Origin: a bacterium
GTDB taxonomy: Bacteria > Pseudomonadota > Alphaproteobacteria > Rhizobiales > Aestuariivirgaceae
Direction: 5' to 3'
Assembly: GCA_022842165.1 (NCBI GenBank)
Contig: JALHQC010000001.1
Location: 1-64,000 of the forward strand
Length of the DNA stretch: 64,000 nt
Shown here: piece by piece, positions 1 to 64,000 of the stretch
Position numbering within the stretch: the first letter of the stretch is position 1
How the letters are laid out: each line of letters starts with the position of its first letter
The notes under the pieces: model-generated
What the model was told of the DNA's origin: nothing
Database searches by the model: none
What the model saw: only the letters and a program-made list of their open reading frames with translations
Position numbers and translations under genes: made by a program

Positions 1-381
1 GTCCTTCAGTTCGAAATCGGGAATGATCTCGAAGGCAACGGAGAAGGCGAGATCGCCCTTCCCGTCCATCACGGCGTTCACTTCCGCTTCGTCCTCGGGA
101 AGCTTCACTTCCGGCTGATAAGCGGGCTTCAGCTTTTTCTCGGCCAGCAGTTCCTTCGACTTCGTGTCGATGGTCTTCTGGACGACTTCGGCCATGGCCG
201 ACTTTCCGTAGACGCGCTTCAGATGCGGCACCGGCACCTTGCCGGGGCGGAAGCCCTTGATGTTGGCCTTGGCGGAGAGCTCCTTCAGCTTCGCGTTCAG
301 CTCCTGGTCCAGTTCGGCGGCGTTGACCACCACCTTGTATTCGCGCTTGAGGCCAGTGCTGAGAGTCTCGGTAACCTGCAT
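1..381 (-). CDS. tig: Trigger factor, N-terminal part (cut by window edge)
   Basis: The translated start (MQVTETLSTGLKREYKVVV) and the ribosome-binding segment GFRPGKVP at about residues 44-51 identify trigger factor, the ribosome-bound chaperone and peptidyl-prolyl isomerase that meets nascent chains at the exit tunnel. Only about 127 residues, essentially the ribosome-binding domain, are inside the window; the PPIase and C-terminal arms lie beyond position 1. The ATG at 381 matches the usual family start. A tRNA-Leu gene lies 55 bp upstream on the same strand. Confidence 0.93.
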   Translation of the reverse strand, partial: MQVTETLSTGLKREYKVVVNAAELDQELNAKLKELSAKANIKGFRPGKVPVPHLKRVYGKSAMAEVVQKTIDTKSKELLAEKKLKPAYQPEVKLPEDEAEVNAVMDGKGDLAFSVAFEIIPDFELKD

Positions 382-436
382 CGTTTTCGCTCTTGTCTTT
401 CAGATGAATCGGTGAGGACGTCGGCCTGCTCGTGCC

Positions 437-521
437 TGGTGCGGGCGGAGGGACTTGAACCCCCACGGGTTTCCCCACAGGAACCTAAATCCTGCGTGTC
501 TGCCAATTTCACCACGCCCGC
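437..521 (-). tRNA. tRNA-Leu (anticodon UAG), CCA encoded
   Basis: On the minus strand the gene starts GCGGGCG and closes with CGCCCGC, giving a 7-bp acceptor stem. The anticodon arm is CAGGA-TTTAGGT-TCCTG, so the anticodon is TAG and reads CUN leucine codons. A long variable arm (class II) and a GGTTCAAGTCC T-arm are visible. The discriminator A and the CCA end (plus-strand TGGT, 437-440) are encoded in the DNA. Confidence 0.95.
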
Positions 522-600
522 GCACGAGCAAAAGCCTCGGGCCGTTGCAATGGGCGCGGTCTATAGCAGAGGGGTTTCCGCTATGCCAGTGAAGAAAAAA

Positions 601-1485
601 TCATCGAGCAAGGCGCGCCGCCCGCACCTGCGCTAGCGTCGAAAGACCGATGCCGATCGCCACCACCGCAACACCCGCCCACACCATGGCAGGGAAGCTC
701 TCGCCCAGGAACAGCATGCCGATCGCAACGCTCAAGACCGCCGCTACATAGCCGATCTGCGAGAGATAGGTTGGGCCGCCCACCGCCTGCAGCCGGAAGA
801 AGGTGAGGTACATGACAGTCGATGCCGCAAGCTGGATCAGCACCAGCCACGGCACGCCGAGCAGCGGCCAGGGGTCGAGCCCGTTCCAGGCATATCCCGC
901 CACGGCGAGCGGCAGAACGGCGGCGAGGTTCACCATCGCTCCCAGCCGCATCGGGCCGGCACCCCGGGGCCAGGCCCAGCTGCGATAGACGTTGCCGAAC
1001 CCCAAAAACACCGGGATCAGCATGGCCAGCAGCAGCCAGCGGGTTTCAGTCGCGTCGAAGCCTGCGTTGCGCGCGATGATGATGAGGAGGGCCCCGGCGA
1101 GACCGAAACCGATCCCCAGCAGGCCGAGCGCGGTCGGCGGCCTCACCTTCAGCAGGATCGAGAGCAATGCCGTCGTCACCGGCGACAATGCCACCAGAAT
1201 GGCGGCAAGCCCGCTGCCGATGTGGGGGATCGCCGCGAAGGTCAGGAACAGCGGGACGACATTCGAGATGAAGCCCGAGATCAGCGCGTAGCGGAAGATG
1301 CCGGGGACTGCTGGTGCATCCTCGAAGAGATTGGCCACTGCCAGCAGCGCCAGCCCCGCGCCAAGGCAGATGACGATCGCCCAGATCGCGGGGTTGACGC
1401 CCGCCGCCACGGCGAGCTTCGCCAGCGGGAAGTTGCAGCCGAAGGCAATGCCGGTGACGAGGAGTAGCGGAAGCGGCTTGTTCAT
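601..1485 (-). CDS. EamA/DMT-family transporter
   Basis: A 294-residue, strongly hydrophobic protein with about ten predicted membrane helices and the two-fold repeat of the drug/metabolite transporter superfamily. The N-terminal segment LLLVTGIAFGCNFPLAKLAV is the typical first EamA helix. Such proteins export or exchange small metabolites across the inner membrane; no substrate can be read from the sequence. Its ATG overlaps the stop of nnr by 4 bp, so the two are probably co-transcribed and translationally coupled. Confidence 0.85.
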   Translation of the reverse strand: MNKPLPLLLVTGIAFGCNFPLAKLAVAAGVNPAIWAIVICLGAGLALLAVANLFEDAPAVPGIFRYALISGFISNVVPLFLTFAAIPHIGSGLAAILVALSPVTTALLSILLKVRPPTALGLLGIGFGLAGALLIIIARNAGFDATETRWLLLAMLIPVFLGFGNVYRSWAWPRGAGPMRLGAMVNLAAVLPLAVAGYAWNGLDPWPLLGVPWLVLIQLAASTVMYLTFFRLQAVGGPTYLSQIGYVAAVLSVAIGMLFLGESFPAMVWAGVAVVAIGIGLSTLAQVRAARLAR

Positions 1486-2900
1486 AACATCTCGACCAAT
1501 GAGTCCGCCGTCAGTCCCCGCGCGCCATGGCGGTTGGCGGCATCGCCGTGAAGCCAGACAGCGGCACAGGCCGCATCGAAGCCGCTCAAGCCTTGCGCCA
1601 GAAGCCCTGTTACGATCCCCGCCAGCACATCGCCCGAGCCTGCCGTGGCAAGCGATGGTGGCGCATTGACGTTGATCTTCGCGCGGCCATCGGGATGGGC
1701 GACTACAGTGTCAGCCCCTTTGATGATGACGACCGCGCCGGACAGGGCCGCCGCCTTGCGGGCCCGTTCAAGCTTTGAGTGCAATTCCGCGCCCAAACCT
1801 TTAAACAGGCGCGAAAATTCGCCGGTGTGCGGCGTCACTACCACGGGCCTTTGCGGGTTCATGCCGATGAGCCGGAATAGCGGTTCTGCCTGATCGGCAA
1901 AGCTCGTCAGCGCATCGGCGTCGAGCACGGTTGCCGCCCCGCTCATCAGCACCGCTTCCACTTTCGCCCGCGTTTCGGCACCCACGCCCGAGGCAGGCCC
2001 GATGCAGACGGCATTCTTCCGCCGGTCGGACAACAGGCTGGCGAGTTCGGCGTCCGACAGCATGATCGCCGTCAGGTGGCTGGCATGAACGGCCAGCGCC
2101 TCCCGGCTGCCGGAGATCGTCACCAACCCTGCCCCCACCTTCAGCGCTGCCTCCGCCGCCAGCCGCGCCGCACCGGTGTTGAGCGGCCCGCCCGAGACGG
2201 CTACGGCATGGCCGCGGCCATATTTATGACCCGCAACCGACAGTTCCGGAATGGCAAAAGCTTCATTGATCCATAGGTTTGGACGGATCGTCTCAAGAAC
2301 CGCGCGAGGTATTCCAATATCGGCCACCACCACTTCGCCACAGCGTTCGCGACCCGGCATCAGCACATGGCCGGGCTTTTTCCGGAAGAAGGTGACCGTG
2401 ACATCCGCCTTGACCGATGCACCGCGCGGGGCACCGGTCAGTCCATCGAGGCCCGAGGGCACATCGATGGCGACGACCGGAACATTAGCGCTATTGATGG
2501 CTCCAGCAAGTTGATCTGGAAAATCCTTGGAGAGCCCTGCCCCAAACAGCGCATCGACAATCAATCCGGCCCCGGCAATGTCCACGCCCTGCTCTACCGA
2601 ACCATCCCAGCGGCTCACCATCGCCGCCGCGTCGCCTTTCAGGCTTGCGCGATCACCCAGCAGTGCCACCCGCATCGGCCAGCCCCAGCGCTTGAGATGG
2701 CGCGCTGCCACGAAGCCATCGCCGCCATTGTTTCCCGGCCCGCACAGCACCAGCGTGGGACGCGCGCCATAGCGGCGGACGATCTCGTCTGCCACGGCGC
2801 GACCGGCGTTTTCCATCAGCTTCAGAGAGGGCACGCCCGCCTCCACCGCCAGCGCGTCGGCACGGTACATCTGCTCCGGGGTCAAAAGCTCGTGACTCAT
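1482..2900 (-). CDS. nnr: Bifunctional NAD(P)H-hydrate epimerase / ADP-dependent dehydratase
   Basis: A 472-residue two-domain repair enzyme. The N-terminal YjeF_N domain (about residues 1-215, with GPGNNGGDGFVAAR) epimerises damaged NAD(P)H hydrates. The C-terminal ribokinase-like domain (about 225-470, with ATAGSGDVLAGIVTGLL) dehydrates the S-form using ADP. The frame is open further upstream, but the ATG at 2900 starts MSHELLTPEQMYRAD, the normal family start. The 3' end overlaps the downstream EamA gene by 4 bp. Cytosolic. Confidence 0.93.
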   Translation of the reverse strand: MSHELLTPEQMYRADALAVEAGVPSLKLMENAGRAVADEIVRRYGARPTLVLCGPGNNGGDGFVAARHLKRWGWPMRVALLGDRASLKGDAAAMVSRWDGSVEQGVDIAGAGLIVDALFGAGLSKDFPDQLAGAINSANVPVVAIDVPSGLDGLTGAPRGASVKADVTVTFFRKKPGHVLMPGRERCGEVVVADIGIPRAVLETIRPNLWINEAFAIPELSVAGHKYGRGHAVAVSGGPLNTGAARLAAEAALKVGAGLVTISGSREALAVHASHLTAIMLSDAELASLLSDRRKNAVCIGPASGVGAETRAKVEAVLMSGAATVLDADALTSFADQAEPLFRLIGMNPQRPVVVTPHTGEFSRLFKGLGAELHSKLERARKAAALSGAVVIIKGADTVVAHPDGRAKINVNAPPSLATAGSGDVLAGIVTGLLAQGLSGFDAACAAVWLHGDAANRHGARGLTADSLVEML

Positions 2901-2932
2901 GCAGCGCACGCTAGACGATTGCTGTCCCAAGA

Positions 2933-2957
2933 GGAACCATCGGCGCGGCATCGCGTT
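2933..2957 (+). promoter_or_regulatory. EcfG-type general stress promoter for the DUF378 gene
   Basis: GGAAC (2933-2937), a 16-nt spacer and CGTT (2954-2957) match the alphaproteobacterial EcfG (general stress sigma factor) consensus GGAAC-N16/17-CGTT. The -10 element is 40 bp upstream of the ATG at 2994, leaving room for a short leader. The site lies between divergent nnr and the DUF378 gene. Assigning it to the general stress response is an inference from consensus and position. Confidence 0.6.
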
Positions 2958-2993
2958 CAACGGGCGAGACAATAACTCAACCGGAGATAAAAC

Positions 2994-3230
2994 ATGAAGT
3001 ATCTGAATATCATCGCCATGGCGCTCCTGGTCATTGGCGGGCTGAACTGGCTGCTGGTCGGCCTGTTCGAATTCGATCTCGTCGCCGCCATCTTCGGTGG
3101 CACGGTGGGTCCGCGCAGCGGCCTGTCGCGCATCATCTACATTCTCGTCGGCCTTGCCGCGATCTACGGGCTTTACCTGTTCAAGCCGATCACCGAGGAT
3201 CGCGAGCGCTTGCACAACACGCGCGTCTAG
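2994..3230 (+). CDS. DUF378 family small membrane protein
   Basis: A 78-residue protein with two membrane helices, the first around 5-25 and the second around 47-64. The segment ALLVIGGLNWLLVGLFEFDLV is the DUF378 signature. The function of the family is unknown; it sits in the inner membrane. GGAG lies 8 bases before the ATG. An EcfG-type promoter upstream suggests induction in stationary phase or stress. It is a single-gene unit. Confidence 0.85.
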   Translation: MKYLNIIAMALLVIGGLNWLLVGLFEFDLVAAIFGGTVGPRSGLSRIIYILVGLAAIYGLYLFKPITEDRERLHNTRV

Positions 3231-3422
3231 CGGCTGATATTCACTCCGCGCCCTGGTGCCGGTGGTGATTTCCATCGGCGCCATGGCACTCCGGCACCGG
3301 GCACCGTCAACGGACAATTCCGTGGCGGTGCCTTTCCATTCCGGAAGACACGGCCAGGCTCTGGGATATCGATTGGGAATGGCCTAAACATCGCGGGCAT
3401 CCGATCCCCAAGGACGTGCCCG

Positions 3423-3950
3423 ATGACCAGTGTTCCCGCCGACGCCGTCAAGCTTCTCGCCAAGCGCATCCTTGAAATCGGCTACGAGGACCTGCCCGAG
3501 CGCGAGCGCCAGGTGATCGAGCGCGTGGCGAAGCGGGTCGCAGTCTCGCGCGACGTGAACATCGACTACGACACAAGCCGCACCTTCGGAGAGCGCCTCT
3601 CGGACCAGATCGCCGGGTTCGGCGGTTCCTGGACCTTCATCATCATATTTCTCACGGCGGTCGTGTCGTGGACGGTGGTGAACACCATTGTCCTCAGCCG
3701 ATGGGGAGCGCAGCCTTTCGATCCCTATCCCTTCATCCTCCTCAACCTGTTCCTGTCACTCGTCGCCGCCATCCAGGCGCCGATCATCATGATGTCGCAG
3801 AACCGTCAGTCGGCGAAGGACAGGCTCCAGGCCTCCCATGACTACGAGGTGAACCTCAAGGCCGAGATCGAGATCATGGCGCTGCATGAGAAGCTGGACG
3901 AGTTGCGGGCAAAGGAGCTGGCGGAATTGCTCCGCGCCATCAGGCGCTAG
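3423..3950 (+). CDS. DUF1003 domain membrane protein
   Basis: A 175-residue protein. Two membrane helices lie at about residues 71-92 and 103-125 after a charged N-terminal region. The segment FGGSWTFIIIFL and the later APIIMMSQNRQSAKDR-x-QASHDYEVNLKAE pattern are characteristic of DUF1003. The C-terminal part (about 135-175) is charged and helical, probably a coiled coil. The function of the family is not established. The 192 bp upstream hold no other gene. Confidence 0.85.
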   Translation: MTSVPADAVKLLAKRILEIGYEDLPERERQVIERVAKRVAVSRDVNIDYDTSRTFGERLSDQIAGFGGSWTFIIIFLTAVVSWTVVNTIVLSRWGAQPFDPYPFILLNLFLSLVAAIQAPIIMMSQNRQSAKDRLQASHDYEVNLKAEIEIMALHEKLDELRAKELAELLRAIRR

Positions 3951-4004
3951 AAACCAGACTGCCTGAATTTCAGCCATTCTGCCTGTTTTGCAGCCATTTC
4001 CGTA

Positions 4005-4021
4005 TGCACAAAAACGTAGCA
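4005..4021 (+). promoter_or_regulatory. Possible NtrC-binding site, imperfect
   Basis: The 17-bp sequence TGCACAAAAACGTAGCA has one good half (TGCAC) and one degenerate half (TAGCA instead of GTGCA) of the NtrC dyad. It ends 37 bp upstream of the sigma-54 promoter of glnBA, rather close for a typical NtrC enhancer site. This is only a candidate. Confidence 0.3.
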
Positions 4022-4039
4022 GCCGCCGCAAACCCTTGA

Positions 4040-4450
<411 letters not shown>

Positions 4451-4483
4451 AAACAACAAAAGCTCACTGAAGAGGGACAAAAC

Positions 4484-5902
4484 ATGAGCAAGCCACTGGA
4501 TGCCGCCGGCGTCCTCAAGATGATCAAGGAAAAAGACGTCAAGTACGTCGACCTGCGCTTCACCGATCCGCGCGGCAAGATGCAGCATCTCACCATGGAC
4601 ATCTCCCAGATGGGTGAAGATGCATGGGCCGATGGCCTGATGTTCGACGGCTCTTCGATTGCCGGCTGGAAGGCCATCAACGAGTCCGACATGGTGCTGA
4701 TGCCCGATCCGTCATCCGCCCATCTCGATCCGTTCTATGCCCAGTCGACGCTCGCCGTGTTCTGCGACATTCTCGATCCCGGCACCGGCGAAGCCTATAG
4801 CCGCGACCCGCGCATGACCGCGAAGCTCACCGAAGCCTATCTCAAGTCGACGGGCATCGGCGACACGGTCTATGTCGGCCCGGAAGCTGAATTCTTCATC
4901 TTCGACGACGTGAAGTTCTCGACGTCCCCCTATAACACCGGCTTCAAGCTGGACTCGGTCGAGCTTCCGATCAATTCGGACCGCGACTACGAGACCGGCA
5001 ACATGGGCCACCGCATGCGCATCAAGGGCGGCTACTTCCCCGTCAACCCGATGGACTCGGCGCAGGACATGCGCTCGGAAATGCTCTCGGTGATGGGCGA
5101 GATGGGCCTCTCCGTCGAAAAGCATCACCATGAAGTGGCTAGCGCCCAGCATGAGCTTGGAACCAAGTTCCAGCCGCTCACGATGGCAGCGGATCACATG
5201 CAGATCTACAAGTACGTGATCCACAACGTGGCGCATGCCTATGGCAAGACCGCCACTTTCATGCCGAAGCCCGTGTTCGGCGACAATGGTTCCGGCATGC
5301 ACTGCCACTTCTCGATCTGGAAGGACGGCAAGCCGATGATGGCCGGCAACCAGTATGCCGATCTCTCCGAGACCTGCCTCTACTTCATCGGCGGCGTCAT
5401 CAAGCATGCGAAGGCGCTCAATGCCTTCACCAACCCGTCGACCAACTCCTACAAGCGCCTGGTGCCGGGCTATGAAGCCCCGGTGCTGCTCGCCTACTCG
5501 TCGCGCAACAGGTCTGCCTCCTGCCGCATTCCCTTCACGGCAAACCCCAAGGCCAAGCGCGTGGAAGTGCGCTTCCCCGACCCGACGGCCAACCCCTACC
5601 TCTGCTTCTCGGCCATCATCATGGCCGGCCTCGACGGCATCCTGAACAAGATCCACCCCGGCCCGGCGATGGACAAGAACCTCTACGACCTGCCGCCGGC
5701 AGAACTCGCCAAGGTTCCGACCGTGTGCGGAAGCTTGCAGGAAGCCATCGACAGCCTTGCCGCCGACCACGACTTCCTCCTCAAGGGCGGCGTGTTCTCG
5801 AAGGACCAGATCGAAAGCTACCTCGAGCTCAAGCAGGGCGAACAGGACCGCTACCGCATGACGCCGCACCCGGTCGAGTTCGACATGTACTACAGCTGCT
5901 AA
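4484..5902 (+). CDS. glnA: Glutamine synthetase, type I
   Basis: A 472-residue type I glutamine synthetase, which makes glutamine from glutamate, ammonia and ATP as a cytosolic dodecamer. Visible marks are [10 protein letters not shown] near residue 50, the ATP-binding region GSGMHCHFS, the substrate loop [17 protein letters not shown], and NLYDLPP near 400 with the tyrosine that is adenylylated in GSI-beta enzymes. It follows glnB by 33 bp and is followed by a GC-rich hairpin, so the operon is probably glnBA alone. Confidence 0.97.
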
Positions 5903-5933
5903 GCGCAGCAGACTTCAGGGACGAAGACAGGAA

Positions 5934-5959
5934 AAGCCCCGGTGGAAGCACCGGGGCTT
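5934..5959 (+). terminator. Hairpin terminator after glnA
   Basis: AAGCCCCGGT (5934-5943), a 6-nt loop and ACCGGGGCTT (5950-5959) form a perfect 10-bp stem 31 bp after the glnA stop. The following bases (CATTGACATT) are only weakly T-rich, so termination may be partial. Confidence 0.7.
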
Positions 5960-6012
5960 CATTGACATTAGTCAAGCCGGCAAGCGGCCATTGGGCCTAT
6001 TGTCCAGGCATC

Positions 6013-7179
6013 ATGAAGATCCGGAGCGCAATAGCAGCGGTGATGGCGCTGGCGGTGATTGCCGGTGCCGGCTTCGCCGCGGCTTACATCATCAGAAACC
6101 GGCCGCTGACCGTAGAGGTGGCGCAGCCGGAAAACAGCGTGGCCATCGAGGTATTCGGCCTCGGCACGGTGGAAGCCCAGATCATCTCCAGTATCGGCTT
6201 CGAAGTCGGCGCGGCGCTGGTCGAACTCGCCGCCGACCATGGTGACAGCGTCAAGCGCGACGCCGTGCTGGCGCGGCTCGATGCTTCCGAACAGCAGGCC
6301 CGCGTGGTGCGCGCCAAAGCCATCGTGCAATCCAGCGAAGCGGCATTGGCGCGGGTCCAGACCCTGGTCGACCGTCAGGCCGCAGTGCTGGCCCAGAAGG
6401 ATGAGGTCAACCGCCGCCAGCAGGATCTGGTGCGAAAGAACGTCGTCTCGATCGAAAGGGCGCAGGAGGCGGCAATGGAATTCAAGGTGGCGCAGGCCGA
6501 CAACGCGGTGGCGGCAGCCGATGTGACAGTGGCGCGCGCCGCCCTCGAAACCGCCAGGGCGGATCTGCTGCGCGAAACCGTGCTGCTGGAAAAATACCAG
6601 CTCAAGGCGCCTTTCGATGCCATCGTCGTCGAACGCCACCGCGAACTGGGCGCGGCGGTCAAGGCAGGCGATCCGGTCTTCACTCTGGTCGATCCAGCCA
6701 CCGCTTGGGCGCTTGCCCATGTCGAGGAATCGCGCGCGGGCAGCATCGCCGTCGGCCAGCCGGCGGTCGTACGCCTTCGCTCGAGGCCGGGCGCGCCGCT
6801 TGCGGCACGGGTCATCCGCATCGGCATCGAGAGCGACCGGGTGAGCGAAGAGCGGCGTGTCTGGGTAAAGTGCGAAGAGTGCCCGCCCGCCTTCCACCTC
6901 GGCGAACAGGCGGAGGTCGTCATCACCACCGCCGTGCTGCCGGAAGCCTTACTGGTGCCTGAAACCGCAGTCAGCGGCTTTGACGGCGTAAAGGGCAGCA
7001 TCTGGGCGGTAGAGAACGGCAAGGCGCGCCGCATGACACTTGCCTTCAGCCAGCGCACGCTGGATGGCAGACTGGCTCTGGCGGACCCTGTGGCGGAAGG
7101 CATCGCCATCATAACCAGCCCGATCACCGGTCTCAGCGAGGGCCGCAGCGTTTCTCCCGCCAGGGACAGCGTGCCATGA
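6013..7179 (+). CDS. HlyD-family periplasmic adaptor (DevB-like)
   Basis: A 388-residue membrane-fusion protein. An N-terminal membrane anchor (about residues 5-27) is followed by a biotinyl-lipoyl-like half motif, a long alpha-helical hairpin (about 95-195), the second lipoyl half (LKAPFDAIVVERHRELGAAV) and beta-barrel domains. It would link an inner-membrane ABC pump to an outer-membrane channel. The frame opens much further upstream inside glnA, but the ATG at 6013 gives the normal signal-anchor start. It overlaps the permease gene by 4 bp. Confidence 0.85.
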   Translation: MKIRSAIAAVMALAVIAGAGFAAAYIIRNRPLTVEVAQPENSVAIEVFGLGTVEAQIISSIGFEVGAALVELAADHGDSVKRDAVLARLDASEQQARVVRAKAIVQSSEAALARVQTLVDRQAAVLAQKDEVNRRQQDLVRKNVVSIERAQEAAMEFKVAQADNAVAAADVTVARAALETARADLLRETVLLEKYQLKAPFDAIVVERHRELGAAVKAGDPVFTLVDPATAWALAHVEESRAGSIAVGQPAVVRLRSRPGAPLAARVIRIGIESDRVSEERRVWVKCEECPPAFHLGEQAEVVITTAVLPEALLVPETAVSGFDGVKGSIWAVENGKARRMTLAFSQRTLDGRLALADPVAEGIAIITSPITGLSEGRSVSPARDSVP

Positions 7180-8309
7180 ACCTTGCCTATCGCGATATCA
7201 GGCACGGCCTCGGCCGTTTTGCGCTGACCTGCGTCGGGCTTGGCATGTTGCTTGGCGTCGTGCTCGCGATGATCGGCATCTACCGTGGACTGGTGACCGA
7301 AGCTTTGGCGCTGGTACGGGCGCCGCAAGCCGACATGTGGGTCGTCGAAGCTGACCGGCGCGGACCCTTTGCCGAGTCCTCGCGCATTCCCGGCGATACG
7401 CGAGAGGCCATGGAGCGCATTCATGGCGTGGCGGCTGCGGGCTCAGTCACCTACATGACGACCGATGTCGAGCGCCCCGGCGGACGGCTGCGTTTTCAGC
7501 TGGTGGGGTACGAGCCGGGCCGGCCGGGCGGGCCCCGGAACCTGATCGCGGGACGCTCGCTGGCGCGAAGTCACTTCGAACTGGTGGCCGACCGGTCGAC
7601 CGGCCTTGCGATCGGCGATACGCTGATGCTGGGCCGCAACCGTTTCACCGTAACCGGCCTCACGGCAGGACAGGTCACGTCGGGTGGCGATCCAGTCGCC
7701 TACATCAGCCTTCTCGACAGCCAGAAACTGCAATTCGAGTTGGCACCGCCCGCGGCACGCATCGAAATGGCGCGCGGAACTGCGGGCGGCGGCAAAGACA
7801 CTGTCAATGCGGTGATCGTCCAGCTGCTACCCACCGTGCCGGTGTCCGAGGTCGCCCGGAGCGTGGCGCGCTGGAAGCATCTCACCGCCATCAGCCAGGC
7901 CGACCAGGAAAACATTCTGACGCGTTCGGTGGTGCAGCGCGCGCGCCAGCAGATCGGCCTTTTCACATCGATCTTGCTAGTGGTATCGGCGGTGATCATT
8001 GCCCTCATCGTCTACACCATGACAATGGACAAGGTCCGCGAGATTGCCACCTTGAAGCTGATCGGCGCGCCGGACCGAACCATTGTCGGCATGATCGTGC
8101 AACAGGCCGTGGCGCTGGGGGGCACGGGCTTCCTGGTCGGCGCGATATTGATCTCGAGCGTCAAGGACTATTTCCCGCGCCGTGTCGTGATGCAACCGGA
8201 GGACGGGTTGGCGCTGGCGGGCGTGGTTTTGGTGGTGTGCCTGATTTCGAGCGGCCTCGGCGTGCGACTGGCACTCAGTGTCGATCCCGCCAAGGCCCTG
8301 GGCGGCTGA
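7176..8309 (+). CDS. ABC transporter permease, FtsX/MacB-like (DevC-like)
   Basis: A 377-residue protein with one membrane helix near the N-terminus (about 12-34), a large periplasmic domain (about 40-255) and three C-terminal helices (about 260-375), the FtsX topology. The motif VREIATLKLIGAPDRTIVGM is the conserved cytoplasmic coupling segment of this family. It is encoded between its adaptor (4-bp overlap) and its ATPase (1-bp gap), forming a DevBCA-type exporter. The substrate is unknown. Confidence 0.85.
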   Translation: MNLAYRDIRHGLGRFALTCVGLGMLLGVVLAMIGIYRGLVTEALALVRAPQADMWVVEADRRGPFAESSRIPGDTREAMERIHGVAAAGSVTYMTTDVERPGGRLRFQLVGYEPGRPGGPRNLIAGRSLARSHFELVADRSTGLAIGDTLMLGRNRFTVTGLTAGQVTSGGDPVAYISLLDSQKLQFELAPPAARIEMARGTAGGGKDTVNAVIVQLLPTVPVSEVARSVARWKHLTAISQADQENILTRSVVQRARQQIGLFTSILLVVSAVIIALIVYTMTMDKVREIATLKLIGAPDRTIVGMIVQQAVALGGTGFLVGAILISSVKDYFPRRVVMQPEDGLALAGVVLVVCLISSGLGVRLALSVDPAKALGG

Positions 8310-8310
8310 A

Positions 8311-9051
8311 ATGAATGGCGCCGACAGACCCCTGGTCGAACTCGCGGGCATCTCCAAGCATTTCGGCGAAGGCGACACCCGCGTCGACGCGCTTTCCGAG
8401 GTATCGATGTCGGTGATGCCAGGTGAAATCGTCGGCTTGGTGGGCCCCAGCGGATCGGGCAAGTCGACGCTGCTCAATGTCATCGCCTGCATTCTTGAAC
8501 CATCGAGCGGCCGAATGCGGATCGAGGGCAAAGACATCTACGACAACCGATGGCTCAAGGGCAACTTGCGGCGGCTGCGGCTCGACAAGATCGGTTTCAT
8601 CTTCCAGTTTCATAATCTCCTGCCCTTTCTCAATGCCCTCGAGAATGTCGCCATGGTGAGGGAATTGGCCGGCGCCAGCTCCGCGGAGGCGCGAGCGCGG
8701 GCTACCGAGCTTCTGGATTATCTCGGGGTCGGCCACCGCAAGGCTGCCATGCCGGCGACGATCTCGGGCGGCGAGGCGCAACGCGTGGCCATTGCCCGGG
8801 CGATTGCCAACCGGCCGCGCATCATCCTGGCGGATGAACCGACTGCGGCGCTCGATTCACAGCGCGCCGGCATCGTGATGGATCTGATGAGCCAGGTGGC
8901 GAAGGAACAACAGGCGGCTGTCATCGTGGTCAGCCACGACGAAAAGATCTTCAATCGCTTCCACCGCATCTTCCACCTCCGCGACGGGCGGCTCGAAACT
9001 GTGGAATCGGCGCCGGTCCAGGCGAATGCGTCAGGCATGCAAGAGCCCTGA
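8311..9051 (+). CDS. ABC transporter ATP-binding protein (DevA/LolD-like)
   Basis: A 246-residue ATPase with Walker A GPSGSGKST, Q-loop FQFHNLL, signature ISGGEAQRVAIARA, Walker B IILADEPTAALD and switch histidine VVSHD. It belongs to the MacB/LolD/DevA subfamily that powers FtsX-like permeases. The ATG at 8311, 1 bp after the permease stop, is preferred; an in-frame GTG at 8278 would lie inside the permease gene. Third gene of the exporter operon. Confidence 0.9.
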   Translation: MNGADRPLVELAGISKHFGEGDTRVDALSEVSMSVMPGEIVGLVGPSGSGKSTLLNVIACILEPSSGRMRIEGKDIYDNRWLKGNLRRLRLDKIGFIFQFHNLLPFLNALENVAMVRELAGASSAEARARATELLDYLGVGHRKAAMPATISGGEAQRVAIARAIANRPRIILADEPTAALDSQRAGIVMDLMSQVAKEQQAAVIVVSHDEKIFNRFHRIFHLRDGRLETVESAPVQANASGMQEP

Positions 9052-9105
9052 GCTCCATCACCAAACCGCCGGCCAACTCCTGCAGGCGGCTGGTGCCGGC
9101 CGGGC

Positions 9106-9591
9106 CTACAGCCTCTTCCCAAACCAGTGGTGGGCATAGGGGTTGCCGCTGTAGCGCGGGATTTCGCTGTAGCCGGAGCGGAGGTAGAGGGCCTGGGCGG
9201 TCTTCAGCACGCGGTTGGTGTCAAGACGTAGGGCGGAAAAGCCGAATTCCCGAGCCTTGGCTTCGAGGTGAGCGAGGATCATGCGCGCCAGGCCCCTACC
9301 CCGCATTTCATCTGCCACCCACATGCGCTTGATCTCGACGGCCTCGTCGCCTTCCTGCCATTGCAGGAAGCCGCAGCCTACGGCTTCAGCCTGCGCCCAG
9401 GCGAGGACGCAATAGACCTTGGGCGGCTTCTCCTTGCCGGTGCCGGCATAGGCGGCCTCGGCGGGGTCGAAGCCCCCCTCGAAGACACGGGCAAGCTCGG
9501 CATAATAGCGGTCGAGGCAGGTGCGTGCCGTAGCACCCGAGGGGTCGGCAGCGCGAAGTTCGAATGCCTTGGAGATTCCAGCCGTGGTCAT
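9106..9591 (-). CDS. GNAT-family N-acetyltransferase
   Basis: A 161-residue acetyltransferase-fold protein. The acetyl-CoA pyrophosphate-binding motif is in MWVADEMRGRGLARMIL (R/Q-x-x-G-x-G/A type), followed by the usual helix and LDTNRVLKTAQALYLRSGY. GNAT enzymes transfer an acetyl group from acetyl-CoA to an amine; the substrate here is not known. It is convergent with the exporter operon and transcribed away from the next transporter gene. Confidence 0.85.
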   Translation of the reverse strand: MTTAGISKAFELRAADPSGATARTCLDRYYAELARVFEGGFDPAEAAYAGTGKEKPPKVYCVLAWAQAEAVGCGFLQWQEGDEAVEIKRMWVADEMRGRGLARMILAHLEAKAREFGFSALRLDTNRVLKTAQALYLRSGYSEIPRYSGNPYAHHWFGKRL

Positions 9592-9695
9592 GACGGGCGG
9601 AGGCTAGCGTGCCGTCTCCACGCGCCGCAAGCCATACTGGCGTGCAGCACACTCCCTTGTGCAAATTTCGCGCGGCGGTTAGAGGCTGCATCACC

Positions 9696-10622
9696 ATGGC
9701 CCAGACCCACGCGATCACCGCTCCTGCCCGCGCCACCGATTTCCGGCTCGGTATCCTGCTGGTTGCCGGGGCCGCTCTCACCTGGAGCTTCGGCGGCACC
9801 ATCGCGCGCTTCATTACCGTTCAGGACAGCTGGACCATCGTGTGCTGGCGCGCGGGCTTTTCCGCGTCCTTCCTGATGCTGTTCATGCTTCTCAGGGATG
9901 GGCCGAGAGACACTGTGGCGATGTTCCGCAACATGGGTCTGGCGGGCTTGGGCGTCGCCTGCTGCTTCGGCATCGCGTCATCGGCCTTCGTCGTAGCCCT
10001 GCAGCACACGACGGTGGCCAACATCCTGCTCATCCAGGCGGCGGCCCCGCTGTTCGCCGCCATGATGGCCTGGGCGATCTTCGGCGAGAAGGTGAATGCC
10101 GCCACTTGGATCGCCATCGCGGTGGTGATCTGCGGCGTCGCCATCATGGTGTCGTCGTCCTTCTCCGGCACGATCTCGCCCCTGGGAGACGGCCTCGCCC
10201 TCCTCATCACCGTCATGTTCTCGATCGCCATCGTCATCACCCGCCATTCGCCCCATGTGCGGATGACGGCCGCCGTCTGCCTTGGCACCGGCATGGCCTG
10301 CGCCGCGGCCTTTTTCCTGTCAGGCAGCCTCGCGGTTTCCGCAGCAGACCTCGGCTGGTTGTTCCTGTTCGGCGCGGTCAATCTCGGCATGGGGCTGGCG
10401 ATGTTTGTGACCGGCGCGAGGCTCGTTCCGGCAGCGCTCGCGGCGCTCGTCAGCACGCTCGAACCCGTGCTGGGGCCGATCTGGGTGTGGCTCATTCATG
10501 CCGAAGTGCCGGGCCCCCGCACGCTCGTCGGTGGAGCCATCGTGTTCGTGGCGCTCTTGATCCACATCCTCACCGACTGGCAGCGGCAGAAACAGCTGCA
10601 GCGTACCAGTCCCACGCCCTGA
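9696..10622 (+). CDS. EamA/DMT-family transporter
   Basis: A 308-residue membrane protein with about ten helices and two EamA repeats. GAALTWSFGGTIARF marks the first repeat, and the C-terminal part of the second reads LVSTLEPVLGPIWVWL. The ATG at 9696 is chosen because an earlier in-frame ATG (9609) would add an uncharacteristic 29-residue extension. Its 3' end overlaps by 53 bp the end of the convergent LysR gene. Confidence 0.85.
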   Translation: MAQTHAITAPARATDFRLGILLVAGAALTWSFGGTIARFITVQDSWTIVCWRAGFSASFLMLFMLLRDGPRDTVAMFRNMGLAGLGVACCFGIASSAFVVALQHTTVANILLIQAAAPLFAAMMAWAIFGEKVNAATWIAIAVVICGVAIMVSSSFSGTISPLGDGLALLITVMFSIAIVITRHSPHVRMTAAVCLGTGMACAAAFFLSGSLAVSAADLGWLFLFGAVNLGMGLAMFVTGARLVPAALAALVSTLEPVLGPIWVWLIHAEVPGPRTLVGGAIVFVALLIHILTDWQRQKQLQRTSPTP

Positions 10623-11409
10623 CGGTGAGGGCGTTCTCCACCACATAGATGCGCCGCGTAAAGGATGGCGCGTCCGTCACCTCATGCAGCCTCCCGTCAG
10701 CCAGCGCGGCGGCAACATGGCGGCGCGGCAGATAGCCCGATCCACCGTTCCGCAGCAGATGATCCAGCGCCCAGTCGGACGAGGCGATCACCAGCGCTGA
10801 GGTCACATCGCCTGGAAAAGCCGCCGCGTGCTGGCGGCGGAATTCGTCACCGTGGTCGACATAAACATAAGACCCGTCAAGCACCGCGCTTCTGTCCTTC
10901 TCGGGCGAAACAAGGATCAGTTCATCATCGCACAGTGCGCGGCTCGCGAAGCGCTCGCCGCCTTGCGGCGCGTAGCAGAATGCAATGTCGACGAGGCCGA
11001 TTGCCAGCCAGCGGTCGATCATCCTCTGTTCGCCCGGCCAGAAGGCCAGCGCCACGCCGGGGTTCGTCTCGCGCACATGGTCGAGGAAGCGCCGCCCCAG
11101 CCCATTCCAGAGATCGAAATCGAGCCCCACATTGCAGATGCCCTCGAAACCCTTGGGCAGCGAAATCTCCGAACGCGCCTGCCCCCAGAGTTGCACCATC
11201 ACCTCGGCATAGCGCTTGAACTTGAAACCGGGAGAGGTGAGTTCCGTGCCTGACTTGTTGCGGTGGAGCAGCTTCTGCCCGATCTCCTCCTCCAATCCGT
11301 TGACGCGGGCGGTGACGGTCGAAGGCGTCACGTTCAGCCGCCTGGCCGCCGTGACGAGGCTTCCGGTCTCGACCACTTCGAGAAAGGTTCGGAGTTCTTC
11401 GAGATTCAT
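10570..11409 (-). CDS. LysR-family transcriptional regulator
   Basis: A 279-residue LysR-type regulator. The N-terminal winged helix (LEELRTFLEVVETGSLVTAA followed by RRLNVTPSTVTARVN) is standard and the remainder is the periplasmic-binding-protein-like effector domain. The ATG at 11409 is the family start; earlier in-frame codons run into the promoter region. It is divergent from the flavin monooxygenase operon starting at 11515 and is the obvious candidate to control it. Confidence 0.88.
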   Translation of the reverse strand: MNLEELRTFLEVVETGSLVTAARRLNVTPSTVTARVNGLEEEIGQKLLHRNKSGTELTSPGFKFKRYAEVMVQLWGQARSEISLPKGFEGICNVGLDFDLWNGLGRRFLDHVRETNPGVALAFWPGEQRMIDRWLAIGLVDIAFCYAPQGGERFASRALCDDELILVSPEKDRSAVLDGSYVYVDHGDEFRRQHAAAFPGDVTSALVIASSDWALDHLLRNGGSGYLPRRHVAAALADGRLHEVTDAPSFTRRIYVVENALTVRAWDWYAAAVSAAASR

Positions 11410-11421
11410 GGATCGCTCCAA

Positions 11422-11463
11422 TTCGATTTTTCCGAACATAATGCCAAAAATATTTCGATTTTC
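11422..11463. promoter_or_regulatory. Candidate LysR operator between lysR and the LLM oxidoreductase operon
   Basis: TTCG-N7-CGAA (11422-11436) is a dyad of the T-N11-A form bound by LysR-type regulators. TTCGATTTT (11422-11430) is repeated at 11454-11462, 32 bp on, about three helical turns, so both copies face the same side of the DNA. This lies in the 105-bp divergent promoter region. Binding is inferred. Confidence 0.5.
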
Positions 11464-11514
11464 AAAGTCAGTCGGCTCTGTCACAGTCGCCCTTCAGCTT
11501 CCGGGGACCGAACC

Positions 11515-12549
11515 ATGGACTTCATCCACTTCCTGTCCAGCCACATGCTGGACCCCGCGATGGGCGGCAAGCGCCTCTACAAGGGTGTCGTGCAGCAGGC
11601 GATCCACGCCGAGCAGCTTGGCTATCGCGGCGTCGCCATCCCCGAGCATCACCTCATCAACATCCTGCTGATCCCGTCGCCGCTGCAGATGGCGGTGAAG
11701 ATCGCGGCGCACACCAGCCATTTGAAGCTCATCACCTCGGTCTGCCAGCTGCCGCTCCGCGACATGCGGATATTCGCGGGCGAAGTGATCCAGGCGCAGG
11801 CGCTCTGCGATGGACGATTGATGCTGGGCGTCGGCAAAGGCGCGTTCGGATACGAGACCGCGCGCTTCGGCGTGCCGATCGAGGAGACGAAGCCCCGCTT
11901 CGAGGAAGACATCAAGCTGCTCGAGGCGCTGCTCACACAGGAGGAAGTCTCATGGAATTCTCCCCGCTACACATTTGAACCCCTCACCATCATGCCGCGC
12001 CCTGAAGACCCCATCCCCTTGATGGCGGCGATCATGAACCCCATCGGCATCGAGGCTGCGGCAAAGGCCGGCTATCATGTGCAGACCACGCCCTTGGGGG
12101 GCAGCCACCAGCAGCTCATCGATCAAGTGACAGCCTTCCGGCGCGGCAAGGCGGCGGCAACATCGAAGCTCGATACGCGCCTCAGCCTGCAGCGCGGCAT
12201 GTTCCTGGTCGAGAACGAGAAGGACCGCCAGCACATCGCGGAACGCGCCTATGAATACTACAAGAGCTTCGACAATGTGTTTGGCGGTCAAGGCATCGTG
12301 GACAAGGGCATCATCCGGCCGCTGCCACGAACCCAGACGCTGGAAGAACTCGCCTCGAACATCTTGCTCTGCGGCAGAAGCGAGATGATCGACCGGCTCT
12401 CGGTCTATTCCGAACTCGGCATCGATGAAGTGCTTACCACCTCGAATTTCGGGCAGGACGAGCAGATGACGCTCGACATGATGAGCCATTTCGCGGAAGA
12501 GGTGATGCCGCATTTCAGCAAACCCGCCCATGCGCAGGCGGCGGAATAA
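11515..12549 (+). CDS. LLM-class (luciferase-like) flavin-dependent oxidoreductase
   Basis: A 344-residue bacterial-luciferase-like TIM-barrel monooxygenase, expected to use reduced FMN (or F420) and oxygen. Seen are a typical N-terminus (DFIHFLSSHMLDP), GYRGVAIPEHH, and LMLGVGKGAFGYETARFGVP. It heads a run with a 4-oxalocrotonate tautomerase-like gene (21 bp downstream) and an alpha/beta hydrolase gene, suggesting oxygenation, isomerisation and hydrolysis of one carbon source. The ATG at 11515 fits the family; longer in-frame extensions would overlap lysR. Confidence 0.88.
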   Translation: MDFIHFLSSHMLDPAMGGKRLYKGVVQQAIHAEQLGYRGVAIPEHHLINILLIPSPLQMAVKIAAHTSHLKLITSVCQLPLRDMRIFAGEVIQAQALCDGRLMLGVGKGAFGYETARFGVPIEETKPRFEEDIKLLEALLTQEEVSWNSPRYTFEPLTIMPRPEDPIPLMAAIMNPIGIEAAAKAGYHVQTTPLGGSHQQLIDQVTAFRRGKAAATSKLDTRLSLQRGMFLVENEKDRQHIAERAYEYYKSFDNVFGGQGIVDKGIIRPLPRTQTLEELASNILLCGRSEMIDRLSVYSELGIDEVLTTSNFGQDEQMTLDMMSHFAEEVMPHFSKPAHAQAAE

Positions 12550-12570
12550 CCAACAGTCAGGGACAGCTTT

Positions 12571-12771
12571 ATGCCGATCATCCGTGTCGAAATGTTCAAG
12601 GGCCGCACGGCCGAACAGAAGAAGAAAATTGCCCGCGAACTCATCGACGGTTTCATACGCGGTGCGGGCGGCGGCAAGCCTGAATCCTTCCATGTCGTGT
12701 TCACCGATGTGGAGAAGCAGGACTGGGGCACGGGCTACGACATGATGAACGAGAAATATCCGGACAAGTAG
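12571..12771 (+). CDS. 4-oxalocrotonate tautomerase family protein
   Basis: A 66-residue tautomerase-superfamily protein beginning MPIIRVEMFKGRT. After Met removal the catalytic amino-terminal proline is exposed, and Arg residues near positions 11-12 and 38-39 are typical. These small enzymes oligomerise and interconvert enol/keto acids in ring-cleavage pathways. It is the middle gene of the flavin oxidoreductase operon, 1 bp before the hydrolase ATG. Confidence 0.87.
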   Translation: MPIIRVEMFKGRTAEQKKKIARELIDGFIRGAGGGKPESFHVVFTDVEKQDWGTGYDMMNEKYPDK

Positions 12772-12772
12772 G

Positions 12773-13555
12773 ATGCCCACTCCAATCCGCTCGGCCTACT
12801 CGGTCGAGGGCGAGGGCGAGCCCCTCTTCCTCATCCATGGCATCGGCGCGTCGCGCGCGTCCTTCGCCGGCCTCATTCCACATCTCAGGAACGAATACCG
12901 CGTCATCAGCTACGACTTGCGTGGCCACGGCGTCTCGCCAACGCCGAAGCCTCCATACACGCTCGATGATCTCGTCGAAGATCTCGAAGCGTTGCGGAGA
13001 GAATTGGGTATCGAGAAAGCCCACTTTGCAGGCCATTCGCTCGGCGGCATGATCGGCCCGGCCTATGCGCGGAAATACCCGCAGCATGTGTTGACGCTGG
13101 GCCTGTGGTCCACCGCCGCCTTTCGGACGGAGGATGACAGCGCCAAGGTCAAGGGCGTCGTCGCCGCCATGCGCACGAAGGGCATCCCGCAAATTCTCGA
13201 AACGCTGAAGGACCGCTGGTTCACGCCGGAATTCTCAGCCGCGCGGCCGGATGTGATCACGCGGCGCATGAACCAAGTGATCGACACCGATCCGGACGTG
13301 TTCCTGTCCGTGTTCGATATCTATGCCGAAACCGAAATGTCGCCCTGGCTGCATGAAGTGAAGCACCCGGCCCAAGTGCTCACCGGCGAGAACGACGGCG
13401 GCTGCAACCCGCGCCTCAACACGCTGATCGCAAAAGCGCTCCCTGATTCAGAACTGGTGATATTGCCGGTGCTGCGCCATGCCATCCTGTTGGAAGCGGC
13501 AGATAAGGTCGCTCCCCCGGTGCTGGAATTCCTCAGGCGCCACAGATCGGGCTGA
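12773..13555 (+). CDS. Alpha/beta hydrolase (enol-lactonase-like)
   Basis: A 260-residue alpha/beta hydrolase. The oxyanion segment FLIHGIGASRASF, the nucleophile elbow AGHSLGGMIG (Ser near residue 88), an acidic residue in LTGENDGGCNP and a C-terminal histidine in PVLRHAILLEAAD form the triad. It resembles 3-oxoadipate enol-lactonases (PcaD) and related C-C or ester hydrolases. Its start lies 1 bp after the tautomerase stop, supporting one catabolic operon. The exact substrate is unknown. Confidence 0.88.
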   Translation: MPTPIRSAYSVEGEGEPLFLIHGIGASRASFAGLIPHLRNEYRVISYDLRGHGVSPTPKPPYTLDDLVEDLEALRRELGIEKAHFAGHSLGGMIGPAYARKYPQHVLTLGLWSTAAFRTEDDSAKVKGVVAAMRTKGIPQILETLKDRWFTPEFSAARPDVITRRMNQVIDTDPDVFLSVFDIYAETEMSPWLHEVKHPAQVLTGENDGGCNPRLNTLIAKALPDSELVILPVLRHAILLEAADKVAPPVLEFLRRHRSG

Positions 13556-13561
13556 AGCCTC

Positions 13562-13885
13562 TCAGGAGGCGCGGCATTCCGCATAGGCGCGGCGATAGAC
13601 CCGGCGATATTTCTCGCTCGTCCCGGCACTGCTGACGACTGCGCCGCCGACGCCGCCGATGATGGCACCGTTGCGGGCACCCTTCTTGCCATTAAGCGCG
13701 CCGCCAAGCAGCGCGCCGCCCACGGCGCCCAGCACGGTTCCGGCAACCACATCGCCGCCATTGGCCCGGCGGCTGGCGACGTCCTCGGCATATTGCCGGC
13801 AGAAGGCCTTGCTTTTCGCCTCGACCGGACCAGCGGCCACAAGGGTCGACAGCATGGGGATCAGCAGAAGTGCGGCGCGTTTCAT
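13562..13885 (-). CDS. Glycine-zipper secreted or outer-membrane-associated protein
   Basis: A 107-residue protein with an N-terminal signal sequence (about 1-23, ending VEAKS or nearby). A glycine-zipper core follows: VVAGTVLGAVGGALLGGALN, then GAIIGGVGGAVV. Such zippers are found in 17-kDa surface-antigen-like and SlyB-like envelope proteins. There is no lipobox cysteine at the start. It stands alone and convergent to the hydrolase operon, 6 bp away. Confidence 0.75.
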   Translation of the reverse strand: MKRAALLLIPMLSTLVAAGPVEAKSKAFCRQYAEDVASRRANGGDVVAGTVLGAVGGALLGGALNGKKGARNGAIIGGVGGAVVSSAGTSEKYRRVYRRAYAECRAS

Positions 13886-14000
13886 GGAATCCTGCCTGGA
13901 ATCATGTTGCTTGGTTCAGTCCTAGAAGCGGATTATGGCACGAATTGGGGGGAATTGCATGGGTGAAGTTGCAAAGCCTTCCGAAAGGCCCACGGTTGGG

Positions 14001-14138
14001 TTAACCTGAGTCGCGAGTGGTGCAGACGCGGCCAGCGCACCGGGTTCCGGCGCGGATCACCATGTTGCAACGGGTGCCGCACTTGGGACAAGGTTTCGTG
14101 AGTTTCAATTTCGCCGGAACGAAGCCGGGCCAGGCCAT
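14001..14138 (-). CDS. Possible 45-residue Cys-rich zinc-ribbon-like protein
   Basis: A short open frame (ATG at 14138, TAA at 14001) in an otherwise empty 268-bp gap. It contains CPKCGTRC, then two more cysteines spaced C-x3-C (CAGRVC), like a small zinc ribbon. No convincing ribosome-binding site precedes the ATG, because the purine-rich sequence there serves the divergent GNAT gene on the other strand. Coding status is uncertain. Confidence 0.4.
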   Translation of the reverse strand: MAWPGFVPAKLKLTKPCPKCGTRCNMVIRAGTRCAGRVCTTRDSG

Positions 14139-14153
14139 GAAGGAGGCAGCAGA

Positions 14154-14714
14154 ATGACGACGATGACGAGGCTTCCCGCCGTCGAAACCCCTTCCCTGCT
14201 GCTGCGCGAAATCGAATCGCGGGATGCCGACGCCTTTTGCGGCTTCATGATGCAGGACACCTATCAGCGCCACATCGCCATGCGGCTGTCGAGCGAATCG
14301 GAGGTCAAGGCCTTCGTCAGCCGCTCGGTGGCCCGCCAGGGCGACGACCGGCGCAATGTGTTTCATCTCGCGGCGGAAGAGAAGATGAGCGGCGAGGCGA
14401 TCGGCGACGGTTTCCTGATCGTGCAGCGCCCAAAGACGCTGGAGATCGGCTGGGGCCTTCACCCCGCCATGTGGCGCATGGGACTTGGCACCGAAATCGG
14501 CCAGGCGCTGATCGGGCTCGCCTTCGAGAGGCTGAAGGCCGAACGCGTCTGGTGCAAGGTGATGAGCCCGAACTCGGCTTCCGCCCGGCTTGCCAAGCGC
14601 ATCGGCATGAAGCACCTGCAATCGCATCCGGATTATCCCGCAGGCGGGGGCCGTTTCGCGCCGGTCGAATTCTACGCCATGTCGTCGGAAGAATATTTCG
14701 ACCTCGTCTATTGA
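14154..14714 (+). CDS. GNAT-family N-acetyltransferase (RimJ/RimL-like)
   Basis: A 186-residue protein of the RimJ/RimL branch. It opens with ETPSLLLREIESRDADAF and contains EIGWGLHPAMWRMGLGTEIGQ (acetyl-CoA binding) and the typical VWCKVMSPNSASARLAKRIGM. Members acetylate ribosomal-protein N-termini or small amines; the substrate here is unassigned. AAGGAGG lies 9 bases before the ATG. Its stop overlaps the ATG of the LuxR-type gene by 1 bp (TGATG), suggesting coupled translation. Confidence 0.87.
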   Translation: MTTMTRLPAVETPSLLLREIESRDADAFCGFMMQDTYQRHIAMRLSSESEVKAFVSRSVARQGDDRRNVFHLAAEEKMSGEAIGDGFLIVQRPKTLEIGWGLHPAMWRMGLGTEIGQALIGLAFERLKAERVWCKVMSPNSASARLAKRIGMKHLQSHPDYPAGGGRFAPVEFYAMSSEEYFDLVY

Positions 14715-15460
14715 TGAGCGCGGCGACGGCCCGCCTCATTTCGAGCATCGGCAGATCCGCATTTCCAGAGTCGCTTCTCTCCGCTGCGGGCGGGGCAATC
14801 GCGCATGATGCGGCGGCCCTCATGGTACTGCATTCCGCCTCTGCTCCCACAGTCGTCGTCGACCGGCTGAAACCTGCCGAGCGTGGCTATCTCTATGGCG
14901 ACTATCTTTCGGGCGTCTATACCCTGAGCCCCTTCTACCGCGCGGCGCGGAAGCTGAAACAGCCGCTCACGGCGCGCATCATGGATGTCGCGCCCAAGGG
15001 CTTCACGCAGAGCGAATACTACCGCCGCTATTTCGCGCTGATCGGCGTCGACGACATGATCGGCATACTGATCCCGGCGTGCAATGGCGATACCGTGTTC
15101 ATATCGTTCTCGCGCAGTTCGGGAAGCCCGCGCTTCTCGGCGGCGGAGCTTCGGGCTTGCGATGCGCAATCGCCGATCCTCTCCGCCGCCACTGCCCGGC
15201 ATGTGGAACTCGCCGGACCCATCGCAGCGCGACAGCCCGGAGCCGTTGCAAAACCCGTGGCGAATTCGGCCGACGGCCTCACCCAGCGCGAGTCCCAGGT
15301 CGTCAACCTCATGCTCGAAGGCCACTCCTCGCGCGCCGTGGCAGAGGCTCTGAAGATCTCGAACGAAACCGTCCGCGTCCACCGCCGCAACATCTACGAG
15401 AAGCTCGGCGTCTCGTCCCAGGCCGGGCTTTTCCGCTGGTTCCTGGCGACCCGCGGATAA
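14714..15460 (+). CDS. LuxR-type helix-turn-helix regulator
   Basis: A 248-residue regulator. The C-terminal part (about 180-245) is a LuxR/GerE helix-turn-helix: LTQRESQVVNLMLEGHSSRA, then VAEALKISNETVRVHRRNIYEKLGV. The first 165 residues form a GAF/PAS-like sensory region that does not clearly match the acyl-homoserine-lactone-binding domain. Although the frame is open upstream, the ATG at 14714 follows the GNAT stop directly. It may regulate the co-oriented catabolic genes from 15.5 kb onward. Confidence 0.85.
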   Translation: MSAATARLISSIGRSAFPESLLSAAGGAIAHDAAALMVLHSASAPTVVVDRLKPAERGYLYGDYLSGVYTLSPFYRAARKLKQPLTARIMDVAPKGFTQSEYYRRYFALIGVDDMIGILIPACNGDTVFISFSRSSGSPRFSAAELRACDAQSPILSAATARHVELAGPIAARQPGAVAKPVANSADGLTQRESQVVNLMLEGHSSRAVAEALKISNETVRVHRRNIYEKLGVSSQAGLFRWFLATRG

Positions 15461-15498
15461 CCCCGTTGCGGTATGGCGCGGGGCTTCGCCCTGCCCTA

Positions 15499-15522
15499 GT
15501 CTCCCCCACTACACAGGGAGAC
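15499..15522 (+). promoter_or_regulatory. Hairpin that could mask the Shine-Dalgarno of the amidinotransferase-family gene
   Basis: GTCTCCC (15499-15505) pairs with GGGAGAC (15516-15522) around a 10-nt loop. The right arm contains the GGGAG ribosome-binding site 7 bases before the ATG at 15528. A structure here could limit translation, but a short chance palindrome is also possible. Confidence 0.35.
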
Positions 15523-15527
15523 AGACC

Positions 15528-16463
15528 ATGAGCCAGAACAACACGCCGCTCCGCGCCCGCCTCGAAAATGGCAACACGCCCAAGATGAAGGGCCGCTGGG
15601 AAATCAAGTCCGAAACCGGACCCTTGAAGGACGTGCTGCTCGGGCCCGCCGAAAGCTTCCGCTGGCTCGGCATGGAGAACGCCGCTTGGTCTTCCCTCGT
15701 ACGCGACACGATGCGGAAGGGCTACAAGTTCGACAAGCAGGTGGCCATGCGCCAGCACCGCGAGATGGTCGATGCCTACCACCAGGCGGGCGTCACCACG
15801 CATTTCCTGCCGCTGGACATGTCGATCCCGTACCAGGTCTATGCGCGCGACTCATCCTTCATGTCGCCCTATGGCGCCGTAGTCTGCCAGCTCGCCAGTC
15901 CGCGCCGCCGTGGCGAGTATGCCGCCGTGCTGCGCTTCTATCTCGAGAACAACATTCCGATCTACGACATGGTGTCGGCCGGCAATTTCGAAGGCGGCGA
16001 CTTCAACATCATCCGCGATGGCCTGGCACTCGTCGGCTACACCGATCACCGCTCCGAGGAAGTGGCCGCCAATCAGGTCGCGCAATGGTTCCTGAAAGAG
16101 GGCTGGGAAATCAAGTACGCCCCCATCGACCAGTTCTACGTCCACATCGACCTGATGGTCTGCATGCTGAACGATCATTGCGCCGCCGTCTGCCTCGAAA
16201 CCACGGAAGATGACGTCATCGCCTGGCTGAAATCGAAGAAGATCGAAATCATCCCCGCCAGCTTCAAGGAGACGATGGCGCTTGGCTGCAACGTCGTGTC
16301 GCTTGGGCATGACCGCGTGCTGTCGACCACCGCCGCGAAGGATCTCAACGCCTCGATGCGCGCCGCGGGCTTCACCGTCTATGACCCGGACATGACGATG
16401 TTCCTGCAAGCCGGCGGCGGCGTCCATTGCATGTGCCAGCCCTTGAACCGCGAGGCGGCTTAG
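15528..16463 (+). CDS. Amidinotransferase/dimethylargininase-family protein
   Basis: A 311-residue guanidino-group-modifying enzyme fold. Catalytic elements are visible: YARDSSFMSPYG, NFEGGDFN (acidic pair), FYVHIDLMVCML (His) and GGGVHCMCQPLNR near the C-terminus with the nucleophilic cysteine. Family members hydrolyse or transfer the amidino group of arginine or methylated arginines (arginine deiminase, dimethylargininase). The precise substrate is not evident. The gene appears to stand alone, 67 bp after the LuxR-type gene. Confidence 0.82.
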   Translation: MSQNNTPLRARLENGNTPKMKGRWEIKSETGPLKDVLLGPAESFRWLGMENAAWSSLVRDTMRKGYKFDKQVAMRQHREMVDAYHQAGVTTHFLPLDMSIPYQVYARDSSFMSPYGAVVCQLASPRRRGEYAAVLRFYLENNIPIYDMVSAGNFEGGDFNIIRDGLALVGYTDHRSEEVAANQVAQWFLKEGWEIKYAPIDQFYVHIDLMVCMLNDHCAAVCLETTEDDVIAWLKSKKIEIIPASFKETMALGCNVVSLGHDRVLSTTAAKDLNASMRAAGFTVYDPDMTMFLQAGGGVHCMCQPLNREAA

Positions 16464-16510
16464 ACCTTCGGCACTGGCGGTGGGCCTTCACCTGTGTAAA
16501 GGCCGCACCC

Positions 16511-17635
16511 ATGTCACATGTAAAAGTCATCGGCGCCGGACCCTCCGGCCTCATGGCGGCGGAGGTGCTTGCCACCGAAGGCATCGCCGTCACCATTCAC
16601 GATCACATGCCCGCACCCGCCCGCAAGTTCCTGCTGGCGGGGCGTGGCGGGTTGAATCTCACGCATTCTGAACCGCTGGAGGCCTTCCTCGAACGCTATG
16701 GCGAGGCGAAGCCGCTGCTGGAGCCGGCCATTCGCGCCTTCTCGCCCACCGATCTCATCGCCTGGGCCAACGGCCTCGGCATCGAAACCTTCGTCGGCTC
16801 GTCAGGCCGCGTGTTTCCCAAACAGATGAAAGCCTCGCCGCTGCTCCGCGCGTGGCTCCGCCGTCTCGATGGCCTTGGCGTCAAGCTCGTCCCCCGCTCG
16901 CGCTGGGAAGGTTTCGACGGCACGCCGACCATCCTCGCACTCGGCGGCGCGAGCTGGCCGCATCTGGGGTCGGACGCGAAATGGGTGCCGATCCTCCAGG
17001 AGGTAGGCATCACCATCAATCCGTTCAAGCCCGCCAACAGCCGCTTCCTCGTCGAGTGGTCGAAGATCTTCCGCGACAAGTTCGCGGGAACGCCCGTCAA
17101 GAACATTGGCCTCACCTATGCCGGCCATCGCGTTCGCGGCGAACTGATGATCTCACAGGAAGGGATCGAAGGCGGCGCCATCTATGCGCTCTCCAAGGGC
17201 TTGCGCGAAAAGCCCGGCCATCCGCTGATGATCGACTTCCGCCCCGACCTGACGGTGGAAGCACTGGCCGAGCGCCTCAAGCGCCCGCGCGGCAAGGACT
17301 CGCAGTCGAACTGGCTCCGAAAGATCGCAGGGCTATCGCCCGTCGCCATCAACCTGTTGCGCGAGACAGGAAGCGCCCCCACGGCCGATAATATCAAGGC
17401 CATGCCGCTGCGCCTGTTGCGGCCTGCCGGAATACTCCGCGCCATTTCATCCGCTGGCGGCATCGACCGTTCGGAAGTCGATGGCTGGTTCCAGTTGAAG
17501 AAGGTGCCCGGCGCTTATGCCGTGGGCGAGATGCTGGACTGGGAAGCCCCCACCGGCGGATATCTGCTGCAGGCCAGTTTCTCTACCGCCGTCATGGCGG
17601 CACGGCATCTTGCATCGCAGCTGAAAAGCGGCTGA
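16511..17635 (+). CDS. HI0933-like (TIGR03862-type) NAD(P)/FAD-dependent oxidoreductase
   Basis: A 374-residue flavoprotein. The N-terminal dinucleotide motif is VIGAGPSGLMAAEVL, and KFLLAGRGGLNLTHSE is the hallmark of the HI0933/BaiN-like family. The C-terminus GEMLDWEAPTGGYLLQASFS completes the FAD site. The biological reaction of this group is poorly defined. The ATG at 16511 begins directly before the Rossmann motif. It is followed after 10 bp by an SDR gene. Confidence 0.88.
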   Translation: MSHVKVIGAGPSGLMAAEVLATEGIAVTIHDHMPAPARKFLLAGRGGLNLTHSEPLEAFLERYGEAKPLLEPAIRAFSPTDLIAWANGLGIETFVGSSGRVFPKQMKASPLLRAWLRRLDGLGVKLVPRSRWEGFDGTPTILALGGASWPHLGSDAKWVPILQEVGITINPFKPANSRFLVEWSKIFRDKFAGTPVKNIGLTYAGHRVRGELMISQEGIEGGAIYALSKGLREKPGHPLMIDFRPDLTVEALAERLKRPRGKDSQSNWLRKIAGLSPVAINLLRETGSAPTADNIKAMPLRLLRPAGILRAISSAGGIDRSEVDGWFQLKKVPGAYAVGEMLDWEAPTGGYLLQASFSTAVMAARHLASQLKSG

Positions 17636-17645
17636 ACTCTCCATC

Positions 17646-18419
17646 ATGGATCTCGCGCTCTCCGGTAAATCAGCCATCGTCTGCGGCGCAAGCCAGGGCC
17701 TTGGCTTTGCAATCGCCGAAGCACTGGCGCAGGAAGGCTGCCGCGTCGGGCTTCTGGCACGCAATGCGAAGAAGCTCGAAACCCATGTGGCAGATTTCGC
17801 AGCGCACGGTCTTTCAGCAGTGGCACTTCCCGCCGACATGGGAGACTGGGCTTCGCTGGAAGCGTCGCTTGCAAAGTTCGGCATGCCGGAGATTCTCGTC
17901 AACAATTCCGGCGGCCCGCCGCCCGTCGATGTCACGAAGGTCGACCCCGATCTCTGGCGCAAGCAGTTCGAGATCATGGTGCTGAACCAGATGCGCCTCA
18001 CAGAGGCCGTTCTGCCGTCCATGCGCTTCAAGAAATTCGGCCGCATCCTGAATGTCGCCTCCACTTCGATCGTGGAACCCATCCCCGGCCTCGCAATTTC
18101 AAACTCGCTCCGCGCAGCCCTCGCCAACTGGATGAAGACGCTGTCGCTTGATGTCGCGAAGGATGGCGTCACCATCAACATGCTGCTCCCCGGCAGCTTC
18201 GCCACCGAACGCATTGACGGTTTCAACATCCGTGAGGCGAATGAGCGCAGCATCCCCATTGCACAGGTCGTCGCCGAAAACTCTGCCGCCATTCCCGTGG
18301 GCCGTTACGGCGAGCCGAAGGAGTTCGGCGCCGTCGCCGCCTTCCTCGCCAGCCCCAAGGCATCATACGTCACCGGCCAGATGATCCGCATCGACGGCGG
18401 TTCGACGAAGTCGGCATGA
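17646..18419 (+). CDS. SDR-family protein, BKR-like, lacking the usual Tyr/Lys pair
   Basis: A 257-residue Rossmann-fold protein of the short-chain dehydrogenase/reductase superfamily, with cofactor motif CGASQGLGFAIAEAL and NNSGGPPPVD. Where Y-x3-K is expected the sequence reads SNSLRAALAN, so Tyr and Lys appear replaced by Ser and Arg. A BKR-like SDR subgroup with a degenerate catalytic tetrad is known, so this may be a family trait rather than damage. It overlaps the next gene by 4 bp. Confidence 0.87.
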   Translation: MDLALSGKSAIVCGASQGLGFAIAEALAQEGCRVGLLARNAKKLETHVADFAAHGLSAVALPADMGDWASLEASLAKFGMPEILVNNSGGPPPVDVTKVDPDLWRKQFEIMVLNQMRLTEAVLPSMRFKKFGRILNVASTSIVEPIPGLAISNSLRAALANWMKTLSLDVAKDGVTINMLLPGSFATERIDGFNIREANERSIPIAQVVAENSAAIPVGRYGEPKEFGAVAAFLASPKASYVTGQMIRIDGGSTKSA

Positions 18420-19765
18420 TGCTGATCGCCGATCTCCGCTCCGCACTCGGTGAAGGCTCCGTCCTCACCGGGGTGGATATCGGAGCGCGGCATTCCTCCG
18501 ACATGAGCGGCACGGGCACCACTGCCCCCGCCGCAGTCATCCGCCCACGGACGGTTGAAGACGTTTCGACTGCGCTGAGGCTCTGCAACGAGGCTGGCGT
18601 TCCCGTCATCGCGCATGGCGGCCTCACCGGGCTGGCGGGCGGTGCGAATCCATCCGGCAATGAAATCGCCATCTCGCTGGAATTGCTGCGTGGGATCGAG
18701 GAGATCGACGTGGCATCCGCCACCATGACGGTGAAGGCCGGAACGCCGCTGGAGGAATGCCAGAAGGCCGCAGCCGAGGCGGGGCTGTTCCTCGCCCTCG
18801 ATCTCGGTTCACGCGGCTCAGCCCACATCGGCGGCAATCTCTCCACCAATGCAGGCGGCATCCGCGTCATCCGCTATGGCATGGCGCGCGAGCAGGTGCT
18901 GGGGCTTGAAGCCGTGCTGGCGGATGGCACGGTCATTTCCTCCATGAACAAGATGCTGAAGAACAATGCAGGTTACGACCTCAAGCATCTCTTTATCGGC
19001 TCCGAAGGAACGCTCGGCGTTATCACCCGCGCGGTGCTCAGGCTTCACCCGCCGCCCGGCGAAATCACCACGGTACTGTGTGCGGTTGCGTCTTATGATG
19101 ACGTCGTCACCCTGCTCCGCCGCGCCCAAGGCGAGCTGGGCAACATCGTCGCCTTCGAGGCGATGTGGCGGGAATACTACGATTTCAACTCGCGCGCGCT
19201 GAAGCTGTCGTTCTTCGCCGAGCCGCATCCCTTCTGCGTCATCCTCGAAAGCACTGAAGGCACATCCACCATCGAAGCCTTCCTCGCGGCCATGATGGAG
19301 AACGGCCTCATTCAGGATGCGGTTCTCGCACAATCGCAGGCACAGGCGCGCGAGATCTGGTCGGTGCGCGAGGGCCACCCGATCGAGGTGCTGCCGAACC
19401 TCCTGAACTTCGACGTGAGTCTTCCCATCGCGAAGATCGGCGAATACGCCACCGCCTGCGGCAAGGCATTGCACGCGCGCTGGCCCTCTTCGCACAATTC
19501 CTTCTATGGCCATGTTGGCGACTCCAACGTCCATATCTGCGTCTCGGTGGAGTATGGACCTGGCGAGGACATGCACTCGGTCGATGATATCGTCTACGGC
19601 GTGCTGAAGGACTACAACGGTTCGATCTCAGCGGAGCATGGCATCGGTACCCTGAAGCGGCCCTATCTCCATCTCTCACGCAGTGCGCAAGAGCTCGCCC
19701 TCATGCGGAGCCTCAAGGCCGCGCTCGATCCCAAGGGAACACTCAACCCGGGGAAGGTGATCTGA
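18416..19765 (+). CDS. FAD-linked oxidase, GlcD/D-2-hydroxyacid dehydrogenase family
   Basis: A 449-residue VAO/PCMH-type flavoprotein. FAD-binding features are VIAHGGLTGLAGGANP (about 63-78) and AHIGGNLSTNAGGIRVIRYG. The C-terminal oxidase domain ends with SISAEHGIGTLKRPYL, the conserved glycolate oxidase/D-lactate dehydrogenase signature. It oxidises a 2-hydroxy acid to the keto acid, passing electrons to an acceptor. It overlaps the SDR gene by 4 bp upstream and the deaminase gene by 1 bp downstream. Confidence 0.9.
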   Translation: MMLIADLRSALGEGSVLTGVDIGARHSSDMSGTGTTAPAAVIRPRTVEDVSTALRLCNEAGVPVIAHGGLTGLAGGANPSGNEIAISLELLRGIEEIDVASATMTVKAGTPLEECQKAAAEAGLFLALDLGSRGSAHIGGNLSTNAGGIRVIRYGMAREQVLGLEAVLADGTVISSMNKMLKNNAGYDLKHLFIGSEGTLGVITRAVLRLHPPPGEITTVLCAVASYDDVVTLLRRAQGELGNIVAFEAMWREYYDFNSRALKLSFFAEPHPFCVILESTEGTSTIEAFLAAMMENGLIQDAVLAQSQAQAREIWSVREGHPIEVLPNLLNFDVSLPIAKIGEYATACGKALHARWPSSHNSFYGHVGDSNVHICVSVEYGPGEDMHSVDDIVYGVLKDYNGSISAEHGIGTLKRPYLHLSRSAQELALMRSLKAALDPKGTLNPGKVI

Positions 19766-20172
19766 TGAACCTCAGGCTCTCGCGCCGCGCAGCCATGTTC
19801 GGGACGCCGCTGCTACTGGCAACGCAGGCCACCGCCGATCCCGCCCAGATCGCCCGCGCCTTCGCGATGCGCGACAAAGCCGTGGCCGATGGCGACCAGC
19901 CATATGGCGCCGTCATCGTGCGCGGTAGCGCAATTATCGCTGAGATGCCAAGCCGCGTCATCGTCAATGGCGATCCGACTGCGCATGCAGAAATGGAGGC
20001 TATCCGCGCCGCTGCGAAGGTTCTCGGCAGCCGCGATCTTTCCGGCTGCGTGCTGGTGTCTTCGTCACGGCCCTGCCCGATGTGCGAGGCCGCCGCCCAT
20101 TGGGCAGGCATCAGCCGCATGTATCATGGACAAGTGGGAGTGGATGCAGGAGCCCCAGGCCTGTGCCGGTGA
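19765..20172 (+). CDS. Nucleoside/cytidine deaminase-family protein with an export signal
   Basis: A 135-residue zinc deaminase-fold protein with motifs HAEME (Zn ligand His plus catalytic Glu) and PCPMCEAA (two Cys ligands). The first 24 residues, with LSRRAAMFG, a hydrophobic stretch and ATA before DPA, look like a twin-arginine or Sec signal, unusual for a family that is normally cytosolic. The protein is slightly short at the C-terminus. The start overlaps the stop of the FAD-linked oxidase gene by 1 bp. Confidence 0.82.
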   Translation: MNLRLSRRAAMFGTPLLLATQATADPAQIARAFAMRDKAVADGDQPYGAVIVRGSAIIAEMPSRVIVNGDPTAHAEMEAIRAAAKVLGSRDLSGCVLVSSSRPCPMCEAAAHWAGISRMYHGQVGVDAGAPGLCR

Positions 20173-20217
20173 TCTGCCGCCTGATTTCTGCGCCATTCCG
20201 GCGGGACGATTGAAAGC

Positions 20218-20826
20218 ATGATCCGATCCCTCATCGCTTCTCGCGCGCTGTTCCGGCTGGCAATCGCCCTGCCGGCGATCATCATGCTCACCCGCTATTT
20301 CTCAGTTCAAGGCGGCTCCGGGCACCTGCTGCAATCATCCGGCGAATGGGCGGCGCGAATGCTGATCGTCACGCTTGCCGTCACGCCCATCCGGCTGCTG
20401 CTCAAGAGCCAGCACTGGTTCCAGCCGTGGTCCATGTGGCTGTTCAAGCGGCGGCGCGATCTGGGGCTCGCGGCCTTCCTCTACGCGCTGCTGCATCTCG
20501 GAGCCTATCTCATCCGCCAGTCGAGTCTGAACGTCATTCTCTATGAACTTCAGTTCATCGAATATGTCCTCGGCTGGGTGGCGCTCGCCTCGATGCTCAT
20601 CCTTGCCGTTCTCAGCAATGACCGGGCCATTCACCATCTCGGCACCGCCTGGAAGAAGGTGCAGCGCCTGGTCTATGTTGCCGCCATCTGCGTGTTCCTG
20701 CACTGGTTGTGGATCAAGCTCGACAATGTTCCGGCACTCCTTCACTTCGCGCCGCTGGCCGTGCTCGAGGCCTACCGCCTGTGGTACAATTTCGCGCGGC
20801 CTAGCCTGCGGCATCCCTCAGGATAA
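20218..20826 (+). CDS. Ferric-reductase-like transmembrane protein, MsrQ-like
   Basis: A 202-residue protein with about six membrane helices and histidines in helices (ALLHLGAYL, HHLG, FLHWLW) suited to bind b-type haem. It resembles MsrQ/YedZ, the membrane haem subunit that feeds electrons to the periplasmic methionine sulfoxide reductase MsrP. No msrP is adjacent, so an assignment as msrQ is only by resemblance. Its last 26 bp overlap the end of the convergent GMC oxidoreductase gene. Confidence 0.75.
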   Translation: MIRSLIASRALFRLAIALPAIIMLTRYFSVQGGSGHLLQSSGEWAARMLIVTLAVTPIRLLLKSQHWFQPWSMWLFKRRRDLGLAAFLYALLHLGAYLIRQSSLNVILYELQFIEYVLGWVALASMLILAVLSNDRAIHHLGTAWKKVQRLVYVAAICVFLHWLWIKLDNVPALLHFAPLAVLEAYRLWYNFARPSLRHPSG

Positions 20827-22417
20827 TCTCGGCCCCCTTCCAGCCCACCATCATGGATGGCGCATTGGTGTTGCCGGCAATCAGGTTCGGGAACACGGAG
20901 GCATCGCAGACCCGCAGGCGATCGACGCCATGCACCTGCAAGCGCGGGTCGACGACGAAATGCGAGGCATCGGGGCCCATCCTGCAGGTGCAGGACTGGT
21001 GATAGACCGTGCCGCTGCGCTGGCGGAAATCATGGATCAGTTCGTCATCGCTCCGGCACTCGGGCCCCGGCCGCAGTTCTTCCGCCATCAGGCTCTTCAA
21101 CGGCTCCTGCGCCGCGATCACGCGGAGGAATTTGACCGCAGCCAGCATTTCGGCCACGTCCTTCTCCGTGCCATAGACGTTGAAGGAGATCTTCGGATGC
21201 ACGAAGGGATCAGGCGACTTGATCATCACCTCGCCCCGGCTCGAAGGCCTGCAGTTCGAAAGCCCCAGCGAAAGCCCCGAAAAGGGATCGGGGTTGAGCA
21301 GCGGGCGCTCGCCTACGCGCGGAATGAGTGTCGAGAAGGCCTGCATGTAAAGCTGCATGTTGGGCCGCTCGAGATCCGGGCTGGTGCGGAAGAAGCCGCC
21401 GCCCTGATTGACGCTCAAGGACAACGGTCCGCGCTGCCTCAGCACATAGTGCGCGCCCACGCGCAGCTTTCCCCACCAGGGGCGAAGCGCGTCGTTCAGC
21501 GTCGGCACCGTCATGCGCCAGGTGTAGTTGATGCCGTGATGGTCCTCCATCCTGGCGCCCACACTGGCGTTCTCGCGCAGCACGGGGATTTCCATCTCCT
21601 GCAGCAGCGCGCCCGGCCCGACGCCTGACAGTTGCAGAAGCTGCGGCGAGTTGATGGCGCCGCCCGAGAGGATCACCTCGCCCCTGGTCTTCACCGTCAG
21701 CCTCTGCCCGCGCTGGAGGTATTCGACGCCGACCGCGCGCTTGTCCTCGAACAGCACGCGCGTCACATGCGCGCCGGTCTCGACCTTCAGGTTCCTGCGC
21801 CTCATGGCCGGCCTCAGGAAAGCGCGCGCGGCGGATAGTCTCCGCCCACCCTTGGTGGTGAGCTGATAGAGGCCAACGCCTTCCTGCTCCGCGCCATTGA
21901 AGTCGGGCGTGTATTTGAGGCCTGCCGCCATCGCCGCCTTGATGAAGGGCTGGCACAGCAAATGCGCGTCCGGCCCCATGTCGCTCAGGTGAACCGGGCC
22001 GCCGCGGCCGCGATAGGCGGGGTCGCCGGCCGGATAATCCTCCATCTGCCTGAACACCGGCAGCACGTCGTCCCAACCCCAGCCGATGTTGCCCTCGCGC
22101 CGCCAGTCATCATAATCCGCCGCCTGACCACGGATATAGACCATGGCGTTGATCGAACTTGACCCGCCCAGTATCTTGCCGCGCGGAACATAATCACGCT
22201 GGCCGTTGAGGCCGGGGTCGGGCTCGGCCACATACATCCAGTTGCAGCTCTTGTCATAGAAGGTCTTGCCATAGCCCAGCGGCATGTGGACGAAGAAGCG
22301 CCGGTCGCTGCCGCCGGCTTCCAGCATCAGCACCTTGTGGCGGCCATTGGCGGTGAGGCGTTCGGCCAGCACGCATCCGGCCGAACCGGCGCCCACGATG
22401 ATGTAGTCGAAATCCAA
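20801..22417 (-). CDS. GMC-family oxidoreductase (choline dehydrogenase-like)
   Basis: A 538-residue FAD enzyme. The N-terminal motif DYIIVGAGSAGCVLAERL, the PRGKILGGSSSINAMVYIRG signature and the C-terminal HQSCTCRMG with a catalytic histidine and NTNAPSMMVG are all present. GMC enzymes oxidise primary or secondary alcohols; choline is one known substrate and would fit an organism handling quaternary amines, but an alcohol such as a polyethylene glycol is equally possible. It is divergent from the enolase-superfamily gene at 22572. Confidence 0.9.
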   Translation of the reverse strand: MDFDYIIVGAGSAGCVLAERLTANGRHKVLMLEAGGSDRRFFVHMPLGYGKTFYDKSCNWMYVAEPDPGLNGQRDYVPRGKILGGSSSINAMVYIRGQAADYDDWRREGNIGWGWDDVLPVFRQMEDYPAGDPAYRGRGGPVHLSDMGPDAHLLCQPFIKAAMAAGLKYTPDFNGAEQEGVGLYQLTTKGGRRLSAARAFLRPAMRRRNLKVETGAHVTRVLFEDKRAVGVEYLQRGQRLTVKTRGEVILSGGAINSPQLLQLSGVGPGALLQEMEIPVLRENASVGARMEDHHGINYTWRMTVPTLNDALRPWWGKLRVGAHYVLRQRGPLSLSVNQGGGFFRTSPDLERPNMQLYMQAFSTLIPRVGERPLLNPDPFSGLSLGLSNCRPSSRGEVMIKSPDPFVHPKISFNVYGTEKDVAEMLAAVKFLRVIAAQEPLKSLMAEELRPGPECRSDDELIHDFRQRSGTVYHQSCTCRMGPDASHFVVDPRLQVHGVDRLRVCDASVFPNLIAGNTNAPSMMVGWKGAEIILRDAAG

Positions 22418-22543
22418 GTTAGTCCAGTCCCGCGCATGGTGAGAGGAACCCGCATTTGCGCCAGCTTGCGGGCCTGAAACAAGCCCCCTTCTCTCACCGG
22501 CGGTTAGAAATTTTCATCTCGAACGGCGCTTCCAAACTGGTAA

Positions 22544-22556
22544 GAAGCAGTGCTTC
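22544..22556. repeat. 13-bp perfect inverted repeat upstream of the MLE-like gene
   Basis: GAAGCA-G-TGCTTC lies 15 bp before the ATG at 22572, in the 154-bp divergent region with the GMC gene. It could be an operator or a small RNA hairpin next to the ribosome-binding site (GGGAGG). No regulator can be assigned. Confidence 0.35.
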
Positions 22557-22571
22557 GGGAGGGCGCATCTC

Positions 22572-23765
22572 ATGAAAATCAAGGATCTTCAGGTCTTCAT
22601 CGTCGGCAATCCGCCGCCCGGCTGGGGCGGGCGCTATTTCACCTTCGTGAAGCTGACGACGGACAACGGCATCACCGGCATCGGCGAATGCTATTGCGCC
22701 ACCTTCGGCCCCAAGGCGATGACGGTGATGATCGAGGATACCTTCGGCCGCTACGTCGAGGGGATGGACCCGTTCCACATCGAGGACCTGTGGCGCAAGG
22801 TCTATGGCTCGGGCTTCACGCAGCGCCCCGATGTCTCGCTGATGGGCGTGCTCTCCGGCATCGAGATCGCGCTGTGGGACATCATCGGCAAGTCTGTCAA
22901 CAAACCCGTCTATGAATTGCTGGGCGGCCGCGTGCAGGAGAAGCTGCGCTCCTACACCTACATCTATCCCGATCTTTCCAAGGGCCAAGACGATTCGATC
23001 TACTGGAATGCCGAACAATCGGCGGAGCGCGCCGCCGAATATGTGAAACAGGGCTTCACCGCCATCAAGTTCGATCCGGCAGCACCCTATTCGGCTTTCG
23101 ATCCGCGCCAGCCGTCGCTGGAATCGATCGAGCTTTGCACCCGCTTTTGCCGCCTGATCCGCGAGGCGGTCGGCGACAAGGCGGACCTTCTGTTCGGCAC
23201 GCATGGCCAGTTCACGGCGTCCGGCGCCATCCGCTTTGCCAAGCACATCGAGAAATACAATCCGCTGTGGTTCGAGGAACCGACCCCGCCGGACCGGCCG
23301 GAGGAAATGGCCCTCGTCGCGCGCGGCACGTCGATCCCGGTCGCCACGGGCGAACGGCTCACCACCAAGTATGAATTTGGCCGCGTGCTGGAACTCCGCG
23401 CCGCATCGATATTGCAAATGGCGCTGGGCCGCGTCGGCGGCATCTGGGAGGCGAAGAAGATCGCCGGCATGGCAGAAGTGTTCTACGCCCAGATTGCGCC
23501 GCATCTCTACGCCGGCCCCATCGAGGCTGCCGCCAACATCCACTATGGCACGTCGCTGCCAAATTTCCTCATCCTCGAGTCGATCGAGCAGTTCGGCGGC
23601 TTCTATGCGAAGATTTTGAAGAAGCCGATCAAGTGGGAGAACGGCTACGTGATCCCGCCCACCGAGCCGGGCCTTGGCGTCGAACTCAACGAAGAGGTGG
23701 CACTGGCACATCCCTATACGGGAACCAAGCTGCACCTCGAAATGACCAACCATGTGGTGAGGTAG
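22572..23765 (+). CDS. Mandelate racemase/muconate lactonizing enzyme (enolase superfamily) protein
   Basis: A 397-residue protein. The N-terminal capping domain (1-125) includes GECYCATFGPKAMTVMIED, and the barrel contains FTAIKFDPAAP (K-x-D acid-base motif), FGTHGQFT, WFEEPTPPDRPEE and IPVATGERL. The barrel ends with APHLYAGP. These mark an acid-sugar dehydratase or racemase of the MLE group, dependent on Mg2+. The specific sugar acid is not evident. A 3-hydroxyisobutyrate-dehydrogenase-like gene follows after a repeat-rich gap. Confidence 0.88.
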   Translation: MKIKDLQVFIVGNPPPGWGGRYFTFVKLTTDNGITGIGECYCATFGPKAMTVMIEDTFGRYVEGMDPFHIEDLWRKVYGSGFTQRPDVSLMGVLSGIEIALWDIIGKSVNKPVYELLGGRVQEKLRSYTYIYPDLSKGQDDSIYWNAEQSAERAAEYVKQGFTAIKFDPAAPYSAFDPRQPSLESIELCTRFCRLIREAVGDKADLLFGTHGQFTASGAIRFAKHIEKYNPLWFEEPTPPDRPEEMALVARGTSIPVATGERLTTKYEFGRVLELRAASILQMALGRVGGIWEAKKIAGMAEVFYAQIAPHLYAGPIEAAANIHYGTSLPNFLILESIEQFGGFYAKILKKPIKWENGYVIPPTEPGLGVELNEEVALAHPYTGTKLHLEMTNHVVR

Positions 23766-23945
23766 TCCCTCACCGGCCCCTGGCGGGGCGTCCTCTCCCG
23801 CAAGCGGGAAAGGTTGAAGTACGAAGCTCCTTGTCTTCTCCCGCTTGCGGGAGAAGGTGCCCCGCAGGGGCGGATGAGGGGAAGTCCCCACCCGGCGCGT
23901 TCCGCGCCACCCTCCCCGCAAGCGAGGAGGGAGAGAAAAGAGAAA
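23764..23945. repeat. Intergenic palindromic repeat cluster
   Basis: Two related GC-rich palindromes, TCCCGC-AA-GCGGGA (23796-23809) and CTTCTCCCGC-TT-GCGGGAGAAG (23835-23856), are followed by a GCCCCGCAGGGGC-type element and a further CTCCCCGCAAGCGAGGAG-like palindrome. Related sequence occurs at 35.3-35.5 kb. This is a REP-like alphaproteobacterial intergenic repeat, able to form stable hairpins in the transcript between the two flanking genes. Confidence 0.75.
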
Positions 23946-23951
23946 ACACAC

Positions 23952-24851
23952 ATGCATTACGGTTACATCGGCCTCGGCAATCTCGGCGGGCATCTGGCTC
24001 AGAACCTCGTCACCAAGGGCTTCAAGGTGACCGTCCATGACATCGACAAGTCGCTTGCGGAACGCCACCTCAAGGCCGGCGCGTCCTGGGCCGCGTCGCC
24101 GAAAGAACTGGCGAGCCAAGTCGATCACGTCTTCACCTGCCTGCCCTCGCCCGTGATCTCGGAAAAGGTGCTGGTGCAAATCCTCCAGGGCCTGAAGCCC
24201 GGCGGAACATGGATCGAGAATTCCACCAACGGGCGGGACGAGATGCAGCGCCTCGCAGCCCTCGCTTCGGCCAAGGGCATCCGCACACTGGAAGCCCCCG
24301 TCACCGGCGGCGTGCACCTCGCGGCGCGTGGCGAGATCACGGTGCTCGTCGGCGGCGAGAAAGACCTGTTCGACCTCCACACGCCGGCACTCGAGGCGAT
24401 CGGCAGGAGAATCTTCCACATGGGGCCATTGGGCTCCGCCGCCGTCATCAAGGTCATCACCAACATGCTGGCCTTCATTCATCTTGTAGCCGATGCCGAG
24501 GCATTGATGCTGGCCAAGCGCGGCGGGCTCGATCTCGCGCAAGCGTGGAACGCCATTACGGCATCCTCCGGCACCAGCTTTGTTCATGAAACCGAGGGCC
24601 AGTTGATCCTCAACGGCAGCTACGACATCGCCTTCACCATGGACCTGGCGCTGAAGGACCTCGGCTTCGCCATGAACTTCGGCAAGGAATTCGGCGTGCC
24701 GCTCGATCTCGCCTCGCTCACCAACCAGACTTTCATGAAAGGCAAGGCCGCGTACGGCGGCACGGCGCAATCAACCCAGATCGCCAAGCTGCTGGAAGAT
24801 CTTCTGCACACCGATCTTCGCGCTCCAGGCTTCCCCGCCCGGCTGGAATAG
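23952..24851 (+). CDS. NAD(P)-dependent oxidoreductase, 3-hydroxyisobutyrate dehydrogenase family
   Basis: A 299-residue beta-hydroxyacid dehydrogenase. It starts at the Rossmann motif GYIGLGNLGGHLAQNL. The substrate motif APVTGGVHLAARGEITVLVGG and the catalytic-lysine region AAVIKVITNMLAFIH are present. Family members oxidise 3-hydroxy acids with NAD(P). The ATG at 23952 is chosen since upstream sequence in the same frame is repeat DNA. Together with the enolase-superfamily gene upstream it suggests sugar-acid breakdown. Confidence 0.88.
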   Translation: MHYGYIGLGNLGGHLAQNLVTKGFKVTVHDIDKSLAERHLKAGASWAASPKELASQVDHVFTCLPSPVISEKVLVQILQGLKPGGTWIENSTNGRDEMQRLAALASAKGIRTLEAPVTGGVHLAARGEITVLVGGEKDLFDLHTPALEAIGRRIFHMGPLGSAAVIKVITNMLAFIHLVADAEALMLAKRGGLDLAQAWNAITASSGTSFVHETEGQLILNGSYDIAFTMDLALKDLGFAMNFGKEFGVPLDLASLTNQTFMKGKAAYGGTAQSTQIAKLLEDLLHTDLRAPGFPARLE

Positions 24852-24878
24852 TTATCCAGCCGGAAGGGTCAGGCCTGG

Positions 24879-25193
24879 TCACATGTCCATGCACTGGGCA
24901 ATCTCGATACTTCCGCCGGATGCGAGGATCGGGCAACCGCTTGCCTTCTTGTGGGCATCTTCGAGGCTCGAGGCTTCGATCAGGCTATAGCCGCTGGCCG
25001 GATTGGCGCCGCCACCTGCGGCGAGCGAACCGTCAGGCTTTACGGTGCTCGACTTGCCGACCGGATTGCCGCCGTCAACCACCGCTGCCCCCATGCTTCC
25101 AAACCAGGCGCCCCAGGCGTCCATCGTCTTCTTGATGTCGGCAGGGTTCGTGGGCGCGCTCCCGCCATGATATACGAACAGATACTTGGCCAT
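24879..25193 (-). CDS. YCII-related (YciI family) protein
   Basis: A 104-residue protein of the dimeric ferredoxin-like YCII fold. It starts MAKYLFVYHGG and contains GSMGAAVVDGGNPVGKS and GYSLIEASSLEDAHKKASGC, typical of the family. The function is not defined; some relatives are fused to or encoded with ECF sigma factors. The ATG at 25193 has AGGAGGAAGACA in front of it. It is divergent from the PucR-type regulator gene. Confidence 0.85.
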   Translation of the reverse strand: MAKYLFVYHGGSAPTNPADIKKTMDAWGAWFGSMGAAVVDGGNPVGKSSTVKPDGSLAAGGGANPASGYSLIEASSLEDAHKKASGCPILASGGSIEIAQCMDM

Positions 25194-25320
25194 TGTCTTC
25201 CTCCTAGATCCCGTTCCGGGCGACATGCCCGTCATTGTTCGATATCCCCTGCGCTGTGCCTTGCACATGGCAGGAATTGCCGTAAACTGCGGTCCTTGAT
25301 TGTGAGGACTTCACAACGAC

Positions 25321-26604
25321 ATGAGCACGCCGGCAAATCTTCAGGCGCTCAGGCGCAGTCTTGCCGCGCTGGCGGGGCTTCAGCTTGTGCCGCAGGCCGC
25401 GCCAGTTCTGGCCACCACGATCGAACAGGCGACTGCAGCCCTCCGCAGCGCCATCCTGGCGGAGATTCCGGCTTTCCAGACATCCGGCAACCCGCAAGTC
25501 CTTCCGGGGCTCTCGGCCCATGTTGAAGCCCATGTCGAAGCTATCCACGGGTTGTTCGGAGGCCACGGGCCGGATGATTTCGCCTTCGTGAAAGATCATG
25601 CGCGTCTCAGGGCCGAGCAGCATTTTCCCCTTGAAGTGATGCTCCAGGCCTATCGCTGCGGGCATCGGTCGCTCTCGCACTGGCTGCGTGGCGCCGTTCT
25701 CGCGCTGAAGCCCGCACGAGTCGAACAGGCCGTCGCGGCAGTGGCGGATTTCGCCATCGAATACACCAACGTGGTCAGCAACATTGCCGCCGCCGAATAT
25801 GTCGCGCGCACCCGCCTCCTCGCCGAGGCCGAAAGCGACCAGCGTACCGAGCTCCTGTCCATCCTGCTACAGGGCTATGACGAGGCGGATGGAAGGGTGA
25901 CAACGCTTCTGAAGCGGGCCGGATATCTGGCTCAGCGCCAGGCCTATTGCGTGGTGGTGGCGCAGCCCGTCAACGTCGCCGAGATGGAACATCCCGAGCG
26001 GCCCCGGCGCATCATCGCCACCGTCTCCGATGCGCTTGCAAATACTTCCATCCGCATCCTCGCTGGCGTCAGGAACAACATGTTGACGTTCGTTCTCTCC
26101 GATCTGCGCCGGCAATCGGGCTGGACGGCAGCACAAAGCGGGCTGGCGGATCGCATCCATCCGCTGCTCGATGTTCTCGGCACGTCGGTTCTGGCCGGCA
26201 TCAGCGCTGATCATCCGTCCACGTCGTTTCTGCCCCAGGCCCTCGGAGAAGCGGCAATCGCTCTCGACCTTGCAAGCGTCACGGCCCGCTGCGTGAAGTT
26301 CACCGGGATTCCGGTGCGCGGGCTGCTCGTGCACCGTGGGGCCAACGCAGTGAAGGCCACGCCGCCCGCATGGCTGCCCGCATTCATCGCCGCCGATACC
26401 GAGGCGTCCGGAAATCTCCTTGCCACGCTCCGGGCCTTTGCCGCCTGCGACATGAACATGCAGCGGGCGGCGCGGCAGCTCGGCAAGCACCCGAACACGC
26501 TTTACGCGCGGCTCGTCCGCATCCGCGACCTGACGGGGCTTGATGCCCAGCGCTATCCCGCCCTCACCGAAATCCTGCTCACCGCCGACTGCTGGGGCGC
26601 GTGA
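25321..26604 (+). CDS. PucR/CdaR-type helix-turn-helix regulator
   Basis: A 427-residue regulator with the C-terminal PucR helix-turn-helix (about 370-425): CDMNMQRAARQLGKHPNTLYARLVRIRDLTG in parts. The middle is a GGDEF-related domain of the kind seen in purine- and sugar-acid-sensing regulators (PucR, CdaR). The N-terminal region (about 1-160) is helical. It is divergent from the YciI-family gene. The effector is unknown. Confidence 0.87.
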   Translation: MSTPANLQALRRSLAALAGLQLVPQAAPVLATTIEQATAALRSAILAEIPAFQTSGNPQVLPGLSAHVEAHVEAIHGLFGGHGPDDFAFVKDHARLRAEQHFPLEVMLQAYRCGHRSLSHWLRGAVLALKPARVEQAVAAVADFAIEYTNVVSNIAAAEYVARTRLLAEAESDQRTELLSILLQGYDEADGRVTTLLKRAGYLAQRQAYCVVVAQPVNVAEMEHPERPRRIIATVSDALANTSIRILAGVRNNMLTFVLSDLRRQSGWTAAQSGLADRIHPLLDVLGTSVLAGISADHPSTSFLPQALGEAAIALDLASVTARCVKFTGIPVRGLLVHRGANAVKATPPAWLPAFIAADTEASGNLLATLRAFAACDMNMQRAARQLGKHPNTLYARLVRIRDLTGLDAQRYPALTEILLTADCWGA

Positions 26605-26735
26605 TCGACATTCCCGTCTCATGGCGTTTGGCAACGTCCACCTGAAGCGAATTTACCTTCCACTGCGGTCCGAGGTATCAGCGGGAACGATTGGCGCCGG
26701 CGGGGGATTGTTGCTGCTCTCTCCCGAAGGGGTCC

Positions 26736-27479
26736 ATGCGCATGTCCCTTGTCATCACGGCTGCAATCGCCCTGGCCTTCGCGGCCATCCATGTCGCAGG
26801 GCCGGCCATGGGCTTTCTCCGCACCACGCCGCGCAGCATCTGGCTTTCTCTCGCGGGCGGGGTGTCGGTCGCCTATGTCTTCGTGCATGTCCTGCCGGAA
26901 CTCGAAAAATTCCAGGGCAGCTTCCGGCAGCACATTGAAAATGGCGGGCCGCTGTCGCAGATCGAATCCCATGTCTATCTCATCGCCCTGTCAGGGCTTG
27001 CCACCTTCTACGGGCTGCATCGGCTGGTGCGCTGGGCCGCTTCATCCGGAGAGCGAGACCGCAAGGGCACCACGCTTGGCGCGTTCAGGGTCCACCTCGC
27101 CTCCTATGCCCTCTACAGCGCCCTCATTGGCTATCTGCTGCTCCACCGCGAAGAGCAGGACCTGCGCGGCCTTGCCATCTATGCCAGTGCCATGGGCTTC
27201 CATTTCATCGTCAATGATCAGGGCCTGCGGGAAGAGCACGGTGCGGCCTATGACAAGCGCGGCCGCTGGATTCTGGCGGCAGCACCGGTCATCGGTTGGG
27301 CGCTGGGTGCGATGCTCACTCTGCCGCAACTCGCCATCTCGGCGCTGTTCGCGTTTCTCATGGGCGGCGTCATCCTCAACGTCCTCAAGGAAGAACTGCC
27401 GGACGAGCGCGAAAGCCGGTTCTGGGCCTTTGCCGGCGGCGCTGCGGGCTACAGCGCCATCCTCCTGCTGAGCAGGTAA
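26736..27479 (+). CDS. ZIP-like multi-pass membrane protein
   Basis: A 247-residue protein with about eight membrane helices. The segments YVFVHVLPELEKF and GFHFIVNDQGLREEH carry histidine and acidic residues within helices, and GGVILNVLKEELP resembles the last helices of ZIP-type metal transporters. Similarity to ZIP is distant, so metal transport is only suggested. The ATG at 26736 follows GAAGGGG; an ATG two codons later is an alternative. Confidence 0.65.
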   Translation: MRMSLVITAAIALAFAAIHVAGPAMGFLRTTPRSIWLSLAGGVSVAYVFVHVLPELEKFQGSFRQHIENGGPLSQIESHVYLIALSGLATFYGLHRLVRWAASSGERDRKGTTLGAFRVHLASYALYSALIGYLLLHREEQDLRGLAIYASAMGFHFIVNDQGLREEHGAAYDKRGRWILAAAPVIGWALGAMLTLPQLAISALFAFLMGGVILNVLKEELPDERESRFWAFAGGAAGYSAILLLSR

Positions 27480-27509
27480 GTTCGCAACCACAGATAACCA
27501 TTACGGCAG

Positions 27510-27534
27510 GGAACCATCGAGTCGGAGCGACATT
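27510..27534 (+). promoter_or_regulatory. Weak EcfG-type promoter for the ADH-SDR operon
   Basis: GGAAC (27510-27514), a 16-nt spacer and CATT (27531-27534), one mismatch from CGTT, match the EcfG promoter layout. The -10 element is 33 bp before the ADH ATG at 27564, close to the distance seen for the stronger site at 2933. General-stress control of the alcohol dehydrogenase/SDR pair is inferred. Confidence 0.4.
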
Positions 27535-27563
27535 ATCGACAGGTTCACGATGGAGGCCACCCG

Positions 27564-28733
27564 ATGAAAGCCCTGACCTGGCATGGCAAAGGCGATATGC
27601 GCTGCGAGCAAGTACCCGATCCGAAGATCGAGCATCCGCGCGATGCCGTCATCAAGGTCACGTCCTGTGCCATTTGCGGCTCCGATCTTCACATCTACAA
27701 TGGCGTCATCCCCGACATGCACAAGGGCGACATTATCGGCCACGAGACCATGGGCGAGGTCGTGGACGTCGGCCATGAATGCACCAATCTGAAAGTAGGC
27801 GACCGCGTGGTCGTTCCATTCACCATCTCATGCGGGGAATGCTTCTTTTGCCAGAACGGCTGGTACTCGGGCTGCGAGCGCTCGAACCCCGATGCCGCCA
27901 AGGCCGAGAAGATGTGGGGCCATTCGCCGGCGGGCCTGTTTGGCTATTCGCATCTGCTCGGCGGTTACTCCGGCGGCCAGGCCGAATATCTGCGCGTGCC
28001 CTATGCCGACGTGGGGCCGATCAAGGTGCCGAACGGCATGAGCGACGATCAGGCGCTGTTTCTCTCCGACATTTTCCCGACGGGCTACATGGCGGCGGAT
28101 TTCTGCAACATCAAGGGCGGCGAGACGATCGCCATCTGGGGCTGCGGGCCCGTGGGCCAGTTCGCCATCCGCAGCGCCATCCTGATGGGTGCAGGCCGTG
28201 TGATTGCCATCGATACGGTGCCGGAGCGGCTTGAAATGGCGCGGGCCGCGGGCGCCGAGACGCTCGATTTCCGCGAAGTCGATGTCTACGACGCGATCCA
28301 GCAACGCACCCACGGCCGCGGCGCTGATGCCTGTATCGACTGCGTGGGTACCGAGCCCTTGACGTCGTCCGGCGCTGATGCCGTCGTCGATCGCATCAAG
28401 GTCGCCACCTACCTCGGAACCGACCGACCGCATGTGCTGCGCGAGGCGATCCAGTGCTGCCGCAACTTCGGCACGGTTTCCGTCGTCGGCGTCTATGGCG
28501 GCTATCTCGACAAGATTCCGTTCGGCTCGGCTATCAATCGCGGCCTCACCTTCCGCATGGCCCAGACGCCGGTGCAGGCCTACATGCCGAAGCTTCTGAA
28601 ACTCATTGAGGATGGCAAGATCGATCCGACCTTCGTCATCACCCACAAGGCGAAGCTCGAGGATGGGCCGGAACTCTATTCGGTTTTCAACGAGAAGCAG
28701 GACAACTGCATCAAGGTCATCCTGCAGCCCTGA
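27564..28733 (+). CDS. Zinc-dependent alcohol dehydrogenase (formaldehyde-dehydrogenase-like)
   Basis: A 389-residue MDR enzyme. Catalytic zinc ligands are in CAICGSDLH and GHETMGEV. The structural zinc cluster is [16 protein letters not shown], and the nucleotide motif is [14 protein letters not shown]. The length and an insert near residues 110-130 fit the FDH-like group of glutathione-independent alcohol/aldehyde dehydrogenases. An SDR gene follows after 17 bp, suggesting a stress-type pair. Confidence 0.9.
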
Positions 28734-28750
28734 TATCTGAGGAGAACGTC

Positions 28751-29533
28751 ATGACTCACAGCAAGCTCGCCGTTGTGACGGGCGCCTCGAGCGGCATCGG
28801 CTTCGAACTCGCGAAGCTTTGCGCGGCGGATGGTTTCGACATTGTCATTGCCGCCGACGAAGCCGAGATCGAAACGGCCGCGGGTGTCCTGGCCAAGCAT
28901 GATGTGAAAGTCGATGCCGTACAGTGCGATCTTGCGACCGTTGAAGGCGTCGACAAGCTTCTAGAGAAGATCGGAAGCCGCCCGGTCGACGCGCTGCTGG
29001 CTAATGCCGGCCACGGGCTGGGCCATGCTTTCCTCGATCAGGATTTCGACGACATCCTGCACGTCATCAACACAAATGTGCTTGGCACCGTCTATCTCGT
29101 CCACAAGGTGGGAAAGACCATGCAGCAGCGCGGCGACGGCAAGATTCTCATTGTCGGCTCGGTCGCGGGTTTCATTCCCGGCGCCTATCAGGCGGTCTAC
29201 AACGCCAGCAAGGCGTTTCTCGACTCGTTCTCCTTCGCGCTGCGTGCCGAGTTGAAGGACAGCGGCATCACGGTCACCTGCCTGATGCCGGGCGCCACCG
29301 ACACCGACTTCTTCGAGCGCGCCGACATGATGGACACGAAAGTCGGCCAGGGCAGCAAGGATGATCCGGCGGATGTTGCAAGGCAGGGCTATGACGCGAT
29401 GCTCGACGGCAAGGGCGATGTCGTCACCGGCTGGATGAACAAGCTGCAGACGGCGATCGCCAACGTGACGCCTGCCGGCATGCTGGCCGAGCAGCACAGG
29501 AAGCAGGCCGCCCCCGGCACGGGCAAGCAGTAG
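28751..29533 (+). CDS. Short-chain dehydrogenase/reductase
   Basis: A 260-residue classical SDR with an intact active site. The cofactor motif is TGASSGIGFELAK, followed by NAGHGLG, the catalytic serine in VGSVAGFIPG and YNASKAFLD (Y-x3-K). The substrate is unknown. The gene lies 17 bp after the alcohol dehydrogenase gene, with GAGGAGAA before its ATG, and the two are likely co-transcribed. Confidence 0.9.
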   Translation: MTHSKLAVVTGASSGIGFELAKLCAADGFDIVIAADEAEIETAAGVLAKHDVKVDAVQCDLATVEGVDKLLEKIGSRPVDALLANAGHGLGHAFLDQDFDDILHVINTNVLGTVYLVHKVGKTMQQRGDGKILIVGSVAGFIPGAYQAVYNASKAFLDSFSFALRAELKDSGITVTCLMPGATDTDFFERADMMDTKVGQGSKDDPADVARQGYDAMLDGKGDVVTGWMNKLQTAIANVTPAGMLAEQHRKQAAPGTGKQ

Positions 29534-29560
29534 CACATCCATTGCATCCGGAAAAAAGAT

Positions 29561-29588
29561 GGCCCCGGAGGATCATCCTCGCGGGGCC
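29561..29588 (-). terminator. Rho-independent terminator for aqpZ (minus strand)
   Basis: GGCCCCGGAGGAT (29561-29573) pairs with ATCCTCGCGGGGCC (29575-29588) with one bulge. On the minus strand the hairpin is followed by a run of T (plus-strand GAAAAAAG at 29551-29558), so it would stop transcription coming from aqpZ. The 234 bp between it and the aqpZ stop hold no convincing gene. Confidence 0.65.
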
Positions 29589-29821
29589 TGTCCGTGCAGC
29601 TTGCACTTTGCCCGTTTCACTTGGGCGGATGCCGCGTGATGCGGCCTGTTCGTCAGCGATGTCTGGCGGCCGCCTGCCCGCTGGTTTGCAGCACGGGTTC
29701 AGGCGGCGTGGTCCTGCTTGGGGGGCATCAGTGTTCGAGACCTCTCGCGTTTTACTGTTGCTGAATCATCCACCCTCGCAGGGGCACAAGTCAAATCACG
29801 CTTTGAGTCAGCAAGGCTCAC

Positions 29822-30508
29822 CTAGTCATCAGCCAGCAGCGCCTTGTGAATGACGGCGCCGATCACCGCGCCGACGATCGGCGCCAGCCAGAACAGCCAG
29901 AGCTGCTGGATCGCCCAGCCGCCCGCGAAGAGGGCCACACCGGTCGAACGCGCGGGGTTGACGGAGGTGTTGGTCACGGGGATCGAGATCAGGTGAATGA
30001 GCGTCAGCGCCAGGCCGATGGCGATGGGTGCGAAGCCCGCCGGAACGCCCTTCCCCGTGGCGCCGAGGATGACGATCAGGAACATGCCCGTCAGCACCAC
30101 TTCGGCAATCAGGGCGGAGATCATCGAATAGCCGCCCGGCGAATGCTCGCCATAGCCGTTGGAGGCAAAGCCCCCGGCGGTGGTAAAGTCGGCCTTGCCG
30201 CTGGCGATGAGATAGAGCACCAGTGCGCCCGCCACACCGCCTGCCACCTGGATCACCACGTAGGAGGGAACGCTTGCCCAGGAAAAGCGCCCTGCGGCGG
30301 CGAGGCCCACCGTTACCGCCGGGTTGAAATGCCCGCCGGAGATGCCACCCACGGCATAGGCCATGGTCAGCACCGTCAGACCGAAGGCCAGCGACACGCC
30401 GGCAAAGCCGATCCCCAGCTCGGGGTATCCCGCTGCCAGCACGGCCGACCCGCAGCCGCCGAACACCAGCCAGAATGTTCCGAAAAATTCAGCGCCAAGT
30501 TTCTTCAT
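29822..30508 (-). CDS. aqpZ: Aquaporin Z
   Basis: A 228-residue MIP-family channel with six membrane helices and both pore motifs: GGHFNPAVT in loop B and [10 protein letters not shown] in loop E. The selectivity-filter environment (small residue and Arg after the second NPA) is that of a water channel rather than a glycerol facilitator. The ATG at 30508 is preceded by GGGGGAG at good spacing; a second ATG 6 bases upstream is too close to it. Located in the inner membrane. Confidence 0.93.
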
Positions 30509-30744
30509 CGTCATCTCCCCCATGTTTTCCGCCTGCGGCAGAATCGCATGCGGCCCCCGCACGCTATGCGCGAAGCCCTCCGGCCTCAAGCCTTGGCAAA
30601 ACTTTAGCTTCAAACCACGGGTTAATTTGACTTTCCCGCAGGAAAACCCTACATGCGGCGGTAATTCATGCGCCCCGGGCCCCTTGGCGAATACGCCCCC
30701 GGCGCCACCCATACCCCAATCGCCAGAACGGTTTTCCATACCAC

Positions 30745-32247
30745 ATGATGTTTTCCGAGCTCGGACTGAGCCCCAAGACCCTCGAAGCGGTAACCGCCGC
30801 CGGATATACCACCCCCACCCCCATCCAGGCGGAAGCCATTCCGCCCGCCCTGCAGCGCCGCGACGTGATGGGCCTCGCCCAGACCGGATCGGGCAAGACC
30901 GCCGCCTTCGTGCTGCCCATGCTGTCGATGCTGGAACGCGGACGCGCGCGCGCCCGCATGCCGCGCACGCTGATCCTCGAGCCCACCCGCGAGCTCGCCG
31001 ACCAGGTGCGTGAGGCCTTCGAGACGCTGGGCAAAATGCATAACCTGAACGTGGCGCTGCTGATCGGCGGCGTCGCCTTCGAGCCGCAGGCCTTGAAGAT
31101 CGACCGCGGTGCCGATGTCGTCATCGCCACGCCCGGCCGCCTGCTCGATCATTTCGAGCGCGGCAAGCTGCTCCTCACCGGCATCGACATGCTGGTGATC
31201 GACGAGGCGGACCGCATGCTCGACATGGGCTTCATCCCGGATATCGAGCGCATCTGCAAGCTTCTGCCCTTCACGCGGCAGACGATGTTCTTCTCCGCCA
31301 CCATGCCGCCCGAGATCCAGCGCCTCACCACGGCCTTCCTGTCGAACCCGGTGCGCGTCGAAGTCTCGAACCGGTCGTCCACCGCCGAGACCATCACCCA
31401 GATGCTGGTGAAGGCGCCGAGCGATGCTAAGGCCAAGCGCGACGTGCTGCGGAAGCTTCTCCGCACGCAAGGCCACGTCAAGAACGGCATCATCTTCGCC
31501 AACCGCAAGACCACGGTGGCGCTGCTCGAAAAGTCGCTCAAGGTCCACGGCTTCAATGTGGGCGCACTCCATGGCGACATGGACCAGTCGGCCCGCATGA
31601 AGACGCTTGCCGGCTTCCGCAACAACGAGATCACCTATCTGATCGCGTCTGACGTCGCGGCCCGCGGCCTCGACATTCCGGAAGTCTCCCACGTCTTCAA
31701 TTTCGACGTGCCGACGCATGCGGAGGATTACGTCCACCGCATCGGCCGCACCGGCCGCGCCGGGCGCGAGGGCCAGGCCTTCACGCTGGTGACGAAGGAA
31801 GAGGGGAAATACTGGAAGGGCATCGAGTCCCTCATCAAGAAAGAGATCCCCTACTTCGACCTGAGTGCGGACGGAGACGCCGAAGCCCCGGCTGACGAGG
31901 ACGCCGCCCCCGAGCGCGCGCCCAGAGAGCGCCGCCCCCGCCGCGAGGCAAAGCCCCGCGCGGAAGCGAAGCCCAGGGCAGAGCCGAAGCCCCGCGCCGA
32001 AAAGCCCAAGGCCGAAGCCGCGCCCGAGCAGCCGGCCCCCAGGCGCGCGCCGGAGGAGCGGAAACCCCGCCCCGCCGCCCAGGCCCCCCAGCCGCGGCAG
32101 GAGAGGCCGGAACGTTCGGACCGGCCGCAGCGCCCCCAGCGTAACGACCGCCACCCCCAGCGCGACGTGAGCGACGCGCCCGACAGCCACAGCTTCCACG
32201 ATGGCAACATGCCGGCCTTCCTGATGCGCAGCGTGAAAGTGGGCTGA
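30745..32247 (+). CDS. DEAD-box RNA helicase (RhlE-like)
   Basis: A 500-residue helicase with all core motifs: Q motif (TPIQ), [18 protein letters not shown] (near residue 153), SAT, ARGLD and [10 protein letters not shown]. The core ends near residue 370. The tail (about 375-500) is a disordered Arg/Pro/Ala-rich region with repeated KPRAE segments, expected to bind RNA or help ribosome assembly and cold adaptation. Two ATGs in a row (30745, 30748) are possible starts. Confidence 0.92.
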
Positions 32248-32469
32248 GGCCCGAAATCGCATCAATTGATCTCGTCATCACCGGCCACGCCTTACTCTCG
32301 TCATCACCGGGCCTCGTCCCGGTGATCTCTTTCCACAAGCACTGCACTTAACCAGCCAGATGGCCGGGACAAGCCCGGCCATGACGGGTTGGAGCGCAAC
32401 CTCCGCCCCCTTGCGGAACCACATCTCCCTGCCGCAGGTTAGCTCCTGCATCACTGAGGAGCCCGCGCC
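32248..32469. repeat. Intergenic palindromic repeats between the helicase and VOC genes
   Basis: The gap contains CGTCATCACCGGGCCTCG-type sequence followed by an inverted arm (CCGGTGATC), and GGCCGGGACAAGCCCGGCCATGACGGG, an inverted repeat common between alphaproteobacterial genes. No open frame in the gap looks coding. The VOC gene ribosome-binding site (GAGGAG) is at its right end. Confidence 0.65.
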
Positions 32470-32946
32470 ATGACCGAAGTCACCCTCTGCCTGTGGTACA
32501 ATGGCGATGCGGAAGAAGCCGCGCGCTTCTATGCCGAGACATTCCCCGACAGCAGCTTGGGCAAGATGCAGCCGGCGCCGGCGGATTTTCCGGGCGGCAA
32601 ACAGGGCGATCCGCTGGTGGTTCAGTTCACCGTGCTGGGCATTCCCTGCATCGGCCTCAACGGCGGGCCGATCTTCCGGCCCAACGAGGCCTTCTCCTTC
32701 GTCGTCTCGACGAAGGACCAGGCCGAGACCGACCGCTACTGGAACGCCATCGTCAACAACGGCGGCAAAGAGAGCGCCTGCGGTTGGTGCAAGGACAAAT
32801 GGGGCATCTCATGGCAGATCACGCCCAAGGTGCTGACCGACGCGATGAGCGCCGGCGGCGAAACCGCCCGCCGCGCGTTTGAGGCGATGATGCCGATGCA
32901 GAAGATCGACGTGGCGGCGATTGAGCGGGCGGTAAGGGGAGTGTGA
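32470..32946 (+). CDS. VOC-family (PhnB/UbiG-like glyoxalase fold) protein
   Basis: A 158-residue vicinal-oxygen-chelate fold protein. It starts TEVTLCLWYNGDAEEAARFY and contains FVVSTKDQAETDRYWNAIVN and CGWCKDKWGISWQITPKVL, the pattern of the PhnB-like or 3-demethylubiquinone-methyltransferase-like subgroup. No enzyme activity can be assigned. Immediately downstream the base composition drops sharply at the AT-rich island. Confidence 0.88.
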   Translation: MTEVTLCLWYNGDAEEAARFYAETFPDSSLGKMQPAPADFPGGKQGDPLVVQFTVLGIPCIGLNGGPIFRPNEAFSFVVSTKDQAETDRYWNAIVNNGGKESACGWCKDKWGISWQITPKVLTDAMSAGGETARRAFEAMMPMQKIDVAAIERAVRGV

Positions 32947-32967
32947 CGCGATGTACTGGCGGCGATC

Positions 32968-33924
32968 TTAGCCTATCTGAAGAGTCTTTTCGATCCTTGG
33001 AAGGCCAAATCTGATGAAAGACTTATCTGAACGCTCATTAAGATCAGCGAGTGTGCCTCGGCAGACCGCAATCAACAAGCAACAACTCTCATAGAACGAA
33101 ACAATTTCATCTTTGCTATTACAGTTGAAAGAATCGACCTTTACCTCTAGCCCACTAGCGATTTTAATCCTGTCAGCGATGGTTTGAACTGTTAAAGCGC
33201 TTTTATAGGGGAACCACACTCCGTATTTTTGTCTGTATTGAATGGAGTTGCGCATTGCTGATAGTTGATGAGCATTTGCACCGGCTCCGGATACGGCAGC
33301 TATGATTGTGTTTATTTCATTCTCTAGTGCTTTTTGTATTTTTGTCTCTAAGAGGCTATTGCTGATGATTAGCTTAGATTCAGAGAGGACCACACCTAGC
33401 CTTTTCCACATATGTTCATGGCTACCTCCAGAATTATTTTCGTAGGTCATAATAATTGCGTTATTTGAAACGTCGGCCTCTAATGTATATAGACCAGACT
33501 TGAACTTTGACGCTTCCGCAACTCCATACACATTTGCAGTATTGCGTAGCTTGAGCAATTCACTAGTCTCGAAGAACGAAGGGCTTACCCCCAATACTCT
33601 TAATAGTGCATGCGAATAGAATAATGTTGAATAATATAGCATCACTAGCGGCCACGCAGTGGACTTGGGTAAGTCTTGATACTGCCTAACGTTACAGAGC
33701 GACTCGTGTGCCGCAACACTGAATCGATTAATGTCACTACCAAAGCATTCAATAACTTCTCGGCTACTAATGTTTTCTAGTATTATTTGATTTGGTCTTG
33801 TCGAACTTGAAACAGCGTAGGTTCCATTATTGATCCACTCCCGGAGGGCAGCACGTGGTTGATCCGAAAGGGCACTTAATCCTGCCAACCATTTCATCCG
33901 AAACACGTCTCTATAGTCGGCCAT
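32968..33924 (-). CDS. Unknown protein, partner of the DGQHR-domain gene
   Basis: A 318-residue protein that I cannot assign to a family. The middle contains AWPLVMLYYSTLFYSHALLR, resembling the helical core of proteins with HEPN-like folds, but no convincing catalytic R-x4-6-H motif with the usual following helices is evident. It is cytosolic, with no signal or membrane anchor. Its ATG is 2 bp after the stop of the DGQHR gene, so the two form an operon. Strong AT bias and context suggest a transferred, possibly defence-related role. Confidence 0.75.
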   Translation of the reverse strand: MADYRDVFRMKWLAGLSALSDQPRAALREWINNGTYAVSSSTRPNQIILENISSREVIECFGSDINRFSVAAHESLCNVRQYQDLPKSTAWPLVMLYYSTLFYSHALLRVLGVSPSFFETSELLKLRNTANVYGVAEASKFKSGLYTLEADVSNNAIIMTYENNSGGSHEHMWKRLGVVLSESKLIISNSLLETKIQKALENEINTIIAAVSGAGANAHQLSAMRNSIQYRQKYGVWFPYKSALTVQTIADRIKIASGLEVKVDSFNCNSKDEIVSFYESCCLLIAVCRGTLADLNERSDKSFIRFGLPRIEKTLQIG

Positions 33925-33926
33925 GG

Positions 33927-34913
33927 TTAGTCCAAAATGGATTTTGATTTCAGTGCATCTGTGAATATTTTTGAGTAAGCAGTTGCACTATTCCCCACAG
34001 TTTTTGTGGAAGACACTTTAACTCTCAAGAGCATTTCGCGTACTACTTCAGCGAATTTTTCTGGTTCGTACTTCTTTCCGAACCTGTCTCGAACCCGCTG
34101 CGCAACATCCGGGAAAACCATCATTAAAGATCTGAAAACAACCGGGTTTCCGATTTTTATCTCGATTTTGCGCTTCTTTGACTCAGATAGCATTGCAATT
34201 AGATATGACGAGAGTACCTGATATATCGCTGATGTATCTGCCTCACCAAATAACACAAGAAGTGGTTTAACGGCCGCATTAAATGTTACTCTCGAAATAT
34301 CTCCTGCACGCTTCTTGGCTGGAGTCATTTTCCCTAGCAATGGACTGTCAATTTGAGTGTCAAAGAGATCGAATATTTGTCCCAGTCGAGTCTCTACGTC
34401 GTTTTGGTACTCAGCAAGTTTGCGAATATCTAGGAGCAACTCATTTGGCACTGGTTTCTGCTTTGTATTGATATCAATAAACAACCGTGACTCGTCAGTT
34501 CTAGACAAGCCATTGTAGATTACCACAGGTACTCGAATATCAGTCTTCGCCAGCTTGAAGGCGTAGACCCGGTGCTGTCCATCGAGGATCAAGAAAGACT
34601 TAGGTGTATCCTTGAAACTTATAGTTTTTAGTCGAGAATTATATTGAAAGTCAGCTGCTGACTGAGCGGACAGGACAACTGATGTGGGAATGGTAGCCAT
34701 TCCGGCATCTATAAAGTCTGCAATCTCTTGCGCACGTTGCTTATTCAGAAGTCTCTGAAACCCTTCTTCGGGATCTTCATCGCGGCTGATGACAAAACAT
34801 GTTTTCGTTAGGACCTCAGATGGCATCGCCAACTGGTAGAATCGGTACTTGCCTTGGGTTATTAAGCTTGCTGCAAAACTGAGTGGAGAGTTGCTCTGTT
34901 CTGATTTGGCCAC
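33927..34913 (-). CDS. DGQHR-domain protein (DndB-like)
   Basis: A 328-residue protein with the diagnostic ILDGQHRVYAF motif (about residues 111-121), followed by FIDINTKQKPV. DGQHR-domain proteins include DndB of phosphorothioate systems and DpdB of 7-deazaguanine DNA modification, and are common in defence islands. It starts at a GTG (34913) with GGGAG upstream. No dnd or dpd genes are nearby. The next gene follows after 2 bp. AT-rich composition marks it as part of the island. Confidence 0.85.
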   Translation of the reverse strand: MAKSEQSNSPLSFAASLITQGKYRFYQLAMPSEVLTKTCFVISRDEDPEEGFQRLLNKQRAQEIADFIDAGMATIPTSVVLSAQSAADFQYNSRLKTISFKDTPKSFLILDGQHRVYAFKLAKTDIRVPVVIYNGLSRTDESRLFIDINTKQKPVPNELLLDIRKLAEYQNDVETRLGQIFDLFDTQIDSPLLGKMTPAKKRAGDISRVTFNAAVKPLLVLFGEADTSAIYQVLSSYLIAMLSESKKRKIEIKIGNPVVFRSLMMVFPDVAQRVRDRFGKKYEPEKFAEVVREMLLRVKVSSTKTVGNSATAYSKIFTDALKSKSILD

Positions 34914-35025
34914 TTGCAGTCTCCCAAATAGATTCGAAAATTCGCTGATCGATCATATGATGGAAGGTTACTATCGGCACCTAGGTATCTGATGGTCGTC
35001 AACATTCATAGAATTGGCCTCATGC

Positions 35026-35274
35026 TCAGATTTCACAATTCTCTACTTTATGGGACTCGAACTCGGCAATAGACTGCGCCAGCCGCGCCGCATTGGCGGG
35101 GCTGCGCAGCAGATGGAGGGTTTCCTCCCAGGAGGAGAACTCCTCCAGCGACATCAGCACGGCGGCGGGCTTTCCCCGGTCGCGGGTGATGATGACAGGC
35201 TCGCGGTCCTCCGTCACCCGGTCAAGGATGTTCGCCAGATCGTTCCGGAACTCACTGTCTGAAACTCTTTTCAT
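35026..35274 (-). CDS. Phd/YefM-family antitoxin
   Basis: An 82-residue antitoxin: MKRVSDSEFRNDLANILDRV, then EPVIITRDRGKPAAVLMSLEEF and SSWEETLHLLRSPANAARL, closely following the YefM pattern. The N-terminal half would bind DNA and the C-terminal half a RelE/YoeB-type toxin. The ATG at 35274 matches the family length; an earlier ATG (35292) adds six residues. No toxin gene follows; the AT-rich island begins about 20 bp downstream. Confidence 0.88.
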   Translation of the reverse strand: MKRVSDSEFRNDLANILDRVTEDREPVIITRDRGKPAAVLMSLEEFSSWEETLHLLRSPANAARLAQSIAEFESHKVENCEI

Positions 35275-35292
35275 GGTGCGACTGAACGCCAT

Positions 35293-35556
35293 TACGTTGA
35301 GGAATTCAAGTGGGGCTCCCCCTCTCCCCCACAGGGGGAGAGGATAAAGGTGAGGGGGTGCCGCTGCGGGGATGGTGCTGGAGTTGGAGGTAGCCATCCC
35401 CTTCACCCCGCCCTCTCCCCCTTCGGGGGCGAGGGGGAAGGCAAGCGCCCTCATCCGGCCTGTCGGCCACCTTCTCCCACGAAGTCGCGGGAGAAGGCAT
35501 AAGAGGCGGGCCGGCCTCACCCCCTGACGCGAGGAGCCGGAGCCCACGCCCTGCAC
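35293..35556. repeat. Intergenic palindromic repeats, no gene
   Basis: Within the 350-bp gap between yefM and the PRC-barrel gene, CCTCTCCCCC-ACA-GGGGGAGAGG (35321-35343) and CTTCTCCC/GGGAGAAG (35471-35496) are inverted repeats of the same type as those at 23.8 kb. Sequence such as CCCTCATCCGGCCTGTCGGCC fits known alphaproteobacterial dispersed repeats. Short open frames here are repeat-encoded and not credible genes. Confidence 0.7.
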
Positions 35557-35592
35557 AAAAAAGCCACGGCGCCCTTGAGGAGAGCGCCGCGG
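35557..35592 (-). terminator. Rho-independent terminator of the PRC-barrel gene
   Basis: On the minus strand, CGGCGC (plus 35584-35589) pairs with GCGCCG (plus 35567-35572) and is followed by TGGC and six T (plus AAAAAA, 35557-35562). It lies about 35 bp after the stop of the PRC-barrel gene. Confidence 0.75.
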
Positions 35593-35624
35593 CCGGTCGA
35601 GATCGTGACCCGTGTCAGGCTTGC

Positions 35625-36437
35625 TTACTGGGCAGGCTGCTCGGTGGTCGTCGTGGTGCCGGTGCCAGTTCCAGTGCCCATGCCGGTGGCGGGAGCGTTC
35701 GGATCGCTCTCGGCATAGCTGCGGCTGGTGCGGTTATAGGCCGGCGCGTCTTCCAGGATCTGCTTGGTGGCGTTCACCACCAGGCGCTGGCTGTCGCCGT
35801 CCTGAACCATGTTCACCGCGTCGACCGAGACGGCCACGTCCTTCTCGCCGATGCCGAGGAAGCCGCCGACGCCCAGAATGATGGCGCGGGTGTCGCCCGA
35901 GGCCGAGAGGATCATGTCGTTCACTTCGCCGATGTCCTCGCCATTCGCGTCATAGACGCGCTTGCCGATGAAGTCGCTGGCGGTCATGAACTGCGTGCCG
36001 TTGAAACGGTCCGCCGGAACGATCAGGCTGGTGCCGCTCATCGTTGTCGAGGTGGTGGAGGCGTTCGGATCGACCGGGGCGGTGGAGCCCGTCGAATCGG
36101 TCGTCGTGCTGGTGCCCGACTGGCCGGTCGTGGTGGTGGTGGTGCTGGCGTTCGGATCCATCGTCGTGCCGGACTGGCCGGTCGTCGTGGTGTTGGCGTT
36201 CGGGTCCATCGTGGTGTCCGACTGGCCGGTCGTCGTGGTCGTGTTCTGGTCCATCGTCGTGCCGGACTGGCCGGTCGTCGTGGTGTTGTTCTGCTTCATG
36301 CAGGCGGGATCATTGGCGTTCACCGCCTGCGTGCAGTCCACCTGGGCAGATGGGGCGGGCGCCGTTTCCTGTGCGATCGCGGGCGTGAAGGCAAGAATAG
36401 ACAGCGCTGTGCTCAGCGCGAAAACGCTCTTGTTCAT
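35625..36437 (-). CDS. Secreted PRC-barrel protein with Thr-rich repeats
   Basis: A 270-residue protein. A Sec signal peptide (about 1-22, ending AIAQ) precedes a low-complexity region (about 48-130) of four related repeats built on TTTTGQSGTTMD. A PRC-barrel domain (about 150-215) reads FIGKRVYDANGEDIGEVNDM. The tail is Gly/Thr-rich. PRC-barrel proteins of this kind occur in the periplasm of many Hyphomicrobiales, with unclear function. The ATG at 36437 gives the normal signal peptide. A strong terminator follows. Confidence 0.8.
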   Translation of the reverse strand: MNKSVFALSTALSILAFTPAIAQETAPAPSAQVDCTQAVNANDPACMKQNNTTTTGQSGTTMDQNTTTTTGQSDTTMDPNANTTTTGQSGTTMDPNASTTTTTTGQSGTSTTTDSTGSTAPVDPNASTTSTTMSGTSLIVPADRFNGTQFMTASDFIGKRVYDANGEDIGEVNDMILSASGDTRAIILGVGGFLGIGEKDVAVSVDAVNMVQDGDSQRLVVNATKQILEDAPAYNRTSRSYAESDPNAPATGMGTGTGTGTTTTTEQPAQ

Positions 36438-36542
36438 CTGATTGTTCCTTATTGTTTGACCCATGCGGCAGCTCGCGCTGACCTGCTGATAGAATGCAGA
36501 AGCAGCGCAAATGTTCCGATTGCGGTTTCGGAAGTGCCGCCG

Positions 36543-37025
36543 TCAGGCGGTGAGCGCCAGCTTGCGGTCGCGCGCGCGCAGCAGGTACCACACGATCAGC
36601 ACGCCGATCGCCTTGCTGGCAACCTCGGTGGTGAAGCCGGCGGGGGTCAGGTAGTTCGCCAGATACTGGAAGGCGAAAGTATCAAGCGGAATGGCGAAGA
36701 GGCTGGACCACAGGATGCGCTGCGACAGCGGCCGCTTGGTGAAGGAATAGATCGCCCAGTCCGCCAGCTCGGAGAGCACGAAGGCGGTGATCGAGGCCAG
36801 CGCGATCGCGGGGTCGACCATGAACCAGGTGATGACGCCCGCCACCGCCGTGGCGAAGAGAACCGAGTGGCCGATTTCGCGCTGTGCATAATCGCGCAGC
36901 ACGAACACGAAACCGACCATGATGTTGGCAAGATAGAGATCGCCCAGCGGCGTCGACCACGGCGCGATCGCCATGAACATCCAGTTCACGACGACGATCG
37001 AGACGACGTAGAGGGCGGTCCACAT
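36543..37025 (-). CDS. VUT-family membrane transporter (YhhQ/queuosine-precursor type)
   Basis: A 160-residue protein with about five to six membrane helices. The motif VFVLRDYAQREIGHS and the segment ITAFVLSELADWAIYSFTK are the hallmark of the VUT/YhhQ family, some of whose members import queuosine precursors (preQ0/preQ1). It is a short member, and the exact substrate is not proven. The ATG is 5 bp after the ndk stop, indicating co-transcription. Confidence 0.85.
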   Translation of the reverse strand: MWTALYVVSIVVVNWMFMAIAPWSTPLGDLYLANIMVGFVFVLRDYAQREIGHSVLFATAVAGVITWFMVDPAIALASITAFVLSELADWAIYSFTKRPLSQRILWSSLFAIPLDTFAFQYLANYLTPAGFTTEVASKAIGVLIVWYLLRARDRKLALTA

Positions 37026-37030
37026 GGCGA

Positions 37031-37453
37031 TCAGCCGACGATTTCGTCAGGCTTGAACACCTGGGCAATTTCAATCGCCGCATTCTCGGGCGAGTCCGAG
37101 CCATGCACCGAATTGGCCTCGATCGACTCGGCGAATTCCTTGCGGATCGTTCCGGCAGCGGCATTCGCCGGGTTGGTGGCGCCCATCACCTCGCGGTACT
37201 TCGCAACGGCGTTGTCGCCCTCCAGCACCTGCACGACGACGGGGCCCGAGATCATGAAGCTGACGAGATCGTTGAAGAAGGGGCGTTCCTTGTGAACGCC
37301 ATAGAAAGCTTCGGCCTGCGCCTTCGTCCACTTCACGCGCTTCTGGCCGACGATGCGCAGCCCCGCACCCTCGATCTTGGCGTTGATGGCGCCCGTCAGG
37401 TTGCGGCGGGTCGCGTCGGGCTTGATGATCGAGAAGGTACGTTCGGTCGCCAT
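37031..37453 (-). CDS. ndk: Nucleoside diphosphate kinase
   Basis: A 140-residue enzyme of standard length. It starts [18 protein letters not shown] and carries the phosphorylated histidine in [12 protein letters not shown] near residue 117. It balances NTP/dNTP pools by ping-pong phosphate transfer. The ATG at 37453 is the family start. It forms an operon with the VUT gene downstream. Confidence 0.96.
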
Positions 37454-37540
37454 GGAAATCCTCGTGATGTGAAGCATGAATGGAATGGGCCGCCGTATAG
37501 CGGCGGCCCAGCCCGGTTGCAAGCCTCGGCGTTCCGGCCC

Positions 37541-39724
37541 TTACTCCTCCAGCGCGCCAACGAGCGGCGTGATGCGGGCAACGGAGACGCGGCGGTTCTC
37601 CTGCTCAGGTTCCGCCGTCGGGATCTTGAGGTAGCGTTCGCCGAAGCCGACGGTCTCGAGATTTTCCGGCGGGATCACATAATAGGTCGACAGCGCCTCC
37701 TTCACGGCACTGGCGCGCTGGCGCGACAGCTGCAGGTTGGCAGCGTCGGAACCCACCGCGTCGGTATGGCCCTCGATCATGAAGATCTCGTTGGGATTTG
37801 CCGCAACGATCTTTTCCATGATGCTGGCGATGCGGTCGAGGTTCTCGATTTCCTCCTCGCGCAGGAAGCCTTCGCCGAAGCCGAACCTGACGGTGTCGAT
37901 CTCGATGCGGGCAACGGCGTCGCGCAGGCTCTCGTTGTTCTCGACCTCCTCGACCGAATAGCGGCGCTGGATTTCGCGGCGCGGGGGTGCTGCGAGAATG
38001 TCTTCGAGTTCCTCTTCATCGGCCTCTGCGGCAAAGACCGAGCGCGGCGGCGGCGGACGGTTCGCCTGGAAATCGAGATCGAGGTCGATATCGACATCGC
38101 TGGCACGAAGTTCCTGCTGGCGGCGGCGGCGGTCGTTCAGCATCCGCTCGCGCAGGACAAGCCGGTCACGCTCGAGATAAACGCGAAGTTCCCGGCGTTC
38201 GTCCTCAGGGTAGCGCTCGTCCGCGATCACATCGCGGTAGACGTTGATGCGGCGGCGCAGTTCGGGCTCCCTCAGCTCGCGGGAGGGCCGGCGGTCGCGC
38301 AGTATCACGCGCACTTCGGTGTTGGTAATGTTGTTGTTCACCGTCACGTTGGTGTTGGTCTGGCTGTTGTTCGAGCCCGAGACGTTGCCGCCCTGGTTGC
38401 CGGCGCTGCCCTGCTGGGCCGAGCCGTCCGGATCGATCTGGCTCCGGAGCACGACGCGCTCCTCGGCAAGCCGCTGGCGCATCTCCTTCTTCGTGGCGGG
38501 CGACAGCTTGTTCGAAGCCAGCAAGTCGCGCATCGACGACAGCCGCTTGCGCAAGTCCTTGCGGTTCATCGACCGCACATCGACCTTCGTATCGAGCAAG
38601 GCCCGCGCCTTCTGTTCCGCACCGGCATCAACCTTTGTGTTGTCGAGTTGCTGCTGTTGGTTGCCGTTGTTGCCCGACGGCTGGGCCGTCTGGGCGGGGA
38701 CACCATTGTCCTTGTTGACGACCGACGGCGGCTGGCTTTCTCCGCTCTGGCGGCGGGCCATCTCGGTCCGGCCGTCGCGCATGACCTGGCGAAGCTGCTG
38801 CCGCTCGGCCTTGGAAAGCTTATCCGACTTCGCGAGATCGGCAGCCTTGCGCGTCTGCTGCCGCAATTCGCCGTCGCTCAGCTCCGACGCTGGCCTCACC
38901 GACTGCAGGAATGCGGCAACCTTGCCGTTGCCGTTACCACTGGCCGTAGCGGCCGATGTCTCTGGCTGCGCCGGAACCTGGGCCTGGGTCTTCTTGGTGG
39001 CAGGAACTTCAGCCGCAGCGTCTGGCGCCGGGGCCGATTCCGCCTCGGCGGTCTGTCCGCCATTCTTCCGGCGCTCCAGTTCCGCGCGGCCATCGCGCGC
39101 AATCTGGCGGAGCTGCTGGCGTTCCTCGCCGGTCAGGTTTTCACCCTGCGACAGCCGCAGGGCCTGGCGCGTCTGCTGGCGCAATTGATTGTCGTTCAAA
39201 CCCGCAACCGGCTGCACAGCCTGAAGGAAGTCGGAAATTCCTGTCCCTCCGCCTTCAGCGGCTGCAGCCTTCTTTTTAGCCGGTTGTTCAACCGGCTGTT
39301 CAGCCGTTTTCTCCTGAGAGGTTTCCGGCTGAGCTTGAGCGACTTCAGGCTGGGCTGGGGCGGCTTCCGGCTGGGCAGGAACCTCGCTGGCTGCGTCATT
39401 CCCAGCCGACTTCCGGGACGCCAGTTCAGACCTGATCTGGGCCACTTCCTGTTCGAGTTCAGCAGCAAGGTCCGGCGCGAGATTGTCGCTCTTCAGGAAT
39501 CGCTGGGCCCGCTTGAGACGCTGCTGCAAACGGTCTTCGTCGAGATTTGCCAGATTCTTGCCGCCCGAAAGAAATTTCCTGATGGCATCGGCATCGCCCG
39601 CGCCCTCATCCGCCTGAGCAATCACGAAGCTGTCAGTCGCGGCAGCCTTTGCAGCCAATGCCGAAGCGGGCAGCGAAAACAGTGCGAGCGCCAGAAGGCT
39701 CGATGTCAGGGGAGTGAATTTCAT
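37541..39724 (-). CDS. OmpA-family outer-membrane/peptidoglycan protein with five internal repeats
   Basis: A 727-residue protein: signal peptide (about 1-25), five repeats of 55-63 residues (about 44-105, 162-221, 268-327, 368-430, 478-532) separated by Pro/Gln/Glu/Asn-rich linkers, and a C-terminal OmpA-like domain (about 620-720) with MIEGHTDAVGSD and LSRQRASAVKEAL. The repeats follow L-x-x-x-x-LRQQTRxAxxL, then ERQQLRQ, and RDGRxE. The OmpA domain anchors to peptidoglycan; the repeats are probably helical. Confidence 0.88.
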   Translation of the reverse strand: MKFTPLTSSLLALALFSLPASALAAKAAATDSFVIAQADEGAGDADAIRKFLSGGKNLANLDEDRLQQRLKRAQRFLKSDNLAPDLAAELEQEVAQIRSELASRKSAGNDAASEVPAQPEAAPAQPEVAQAQPETSQEKTAEQPVEQPAKKKAAAAEGGGTGISDFLQAVQPVAGLNDNQLRQQTRQALRLSQGENLTGEERQQLRQIARDGRAELERRKNGGQTAEAESAPAPDAAAEVPATKKTQAQVPAQPETSAATASGNGNGKVAAFLQSVRPASELSDGELRQQTRKAADLAKSDKLSKAERQQLRQVMRDGRTEMARRQSGESQPPSVVNKDNGVPAQTAQPSGNNGNQQQQLDNTKVDAGAEQKARALLDTKVDVRSMNRKDLRKRLSSMRDLLASNKLSPATKKEMRQRLAEERVVLRSQIDPDGSAQQGSAGNQGGNVSGSNNSQTNTNVTVNNNITNTEVRVILRDRRPSRELREPELRRRINVYRDVIADERYPEDERRELRVYLERDRLVLRERMLNDRRRRQQELRASDVDIDLDLDFQANRPPPPRSVFAAEADEEELEDILAAPPRREIQRRYSVEEVENNESLRDAVARIEIDTVRFGFGEGFLREEEIENLDRIASIMEKIVAANPNEIFMIEGHTDAVGSDAANLQLSRQRASAVKEALSTYYVIPPENLETVGFGERYLKIPTAEPEQENRRVSVARITPLVGALEE

Positions 39725-39858
39725 ATGTTGGCTCCATTTCGTTCATTAGGAAGCTAAATGGGCTCCCTACCGCTGGTGTTCCACCTATGATGTTGCTCCA
39801 TGGCGGAATTAAGGGTCCAATGCGGATGCGCCGCCACAAGTCTGAATGGAAGCTGACA

Positions 39859-40242
39859 ATGAAACCAATCACTTACGACAACGCCCCGGACCACGTGAGA
39901 GCCGTGTTCGACGACATAAAGATGGCGAGAAAGGTTCCGGACGTGAACAACTTCTGGAAATACCTCGCAAATGAACCGCGCATGCTGAAACACGTGTGGG
40001 ACAGCCTCAAGGACGTCATGGGGCCAGGCCACCTCGACCCGTTGACCAAGGAACTGATCTATGTGGCGGTCTCGGTCACCAACAACTGCGATTACTGCAT
40101 GGCAAGCCATGGCGCGGCAGCCCGCGCAAAGGGCGCGACGGACGAGATGATGAACGAGCTATTTGCCGTCGTCGGCCTCGCAAACATGACGAACCGGCTG
40201 GCAAATGCCTACAAGGTTCCTGTGGACGATGCCTTCAAGTGA
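39859..40242 (+). CDS. Carboxymuconolactone decarboxylase / AhpD-like protein
   Basis: A 127-residue all-helical protein with the CxxC-type redox motif NNCDYCMASHGAAARAKG (C-x2-C-x3-H), typical of AhpD-like alkylhydroperoxidases. Such proteins reduce peroxides or act as redox partners. The ATG at 39859 begins the conserved domain; longer in-frame starts fall in non-conserved sequence. The stop is directly next to the end of the convergent formyltransferase-like gene. Confidence 0.87.
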   Translation: MKPITYDNAPDHVRAVFDDIKMARKVPDVNNFWKYLANEPRMLKHVWDSLKDVMGPGHLDPLTKELIYVAVSVTNNCDYCMASHGAAARAKGATDEMMNELFAVVGLANMTNRLANAYKVPVDDAFK

Positions 40243-41013
40243 CTACCACACTCCACGCCTGAGGGCCGTCCACAGATAACCCCAAAGGGTCGGATGGTAA
40301 TACTGGCGCGAAGGTGCCTTGCTCTTGCCTGGCTTCAGCCGCCCTTCAAGGGCATCCCCGACAGCGCGGACAGCCAGATGCCGGGCAATGCCGGCCTGTA
40401 TATAGAAATAGGTCGCGAAACTGTCGTCAGCCGTAGCGGCGAAGCGTTCCTGATAGAGGATGTCGCCGGTATCGACGCCAGCGTCGACCAGATGCACGGT
40501 AACTCCGGCGTGGTCAGGATCGCCTGATGCCAGCGCCCAATACCCACCAGCTTGCCCCCGGTATTGCGGATTCCAGCCGGCGTGGGAGTTGATGACCGGT
40601 ACCTTGATCGCCGCCAGTGTTTCGCGTCCTATCATTCGGGTGCCGATCACCAGGACGACATCGGGCTTCACCATGGCCAGCGCGGCGCGGCATGCCATGG
40701 CGTTCACCGAGCCGATCTGATGTATCATGCAGGAAGGATTTGGCTCGGGGTCGAGAGCCATCTCCCTTATGATGGTTTCGATCCGGCGGCGCTGCCGCGG
40801 CTCCATGAATTTCTGCAACACGACAAATCCGATTTGCCCGCACACCGTCAGCAAACCCTGCCGCTTGATCCTGTTGCGGATCAAAGCCCATCGTGCCTGA
40901 CGCTCTTCCGCGAGAACATGGACAGGGCCAAATTTTTCTACCAGCGCGTTGATGACAATCCACGAATGGGGGGACGGAACGGTAAGGACCGCGATGTGAT
41001 TTGATTTCGACAT
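40243..41013 (-). CDS. Formyltransferase-family protein (Fmt/sugar N-formyltransferase-like)
   Basis: A 256-residue protein with the formyl-transferase catalytic triad: Asn and His in PVINSHAGWNPQYRGQAGG and Asp in VHLVDAGVDTGDIL. The N-terminal region differs from methionyl-tRNA formyltransferase, and no Fmt C-terminal tRNA-binding domain exists. It probably formylates an amino-sugar or similar metabolite using N10-formyl-tetrahydrofolate. No sugar-pathway genes are adjacent. Confidence 0.8.
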   Translation of the reverse strand: MSKSNHIAVLTVPSPHSWIVINALVEKFGPVHVLAEERQARWALIRNRIKRQGLLTVCGQIGFVVLQKFMEPRQRRRIETIIREMALDPEPNPSCMIHQIGSVNAMACRAALAMVKPDVVLVIGTRMIGRETLAAIKVPVINSHAGWNPQYRGQAGGYWALASGDPDHAGVTVHLVDAGVDTGDILYQERFAATADDSFATYFYIQAGIARHLAVRAVGDALEGRLKPGKSKAPSRQYYHPTLWGYLWTALRRGVW

Positions 41014-41057
41014 GGGTGGAGCATAGATAGCCGGAACTGAAGAAGAATGAACGGAGT

Positions 41058-41519
41058 ATGGCGATCATGACTCGGATCAACCGGCGTCTAGTTATTCTGG
41101 GAGCGGCCTTCGCCGGCAGCATGGGAGCGGCATGGCCTGCCGCCGCAGCAGCCCCGGTGTTCTATCGCAGCCCTGGCTGCGGCTGCTGCCACGTCTGGAC
41201 TGAGCGGATGGCCGCTGAAGGCTTGCCCGTCAGCCTGCAGGATACGGATGAGTTGAGTGCCAAGTCTGCCGCATTCGGCGTGCCCGATCAGTTGCAGGGC
41301 TGCCATGTGGGCGAAATCGAAGGATATGTCATTTCCGGCCACGTCCCGCCCGCCGACATCAAGCGCCTGCTGAACGAGAGGCCGGAGGCGCGGGGCCTTC
41401 TGGTTCCCGGCATGCCTGTCGGCTCGCCCGGCATGGAGATGGACGGCCAGACCGAGCCCTATGACGTGCTGTTATTGAAGGCGGACGGAACGACGGCAGT
41501 ATTCGCGTCTCACGGCTAG
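41058..41519 (+). CDS. DUF411 metal-binding periplasmic protein
   Basis: A 153-residue protein with a signal sequence (about 1-31) containing the arginine pair INRRLVILG, a possible Tat signal. [16 protein letters not shown] is the DUF411 cysteine cluster, and [20 protein letters not shown] plus a Met-rich segment ([13 protein letters not shown]) fit copper or other soft-metal binding. DUF411 proteins are often found in metal-resistance clusters; here it is alone. Starts at 41058 or 41067. Confidence 0.85.
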
Positions 41520-42259
41520 AGCCGGCCAGCCTCGATAATCCGCTTCAGGAAGGCGCGGGTTCGTTCTTCCTTCGGGTCGCCGAAGATCTGGGCCGGAGGG
41601 CCTTCCTCGTGAACCACACCTTCGTAAAGAAAGCACACTTTCGAGGCGACTTCTTTGGCGAACCCCATTTCATGCGTGGCGAGCAGCATGGTCATGCCCT
41701 GCCCCGCCAGGTCGCGCACGATGTTGAGGACTTCTGAAACGAGTTCGGGATCGAGCGCCGAGGTGATCTCGTCAAGCAGCATGACCTTGGGTTCCATGGC
41801 CAGCGCGCGGACGATGGCAACGCGCTGTTGCTGGCCGCCGGAGAGGCGGTCCGGGTAGTCCGTCGCCTTCGCCTCGAGGCCGATCCGCTTCAGCAATACC
41901 ATGGCCCTGGCTTCGGCCTCGTCCTTCGACAACTTCTGCACCTTGGTGGGGGCGAGAATAACATTCTCCAGTACGCTCATATGCGGGAAAAGGTTGAAGC
42001 TCTGGAAGACAATGCCAACGTCCTGGCGGAGCCGGTTGAGATCGACGCCGGGGCCAGAGACACGGTCGTTCATCAACCGGATTTCGCCGCCCTGGATCTT
42101 TTCCAGGCCGTTGATGCAGCGTAGCAGCGTGGACTTGCCGCAGCCCGATGGGCCGATGAGGCAGACGACCTGATGCTCGTTCACACTCAGGTTCACGCCC
42201 CGCAGAACCTTGACCGGCCCGAACTCCTTTTCGACATGCTTCATCTCGAGAAACGACAT
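41516..42259 (-). CDS. Polar amino-acid ABC transporter ATP-binding protein
   Basis: A 247-residue ATPase of the HisP/GlnQ type: Walker [19 protein letters not shown]-loop [11 protein letters not shown], signature [15 protein letters not shown], Walker [16 protein letters not shown] and switch LATHEMGFA. It powers uptake of an amino acid or related compound. The ATG is 1 bp after the permease stop. Last gene of the three-gene operon (binding protein, permease, ATPase). Confidence 0.93.
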
Positions 42260-42260
42260 G

Positions 42261-43415
42261 TCAGCCGCCTGCCCGCATGCGGGCGTTGTCGCGGTCGATC
42301 AGCCGATCGACGAAGCGGGCCTGCGGAATGGTGATCAGCACGAAGAGGATCGCGACGATGGTGACGGCCGAAAGATTGAAGGCGTTGGATGCGATGATGC
42401 GCGACTGGTTGAACGCATCGATGACGCCAACCACCTGCACGAGTGCGGTATCCTTCTGCAGGCCGATGAAATCGTTGAGAAGCGGCGCCATGATGCGGCG
42501 CACGGCCTGCGGCACTACCACGTAGCGCATCGTCTGCATATAGGAGAGGCCGAGCGATCGGGCGGCAGAAACCTGGCTCCAGTGGATGCTTTCGATTCCG
42601 GCGCGGTAGACCTCGGCAACGTAGGCGCCGTAGGTCAGCGTCAGCGCGAGGATGCACCACCAGCTTACCGGAATGCGCGTGGCCTGGCGCGCTTCCGCCA
42701 CTGACATTGCCGAAAGGTCGACGAACAGCCCCACGATATGCGGAACGATGAGATCGGGAAGCCCGGAGGTGGGTATGCCGAAGCCGATGAGATAGAGCGT
42801 CACGATTGCCGGAAGGCCGCGGAAGATGTCGCAATAGAGAATGGCCAGCGCCCTGATCGGCTGGCCGGCGGGTCCTGGCATGAGGCGCGCCAGAGCCACG
42901 ACAAGGCCCCACACGAGGACGAGGATTTCCGCGACGACGAAGATGAAGATGTTGTTGATGATGAACTGTTTGGTGACCTGCCACCATTTTTCCTGCATCA
43001 GCGGCAGGAAGAAGAAGGTCTTGCCGACGGCGACATCGTTCATCATCACGAAGCTGAAAAAGCCCAGGGCGATGAGCGCGAAGGCGCCCCAGCCGAAGGT
43101 GATCCAGGCCTGCTCGCGCGATGCCGCGGTCTGTATGCGGGCTTCCACAATGTCCTTTGTCGCGAGTGCGGCGCTTGCCCGCCTCGAAAAGGCGAAAGCG
43201 CGCAGCGACGGCAGGAACAGCAGCGCGGTTCCCGCGATGACGATCCAGAACAGGACCTGCCAGACCGTTGAGGTCACGCCCAGATGCAAGAGTGCGCGGC
43301 TGACGAGGCCCGTGGCGCCGAAAGCCGCAATAACGCATAGGGCGGTAAACAGGATCGCCGCCATGGCAAGGCCATCGGCGCGCTGGGGAATGGAAGGGAT
43401 TGGCGATGAATTCAT
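42261..43415 (-). CDS. Amino-acid ABC transporter permease
   Basis: A 384-residue permease, longer than the usual 220-240, with an extra N-terminal membrane region (about residues 15-70) before the conserved HisM-type domain. The EAA-like loop is [21 protein letters not shown] single permease gene implies a homodimer. It is encoded between the binding-protein gene and the ATPase gene. Substrate unknown. Confidence 0.9.
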
Positions 43416-43454
43416 TGTGCCGGCGTCATCACAGCAGGGAGCCCGATGACAAAG

Positions 43455-43479
43455 GGGGCCGCGGCATGGCCACGGCCCC
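43455..43479 (-). terminator. Intercistronic attenuating hairpin
   Basis: On the minus strand, GGGGCCG (plus 43473-43479 complement) and CGGCCCC (plus 43455-43461 complement) form a 7-bp stem in the 72-bp gap between the binding-protein and permease genes, followed by TTTG. This could lower expression of the permease and ATPase relative to the binding protein, as is common for ABC importers. Confidence 0.5.
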
Positions 43480-43487
43480 GCCGTTCA

Positions 43488-44330
43488 TCACGGGTTGAAA
43501 TAGGGCACGGCTGCCGGGTCCTTGCCCCAGGCGGCGGCAAGATATTTCGCGCCCAGCTTGGACATGGTGCCATCGTCGATCATCGACTGGATGATCTTGT
43601 CGATGGTGGCGTTGTTGGCATTGCCCTTCGGATAAATGGCGCCATAGGCCTCGCCGGTCTTGTATTGCCCCACGACGGCGACCTTGCCCGGATTGGCGAC
43701 TTCCTCGGCAAGAACGATCGAGGTGTCGGTCATTGCGGCATCGATCTGTCCGGCACGCAGCGCCGTGAACATGTCGCCCTGGTCGGGATAGACCTGTACG
43801 TCCGTCAGGCCGAGGGTGCCCTGAGCGAAGGACGCGCCTGTCGTTGCCTGCTGGACGCCAACCTTGGCGGACTTGATCGATCTCTCGTCAACTGGCGCGT
43901 CAGTGCGGGCCAGCACGCCGATATCGGAGTTGAAATAGGAAACCGAGAAGTCGTGAACTTTCTTGCGCTCCTCGGTAATCGAAATCTGCGACATGGCGAG
44001 GTCGAAGCCCTCGGTCTGCCCGGCGATCAGCGCGTCCCAGCCGACATTGATCACCTCGAGCTTGTCGTATCCCGCGCGCCAGGCAATCTCGGCGGCCATG
44101 CAGTATTCCATACCGTCCTTGATGGCTTCGGGCGTGTCGCCATTCCACCAGATGGGAGCGGGCAAGGACACTTCCACTGTAAGTTGCCCGGCCTTGGCAG
44201 GGGCGGCGATCGGGATCGAGCCCTTCTCGCCGGAAACTTCGCAATTGCCGATCATGTTGGCCGCGGATGCCGGCATGGAAAGCGCCAGCACGGCGGCGGC
44301 GGCGAGAAGCAGGCGTTTTGAAATCGTCAT
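43488..44330 (-). CDS. Amino-acid ABC transporter substrate-binding protein
   Basis: A 280-residue periplasmic binding protein with a signal peptide (1-23, MPASA cleavage region) and the SBP_bac_3 pattern: VGWDALIAGQTEGFDLAMSQ-type core, ISITEERKKVHDFSVSYF and GAIYPKGNANNATIDKIIQ. The ATG at 44330 gives the normal signal sequence; upstream in-frame codons are not conserved. First gene of the uptake operon. It would bind a polar amino acid or related compound. Confidence 0.92.
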   Translation of the reverse strand: MTISKRLLLAAAAVLALSMPASAANMIGNCEVSGEKGSIPIAAPAKAGQLTVEVSLPAPIWWNGDTPEAIKDGMEYCMAAEIAWRAGYDKLEVINVGWDALIAGQTEGFDLAMSQISITEERKKVHDFSVSYFNSDIGVLARTDAPVDERSIKSAKVGVQQATTGASFAQGTLGLTDVQVYPDQGDMFTALRAGQIDAAMTDTSIVLAEEVANPGKVAVVGQYKTGEAYGAIYPKGNANNATIDKIIQSMIDDGTMSKLGAKYLAAAWGKDPAAVPYFNP

Positions 44331-44347
44331 GGCGTTGTGTTCTCCCT

Positions 44348-44373
44348 GTGTAGTCTTGTGACCCCGACTACAC
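44348..44373. promoter_or_regulatory. Inverted repeat in the leader of the amino-acid transporter operon
   Basis: GTGTAGTC (44348-44355) and GACTACAC (44366-44373) form perfect 8-bp arms with a 10-bp spacer, 18 bp upstream of the binding-protein ATG. It could be an operator or an RNA hairpin over the ribosome-binding region. No cognate regulator is visible next to it. Confidence 0.45.
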
Positions 44374-44481
44374 TGGAAAATCTGCGGCAGGGCAAGAGGC
44401 TTCGATACATGCCGCAAGACATGTTCGTTCCGGGCGGCTAGAGGACGGGCCACGCTCACCGGGACTGTTCCAGTTCACCCC

Positions 44482-45768
44482 ATGCAAACGATCGGCATCG
44501 ACTTCGGCACGACCAATACCGTTCTGGCCATTCCCGGCACAGATGGCAGCGCGCATGTGCAGACATTCCGGCGCGGGACGGAAGATTTCGAGGCGGTGCG
44601 GACGGCTCTGTCTTTTCGCAGGAATCCCAAAAGCGGCGGCGTGCCCCTGGCCGAAGCCGGGCCATGGGCGATCCAGTCTTTTATCGAGCTTCCTGAGGAA
44701 ACGCGCTTTCTGCAGTCCTTCAAGTCCTTTGCCGCAAGCCCGTCCTTCACGGAAACGGCCGTCTTCACGAGGCGCTACCGGTTCGAGGATCTGCTGGCCA
44801 CGTTCCTCGACAGGCTGCGGCAGCATGCCTGCATCGATAACCTCCCGGGAACGGCCGTGGTGGGCCGCCCCGTCACCTTCGCCGGCGGCAATCCTGACGA
44901 TGCACTGGCCCACCGCCGGTATGATGCAGCCTTCAGGTCCTTGGGTTTCGATCGCGTTCACTATGTGCTGGAGCCGGTTGCCGCCGCCCATTTCTATGCC
45001 AGGCAACTGACGCGCGATGCGGTCGTCCTCGTTGGCGATTTCGGCGGCGGAACGAGTGATTTCTCGATCCTGCGGTTTCAAGTATCCGGCAAAACCATGC
45101 GCGCGGATGCCTTGAGCCACACCGGTATCGGCATCGCGGGCGACACTTTCGACTATCGCATCATCGACAACATCGTTTCGCCAAGGCTCGGCAAGAACGC
45201 GACCTACCGGAGCTGGGGCAAGACGCTGCCAGTGCCCGTTCATTACTTCGCCAGCTTCTCGCGCTGGAACGAGCTCTGCCTGATGCAGCGCCCCGAGGTG
45301 ATCCGGGACCTCAAAGTTCTGGTGCGCACGAGCGACGAGGGCCAGAAACTGCAGTCCCTCATCGATCTGATCGAAGGCGGTGCCAGCTACGAGCTTTATC
45401 GCACGGTCTCGCGGGTGAAGGCCGAATTGTCACAGAAGGATATCGCAAGTTTTTCCTTCAGGTCACTGGGTGTCGCCATCGAGACGGAGGTCCGGCGGGC
45501 CGATTTCGAGCACTGGATCGGCGAGGATCTGGAGAAGATCGGAAGTTGCGTCGATGATGCCCTCAACGCTGCGGGCCTTGGAGCGGTTGACATCGACAGG
45601 GTTTTCCTGACCGGAGGCACGTCCTACGTTCCTGCCGTGCGGCGCCTGTTCGAGCGGCGGTTTCCGCTTGACCGGATCGATACGGGCGAACAATTGCTCT
45701 CGATCGCCAAGGGGCTTGCACTCATCGGTGCCAGCGGCGAAATGGAGAAATGGTCGGTCAATCCATGA
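44482..45768 (+). CDS. Hsp70-family (YegD-like) ATPase
   Basis: A 428-residue actin-fold ATPase. Phosphate-1 motif [13 protein letters not shown] (residues 4-16), phosphate-2 [14 protein letters not shown] and an adenosine-binding segment [18 protein letters not shown] are present. The protein ends after the nucleotide-binding domain, with no DnaK substrate-binding domain, as in YegD. Its function is unclear. The stop overlaps the trhO start by 4 bp. Confidence 0.87.
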
Positions 45769-46499
45769 AGCTGGTCGTCAGCGCCTTCTACAGATTCGTA
45801 CCGCTGCCGCAGTTTGAAAGTCTGCAGGAGCCGCTGCGCGCGCTGTGCACCAGTCATGGCATCAAGGGCACGATCCTGCTGGCGCCGGAGGGGATCAACG
45901 GGACGATTGCCGGTACAGCTGAGGCCATCGGGCAGGTGATGGCAGCACTCCGCGCCTATCCCGAATTCGCCCATCTCGAAGCGAGGATTTCGCATGCCGA
46001 AGACATGCCGTTCCAGCGCATGAAGGTGAGGCTCAAGAAGGAAATCGTTACCCTGGGAGTGGAAGGCGTCGATCCCAATATCCGGGTCGGCGAGTATGTT
46101 GCCCCGCAGGACTGGAACGAACTCATTTCAGATCCAGATGTTCTGGTCATCGACACGCGCAACGGTTTCGAAGTTGAAGCCGGTTCGTTCCGCAACGCCA
46201 TCAACCCGCACACCCGCAGTTTCGGGGAGTTTCCAGCCTTCGTGCGGGAAAATCTGCACGGTGACAGACACCGCAAGATCGCGATGTTCTGCACCGGCGG
46301 AATCCGCTGCGAGAAGGCCACGAGCTTCATGCTCAGCAAGGGGTTCGAAAAAGTCTATCACCTCAAGGGCGGCATTCTCGGCTATCTCGAAGCGATACCG
46401 CCCGAGAAAAGCCTGTGGCGCGGCGATTGCTTCGTCTTTGACGGGCGCGAGGGCCTGAGTCATGGGCTAGAAATCACCAGGGGGCCCGAAAAGAGCTAA
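45765..46499 (+). CDS. trhO: tRNA uridine(34) hydroxylase, rhodanese domain
   Basis: A 244-residue protein of the UPF0176/TrhO family. N-terminal acylphosphatase-like domain (about 1-90, [17 protein letters not shown]), then a rhodanese domain with the active cysteine in [16 protein letters not shown]. TrhO makes 5-hydroxyuridine at the wobble position of tRNA. The ATG at 45765 overlaps the stop of the Hsp70-like gene by 4 bp; an ATG at 45750 is possible. Confidence 0.9.
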
Positions 46500-46639
46500 G
46501 GCAATCTTGGCCCTTCATGATCGCCATCCACGGAACCCGAGGTTTTCCGTTCCGTTCGGACCCTGACGTTTCCAGTCAACCGAGGCGGCCTGCCGCGCAT
46601 GGGGTGACAGGGCTTGGCCTGGAGGCTAGAAGGCGCGGC

Positions 46640-48487
46640 ATGCTGCATATCAATGGACTGACTTACCGGATCGGCGGACGACTGCTTCTCGAGGAAGCCA
46701 GCGTTGCCGTGCCCGAGGGCCACAAGGTCGGGATCGTGGGGCGGAACGGCGTCGGCAAGTCCACGCTGTTCCGGCTGATCCTGGGCGAAATACCGGCGGA
46801 ATCCGGTACGGTCACACTCCCCCGCAATGCAAAGATCGGCACCGTCGCTCAGGAAGCCCCCGGTGGGCCAGAGAGCCTTCTTGACACTGTGCTGGCGGGC
46901 GACCAGGAACTGTCGTCGCTTCTGGCGGAAGCGGAAACTGCCACCGACCCGCACCGCATTGCCGACATCCAGATCAGGCTTGCGGATATCGAGGCGCATT
47001 CAGCGCCCTCGCGCGCGGCAACGATCCTCAGCGGGCTAGGCTTTTCGGAAGAGACACAGGCAGGCCCCTGTTCAGCACTTTCGGGCGGCTGGCGCATGCG
47101 GGTGGCGCTTGCCGCCGCCCTGTTTGCCAGGCCCGATGTGCTGCTGCTGGACGAGCCGACCAACTACCTCGACCTCGAAGGCACCATCTGGCTCAACAGC
47201 TTCATCCACGACTATCCGCATACGGTTGTCATGATCAGTCATGACCGCGATCTGCTGAACGAGGCGGTGAGCTACATTCTTCATCTCGATGCCGGAAAGC
47301 TGACGCTCTATCAGGGAAACTACGACAGCTTCGAACGCCAGCGCCGCGAGAAGCAGGCGCTGACGGCCAAGCTCAAGAAGAAGCAGGACGACCAGCGCAA
47401 GCACATGATGGAGTTCGTCGATCGCTTTCGCTACAAGGCATCGAAAGCGCGGCAGGCGCAAAGCCGGTTGAAAGCTCTTTCGAAGCTCGAACCGATTTCC
47501 GAGCTGATCGAGAACCGGGTCGCGCCATTTCTGTTTCCCAATCCCGAAAAGGCCATCGCACCGCCACTGGTGAAGTGGGACAAGGTGAGCGTGGGCTATG
47601 CCGACAACAAGCCCATTCTCCGCAACATTACGCTGAGGCTCGATCCCGACGACCGTATCGCCCTGCTCGGTTCGAATGGCAACGGCAAGTCGACCTTCGC
47701 CAAACTGCTGTGCGGAAAGCTATCCACTCAAGCAGGAGAAATGAAAGCGCCGGCGCGGCTTACAGTGGGTTACTTCGCCCAGCATCAGCTGGACGAGGTT
47801 TCGGCCGACCGGACGCCTTATGACTATTTCCGCGACCTGATGCCCGATGCGCCGGAAGCCAAACGCCGCGCCAGGCTCGGCGCCTATGGGTTTGGCGCGC
47901 AGCTTGCGGATTCGAAGTGCGAGACATTGTCGGGCGGCGAGAAGGCGCGGCTGCTGTTCGCGCTCGCTTCATTCCATGCCCCGCATATTCTGGTGCTCGA
48001 CGAGCCGACAAACCATCTCGACGTCGACAGCCGCGAGGCCCTCATCATGGCCATCAACGACTACGAGGGCGCTGTCGTTCTCATCAGCCATGACCGGCAC
48101 ATCATCGAGACCTGCGTCGATACGCTCTGGCTCGTCAATGACGGCACCGTCAAGCCTTTCGACGGCGACATGGAGGATTACACGCGCCTGGTTCTGGACA
48201 AGTCGCGCGAGGGCCGCCGCAGCGAGCGGATGGCAACGATCAAGGCCGCTCCGCCACAGCCGCCGCCGAGACCAGGCAACGCAGCGGCGCAGAAGAACAT
48301 CCAGAAGATCGATCTCAAGATCCTTCAACTCAAGGACAAGATCGCCATTCTGGATCAGGCGCTGAGCGACGCGACGATCTACAAGGAAGAACCCAGGAAG
48401 GCCGCCGACTTTACGAGATTGCGTACGAAGCTCGCGGACGATCTTGAGGAGCTTGAAACTGAATGGCTGGAAGCACATGACACCTGA
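46640..48487 (+). CDS. ABC-F family ATP-binding protein (Uup/YheS-like)
   Basis: A 615-residue protein with two ABC domains: first Walker A GRNGVGKST, signature LSGGWRMRVALAAALF and Walker B VLLLDEPTNYLD; second GSNGNGKST, LSGGEKARLLFALA and LVLDEPTNHLD. An arm/linker region (about 240-310) separates them, and the C-terminus (about 560-615) is a coiled coil. No membrane domain; ABC-F proteins act on ribosomes. The ATG at 46640 is the normal start. Overlaps nhaA by 11 bp. Confidence 0.92.
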   Translation: MLHINGLTYRIGGRLLLEEASVAVPEGHKVGIVGRNGVGKSTLFRLILGEIPAESGTVTLPRNAKIGTVAQEAPGGPESLLDTVLAGDQELSSLLAEAETATDPHRIADIQIRLADIEAHSAPSRAATILSGLGFSEETQAGPCSALSGGWRMRVALAAALFARPDVLLLDEPTNYLDLEGTIWLNSFIHDYPHTVVMISHDRDLLNEAVSYILHLDAGKLTLYQGNYDSFERQRREKQALTAKLKKKQDDQRKHMMEFVDRFRYKASKARQAQSRLKALSKLEPISELIENRVAPFLFPNPEKAIAPPLVKWDKVSVGYADNKPILRNITLRLDPDDRIALLGSNGNGKSTFAKLLCGKLSTQAGEMKAPARLTVGYFAQHQLDEVSADRTPYDYFRDLMPDAPEAKRRARLGAYGFGAQLADSKCETLSGGEKARLLFALASFHAPHILVLDEPTNHLDVDSREALIMAINDYEGAVVLISHDRHIIETCVDTLWLVNDGTVKPFDGDMEDYTRLVLDKSREGRRSERMATIKAAPPQPPPRPGNAAAQKNIQKIDLKILQLKDKIAILDQALSDATIYKEEPRKAADFTRLRTKLADDLEELETEWLEAHDT

Positions 48488-49664
48488 CATTTCCAATGGC
48501 GCGAAGAGCCGGCTGCAGGCCTTCATCCATCACGAATCGACCGCCGGCCTGTTTCTGGTCATTTCGGCAGCGCTGGCGATCATCGCGTTCAATATCGACG
48601 CGATCCGGCCGCTCTACGATGGTTTTCTGCAAACGGTTGCCACGGTCACGATCGGCGGCTTCGGCGTCTCGAAGCCGGTGCTGCTGTAGGTCAACGACGG
48701 CCTCATGGCCGTGTTCTTCTTTCTCGTCGGCCTTGAAATCAAGCGCGAGGTGCTGGAAGGCAACCTGTCGTCACGCGACCAGATCATTCTGCCGGCCCGT
48801 GCCGCGGTGGGCGGCATGGCGGTGCCCGCACTGGTCTACAGCATCTTCAACTGGCACGATTCGGTGCTGATGAGGGGCTGGGCCATTCCGGCTGCGACCG
48901 ACATCGCTTTCGCGCTGGGGGCGCTGTCGCTTCTCGGCACCAGAGCGCCCCTGTCGCTCAAGGTCTTCCTGCTGACGCTCGCAACCCTCGATGATCTGGG
49001 CGCCATCGTCATCATCGCCCTGTTCTACACCGCTCAGCTTTCCATAACCTCGCTCATTCTCGCGGGGTGCGCGCTGGCGCTGCTTTTCGGGCTCAACCTG
49101 ATGAAGATCGACCGCACGGGCGTCTACATGATCGTGGGCGTTGCCATGTGGCTCTTCGTCCTGAAGTCGGGCGTTCATGCCACACTTGCCGGCGTGGCGC
49201 TGGCCTTCATGATCCCGATGGGCCGGAAGGATGGCTCGCCGATGCTGCACAGCATCGAGGAAAACCTGCACTCCTACGTGAAGTTCCTGATCCTGCCGCT
49301 GTTCGCCTTCGCCAACGCGGGCATTCCGCTCGACGGATTTGCCGCATCCAAGCTCGTTGAACCGCTGCCCTTCGGCATTGCGGCGGGGCTTGTCATCGGC
49401 AAGCCGGTGGGCATCGTGCTGGCCTGTATCATCGCGGTGCGGTCGAACCTCACGTCGCTGCCGGAGAGCTGCAACTGGTTCCATATCGTGGGCGTGGGCT
49501 GCCTTGCCGGGATCGGTTTCACCATGAGCCTGTTCATCGGCGGCCTGGCCTTCGAGTCGGCTGAATTGCAGTCCTCGGTACGCGTCGGCGTGGTGGTAGG
49601 TTCGCTGATCTCGACCCTGGCCGGCGTCACGATCCTCTTTGCGGCGGCGCGGCAGAGAGGCTAG
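48477..49664 (+). pseudogene. nhaA: Na+/H+ antiporter gene nhaA interrupted by an in-frame TAG
   Basis: The reading frame from the ATG at 48477 encodes 70 residues (helix 1 and the following segment), then TAG at 48687-48689, then continues in the same frame to 49664 with VNDGLMAVFFFLVGLEIKRE and the rest of NhaA, including PAATDIAFALGALSLLG and TLATLDDLGAIVIIALFY. NhaA proteins normally have Trp at this position (LLLW-INDGLMA), so one change TGG to TAG explains it. A start at the ATG 48705 would give only an N-terminally truncated 319-residue protein. It is either a recent nonsense mutation, a sequencing error or a suppressed codon. Confidence 0.85.
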
Positions 49665-50113
49665 TCCGCACGGTTCTGCCAGCGCCCCTGCTCATCCTGC
49701 TGCCAATAGCTCACCTCATGGCCCGCGGCGCGGAATCGCTTCCAACCGGCGCGGGCAGCGTCAACCGCTTCGGCGTCATTGCCGTCAAACAGGATCACGG
49801 CGCGGACGAGGCCACCCACTTCGCCGACTGCCGCGCCATCGACATAAAACCTGACATTGGCGCCGTTCGGATTCTCATCTTGCGCGGTGAGCCAGACGGG
49901 CTGCAGATCGGGAAAGCCATCCGCCTTGGTGCCATGCGGCAGGAAACTCTCGTCGTCGAAACTCCAGAGCAGCGCGGCCAGGGCCTCGGCACGCTCGTCC
50001 GACCCGGCCTGGACCACCACCCGCCAGCCACGCTCCAGGCTGGTGAGCAGCATGCGGGGCAACACGCTCTCCAGCGGCTGGCGTTCGAGGTGGTAGAAGA
50101 AAACCGGCGTCAT
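49661..50113 (-). CDS. holC: DNA polymerase III chi subunit
   Basis: A 150-residue protein. It starts TPVFFYHLERQPLESVLPRM and has LLTSLERGWRVVVQAGSDER, DDESFLPHG and VILFDGNDAEAVDAARAGWK, the typical HolC sequence. Chi links the clamp loader to single-strand-binding protein. The ATG at 50113 is preferred over one 15 bp upstream. Its end overlaps nhaA by 4 bp on the opposite strand. Confidence 0.93.
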   Translation of the reverse strand: MTPVFFYHLERQPLESVLPRMLLTSLERGWRVVVQAGSDERAEALAALLWSFDDESFLPHGTKADGFPDLQPVWLTAQDENPNGANVRFYVDGAAVGEVGGLVRAVILFDGNDAEAVDAARAGWKRFRAAGHEVSYWQQDEQGRWQNRAD

Positions 50114-50277
50114 GGCCTCATTCAGCAATCTCCGACCACCCGGTCAAGCGTGCAGCGCAGGCTGCCGGATCGCGCGCCCGGACGGAGGCTTCAGATGTGG
50201 CGCAATTTCCGCGTGACAGGCAATTCCACTGCTGTGCCCGATGCGCTAATGTTGCCGCAACAGGACGGGAGAACCAC

Positions 50278-50733
50278 ATGAAACTGGCGGTCGCTGCCTT
50301 TGCAGCGTGCACATTCCTTTCGGGCGCGGCGGCGCAGGCTGCCTCGCTCTGCAACTGCTGCGGAGATGCGACGGCCGCCTCTTGTGCCGCTGCTTGCGCT
50401 CCCGTCAAGCCCGCTCAGGGGCAATGCGTTGCGGCTTTCGATCCCGCGGGCGAGACAGTGATCGCCGCCGGCCAGAACCCGCTTTACGACATTCCGCTGC
50501 GCAATGCCTGGCTCGATCCCGTCAACAAGGGAAACCTCGAGGCTTTCCGGCGGTTGCTGGAGAAAGCCCGCAAGGGGGCGGAGGCGGACCGGAGAGGGGC
50601 ACTGCGCGACAGACGCCGGCACAAGATCGACAGCGAAACCGCCTTGTCTCTTGCCGAGCGGTATGATGACGCGATGGTAAATTACTACCTTGGAATGCAG
50701 GCTTACAGACTGGCGAAGGCTGCCGGGAACTAA
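50278..50733 (+). CDS. Secreted protein of unknown function, Cys-rich N-terminus
   Basis: A 151-residue protein with a signal peptide (about 1-22, AAAQAAS) followed by a short cysteine-rich segment (SLCNCCGDATAASCAAAC) that could hold a metal or form disulfides. The C-terminal half (about 80-145) is charged and helical with repeated arginines. I do not recognise the family. The ATG at 50278 follows GGACGGGAGAACCAC. Confidence 0.65.
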   Translation: MKLAVAAFAACTFLSGAAAQAASLCNCCGDATAASCAAACAPVKPAQGQCVAAFDPAGETVIAAGQNPLYDIPLRNAWLDPVNKGNLEAFRRLLEKARKGAEADRRGALRDRRRHKIDSETALSLAERYDDAMVNYYLGMQAYRLAKAAGN

Positions 50734-50874
50734 CCAGCCTCCATCACCCTAAGTCAACCACTATGGCAGTTCTCCCATATTGCGGAGAAGGTTCACTGTG
50801 GTTGAAACTCATCCCGCAGATGCAATGCCGGTCGGCCCAATCGGTCATATGGCGCATCATGGGGAGGGTTCGAG

Positions 50875-51141
50875 GTGAACAGTTCGGAATTTGAGACGCT
50901 TTCGCGAACTGAGGGGGCCAGTCCCGTTAGCCTCTATTGCATGGGAAGCCTGGTGGCGGACGAAGCTTCGCGCAACGGCTTTGCGGATTTCGCCCGCTCG
51001 ATGGAGGCCGCGCTCGGCAAGTTCCTCTCGGGGCTGCCACGTGACGACCAGTGGCAAGCACTCCGGCTGTCTTATGAAATGGCATTGGGCAGCGAAGAAC
51101 CCGCCCCGCCCCGCCTCAGGCTGGTGTATTCGCGGGATTAG
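50875..51141 (+). CDS. Hypothetical small protein
   Basis: An 88-residue open frame with a GTG start (50875) preceded by GGAGGGTTCGAG. The sequence is hydrophilic, with no signal or membrane segment; the middle (DFARSMEAALGKFLSGL) looks helical. I do not recognise a family. The last 4 bp overlap the end of the convergent mttB gene. Whether it is expressed is uncertain. Confidence 0.5.
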   Translation: MNSSEFETLSRTEGASPVSLYCMGSLVADEASRNGFADFARSMEAALGKFLSGLPRDDQWQALRLSYEMALGSEEPAPPRLRLVYSRD

Positions 51142-52661
51142 AAGTCGGTCGCCTCGCCACCCTCGCGGATGCGCCTGGCGACGAAGAGGTCGATTGCTTC
51201 AGCAGCCGCCGGGTCCATGTAAGGCTCGGCATATTCGGCCAGCGCCTGCTTCCACAAGGCGTTGGCTTTTTTCTCCGCCGTCGGCGAGCCCGCCGCCTCC
51301 CAGTTGGGAAAACTCCGCCAGTCGGAGATCAGCGGCTGGTAGAAGGCCGTCGCGTAGAGCTGGAGCGTATGCTTTGCGCCAAAGAAGTGGCCGCCGGGGC
51401 CAACCTCCTCCATCGCCGAAAAGGCCATCGAGTCGTCGTCCACCACCACGGGCTTGAGGAACTCCTGCACCATCTGCAAGAGATCGATATCGACCGCGAA
51501 TTTCTCGTAGGACGCGACGAGGCCGCCCTCCATCCAGCCTGCCGAATGCTGGATGAAGTTGCCGCCGCCCATGATGGCGCCCCACAGCGAAAAGACGGTC
51601 TCATAGGCTGCCTGCGCGTCGACGCTGTTGGCGGCATTGGTGCTCGACGTGCGGTAGGGAAGCTTGTAGCGCCGCGCCATCTGCCCGCCGATGATGCAGG
51701 ACTTCATGTATTCGGGCGTGCCGAATGCCGGCGCGCCTGACTTCATGTCGACGTTGGAAGTGAACCCGCCATAGACGAAGGGCGCGCCGGGATTGGAAAG
51801 CTGCGACAGCGCCAGGCCCGCCAGCGCTTCGGCGTTCTGCAGCACGATCGCGCCTGCGACAGTCACCGGTGCCATGGCGCCGAGCAGCGTAAAGGGTGTG
51901 ACCACGCAGATCTGGTTCAGCCGCGCCATCTCGATGATGCCCATCGCCATCGGCGCATCGAGCTTCAGGGGCGAGTTGGTGTTGATCACCGTGTAGGCCG
52001 ATGGTTCGCGCAGCATCTGTTCGTGACTGATTCCGCGCGCCAGGCGCACGATTTCCAAGCCGTCGAACAGCCGGGCGCGGCCGGTGGCGTAGACGAAGGG
52101 CACCTTGTCGGAATAGCGCATCTTGTTGCGCGTGATGTGGAGATGGCGGATCGAGGCATGAACGTCGAGCGCGTCCACGGAGGCACCGCCCGCAGTGTGA
52201 ATGGTGTTGAAGAACTGCGAGAGCTTCACGAAGTTGCCGGCATCTTCCAGCGTACCAGGGCGCCTGCCGCGATCGAGATCGGAGCAGTTCGGCGGCCCGC
52301 CCACCGGCGCGAATACGATCCAGTTTCCGCCAATGTGCAGGCTGTGGGCCGGATTGCGGGCGTGAAAAGTGAATTCGGCAGGCGGCGTCTTGAGGGCTTC
52401 CTCGATAATGTCGCGGCCGATCCGCACGCGCTCACCCTCGACGCGGGCGCCGGCTCTTGCCAGAATCTCTCGCGCCTCGGGCAGGAGGATATCCATGCCG
52501 ATCTCTTCCAGCACCTTCATCGACTGGCGGTGGATGGCCTCGATGTGATCGTCCGACAGAATGCGCGAAGGCTCCAGCGTCAGGCGAGGCTGGATCCAGG
52601 GCAATTGTTGCACCGGGTTGCGGGCTGCATCCATGCGGCGGCCGCGGCGTTGAACGCTCAT
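51138..52661 (-). CDS. MttB-superfamily corrinoid methyltransferase, non-pyrrolysine (paralog 1)
   Basis: A 507-residue member of the trimethylamine methyltransferase (MttB/MtgB) superfamily, which moves a methyl group from a quaternary or tertiary amine to a corrinoid protein. No in-frame TAG interrupts the gene, so it is the non-pyrrolysine type (relatives demethylate glycine betaine and similar compounds). Visible: GGFTSNVDMKSGAPAFGTPEY, EEVGPGGHFFGAKHTL. The N-terminus is Arg-rich (MSVQRRGRRMDAAR). Very similar to paralog 2. Last gene of the operon lysR-mttB-PfkB kinase-psuG-mttB; its start overlaps psuG by 4 bp. Confidence 0.9.
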   Translation of the reverse strand: MSVQRRGRRMDAARNPVQQLPWIQPRLTLEPSRILSDDHIEAIHRQSMKVLEEIGMDILLPEAREILARAGARVEGERVRIGRDIIEEALKTPPAEFTFHARNPAHSLHIGGNWIVFAPVGGPPNCSDLDRGRRPGTLEDAGNFVKLSQFFNTIHTAGGASVDALDVHASIRHLHITRNKMRYSDKVPFVYATGRARLFDGLEIVRLARGISHEQMLREPSAYTVINTNSPLKLDAPMAMGIIEMARLNQICVVTPFTLLGAMAPVTVAGAIVLQNAEALAGLALSQLSNPGAPFVYGGFTSNVDMKSGAPAFGTPEYMKSCIIGGQMARRYKLPYRTSSTNAANSVDAQAAYETVFSLWGAIMGGGNFIQHSAGWMEGGLVASYEKFAVDIDLLQMVQEFLKPVVVDDDSMAFSAMEEVGPGGHFFGAKHTLQLYATAFYQPLISDWRSFPNWEAAGSPTAEKKANALWKQALAEYAEPYMDPAAAEAIDLFVARRIREGGEATDF

Positions 52662-53578
52662 GATCTTTTCTCCGAAAGTGCGGCCGCAATTTGTGCGGCG
52701 ACAAGGGCATTGTGTCTGGCCAGCGCAATGTTGGCGGTGAGCGAGCGGCCAGATGTCACACTGGCGATTTCAGCGAGCAGGAAGGGGGTTACGTGTTTGC
52801 CGGTGATGCCGCCTGCCCTTGCCTTTGCCACCGCAGCCTCGATGACGGCCGCGATCTCCTCCGCGGGAATCTCGAAGGCTTCCGGAATGGGATTGGCAAC
52901 GACGACGCCGCCATTCAGGCCCATGGCCCATTTGGCGCGCAGCAGGTCGGCAATCTCGGCCGCGGAGTCGCAACGCATCGGCACGGCATGGCCGCTGGCG
53001 CGCGAATAGAAAGCCGGAAACTCATCGGTGCCAAAGCCGACCACGGGCACACCCAGCGTCTCCAGCGTTTCGAGGGTGAGCGCCAGATCGAGAATTGCCT
53101 TGGCGCCGGCGGTGACGACGGCCACGTTGCTGTTGGCGAATTCCGTCATGTCGGCCGAGATATCGAAGGTCTTCTCGGCGCCGCGATGCACGCCGCCGAT
53201 GCCGCCCGTTGCGAACACATGAATGCCCGCCATTGCCGCCAACCGCATGGTGGATGCGACGGTGGTTGCGCCATCGCGCTTCTGTGCCACCGCAAAGGGC
53301 AGATCACGCACCGAAACCTTGGCGATGCTGCGGCCTTCGCGGCCCAGGTATTGAAGCTCGTCGGGGGTCAATCCGATCTTCACCTCACCGCTCAGTATCG
53401 CGATCGTTGCCGGAATAGCGCCATTGTCGCGCACGATCTTCTCGACCTCGCGCGCGGTCTCCACGTTCTGCGGATAAGGCATGCCATGCGCGATGATCGT
53501 CGATTCGAGCGCCACGACAGCGGCACCCTTTTCAAGCGCGGTGCGAACGTCAGCATTGATGGATAGTTCAAAGGCCAA
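52658..53578 (-). CDS. psuG: Pseudouridine-5'-phosphate glycosidase
   Basis: A 306-residue PsuG/IndA-family enzyme. It has VVALESTIIAHGMPYPQNVE near residue 21 (metal and substrate site), GVHRGAEKTFDISADM, and VVTAGAKAILDLALTLETLE with the catalytic lysine. PsuG splits the C-C glycosidic bond of pseudouridine 5'-phosphate into uracil and ribose 5-phosphate. It lies 9 bp after the PfkB kinase gene, its normal partner in pseudouridine breakdown, and overlaps the following mttB gene by 4 bp. Confidence 0.92.
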   Translation of the reverse strand: MAFELSINADVRTALEKGAAVVALESTIIAHGMPYPQNVETAREVEKIVRDNGAIPATIAILSGEVKIGLTPDELQYLGREGRSIAKVSVRDLPFAVAQKRDGATTVASTMRLAAMAGIHVFATGGIGGVHRGAEKTFDISADMTEFANSNVAVVTAGAKAILDLALTLETLETLGVPVVGFGTDEFPAFYSRASGHAVPMRCDSAAEIADLLRAKWAMGLNGGVVVANPIPEAFEIPAEEIAAVIEAAVAKARAGGITGKHVTPFLLAEIASVTSGRSLTANIALARHNALVAAQIAAALSEKRS

Positions 53579-53587
53579 GGCTGAACC

Positions 53588-54502
53588 TCATGAGATGCCT
53601 GCAAGGTGGAACAGGGCTTGCCGGGTCATCGACGATGCCGCCGATTCGCGCGAGGACAGTTTCATCGATGCGGCAGCCTGACCTATCCGGGCAGCTGATT
53701 CCAGCGGCATTCCGTCAAGAATTCCGCACAGCAGACCGGCGACCGCTGCGTCTCCGGCACCGGTAACATCGGCCACGTCTGCAACCAGAAAGGGCGGAAC
53801 CTCAATGATGCCTGATCCGGAGGACACCAGTGCACCCTTACCGCCCTGGTGCATCACCACATTCGCGAAGCCCAGAAGATGCAGCTTTGCAATGGCGCGC
53901 GCCTCGTTCGCTTCACCGGTCATTGCCGCAATCTGCTGAAGGTTCGGCGTGATAGCAAAAACCGGCTGGATGCGCGTGAAGGACAGAAGCTTGCGGGCCT
54001 TGGGCACGGACACGGGTTCGACCGCCAGCCTGATGCCGCTTTCGGCGCTGAAGCGGCACAGCCAGTCCAGGCAAGCCGCCGGAATATTGCAGTCGGCGAC
54101 CAGCATGTCGGCCTCCCGCAGCCGCGCAGAAACACGGTCAAGCTGAGCTGGCGTCAGGGATTCGATGGCCTGCATATCGTTGATGGCGCTGATCAGTTCG
54201 CCCTTGCGGTCCAGCACCACGAGGTATGTTCCCGTGGCCAGGCGGCTGGTGACCGTCAAGCCAAGTTCGACGTTCGCTGCCGCGCAGGATTCGCGAACCA
54301 GCCGGCCATTCGCGTCTTCGCCCAGAACGGTCAGCAGGGAAACTCCATGCCCGAGCCGTGCGAGATTCTCCGCAATGTTGCGCCCGACGCCGCCGACCGA
54401 CACGGTAACGTCTCCAGGGTTCGATGTTCCGCCGATGAAGGCCCCGCTTGAGCGGCCCTTGATGTCGACATTCGCGCCGCCGATGACAATGACCCGTGCC
54501 AT
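53588..54502 (-). CDS. PfkB-family carbohydrate kinase, probable pseudouridine kinase
   Basis: A 304-residue ribokinase-fold kinase. The N-terminal signature is VIGGANVDIKGRSSGAFIGG, then GGVGRNIAENLARLG, and the C-terminal signature DVTGAGDAAVAGLLCGIL with the catalytic aspartate. Because psuG is next to it (9 bp gap), the likely role is phosphorylation of pseudouridine (PsuK) for psuG. It lies 6 bp after the mttB paralog 2 stop. Substrate specificity is inferred from neighbours. Confidence 0.85.
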   Translation of the reverse strand: MARVIVIGGANVDIKGRSSGAFIGGTSNPGDVTVSVGGVGRNIAENLARLGHGVSLLTVLGEDANGRLVRESCAAANVELGLTVTSRLATGTYLVVLDRKGELISAINDMQAIESLTPAQLDRVSARLREADMLVADCNIPAACLDWLCRFSAESGIRLAVEPVSVPKARKLLSFTRIQPVFAITPNLQQIAAMTGEANEARAIAKLHLLGFANVVMHQGGKGALVSSGSGIIEVPPFLVADVADVTGAGDAAVAGLLCGILDGMPLESAARIGQAAASMKLSSRESAASSMTRQALFHLAGIS

Positions 54503-54508
54503 GCCAGG

Positions 54509-56083
54509 TCAAAAATCCGTTGGCGCGCCGCCTTCGGACTTTCGCTTGTCGACGAAGGCGTTCAGTTCGTCCTTCACTGCGGCATCGATTGCGGGCTCCT
54601 GATAATCCGCCAGCGCCTGTTTCCAGACGGCGTTGGCCTTCTGCCAGGCTTCCGGCTTTCCGGCGGCGAGCCACTGCTGGTTGTTGCGCCAGTCGGAAAC
54701 GATCGGCGCGTAGAAGGCATTGGTGTAGCGCTGCAAGGTGTGCTGGGCGCCGAAGAAGTGCCCGCCGGGACCAACTTCGCGGATCGCCTCAACCCCTAGT
54801 GCGTCCTCTGTGGTTTCAAGGGGTTGCATGAATTCGCTCACCATCTGGATCAGGTCGCAGTCGAGAATGAATTTCTCGAAGCTCGCAACAAGGCCGCCTT
54901 CCAGCCAGCCTGCGCCATGCATGATGAGATTGCCGCCGCCCATGGTGAGGCCCCAGAGCGAGAAGACGCTTTCGTAAGCCGCCTGGGCATCGACTGTGTT
55001 GGCGGCACAGGTGTTCGATGTACGAAATGGCACGTTGTAACGCCTGGCGAGTTGCCCGCCGACGATCGTCGCCTTCATGTACTCGGGCGTGCCGAAGGCG
55101 GGAGCGCCCGACTTCATGTCGACATTCGACGTGAACCCGCCATAGATGACGGGGGCACCCTTCCGCACCAGCTGCGTAAAGGCCATGCCGGCCAAAGCCT
55201 CGGCATTCTGCTCGACGAGTGCGCCCGCAACGGTCACCGGAGCCATGGCGCCCGCCAGCGTGAAAGGGGTGATGCAGACGATCTGGTTGCGAGCCGACAT
55301 TTCGAGGATGCCGCGCAGCATTGGCGTATCGAGCTTCAAGGGCGAATTGGTGTTGATGATGGTGAAGAGCGAAGGTTCCCTCTCCAACTGCTCATGGCTG
55401 ATGCCGCGCGCAATGCGGGCGATCTCGATTGCGTCCTGGATACGTTCCTGACCCAGTGAGTAGGCATGAAAGGGCTTGTCGGTCAGCAATACGGCGTCGC
55501 GCAGCGCCTCGAGGTGGCGGATGGACGCATGGATATCGATCGGCTCCACCGGATAGCCCGAGAGGAAACCGATGCAATTGAAATACTGTGCCAGCTTCAG
55601 GAAATTGCGGTAGTCCGCATGATTGCCGGTGCGGCGTCCGCCATCCATGTCGGAAGCGTTGGGGGGGCTTGCAACGGTGCCGAACACCATGCTGTTGCCG
55701 CCGATCCGCTGGGTGTTTTCGGGGTTCCTCGCGTGAAAGCTGAACTCCGATGGCGCCGAGCGCATCAGTTCCTCGATCATCGCGGAATCGAAACGCACAC
55801 GCTCGCCTTCAACGCTGGCGCCCGCCTTCTTCAGCATGTCGCGCGCTTCGGGCAGCGTGAAGTCCATGCCGATCTCGGAGAGGACGCGGAGCGATGCCAG
55901 GTGAATCGATTCGAGCTCATCGGCCGAGACGATCTGCATCGGCGGGAAAGCCCGCGTGAGCTTGCGGCGCGGCAATTGCGGCACGGAGGCTCGTCCACTA
56001 CCGCCACCCCGGCGGCCACCGCCCTCGCGGCGCGAGCGCCTGGATGTTTCGGGGCTCGAAGTCTCGATGTCGAGATCGGTCAA
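54509..56083 (-). CDS. MttB-superfamily corrinoid methyltransferase, non-pyrrolysine (paralog 2)
   Basis: A 524-residue protein closely related to paralog 1: GGFTSNVDMKSGAPAFGTPEY and REVGPGGHFFGAQHTLQRY, with the same C-terminal GGAPTDF-type ending. The N-terminus (about 10-50) is Arg/Gly-rich (SRREGGGRRGGGSGRAS), probably disordered. No in-frame TAG is present. It overlaps the upstream lysR stop by 4 bp, and PfkB and psuG follow. Likely transfers a methyl group from an N-methyl compound to the corrinoid protein encoded at 61.5 kb. Confidence 0.9.
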   Translation of the reverse strand: MTDLDIETSSPETSRRSRREGGGRRGGGSGRASVPQLPRRKLTRAFPPMQIVSADELESIHLASLRVLSEIGMDFTLPEARDMLKKAGASVEGERVRFDSAMIEELMRSAPSEFSFHARNPENTQRIGGNSMVFGTVASPPNASDMDGGRRTGNHADYRNFLKLAQYFNCIGFLSGYPVEPIDIHASIRHLEALRDAVLLTDKPFHAYSLGQERIQDAIEIARIARGISHEQLEREPSLFTIINTNSPLKLDTPMLRGILEMSARNQIVCITPFTLAGAMAPVTVAGALVEQNAEALAGMAFTQLVRKGAPVIYGGFTSNVDMKSGAPAFGTPEYMKATIVGGQLARRYNVPFRTSNTCAANTVDAQAAYESVFSLWGLTMGGGNLIMHGAGWLEGGLVASFEKFILDCDLIQMVSEFMQPLETTEDALGVEAIREVGPGGHFFGAQHTLQRYTNAFYAPIVSDWRNNQQWLAAGKPEAWQKANAVWKQALADYQEPAIDAAVKDELNAFVDKRKSEGGAPTDF

Positions 56084-57012
56084 GATGTCTTTCCTTTTTC
56101 ACGATAGGCTTCGAGCGATGGATCATTGGCGATCTGCTTCACCAGCCAGTCTTCGAAGCGTTTGATCTTGGGCTTCATGCGATGCTCGGCATTGCAGGCG
56201 AAGAGCCAGTTGTGGCGATGCGGCACCTTCAGCGGAAAGGGCTGCACGAGCCGGCCCGTCTTGATTTCCTCGGTGGCAAAGGGGCCAATGGTCATGGCAA
56301 TGCCGCGGCCTTCGATGGCCGCTTCCTGCGCGAGAATATAGCTGTCGAAGGCGAGACGGTCGGACAGCTTGATGCCCTTGACACCCGCCTCTTCGAGCCA
56401 CAGGTGCCAGTCCTCCTCGGCGGTATAGACATAGAGCAGCTTGTGTTTCTTGAGATCCTCGGGCGTCTTCAGCGCGTTTGGCCCCTTCAGCAGTTCGGGC
56501 GAACAGATGGGTGTGAGCTTCGAGGTGAAGAGCGTGCGGTAATGATGGTCGGGAGAGCGGTTGCGGGCGAGGATCAGGCCCACGTCCACATTCTTCTCAT
56601 CGAAGTCCCAATCGAAATAGGAGGTCGAGAGCCGCACCTTCATGTCGGGATAGCGGCGTTCGAAGTCATGGAGCCGCGGGATCAGCCATTTCAGCGCCAC
56701 GGTCACATAGACCTGCACCGTTAGCTCGTTATCTGCTGCAGCGGGCTTCAAAGCACGGGTCTGGGCCTCGATCATGTCGAAGGCTTCGCGGATGGGCGGG
56801 AAGTAAGTGTGGCCGGCCTGCGTGAGTTCGGCCCGCCTTGCATCGCGGCGGAACAGCTGCACGCCGAGGCGCTGCTCCAGCGATTTCACCTGATGGCTCA
56901 CTGCCGAGCGCGTGATGCCAAGCTCGCCGGCCGCCAGCCGGAAGCTGCCGAGCCGGGCGGCCGCTTCGAAGGCGGTGAGCGCGCGGAGTGGAGGCAAGTC
57001 GCGTCTGGCCAA
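56080..57012 (-). CDS. LysR-family regulator (GcvA-like), first gene of the mttB-psu operon
   Basis: A 310-residue regulator. The N-terminal helix-turn-helix reads LPPLRALTAFEAAARLGSFR, then AAGELGITRSAVSHQVKSLEQ, as in GcvA, followed by the effector domain. It overlaps mttB paralog 2 by 4 bp, so it is the first gene of the operon it presumably controls. A 17-bp palindrome directly at its start codon region suggests autoregulation and control of the divergent mttB3. Confidence 0.9.
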   Translation of the reverse strand: MARRDLPPLRALTAFEAAARLGSFRLAAGELGITRSAVSHQVKSLEQRLGVQLFRRDARRAELTQAGHTYFPPIREAFDMIEAQTRALKPAAADNELTVQVYVTVALKWLIPRLHDFERRYPDMKVRLSTSYFDWDFDEKNVDVGLILARNRSPDHHYRTLFTSKLTPICSPELLKGPNALKTPEDLKKHKLLYVYTAEEDWHLWLEEAGVKGIKLSDRLAFDSYILAQEAAIEGRGIAMTIGPFATEEIKTGRLVQPFPLKVPHRHNWLFACNAEHRMKPKIKRFEDWLVKQIANDPSLEAYREKGKTS

Positions 57013-57017
57013 GATTC

Positions 57018-57034
57018 CTCACCAATGATTGGTG
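57018..57034. promoter_or_regulatory. Perfect 17-bp palindrome, candidate operator for the LysR regulator
   Basis: TCACCAATGATTGGTGA is an exact inverted repeat with 8-bp arms around one base, 5 bp upstream of the lysR start and 158 bp from the divergent mttB3 start. It contains T-N11-A half-sites expected of LysR-type operators. Its position suits autorepression. Confidence 0.6.
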
Positions 57035-57092
57035 ACACCCTCTTAGCACTATTGAAATTGAAGGGTTAAGAGGCGAGTGTAGCAAGCGGCTG

Positions 57093-57106
57093 CCAAACTT
57101 GGTGAA
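57093..57106. promoter_or_regulatory. Second related half-site upstream of mttB3
   Basis: CCAA-AC-TTGG (57093-57102), extended as TTGGTGA (57099-57105), repeats one arm of the palindrome at 57018. It lies nearer the mttB3 start. Two related sites at different distance suggest an activation site and a recall site, but this is inferred. Confidence 0.4.
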
Positions 57107-57192
57107 AAAAACTAACGCATCGTGCAAAAGATAAGCCGTTGAAACCCAGCCGCGAAAAAGCGGATATAGGGACCATATCAGGAGTCTTGAAA

Positions 57193-58770
57193 ATGAGTGC
57201 AGTGGAAGATCTCTCCCGCCGCCGCGGCGGCCGTGAAGCCCGCCGTGCGCTACGGTCCCGCCCCATTCCGATGGCGGAAGCGGCCGTTCGCCCCGGCATG
57301 GTGGGAGGACAGTACAAGCCACTGACCGATCATGACATGCAGCGCATTCACGAAACTGCGCTGAAGCTTCTGGAAACCGTGGGGCTTGCGCAGGCGATTC
57401 CGACCTGCATCGAGGCAATGGTGCCGCGCGGGGCCTTCCTCAACGCGCAAGGCCGGTTGTGCATTCCGCGAAGCCTCGTTGAGGATATTCTCGCGAGTTG
57501 CGCCCGGAATTTTGTGCTGCATGGCCGCGACCAGCGCCACGACATGGAGCCTTCCGGCAACCGCGTCTACTTCGGCACGGCGGGTGCCGCCGTCCACATC
57601 GTGGAAGCGGCCACCCGCACGTACCGCGAGTCCTATCTTGCAGACCTTTATGACGCGGCCCGCATCGTCGATAATTGCGACAACATCCATTTTTTCCAGC
57701 GCTGCCTGACAGCGCGCGACATGATCACCGGGCACGACCTCGACATCAACACCATGTATGCCTGCCTTGCGGGCACATCGAAGCATGTTGGCACCTCGAT
57801 GGTCGATCCGGCGCATGTCGATGAATGCCTGCAGATGCTGCACTTCATCGCGGGCGGCGAAGCCAAGTGGCGCGAGCGGCCCTTCGTGTCGCAGTCGAAC
57901 TGCTTTGTCGTTCCGCCGATGAAGTTTGCTGAAGACGCCTGCCGATGCCTTGAAGCGGCGGCGCGTGGCGGCATGCCGGTTCTGCTGCTGTCCGCGGCGC
58001 AGGCTGGTGCGACATCGCCCGCAGCGCTGGCCGGCACCGTCGTTCAGGCGGTCGCCGAATGCCTCGCGGCACTCGTCTATATCAATTGCGTGGTGCCGGG
58101 TGCGATTGCCATCTGGGGGCCGTGGCCCTTCGTGTCGGACCTTCGCACCGGCGCGATGTCCGGCGGTTCGGGCGAACAGGCGCTCATCACGTCGGCCTGT
58201 GCGCAAATGGGGCACTTCTACAATCTGACGGTTGGCTCCGCCGCCGGCATGTGCGACTCCAAGATGCCGGACATGCAGGCCGGTTATGAAAAGGGCGTAA
58301 CGGCTGGCATCTCGGCCATGACCGGCATCAACCTGATGTATGAGTCAGCCGGCATGCATGCTTCGCTCCTCGGCTTCAGTCTCGAAAGCCTGCTGATCGA
58401 CAACGACATGCTGGGCTCGATCAACCGCAATGTCCGCGGCATCGAGGTCAATGACGAAACGCTGTCGCTCGACGTGATCACCGATGTCTGCGTGAACGGT
58501 CCCGGCCACTATCTCGGCAACGAGCAGACGCTGAGCCTGATGCAGAAGGAATATGTCTATCCGCAGATTGCCAACCGCATGAGCCCCAAGGAATGGGCCG
58601 AGGCCGGAAAGCCCGATCTCGTGGAACGTGCCACCGCCCGGAAGATGGAAATCCTCACCACCTACTACCCCGACTATCTGCCGTGGGAGATGGACCAGGT
58701 GATCCGTCAGAACCACGACATCAAGCTGCCACGCTCGATGATGGAGCCGGGCGACCCGCGCTGGGCCTGA
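57193..58770 (+). CDS. MttB-superfamily methyltransferase, divergent (paralog 3)
   Basis: A 525-residue protein of the same superfamily but clearly different from paralogs 1 and 2. The N-terminal extension is again Arg-rich (DLSRRRGGREARRALRSRP). Then come YKPLTDHDMQRIHETALKLL and CDSKMPDMQAGYEKGVTAGI, and it ends LPRSMMEPGDPRWA. No in-frame TAG. The ATG at 57193 is preceded by AGGAG. It heads a plus-strand run with the Fe-S, methyltransferase-like and GFA genes. Substrate unknown; perhaps a different methyl donor from the paralogs. Confidence 0.87.
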   Translation: MSAVEDLSRRRGGREARRALRSRPIPMAEAAVRPGMVGGQYKPLTDHDMQRIHETALKLLETVGLAQAIPTCIEAMVPRGAFLNAQGRLCIPRSLVEDILASCARNFVLHGRDQRHDMEPSGNRVYFGTAGAAVHIVEAATRTYRESYLADLYDAARIVDNCDNIHFFQRCLTARDMITGHDLDINTMYACLAGTSKHVGTSMVDPAHVDECLQMLHFIAGGEAKWRERPFVSQSNCFVVPPMKFAEDACRCLEAAARGGMPVLLLSAAQAGATSPAALAGTVVQAVAECLAALVYINCVVPGAIAIWGPWPFVSDLRTGAMSGGSGEQALITSACAQMGHFYNLTVGSAAGMCDSKMPDMQAGYEKGVTAGISAMTGINLMYESAGMHASLLGFSLESLLIDNDMLGSINRNVRGIEVNDETLSLDVITDVCVNGPGHYLGNEQTLSLMQKEYVYPQIANRMSPKEWAEAGKPDLVERATARKMEILTTYYPDYLPWEMDQVIRQNHDIKLPRSMMEPGDPRWA

Positions 58771-58777
58771 CCTGCCG

Positions 58778-59443
58778 ATGGAACACCCGGTGCTGACGGC
58801 AATCCGGCGGGCGGCTTTCACGCCGCTCGGATGGTTCACGCCGCAGCCTGAGGATCGCGTGCCCGGCGAAACCAAGTTCGTGATCCTGATCGGCAACGCC
58901 GGCCCGGACATGTTTCGCCGCTTCGCCCGCGAGCGCGATCCATCGCATGACGCCATGGATGACTGGACCCGCGCGGCCGCCGGCTCTCTTGCCCGCGAGC
59001 TTGATGCTCGTGCCGTCTATCCCTTCGACATGCATCCGCCGTGGCCCTTCCTCACTTGGGCACGGCGCGGCGGAGCAGGCCATACCTCGCCACTTGGGCT
59101 CAATATCCATCCGACATACGGATTGTGGCATGCCTACCGCGCTGCGCTGCTGTTTCCAGTCCAGTTCGATCTGCCGACGCCTAAAACTGGCGCGCATCCG
59201 TGCCAGTCCTGCGAACTGAAGCCGTGCCTCGGCGCCTGCCCGGTCTCGGCTTTCAACGGAACGCGCTATGACGTCGATGCCTGTGCCAGACACGTCGATT
59301 CTAAGCTTGGGCAGGCGTGCAGGGACATAGGCTGTCTTGCGCGCCATGCCTGTCCTGTGGGACAAAGGTTTGCCTATGCGCCCGCACAGGCTGAGTTCCA
59401 CATGCGGTCGTTCCTTGCCGCGCGACAGAAAGCCTCGTCCTGA
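58778..59443 (+). CDS. 4Fe-4S ferredoxin-type protein of the methyltransferase cluster
   Basis: A 221-residue protein with a ferredoxin-like cluster motif CQSCELKPCLGACP (about residues 145-158) and a second cysteine set CRDIGCLARHACPVG, similar in spacing to the Fe-S domain of QueG-type proteins. The N-terminal part (1-130) is unassigned. The start lies 7 bp after mttB3 and the gene ends just before the homocysteine-methyltransferase-like gene. Reduction of the corrinoid cofactor is a plausible role but not shown. Confidence 0.8.
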   Translation: MEHPVLTAIRRAAFTPLGWFTPQPEDRVPGETKFVILIGNAGPDMFRRFARERDPSHDAMDDWTRAAAGSLARELDARAVYPFDMHPPWPFLTWARRGGAGHTSPLGLNIHPTYGLWHAYRAALLFPVQFDLPTPKTGAHPCQSCELKPCLGACPVSAFNGTRYDVDACARHVDSKLGQACRDIGCLARHACPVGQRFAYAPAQAEFHMRSFLAARQKASS

Positions 59444-60355
59444 ATGTATCAGCATGTTGCCGCGAAGCTTGCCCGGGGCGACGTCATCATCCTCGATGGC
59501 GGAACCGGCACCGACATCCAGCGGCGCGGCGTGCTGATGAGCGGCAACACCTGGTGCGCCGAAGCCAATCTCAGCCATCCGGAGATCGTCAAAGAGGTTC
59601 ACGAGGATTACATCAAGGCGGGTGCGGACATCATCATCGCCAATACGTTTGCCACCAGCGCCCTGCTGTTCAACGCCCTGGGCCGCGATGACGAACTCCT
59701 CGCGATCGACCGCGCGGCTGTAACGATCGCCAGGGACGCCGCCGCGGGAAAGCCTGTCGCCGTGGCGGGGTCGATGTCCACCATGCGGCCGGTGCAGCCG
59801 GGTAGCGACCGGACACAGAAGCAGCGCGAATGGCCTGAGGCGCAGGCCCGCGCGCTGTTCAGACGCAAGGCAGACAACCTCGCCGCCGCGCATGTCGACC
59901 TTATCATGATGGAGATGATGCGCGATGTGGATTATTCGCTCTGGGCGACCGAGGCTGCGATGGCGACAAGGCTTCCCGTCTGGATCGGCATTTCGGCGGA
60001 GCGGCGCGAGGACGGCAAGATCGTCGGTTTTGGCCGCGAGGACCAGTTACTCGATGATGTAGCGCGCGCGCTTGCCGCAACCAAGCCTGCACTCATCAGC
60101 ATCATGCACACCTCGCCCAACGATACAGACGAGGCAATCGACATCTTGAAGCGGTATTGGAAAGGGCCAATCGGCGCCTACCCCGAGAGCGGCTATTTCA
60201 GAATGCCGGAGTGGACCTTCGTCGACATCATCCCTCCGGAAGAGCTGGTCGAAAGAACCCGTATCTGGCGGCAGAAGGGCGTCACGGCTTTTGGCGGATG
60301 CTGCGGGCTGGGGCCTGAGCATATCCATGCTCTTTCCCGGGAGTACACAGCATGA
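59444..60355 (+). CDS. Homocysteine S-methyltransferase-family protein with altered zinc site
   Basis: A 303-residue TIM-barrel protein of the betaine-homocysteine/S-methylmethionine methyltransferase family: VIILDGGTGTDIQRRG (N-terminus), ADIIIANTFATS, and the C-terminal GGCCGLGPEHI with two zinc cysteines. The third ligand, usually in a G-x-N-C motif, is not seen; the matching stretch reads ISIMHTSPND. Starts directly at the stop of the Fe-S gene. It may accept the methyl group leaving the corrinoid pathway, or act on another thiol. Confidence 0.85.
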   Translation: MYQHVAAKLARGDVIILDGGTGTDIQRRGVLMSGNTWCAEANLSHPEIVKEVHEDYIKAGADIIIANTFATSALLFNALGRDDELLAIDRAAVTIARDAAAGKPVAVAGSMSTMRPVQPGSDRTQKQREWPEAQARALFRRKADNLAAAHVDLIMMEMMRDVDYSLWATEAAMATRLPVWIGISAERREDGKIVGFGREDQLLDDVARALAATKPALISIMHTSPNDTDEAIDILKRYWKGPIGAYPESGYFRMPEWTFVDIIPPEELVERTRIWRQKGVTAFGGCCGLGPEHIHALSREYTA

Positions 60356-60735
60356 AGACGGGTTCCTGCCTCTGCGGCGCGGTGAAATACGAAGTGCATG
60401 GTGCCTTGCGGCCGGTCATCGCCTGCCACTGCATCCAGTGCCGGAAGCAGACCGGCAACTACTGGTCGTCAACAGCGGCAAAGGACAGCGAACTCATCAT
60501 CACCGCGGATCGCAGCCTCAAATGGTACCGGTCCAGCGACGAGGCCAAACGCGGCTTCTGTCAGGAGTGCGGGTCGGTGCTGTTCTGGAAAAGGGACGGG
60601 AGCAAGGATACCTCGATCACGGCGGGCACCATCGATGGTCCAACCGGCGCTCCGCTCGAGGGACATATCTTCTGCGAGAGCGCCGGTGATTACTATGAGA
60701 TCGCCGGTGGGGCATACCGGCTGGACCGCTGGTAG
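60352..60735 (+). CDS. GFA-family (CENP-V/GFA domain) protein
   Basis: A 127-residue zinc-binding protein with the GFA cysteine set: GSCLCGAVKYEV, CHCIQCRK and FCQECGSVLFW. The family was named after glutathione-dependent formaldehyde-activating enzyme. In a demethylation cluster it could help handle formaldehyde, but GFA domains are also found in unrelated settings. It overlaps the upstream gene by 4 bp and ends the plus-strand run. Confidence 0.87.
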   Translation: MKTGSCLCGAVKYEVHGALRPVIACHCIQCRKQTGNYWSSTAAKDSELIITADRSLKWYRSSDEAKRGFCQECGSVLFWKRDGSKDTSITAGTIDGPTGAPLEGHIFCESAGDYYEIAGGAYRLDRW

Positions 60736-60854
60736 GCCCGGGCGAGGAGCCGTTCCAGCTTCCGGCTTTCTGTGCCGGCTGCCCGAGCATCGCATTCCCG
60801 GCATGAAGTTTCGCTGAGACGAGCGATCAGCTTCCTGTCAGACTGGACGAAGCG

Positions 60855-61490
60855 TCACGCGCGGCGCCCAAGGTCTGTCTCGAGTTCGCCATATCCCGTG
60901 AACCGGTACTCATAGCCAAGACCAAGCCTCTTGGCGGCCGCCATGGCTTTTTTAGCAAGCTCTTCGTCGCGCGTCTGCGCCAGATAGACGATCTTGCGAT
61001 AGTTTCCGAAATACATCGGCAGCAATTCGGGGTGGCGGTCGAGGCCCAGGCCAACCCAGATCAGCTTGTCGAAGTGCTTGGCCAGATAGTCGGTCAGATA
61101 AAACGACGTGACATCGTCGTCGGCATGGCGCGCGAACTCTGCGTTGCCAGAAAAGAACGCATAGCAATGCGGCCCAGCGATGCGCTCGATACCTTCCTCT
61201 ACCAAGAGCTGATCGAGCATGCCGCCCGTTCCGCAATCGCCGTAGAGCACGAAGATCGACTTGTAGCGGCCCTTCGCCTCGCGAATTTTCTCGCGTAACG
61301 CGGGCACGATCCTGTCGGGCGTGTTGTGCCACTTCGCAGGCAGGCACTGGAGGTCGAAGGCCTGCCAGCGGTTGCGCTCGATCAGATCCACGATCTCGCG
61401 CGCCAAAGCACCGCAAGCCAGGAGAAGAACCTCCCCCTTTCCTGGCTTGAACTCGAATTCGTCAGAAGGCTTGAGATTGACGAGGGTCAA
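60855..61490 (-). CDS. DUF1638 domain protein
   Basis: A 211-residue DUF1638 protein with conserved cysteine segments LLACGALAREI, YGDCGTGGMLDQ and GPHCYAFFSG, which could bind a metal or the corrinoid. DUF1638 genes are repeatedly found beside mttB-like and corrinoid-protein genes, and this one follows the corrinoid-protein gene by 23 bp. Its biochemical role is not known. Cytosolic, no membrane segment. Confidence 0.85.
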   Translation of the reverse strand: MTLVNLKPSDEFEFKPGKGEVLLLACGALAREIVDLIERNRWQAFDLQCLPAKWHNTPDRIVPALREKIREAKGRYKSIFVLYGDCGTGGMLDQLLVEEGIERIAGPHCYAFFSGNAEFARHADDDVTSFYLTDYLAKHFDKLIWVGLGLDRHPELLPMYFGNYRKIVYLAQTRDEELAKKAMAAAKRLGLGYEYRFTGYGELETDLGRRA

Positions 61491-61513
61491 TTGCGGACCC
61501 CTTTCGCGTAGCC

Positions 61514-62215
61514 TCAGCCGGCTGCCATCTGGTTGTGCTTCCTCGCCATGTAGCTCTTGGCGGTTTCAACCGCCACGGCCGCATCGCGGCAATAGGCGTC
61601 GGCGCCAACGGCCTTGGCGAATTCCTCGTTCAGAGGCGCACCACCGACCAGCACGATATAGTCATCGCGCATGCCCTTCTCCTTCATGGTGTCGATCACG
61701 ACCTTCATGTAGGGCATCGTCGTCGTCAGCAGCGCCGACATGCCGAGAATGTCCGGCTTGTGCTCTTCGATCGCCGCCAGATATTTCTCGACCGGGTTGT
61801 TGATGCCGAGATCGATCACTTCGAAGCCGGCACCTTCCATCATCATGCCGACGAGGTTCTTGCCGATATCGTGAATGTCGCCTTTCACCGTGCCGATCAC
61901 CATCTTGCCCTGGCGCGGTGCGCCGGTAGCAATCAGCAGCGGGCGCAGGATGAACATGCCGGCCTTCATCGAGTTGGCGGCCAGCAGCACCTCGGGAACG
62001 AAAAGAATGCCGTCGCGGAAATCGACGCCGACGATGCGCATGCCTTCGACGAGCGCCTCGGTCAGCACCCGGTACGGCGCCCAGCCACGGCCCAGCAGGA
62101 TGTGAACCGCCGCCTCGACCTCTTCCTTCAGGCCATCATAAAGATCGTCATGGACCTGCTGAACCAGCTCCTCGTCGTTGAGGGAGTTCAGATCAAGTTC
62201 GCCTTCATCGCTCAT
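61514..62215 (-). CDS. Corrinoid (B12-binding) methyl-carrier protein
   Basis: A 233-residue MtbC/MttC/MtgC-type protein. N-terminal helical cap domain (about 10-100, FVPEVLLAANSMKAGM) followed by a cobalamin-binding Rossmann domain with the lower-ligand motif GTVKGDIHDIGKN, then LGINNPVEKYLAAIE and MSALLTTTMPYM. It is the only corrinoid carrier seen in the window and would serve all three MttB paralogs. The ATG at 62215 is the normal start; it precedes DUF1638 in the same operon. Confidence 0.93.
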   Translation of the reverse strand: MSDEGELDLNSLNDEELVQQVHDDLYDGLKEEVEAAVHILLGRGWAPYRVLTEALVEGMRIVGVDFRDGILFVPEVLLAANSMKAGMFILRPLLIATGAPRQGKMVIGTVKGDIHDIGKNLVGMMMEGAGFEVIDLGINNPVEKYLAAIEEHKPDILGMSALLTTTMPYMKVVIDTMKEKGMRDDYIVLVGGAPLNEEFAKAVGADAYCRDAAVAVETAKSYMARKHNQMAAG

Positions 62216-62378
62216 CGGGTGTCTCCAGACGGGAAAATCGCAAGCTTTCACAATAGCCGGGCGGGCGGAAAAGGCCCTGCCAGCGGGCGACGTCCACATG
62301 CCGGAAAGCGACGGTTGAGGCAAGGAGAAAGGGCGGCTAAGGGTAGCTCTCCGTTTGGATATCGCTGGAAAATTCATC

Positions 62379-63623
62379 ATGCCTCAGGCCTTTGACGTCA
62401 CCTCCTCCCGCCGCCAGTTTCCGGCGCTGGCGCTGAAAGACGGCGGCGCGCCCCGCATCTATTTCGACAATCCGGCGGGAACGCAGGTGCCGCAGCAGGT
62501 GATCGACCGCACGGTCGAATGCCTTGCCACCAAGAACGCCAATCTCGGCGGTTACTTCTCCACCACGGTGCAGGCCGGCGAACTGGTCGATCAGGCTCAC
62601 CAGGCCTGCGCGGATTTCTACAATGCGGCATCCGCCTCCGAGATCGTGTTCGGGCAGAACATGACGAGCCTCACCTTCCACATGTCGCGCTGCCTTGGCC
62701 GCAAGTTCAGGAAGGGTGACGAGATCGTGCTGTCGCGCATGGATCATGATGCCAACATCGCGCCCTGGCTGCTGCTGGCCGATGACCTTGGCCTCGTGGT
62801 CCGCTGGATGGATTTCGACACCGGCACCTACGAGTTCCCCGACGATGCGCTGAGCAAGGTCCTCTCGGAGAAGACGAAGCTTGTGGCGCTTGGCATGGCG
62901 TCGAACTGCACCGGCACGGTCAATGATGCGAAGCACTTCGCGACGCAGGCCCGGGCTGCAGGCGCGCTGGTCTATCTCGATGCGGTGCAGCTGGCGCCAC
63001 ATTATGCGATCGACGTTCAGGACCTCGGCGCCGATATCGTCGTGTCGTCGGCCTACAAGTGGTTCGGACCGCATCAGGGCATCCTGTGGGGCCGCGAAGA
63101 CCTGCTGAAGGAAACCTTCGGCTACAAGGTCCGGCCCGCCAGCGAGGAACTGCCGCACAAATTCGAGACCGGCACGCTCAGCCACGAGGGCATGGCCGGC
63201 ACACTCGGCGCCATCGAATATCTGGAACAGTTCGGCACTGGTGAAACGCGCGCGAAACGTATCGCGTCCGCATGGACCACGATGGCCGAATACGAACAGA
63301 AGCTCACGCTGAAGCTCATCGAAGGCTTGCGCACTTTCAAGGGCCTGACCGTTCGCGGCGTCACCTCCGCCAATGCCATGCACCGCCGGGTGCCCACCGT
63401 GTCCTTCACGCTCGAAGGCCACCAACCAGTGAACCTCGCCAAGGATTTCGCGAAGGACAACATCTTTGTGTGGTCGGGCCACAACTATGCGGTCGAGCCC
63501 GTGGGCCGCATGGGGCTTCTGGACAAGGGCGGCGTGCTGCGCATCGGACTTGCGCATTACAATACGGAAGCGGAAGTTGATGCCCTGCTCTCCTCACTCA
63601 CTCGCCAGATCAAGAACGCATAG
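62379..63623 (+). CDS. Cysteine desulfurase-like class V aminotransferase
   Basis: A 414-residue PLP enzyme of the TIGR01976-type group (SufS/NifS-like). It opens with RQFPALALKDGGAPRIYFDNPAG and carries the PLP lysine in VVSSAYKWFGPHQGILWG. An obvious SufS active-site cysteine loop is not seen, so it may act on another amino compound. The ATG at 62379 is the family-type start. Divergent from the corrinoid gene; the Gfo/Idh gene follows after 10 bp. Confidence 0.87.
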   Translation: MPQAFDVTSSRRQFPALALKDGGAPRIYFDNPAGTQVPQQVIDRTVECLATKNANLGGYFSTTVQAGELVDQAHQACADFYNAASASEIVFGQNMTSLTFHMSRCLGRKFRKGDEIVLSRMDHDANIAPWLLLADDLGLVVRWMDFDTGTYEFPDDALSKVLSEKTKLVALGMASNCTGTVNDAKHFATQARAAGALVYLDAVQLAPHYAIDVQDLGADIVVSSAYKWFGPHQGILWGREDLLKETFGYKVRPASEELPHKFETGTLSHEGMAGTLGAIEYLEQFGTGETRAKRIASAWTTMAEYEQKLTLKLIEGLRTFKGLTVRGVTSANAMHRRVPTVSFTLEGHQPVNLAKDFAKDNIFVWSGHNYAVEPVGRMGLLDKGGVLRIGLAHYNTEAEVDALLSSLTRQIKNA

Positions 63624-63633
63624 AGGCACCGCA

Positions 63634-64000
63634 ATGGCATTCAAACTCGGCATCATCGGACTCGGCAAGATCGCGCAGGACCAGCATCTTCCCGTCGTCG
63701 CCAAGAACAGCGATTTCGAACTTGCGGCTGTCGTCTCGTCTCGCGGCGGCTACAAGGACGTTCCGGCCTTCAAGACGCCCGGTGAACTCTTTGCCAGCGG
63801 TGTGAAGCTCGATGCGGTATCGCTGTGCATGCCGCCGGAGCCGCGCTTTGCCATCGCGCGCGATGCACTTGATGCGGGGCTTCACGTGCTGATGGAAAAG
63901 CCGCCGACGCCGACGGTAGGCGAACTCGATGCGCTGACGCGTCATACCGTCTACAGAGACCGCGTCCTGTTCACCACATGGCACTCGCAGTATAATACTG
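63634..64000 (+). CDS. Gfo/Idh/MocA-family dehydrogenase, N-terminal part (cut by window edge)
   Basis: The first 122 residues show the NAD(P)-binding Rossmann motif LGIIGLGKIAQDQHLPV and the family segment LHVLMEKPPTPTVGELD. It resembles D-galactose 1-dehydrogenase-like members, but the rest is outside the window. It begins 10 bp after the aminotransferase stop and is probably co-transcribed with it. Confidence 0.87.
   Translation, partial: MAFKLGIIGLGKIAQDQHLPVVAKNSDFELAAVVSSRGGYKDVPAFKTPGELFASGVKLDAVSLCMPPEPRFAIARDALDAGLHVLMEKPPTPTVGELDALTRHTVYRDRVLFTTWHSQYNT

Follow-up and report, generated by a model that had tools for sequence, protein, structure and literature searches.

Aerobic corrinoid-dependent methyl transfer by MtgBCDE-type proteins, combined with a split methionine synthase, has been described in Ruegeria pomeroyi, Phaeobacter inhibens and Sinorhizobium meliloti (PMC12478193 and PMC5764234, in the parts available). 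Mutants and proteomics of R. pomeroyi demonstrated that MtgC and MtgD, together with MtgB, serve glycine betaine use, and up to seven MttB-type genes are found per genome (PMC12478193). In P. inhibens, genetics link the DUF1638 protein to B12 reactivation (available part of PMC5764234). As such an aerobic system has been published (PNAS 2025), neither the occurrence of these genes in an aerobe, which the preliminary description of the present locus had considered odd, nor the new methyl acceptor proposed there constitutes its novelty.

Similar to the described aerobic systems, the locus reported here contains MttB-family genes and a corrinoid protein gene next to DUF1638; its genome encodes separate MtgD, MtgE and RamA, and neither MetH nor MetE was detected, an absence that is usual but not obligatory. 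However, the parts are spread over the two contigs C1 and C36, and no MTHFR gene is seen beside MtgD on C36, in contrast to S. meliloti and Paracoccus. Moreover, the locus differs in a psuK-psuG pair inside the MttB operon, an extra MttB3, a homocysteine-methyltransferase-like paralog with an altered zinc site, and a small Fe-S protein.

The locus lies in the window, a 64,000-nucleotide stretch of DNA from a bacterium of the Aestuariivirgaceae (Table 1). The preliminary description was right on its contents at 51138-62215: the three MttB-family genes without in-frame TAG are open frames without internal stop, accompanied by genes for the GDIHDIGKN corrinoid protein, the DUF1638, homocysteine-methyltransferase-like and GFA-family proteins and the Fe-S protein. 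The same span also holds a psuK-psuG pair between MttB2 and MttB1 and a GcvA-type LysR gene, which had gone unmentioned, and no transporter gene was seen in it. The whole block or much of it was found again in related genomes, with protein identities of 41-98%, indicating that the locus is not a product of chance. The source assembly is a draft of 117 contigs (99.27% complete), so that gene absences in it are not absolute; some MttB and corrinoid-protein rows in the trees and neighbourhood counts likewise come from fragmentary contigs.

Table 1. Genes at the MttB and corrinoid protein locus, with positions in the window
Gene product	Coordinates	Strand	Remarks
MttB1, MttB-superfamily methyltransferase, 507 aa	51138..52661	-	PF06253 652 bits; without pyrrolysine codon
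psuG, pseudouridine-5'-phosphate glycosidase	52658..53578	-	PF04227 429 bits; stop overlaps MttB1 start by 4 bases
psuK, pseudouridine kinase, PfkB family	53588..54502	-	PF00294 155 bits
MttB2, MttB-superfamily methyltransferase, 524 aa, TTG start	54509..56083	-	PF06253 668 bits; overlaps LysR stop by 4 bases
LysR-family regulator, GcvA type	56080..57012	-	NF008352 302 bits, cut-off 288
MttB3, divergent MttB-superfamily methyltransferase, 543 aa	57139..58770	+	PF06253 351 bits
Small Fe-S protein, 221 aa	58778..59443	+	predicted CblC/QueG/RdhA-like cobalamin-binding fold, followed by 8-Cys ferredoxin part
Homocysteine-S-methyltransferase-like protein, without first zinc cysteine	59444..60355	+	PF02574 165 bits
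GFA-family protein	60352..60735	+	PF04828 78 bits
DUF1638 protein	60855..61490	-	PF07796 97 bits
Corrinoid protein, MtgC type, 233 aa	61514..62215	-	PF02310 and PF02607; GDIHDIGKN

The stand-alone corrinoid protein consists of B12-binding and B12-binding_2 domains and carries the DxHxxG motif as DIHDIGKN; six relatives share 78-97% identity with it. It gives the single PF02607 match in the draft genome, where MetH was thus not detected; the MetE family (PF01717) has no match there either, compared to matches in 10 of 14 control genomes. Its putative partners are encoded elsewhere: MtgD, the methyltetrahydrofolate:corrinoid methyltransferase, on C36 (NF005719 378 bits, cut-off 259), adjoined by a RamA-type activase with a RACo_C_ter match, and an MtgE-like homocysteine methyltransferase at C1:68377-69210, some 6 kb beyond the corrinoid gene (NF005718 464 bits, cut-off 338). 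MTHFR has one full and one weak match (30.5 bits) in the genome. Across 199 genomes of the order, MttB was found in 76 (1e-60) and the corrinoid protein in 80 (1e-70), with both in 75. The locus is thus likely to be the hub, centred on MtgC, of a cobalamin-dependent methyl-transfer system that works aerobically.

The absence of a methyltetrahydrofolate:corrinoid methyltransferase, on which the proposal of a new final acceptor had been built, holds within the locus but not genome-wide; with the C36 enzyme and the MtgE-like protein encoded, that proposal was rejected. A separate argument for a new acceptor could be made from the homocysteine-methyltransferase-like protein at 59444-60355, which might hand the methyl group to it. 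This gene is distinct from that of MtgE, and the first of the cysteines that we take to be zinc ligands is absent in all nine orthologs examined (some frames, such as that of L028, having been dropped beforehand), with IMHT or IMHS in place of GANC, whereas it is kept in 5/5 MtgE-type proteins. Nevertheless, the missing Cys may be substituted by a His next to it, and the normal acceptor route via MtgD and MtgE is encoded in the genome, which makes a new acceptor quite improbable.

The genome encodes five MttB paralogs. MttB1 and MttB2 are 59% identical, and MttB3 shares 21-24% identity with the other four. Similar to MtgB, MtpB, MtcB and MtyB of Desulfitobacterium and Eubacterium, the three at the locus belong to the MttB superfamily without pyrrolysine: the in-frame TAG/pyrrolysine 334 of the trimethylamine MttB was not found, and alignment to 7xcl places a Met at this position in MttB3. 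The betaine pocket of MtgB, as predicted by docking, comprises Tyr94, Asn199, Arg309 and His345 (available part of PMC6855144). MttB1 and MttB2 retain the residues aligned with Asn199, Arg309 and His345 but have Gly/Ala in place of Tyr94, and MttB3 lacks the Arg and His as well, so that the predicted MtgB pocket was not found in full. The reading of the locus as one for corrinoid-dependent demethylation, with MttB paralogs that lack pyrrolysine, is supported, and the paralogs probably act on substrates of their own. Taurine betaine was considered for MttB3 and dropped as too weak a candidate, the MttB3 relative on the R. pomeroyi megaplasmid (47%) lying near a sulfoacetaldehyde-acetyltransferase-like protein of 401 bits, below the cut-off of 620.

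Judged from conserved positions, psuK and psuG look like genuine pseudouridine-breakdown genes that form one operon with MttB2 and MttB1 in the genus. The best solved relative of PsuG is the pseudouridine-5'-phosphate glycosidase 4gij (E 6e-108); six motif patterns are present in the window protein, and alignment to 4gij shows that the positions we take to be catalytic in E. coli PsuG are kept. PsuK best resembles the pseudouridine kinase 7vkp (E 5e-40), with its ligand residues kept, and scores 157 bits against the NCBI pseudouridine kinase model, below the cut-off of 540. The pseudouridine contacts of E. coli PsuK listed in the available part of PMC9247573 (N14, D16, S30, G41-V42, N45, Y97, M114 and D256) are identical when aligned. 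The pair thus matches E. coli PsuK/PsuG in both enzymes and in conserved ligand and motif positions, but differs in sharing an operon with MttB genes and in having no transporter gene seen beside it. No link between MttB and psuG was found in titles and abstracts of the open-licence literature, among the matches listed.

This arrangement makes it attractive to assume a pathway for the breakdown of N-methylated pseudouridine derived from RNA turnover, in which an MttB protein would demethylate the base, PsuK phosphorylate the product and PsuG split it. The operon is tight: at most junctions examined, neighbouring genes overlap or are spaced by no more than about a dozen bases (some psuG and psuK frames that were split or missed having been left out). 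In 5/5 sampled genomes of the genus psuG lies less than 10 kb from MttB, and ligand and motif positions are conserved in both Psu enzymes. Outside the genus, psuG is also commoner in genomes with MttB1/2-type genes (at least 55% identity to MttB1) than in others, 19/34 versus 42/160 by a Fisher test that ignores kinship. However, 15 of these 34 have no psuG match, psuG is near MttB in none of the 61 other psuG genomes among the matches listed, and the relative L020 possesses MttB2-MttB1 without psuKG. Moreover, the MttB2 pocket residues R354, H389 and N244 are identical in 9/9 psu-linked and 16/16 other rows (L019 and L059 being identical, and the MttB2 of L020 and L028 left out); eight named site differences separate the two sets, one of which (390) adjoins His389. 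In addition, a dimethylglycine-dehydrogenase-like cluster gene stands beside or one gene from the MttB2 relative in 9/16 rows outside the genus (one of the nine annotated as such), and no such oxidase is beside it in the other seven. Altogether, we judge the methylated-pseudouridine route very unlikely indeed, and the link most likely reflects shared regulation, not the same pathway.

The 221-residue Fe-S protein is apparently undescribed. No Pfam family matches it over the cut-off; a term search of the available text of PMC12478193 gave no mention and that of PMC5764234 no fitting one, and no description was found in titles and abstracts of the open-licence literature, among the matches listed. 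Three plasmid records annotate it as "ferredoxin" or "hypothetical protein". Eight cysteines are invariant in 11 rows, as for two [4Fe-4S] clusters. Structure prediction gave a first model with a mean pLDDT of 65.4 and a second, from the 11 rows, of 82.5, and comparison against the highest chains from Foldseek (199 and 303 chains) assigned the predicted fold to the cobalamin-binding nitroreductase-like domains. The protein thus resembles, in predicted fold and predicted clusters, the class III B12/[4Fe-4S] proteins, including QueG and the reductive dehalogenases, as well as CblC/MMACHC. Compared to QueG, it is much smaller, ends 29 residues past the last cysteine C192 without the C-terminal α-helical repeat domain, and differs in cysteine spacing; class III proteins also have a conserved Tyr above the corrin ring (available part of PMC4646009). 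Unlike them, it is tied to corrinoid methyltransferase genes, and a separate QueG-family gene is present on contig C9.

For the Fe-S protein, a search against the PDB by hmmsearch gave weak matches (best E 0.028), nine of the 12 listed being QueG or MMACHC. Alignment of the 11 rows with 14 QueG rows by hhalign yielded a probability of 77.6 (E 1.9e-5), which fell to 0.1% for the N-terminal parts alone. The score barely changed when the QueG N-terminal columns were shuffled: against the real value of 43.8, 60 shuffles averaged 40.5 with a maximum of 44.7, and three reached at least 44.0; the hhalign score is therefore due to the ferredoxin cysteines, and we discarded it as proof of QueG-likeness. 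This finding favours a simpler reading, namely that the protein is a mere ferredoxin, supplying RamA with electrons but binding no cobalamin, as do the annotation of the S. meliloti copy and the NapG-type ferredoxin models of NCBIfam, which match 10/11 members (best E 2.3e-5; QueG model 9/11, best 4.8e-4), both models scoring far under cut-off on the window's protein. However, the predicted model aligns over 177-193 of its 221 residues with MMACHC, which in human has no ferredoxin part (available part of PMC4646009), and all 11 members, which are related and thus not independent, weakly match the MMACHC family (best E 0.0017). We therefore regard the mere-ferredoxin reading as improbable; the B12 domain is predicted from the modelled fold, the weak MMACHC matches and the gene neighbourhood.

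Genome comparison revealed the Fe-S protein (1e-20) in 57 genomes, 52 of which also possess the corrinoid protein, within 10 kb in 23 (Fisher test, kinship ignored). In nine of the 57 the matched stretch contains one stop, and in 20 it lies within 10 kb of MttB, as scored against 22 MttB positions only. On pSymB of S. meliloti, and likewise in P. aminovorans, its gene directly follows mttB, and Methylibium has a partial copy, aligning at five of the eight Cys, by a row of cobalamin biosynthesis genes. Five genomes have the Fe-S protein without the corrinoid protein, and 28/80 corrinoid-protein genomes lack the Fe-S protein, which is thus not obligatory. Tentatively, and as a nearly even call, we propose that it represents a new functional branch of B12/[4Fe-4S] proteins, a dedicated cobalamin reductase/loader enabling corrinoid methyltransferases in aerobic Hyphomicrobiales and Paracoccus. 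By analogy to human MMACHC, which serves methionine synthase, it might instead be a cobalamin chaperone/dealkylase that loads the corrinoid protein rather than a Co(II) reductase, which is conceivable but rather unlikely, as the eight-cysteine ferredoxin part, absent from MMACHC (available part of PMC4646009), looks like an electron path.

Taken as a whole, the gene set, its conservation, the single corrinoid protein, and the predicted fold and corrinoid co-occurrence of the Fe-S protein are what the sequences provide here, and the functions of MtgBCD and the split methionine synthase are carried over from published work in relatives. In the proposed mechanism, each MttB paralog would demethylate an N-methylated amine of its own, probably a quaternary one, and load the methyl group onto the Co(I) of the one corrinoid protein, from which MtgD would pass it to tetrahydrofolate for C1 oxidation. 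In the reverse direction, the same corrinoid protein may work with MtgE to make methionine, as suggested by the failure to detect MetH or MetE. RamA, DUF1638 and, as we propose, the CblC/QueG-like Fe-S protein would bring the corrinoid to the active Co(I) state and keep it there. The cited literature credits the working of Co(I) corrinoid methyltransferases in air to RamA and DUF1638, the role of the latter being unsettled. An Fe-S protein with a predicted CblC-like B12 fold and two predicted clusters, whose gene accompanies those of the methyltransferases in many genomes, offers a direct and testable candidate that may keep the aerobic methyl-transfer system active in air. If so, an Fe-S reductase/loader would let corrinoid methyltransferases, whose Co(I) is destroyed by oxygen, run in aerobes.

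The locus belongs to the aerobic methyl-transfer system of PMC12478193 and PMC5764234. In that system, MttB-family demethylases feed one corrinoid protein that also serves a split methionine synthase, and RamA together with DUF1638 is tied to reactivation. The genes mtgC and mtgD are accompanied by up to seven MttB-type genes (PMC12478193), and among 199 genomes MttB occurs in 76 and the corrinoid protein in 80, with both together in 75. Because of this published system and this co-occurrence, the aerobic setting and the multiplicity of MttB paralogs are already known, and the oddness that the preliminary description saw in such paralogs of an aerobe is not borne out. Its interpretation as a corrinoid-dependent demethylation locus stands, in contrast to the novelty of the aerobic host and the supposed lack of a methyl-tetrahydrofolate (THF):corrinoid methyltransferase.

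Between 51 and 62.4 kb, the window contains all genes previously listed for the locus, in addition to a psuK-psuG pair and a LysR regulator that were absent from that list. A frame check confirmed that every MttB gene is free of internal stops, and MttB3 has a Met at the position aligned to pyrrolysine 334 of the trimethylamine enzyme. Elsewhere in the window, the G+C content falls to 0.539 at 32001-36000, compared to 0.61-0.64 in the remaining 4-kb blocks.

Gene order in the corrinoid methyl-transfer locus
Gene or product	Coordinates	Strand	Remark
MttB1	51138-52661	minus	
psuG	52658-53578	minus	
psuK	53588-54502	minus	
MttB2	54509-56083	minus	
LysR regulator	56080-57012	minus	
MttB3	57139-58770	plus	
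Fe-S protein	58778-59443	plus	
Homocysteine-methyltransferase-like protein	59444-60355	plus	
GFA protein	60352-60735	plus	
DUF1638	60855-61490	minus	after the corrinoid gene
Corrinoid protein	61514-62215	minus	upstream of DUF1638

Further components are encoded outside the window in this draft genome of 4.3 Mb (117 contigs, 99.27% complete). Contig C36 encodes the methyl-THF:corrinoid methyltransferase (NF005719, 378 bits, cut-off 259), the gene of which adjoins those of a RamA-type protein and a PF13769 protein. An MtgE-like protein (betaine-homocysteine methyltransferase model NF005718, 464 bits, cut-off 338) is encoded ~6 kb past the corrinoid gene, just beyond the window edge. The corrinoid protein of the window is the single PF02607 match in the genome, MTHFR gives one full and one weak match, and PF01717 (MetE family) has no match in this 117-contig draft. 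The genome has five MttB genes: the fourth, on contig C51 (region L010, 1622-11197), is preceded by a cytochrome P450 gene, with sarcosine oxidase subunits encoded nearby; the fifth, on contig C14 (region L011, 8400-14060), has a solute-binding gene of the DctP (TRAP) type and a LysR-type gene in its vicinity.

A search of genome contigs with MttB1 as the query yielded 17 loci. By tblastn, large parts of the block are present at 9 to 11 of these loci, the figure varying with the number of genes required; the others are either short contigs or MttB genes that are more distantly related. Protein identity across related blocks is 41 to 98%. The LysR, MttB2, psuK, psuG and MttB1 genes are tightly spaced, most junctions read being overlaps or gaps of at most about a dozen bases. 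In one related locus (L020), MttB2 and MttB1 occur but psuK-psuG is missing, and two genomes of the genus (L057 and L058) have psuK-psuG with no adjoining MttB1; in L058, the two psu genes form one continuous, fusion-like frame (10204-11976 on the reverse complement of the locus). PsuK and PsuG look genuine. psuG was found in 66 of the 199 genomes of the order, and among the matches listed it lies within 10 kb of MttB in five, which are all five members of this genus in the sample. At the cut-offs used, only eight sites distinguish psu-linked from other MttB2 proteins, none of them a named pocket residue, with site 390 next to His389; it is therefore unlikely that psuK-psuG marks a new MttB substrate.

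MttB1 and MttB2 are 59% identical and fall into separate clades. Against the MtgB pocket, the residues of which are docking predictions in PMC6855144, both retain the equivalents of Arg309, His345 and Asn199 and have Ala or Gly in place of Tyr94, whereas MttB3 is devoid of both the Arg and the His. Of 16 MttB2 cases outside the genus, 9 have a neighbour, adjoining or one gene off, from a cluster typed as a four-domain dimethylglycine-dehydrogenase-like oxidase; five of the other seven have a LysR-MttB3 arrangement instead. We infer carboxylated betaine-like substrates for MttB1 and MttB2, and a substrate without a carboxylate for MttB3.

On the R. pomeroyi megaplasmid (L038, 8944-18264), an MttB3-like gene is accompanied by an aminotransferase gene, two FAD-dependent oxidoreductase genes, one typed as GcvT/SoxA-like, and a gene with distant similarity to sulfoacetaldehyde acetyltransferase. 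On S. meliloti pSymA (L035, 11571-12875), an M24-family protein encoded near an MttB gene is related to the DMSP lyase DddP, scoring 311 bits against the DddP model, under its cut-off of 600.

The homocysteine-methyltransferase-like protein is far from its solved relatives (best E 2e-18). In nine of nine orthologs examined, IMHT or IMHS replaces GANC, eliminating the first zinc cysteine, and the GGCCG pair is retained; GANC is kept in all five MtgE-type proteins examined, and the MtgE of this genome has the cysteine. The homocysteine-methyltransferase-like protein may use a different acceptor or donor.

Altogether, this locus represents a variant of an already known system, and the Fe-S protein, CblC/QueG-like by prediction, is its one component that merits experiment.
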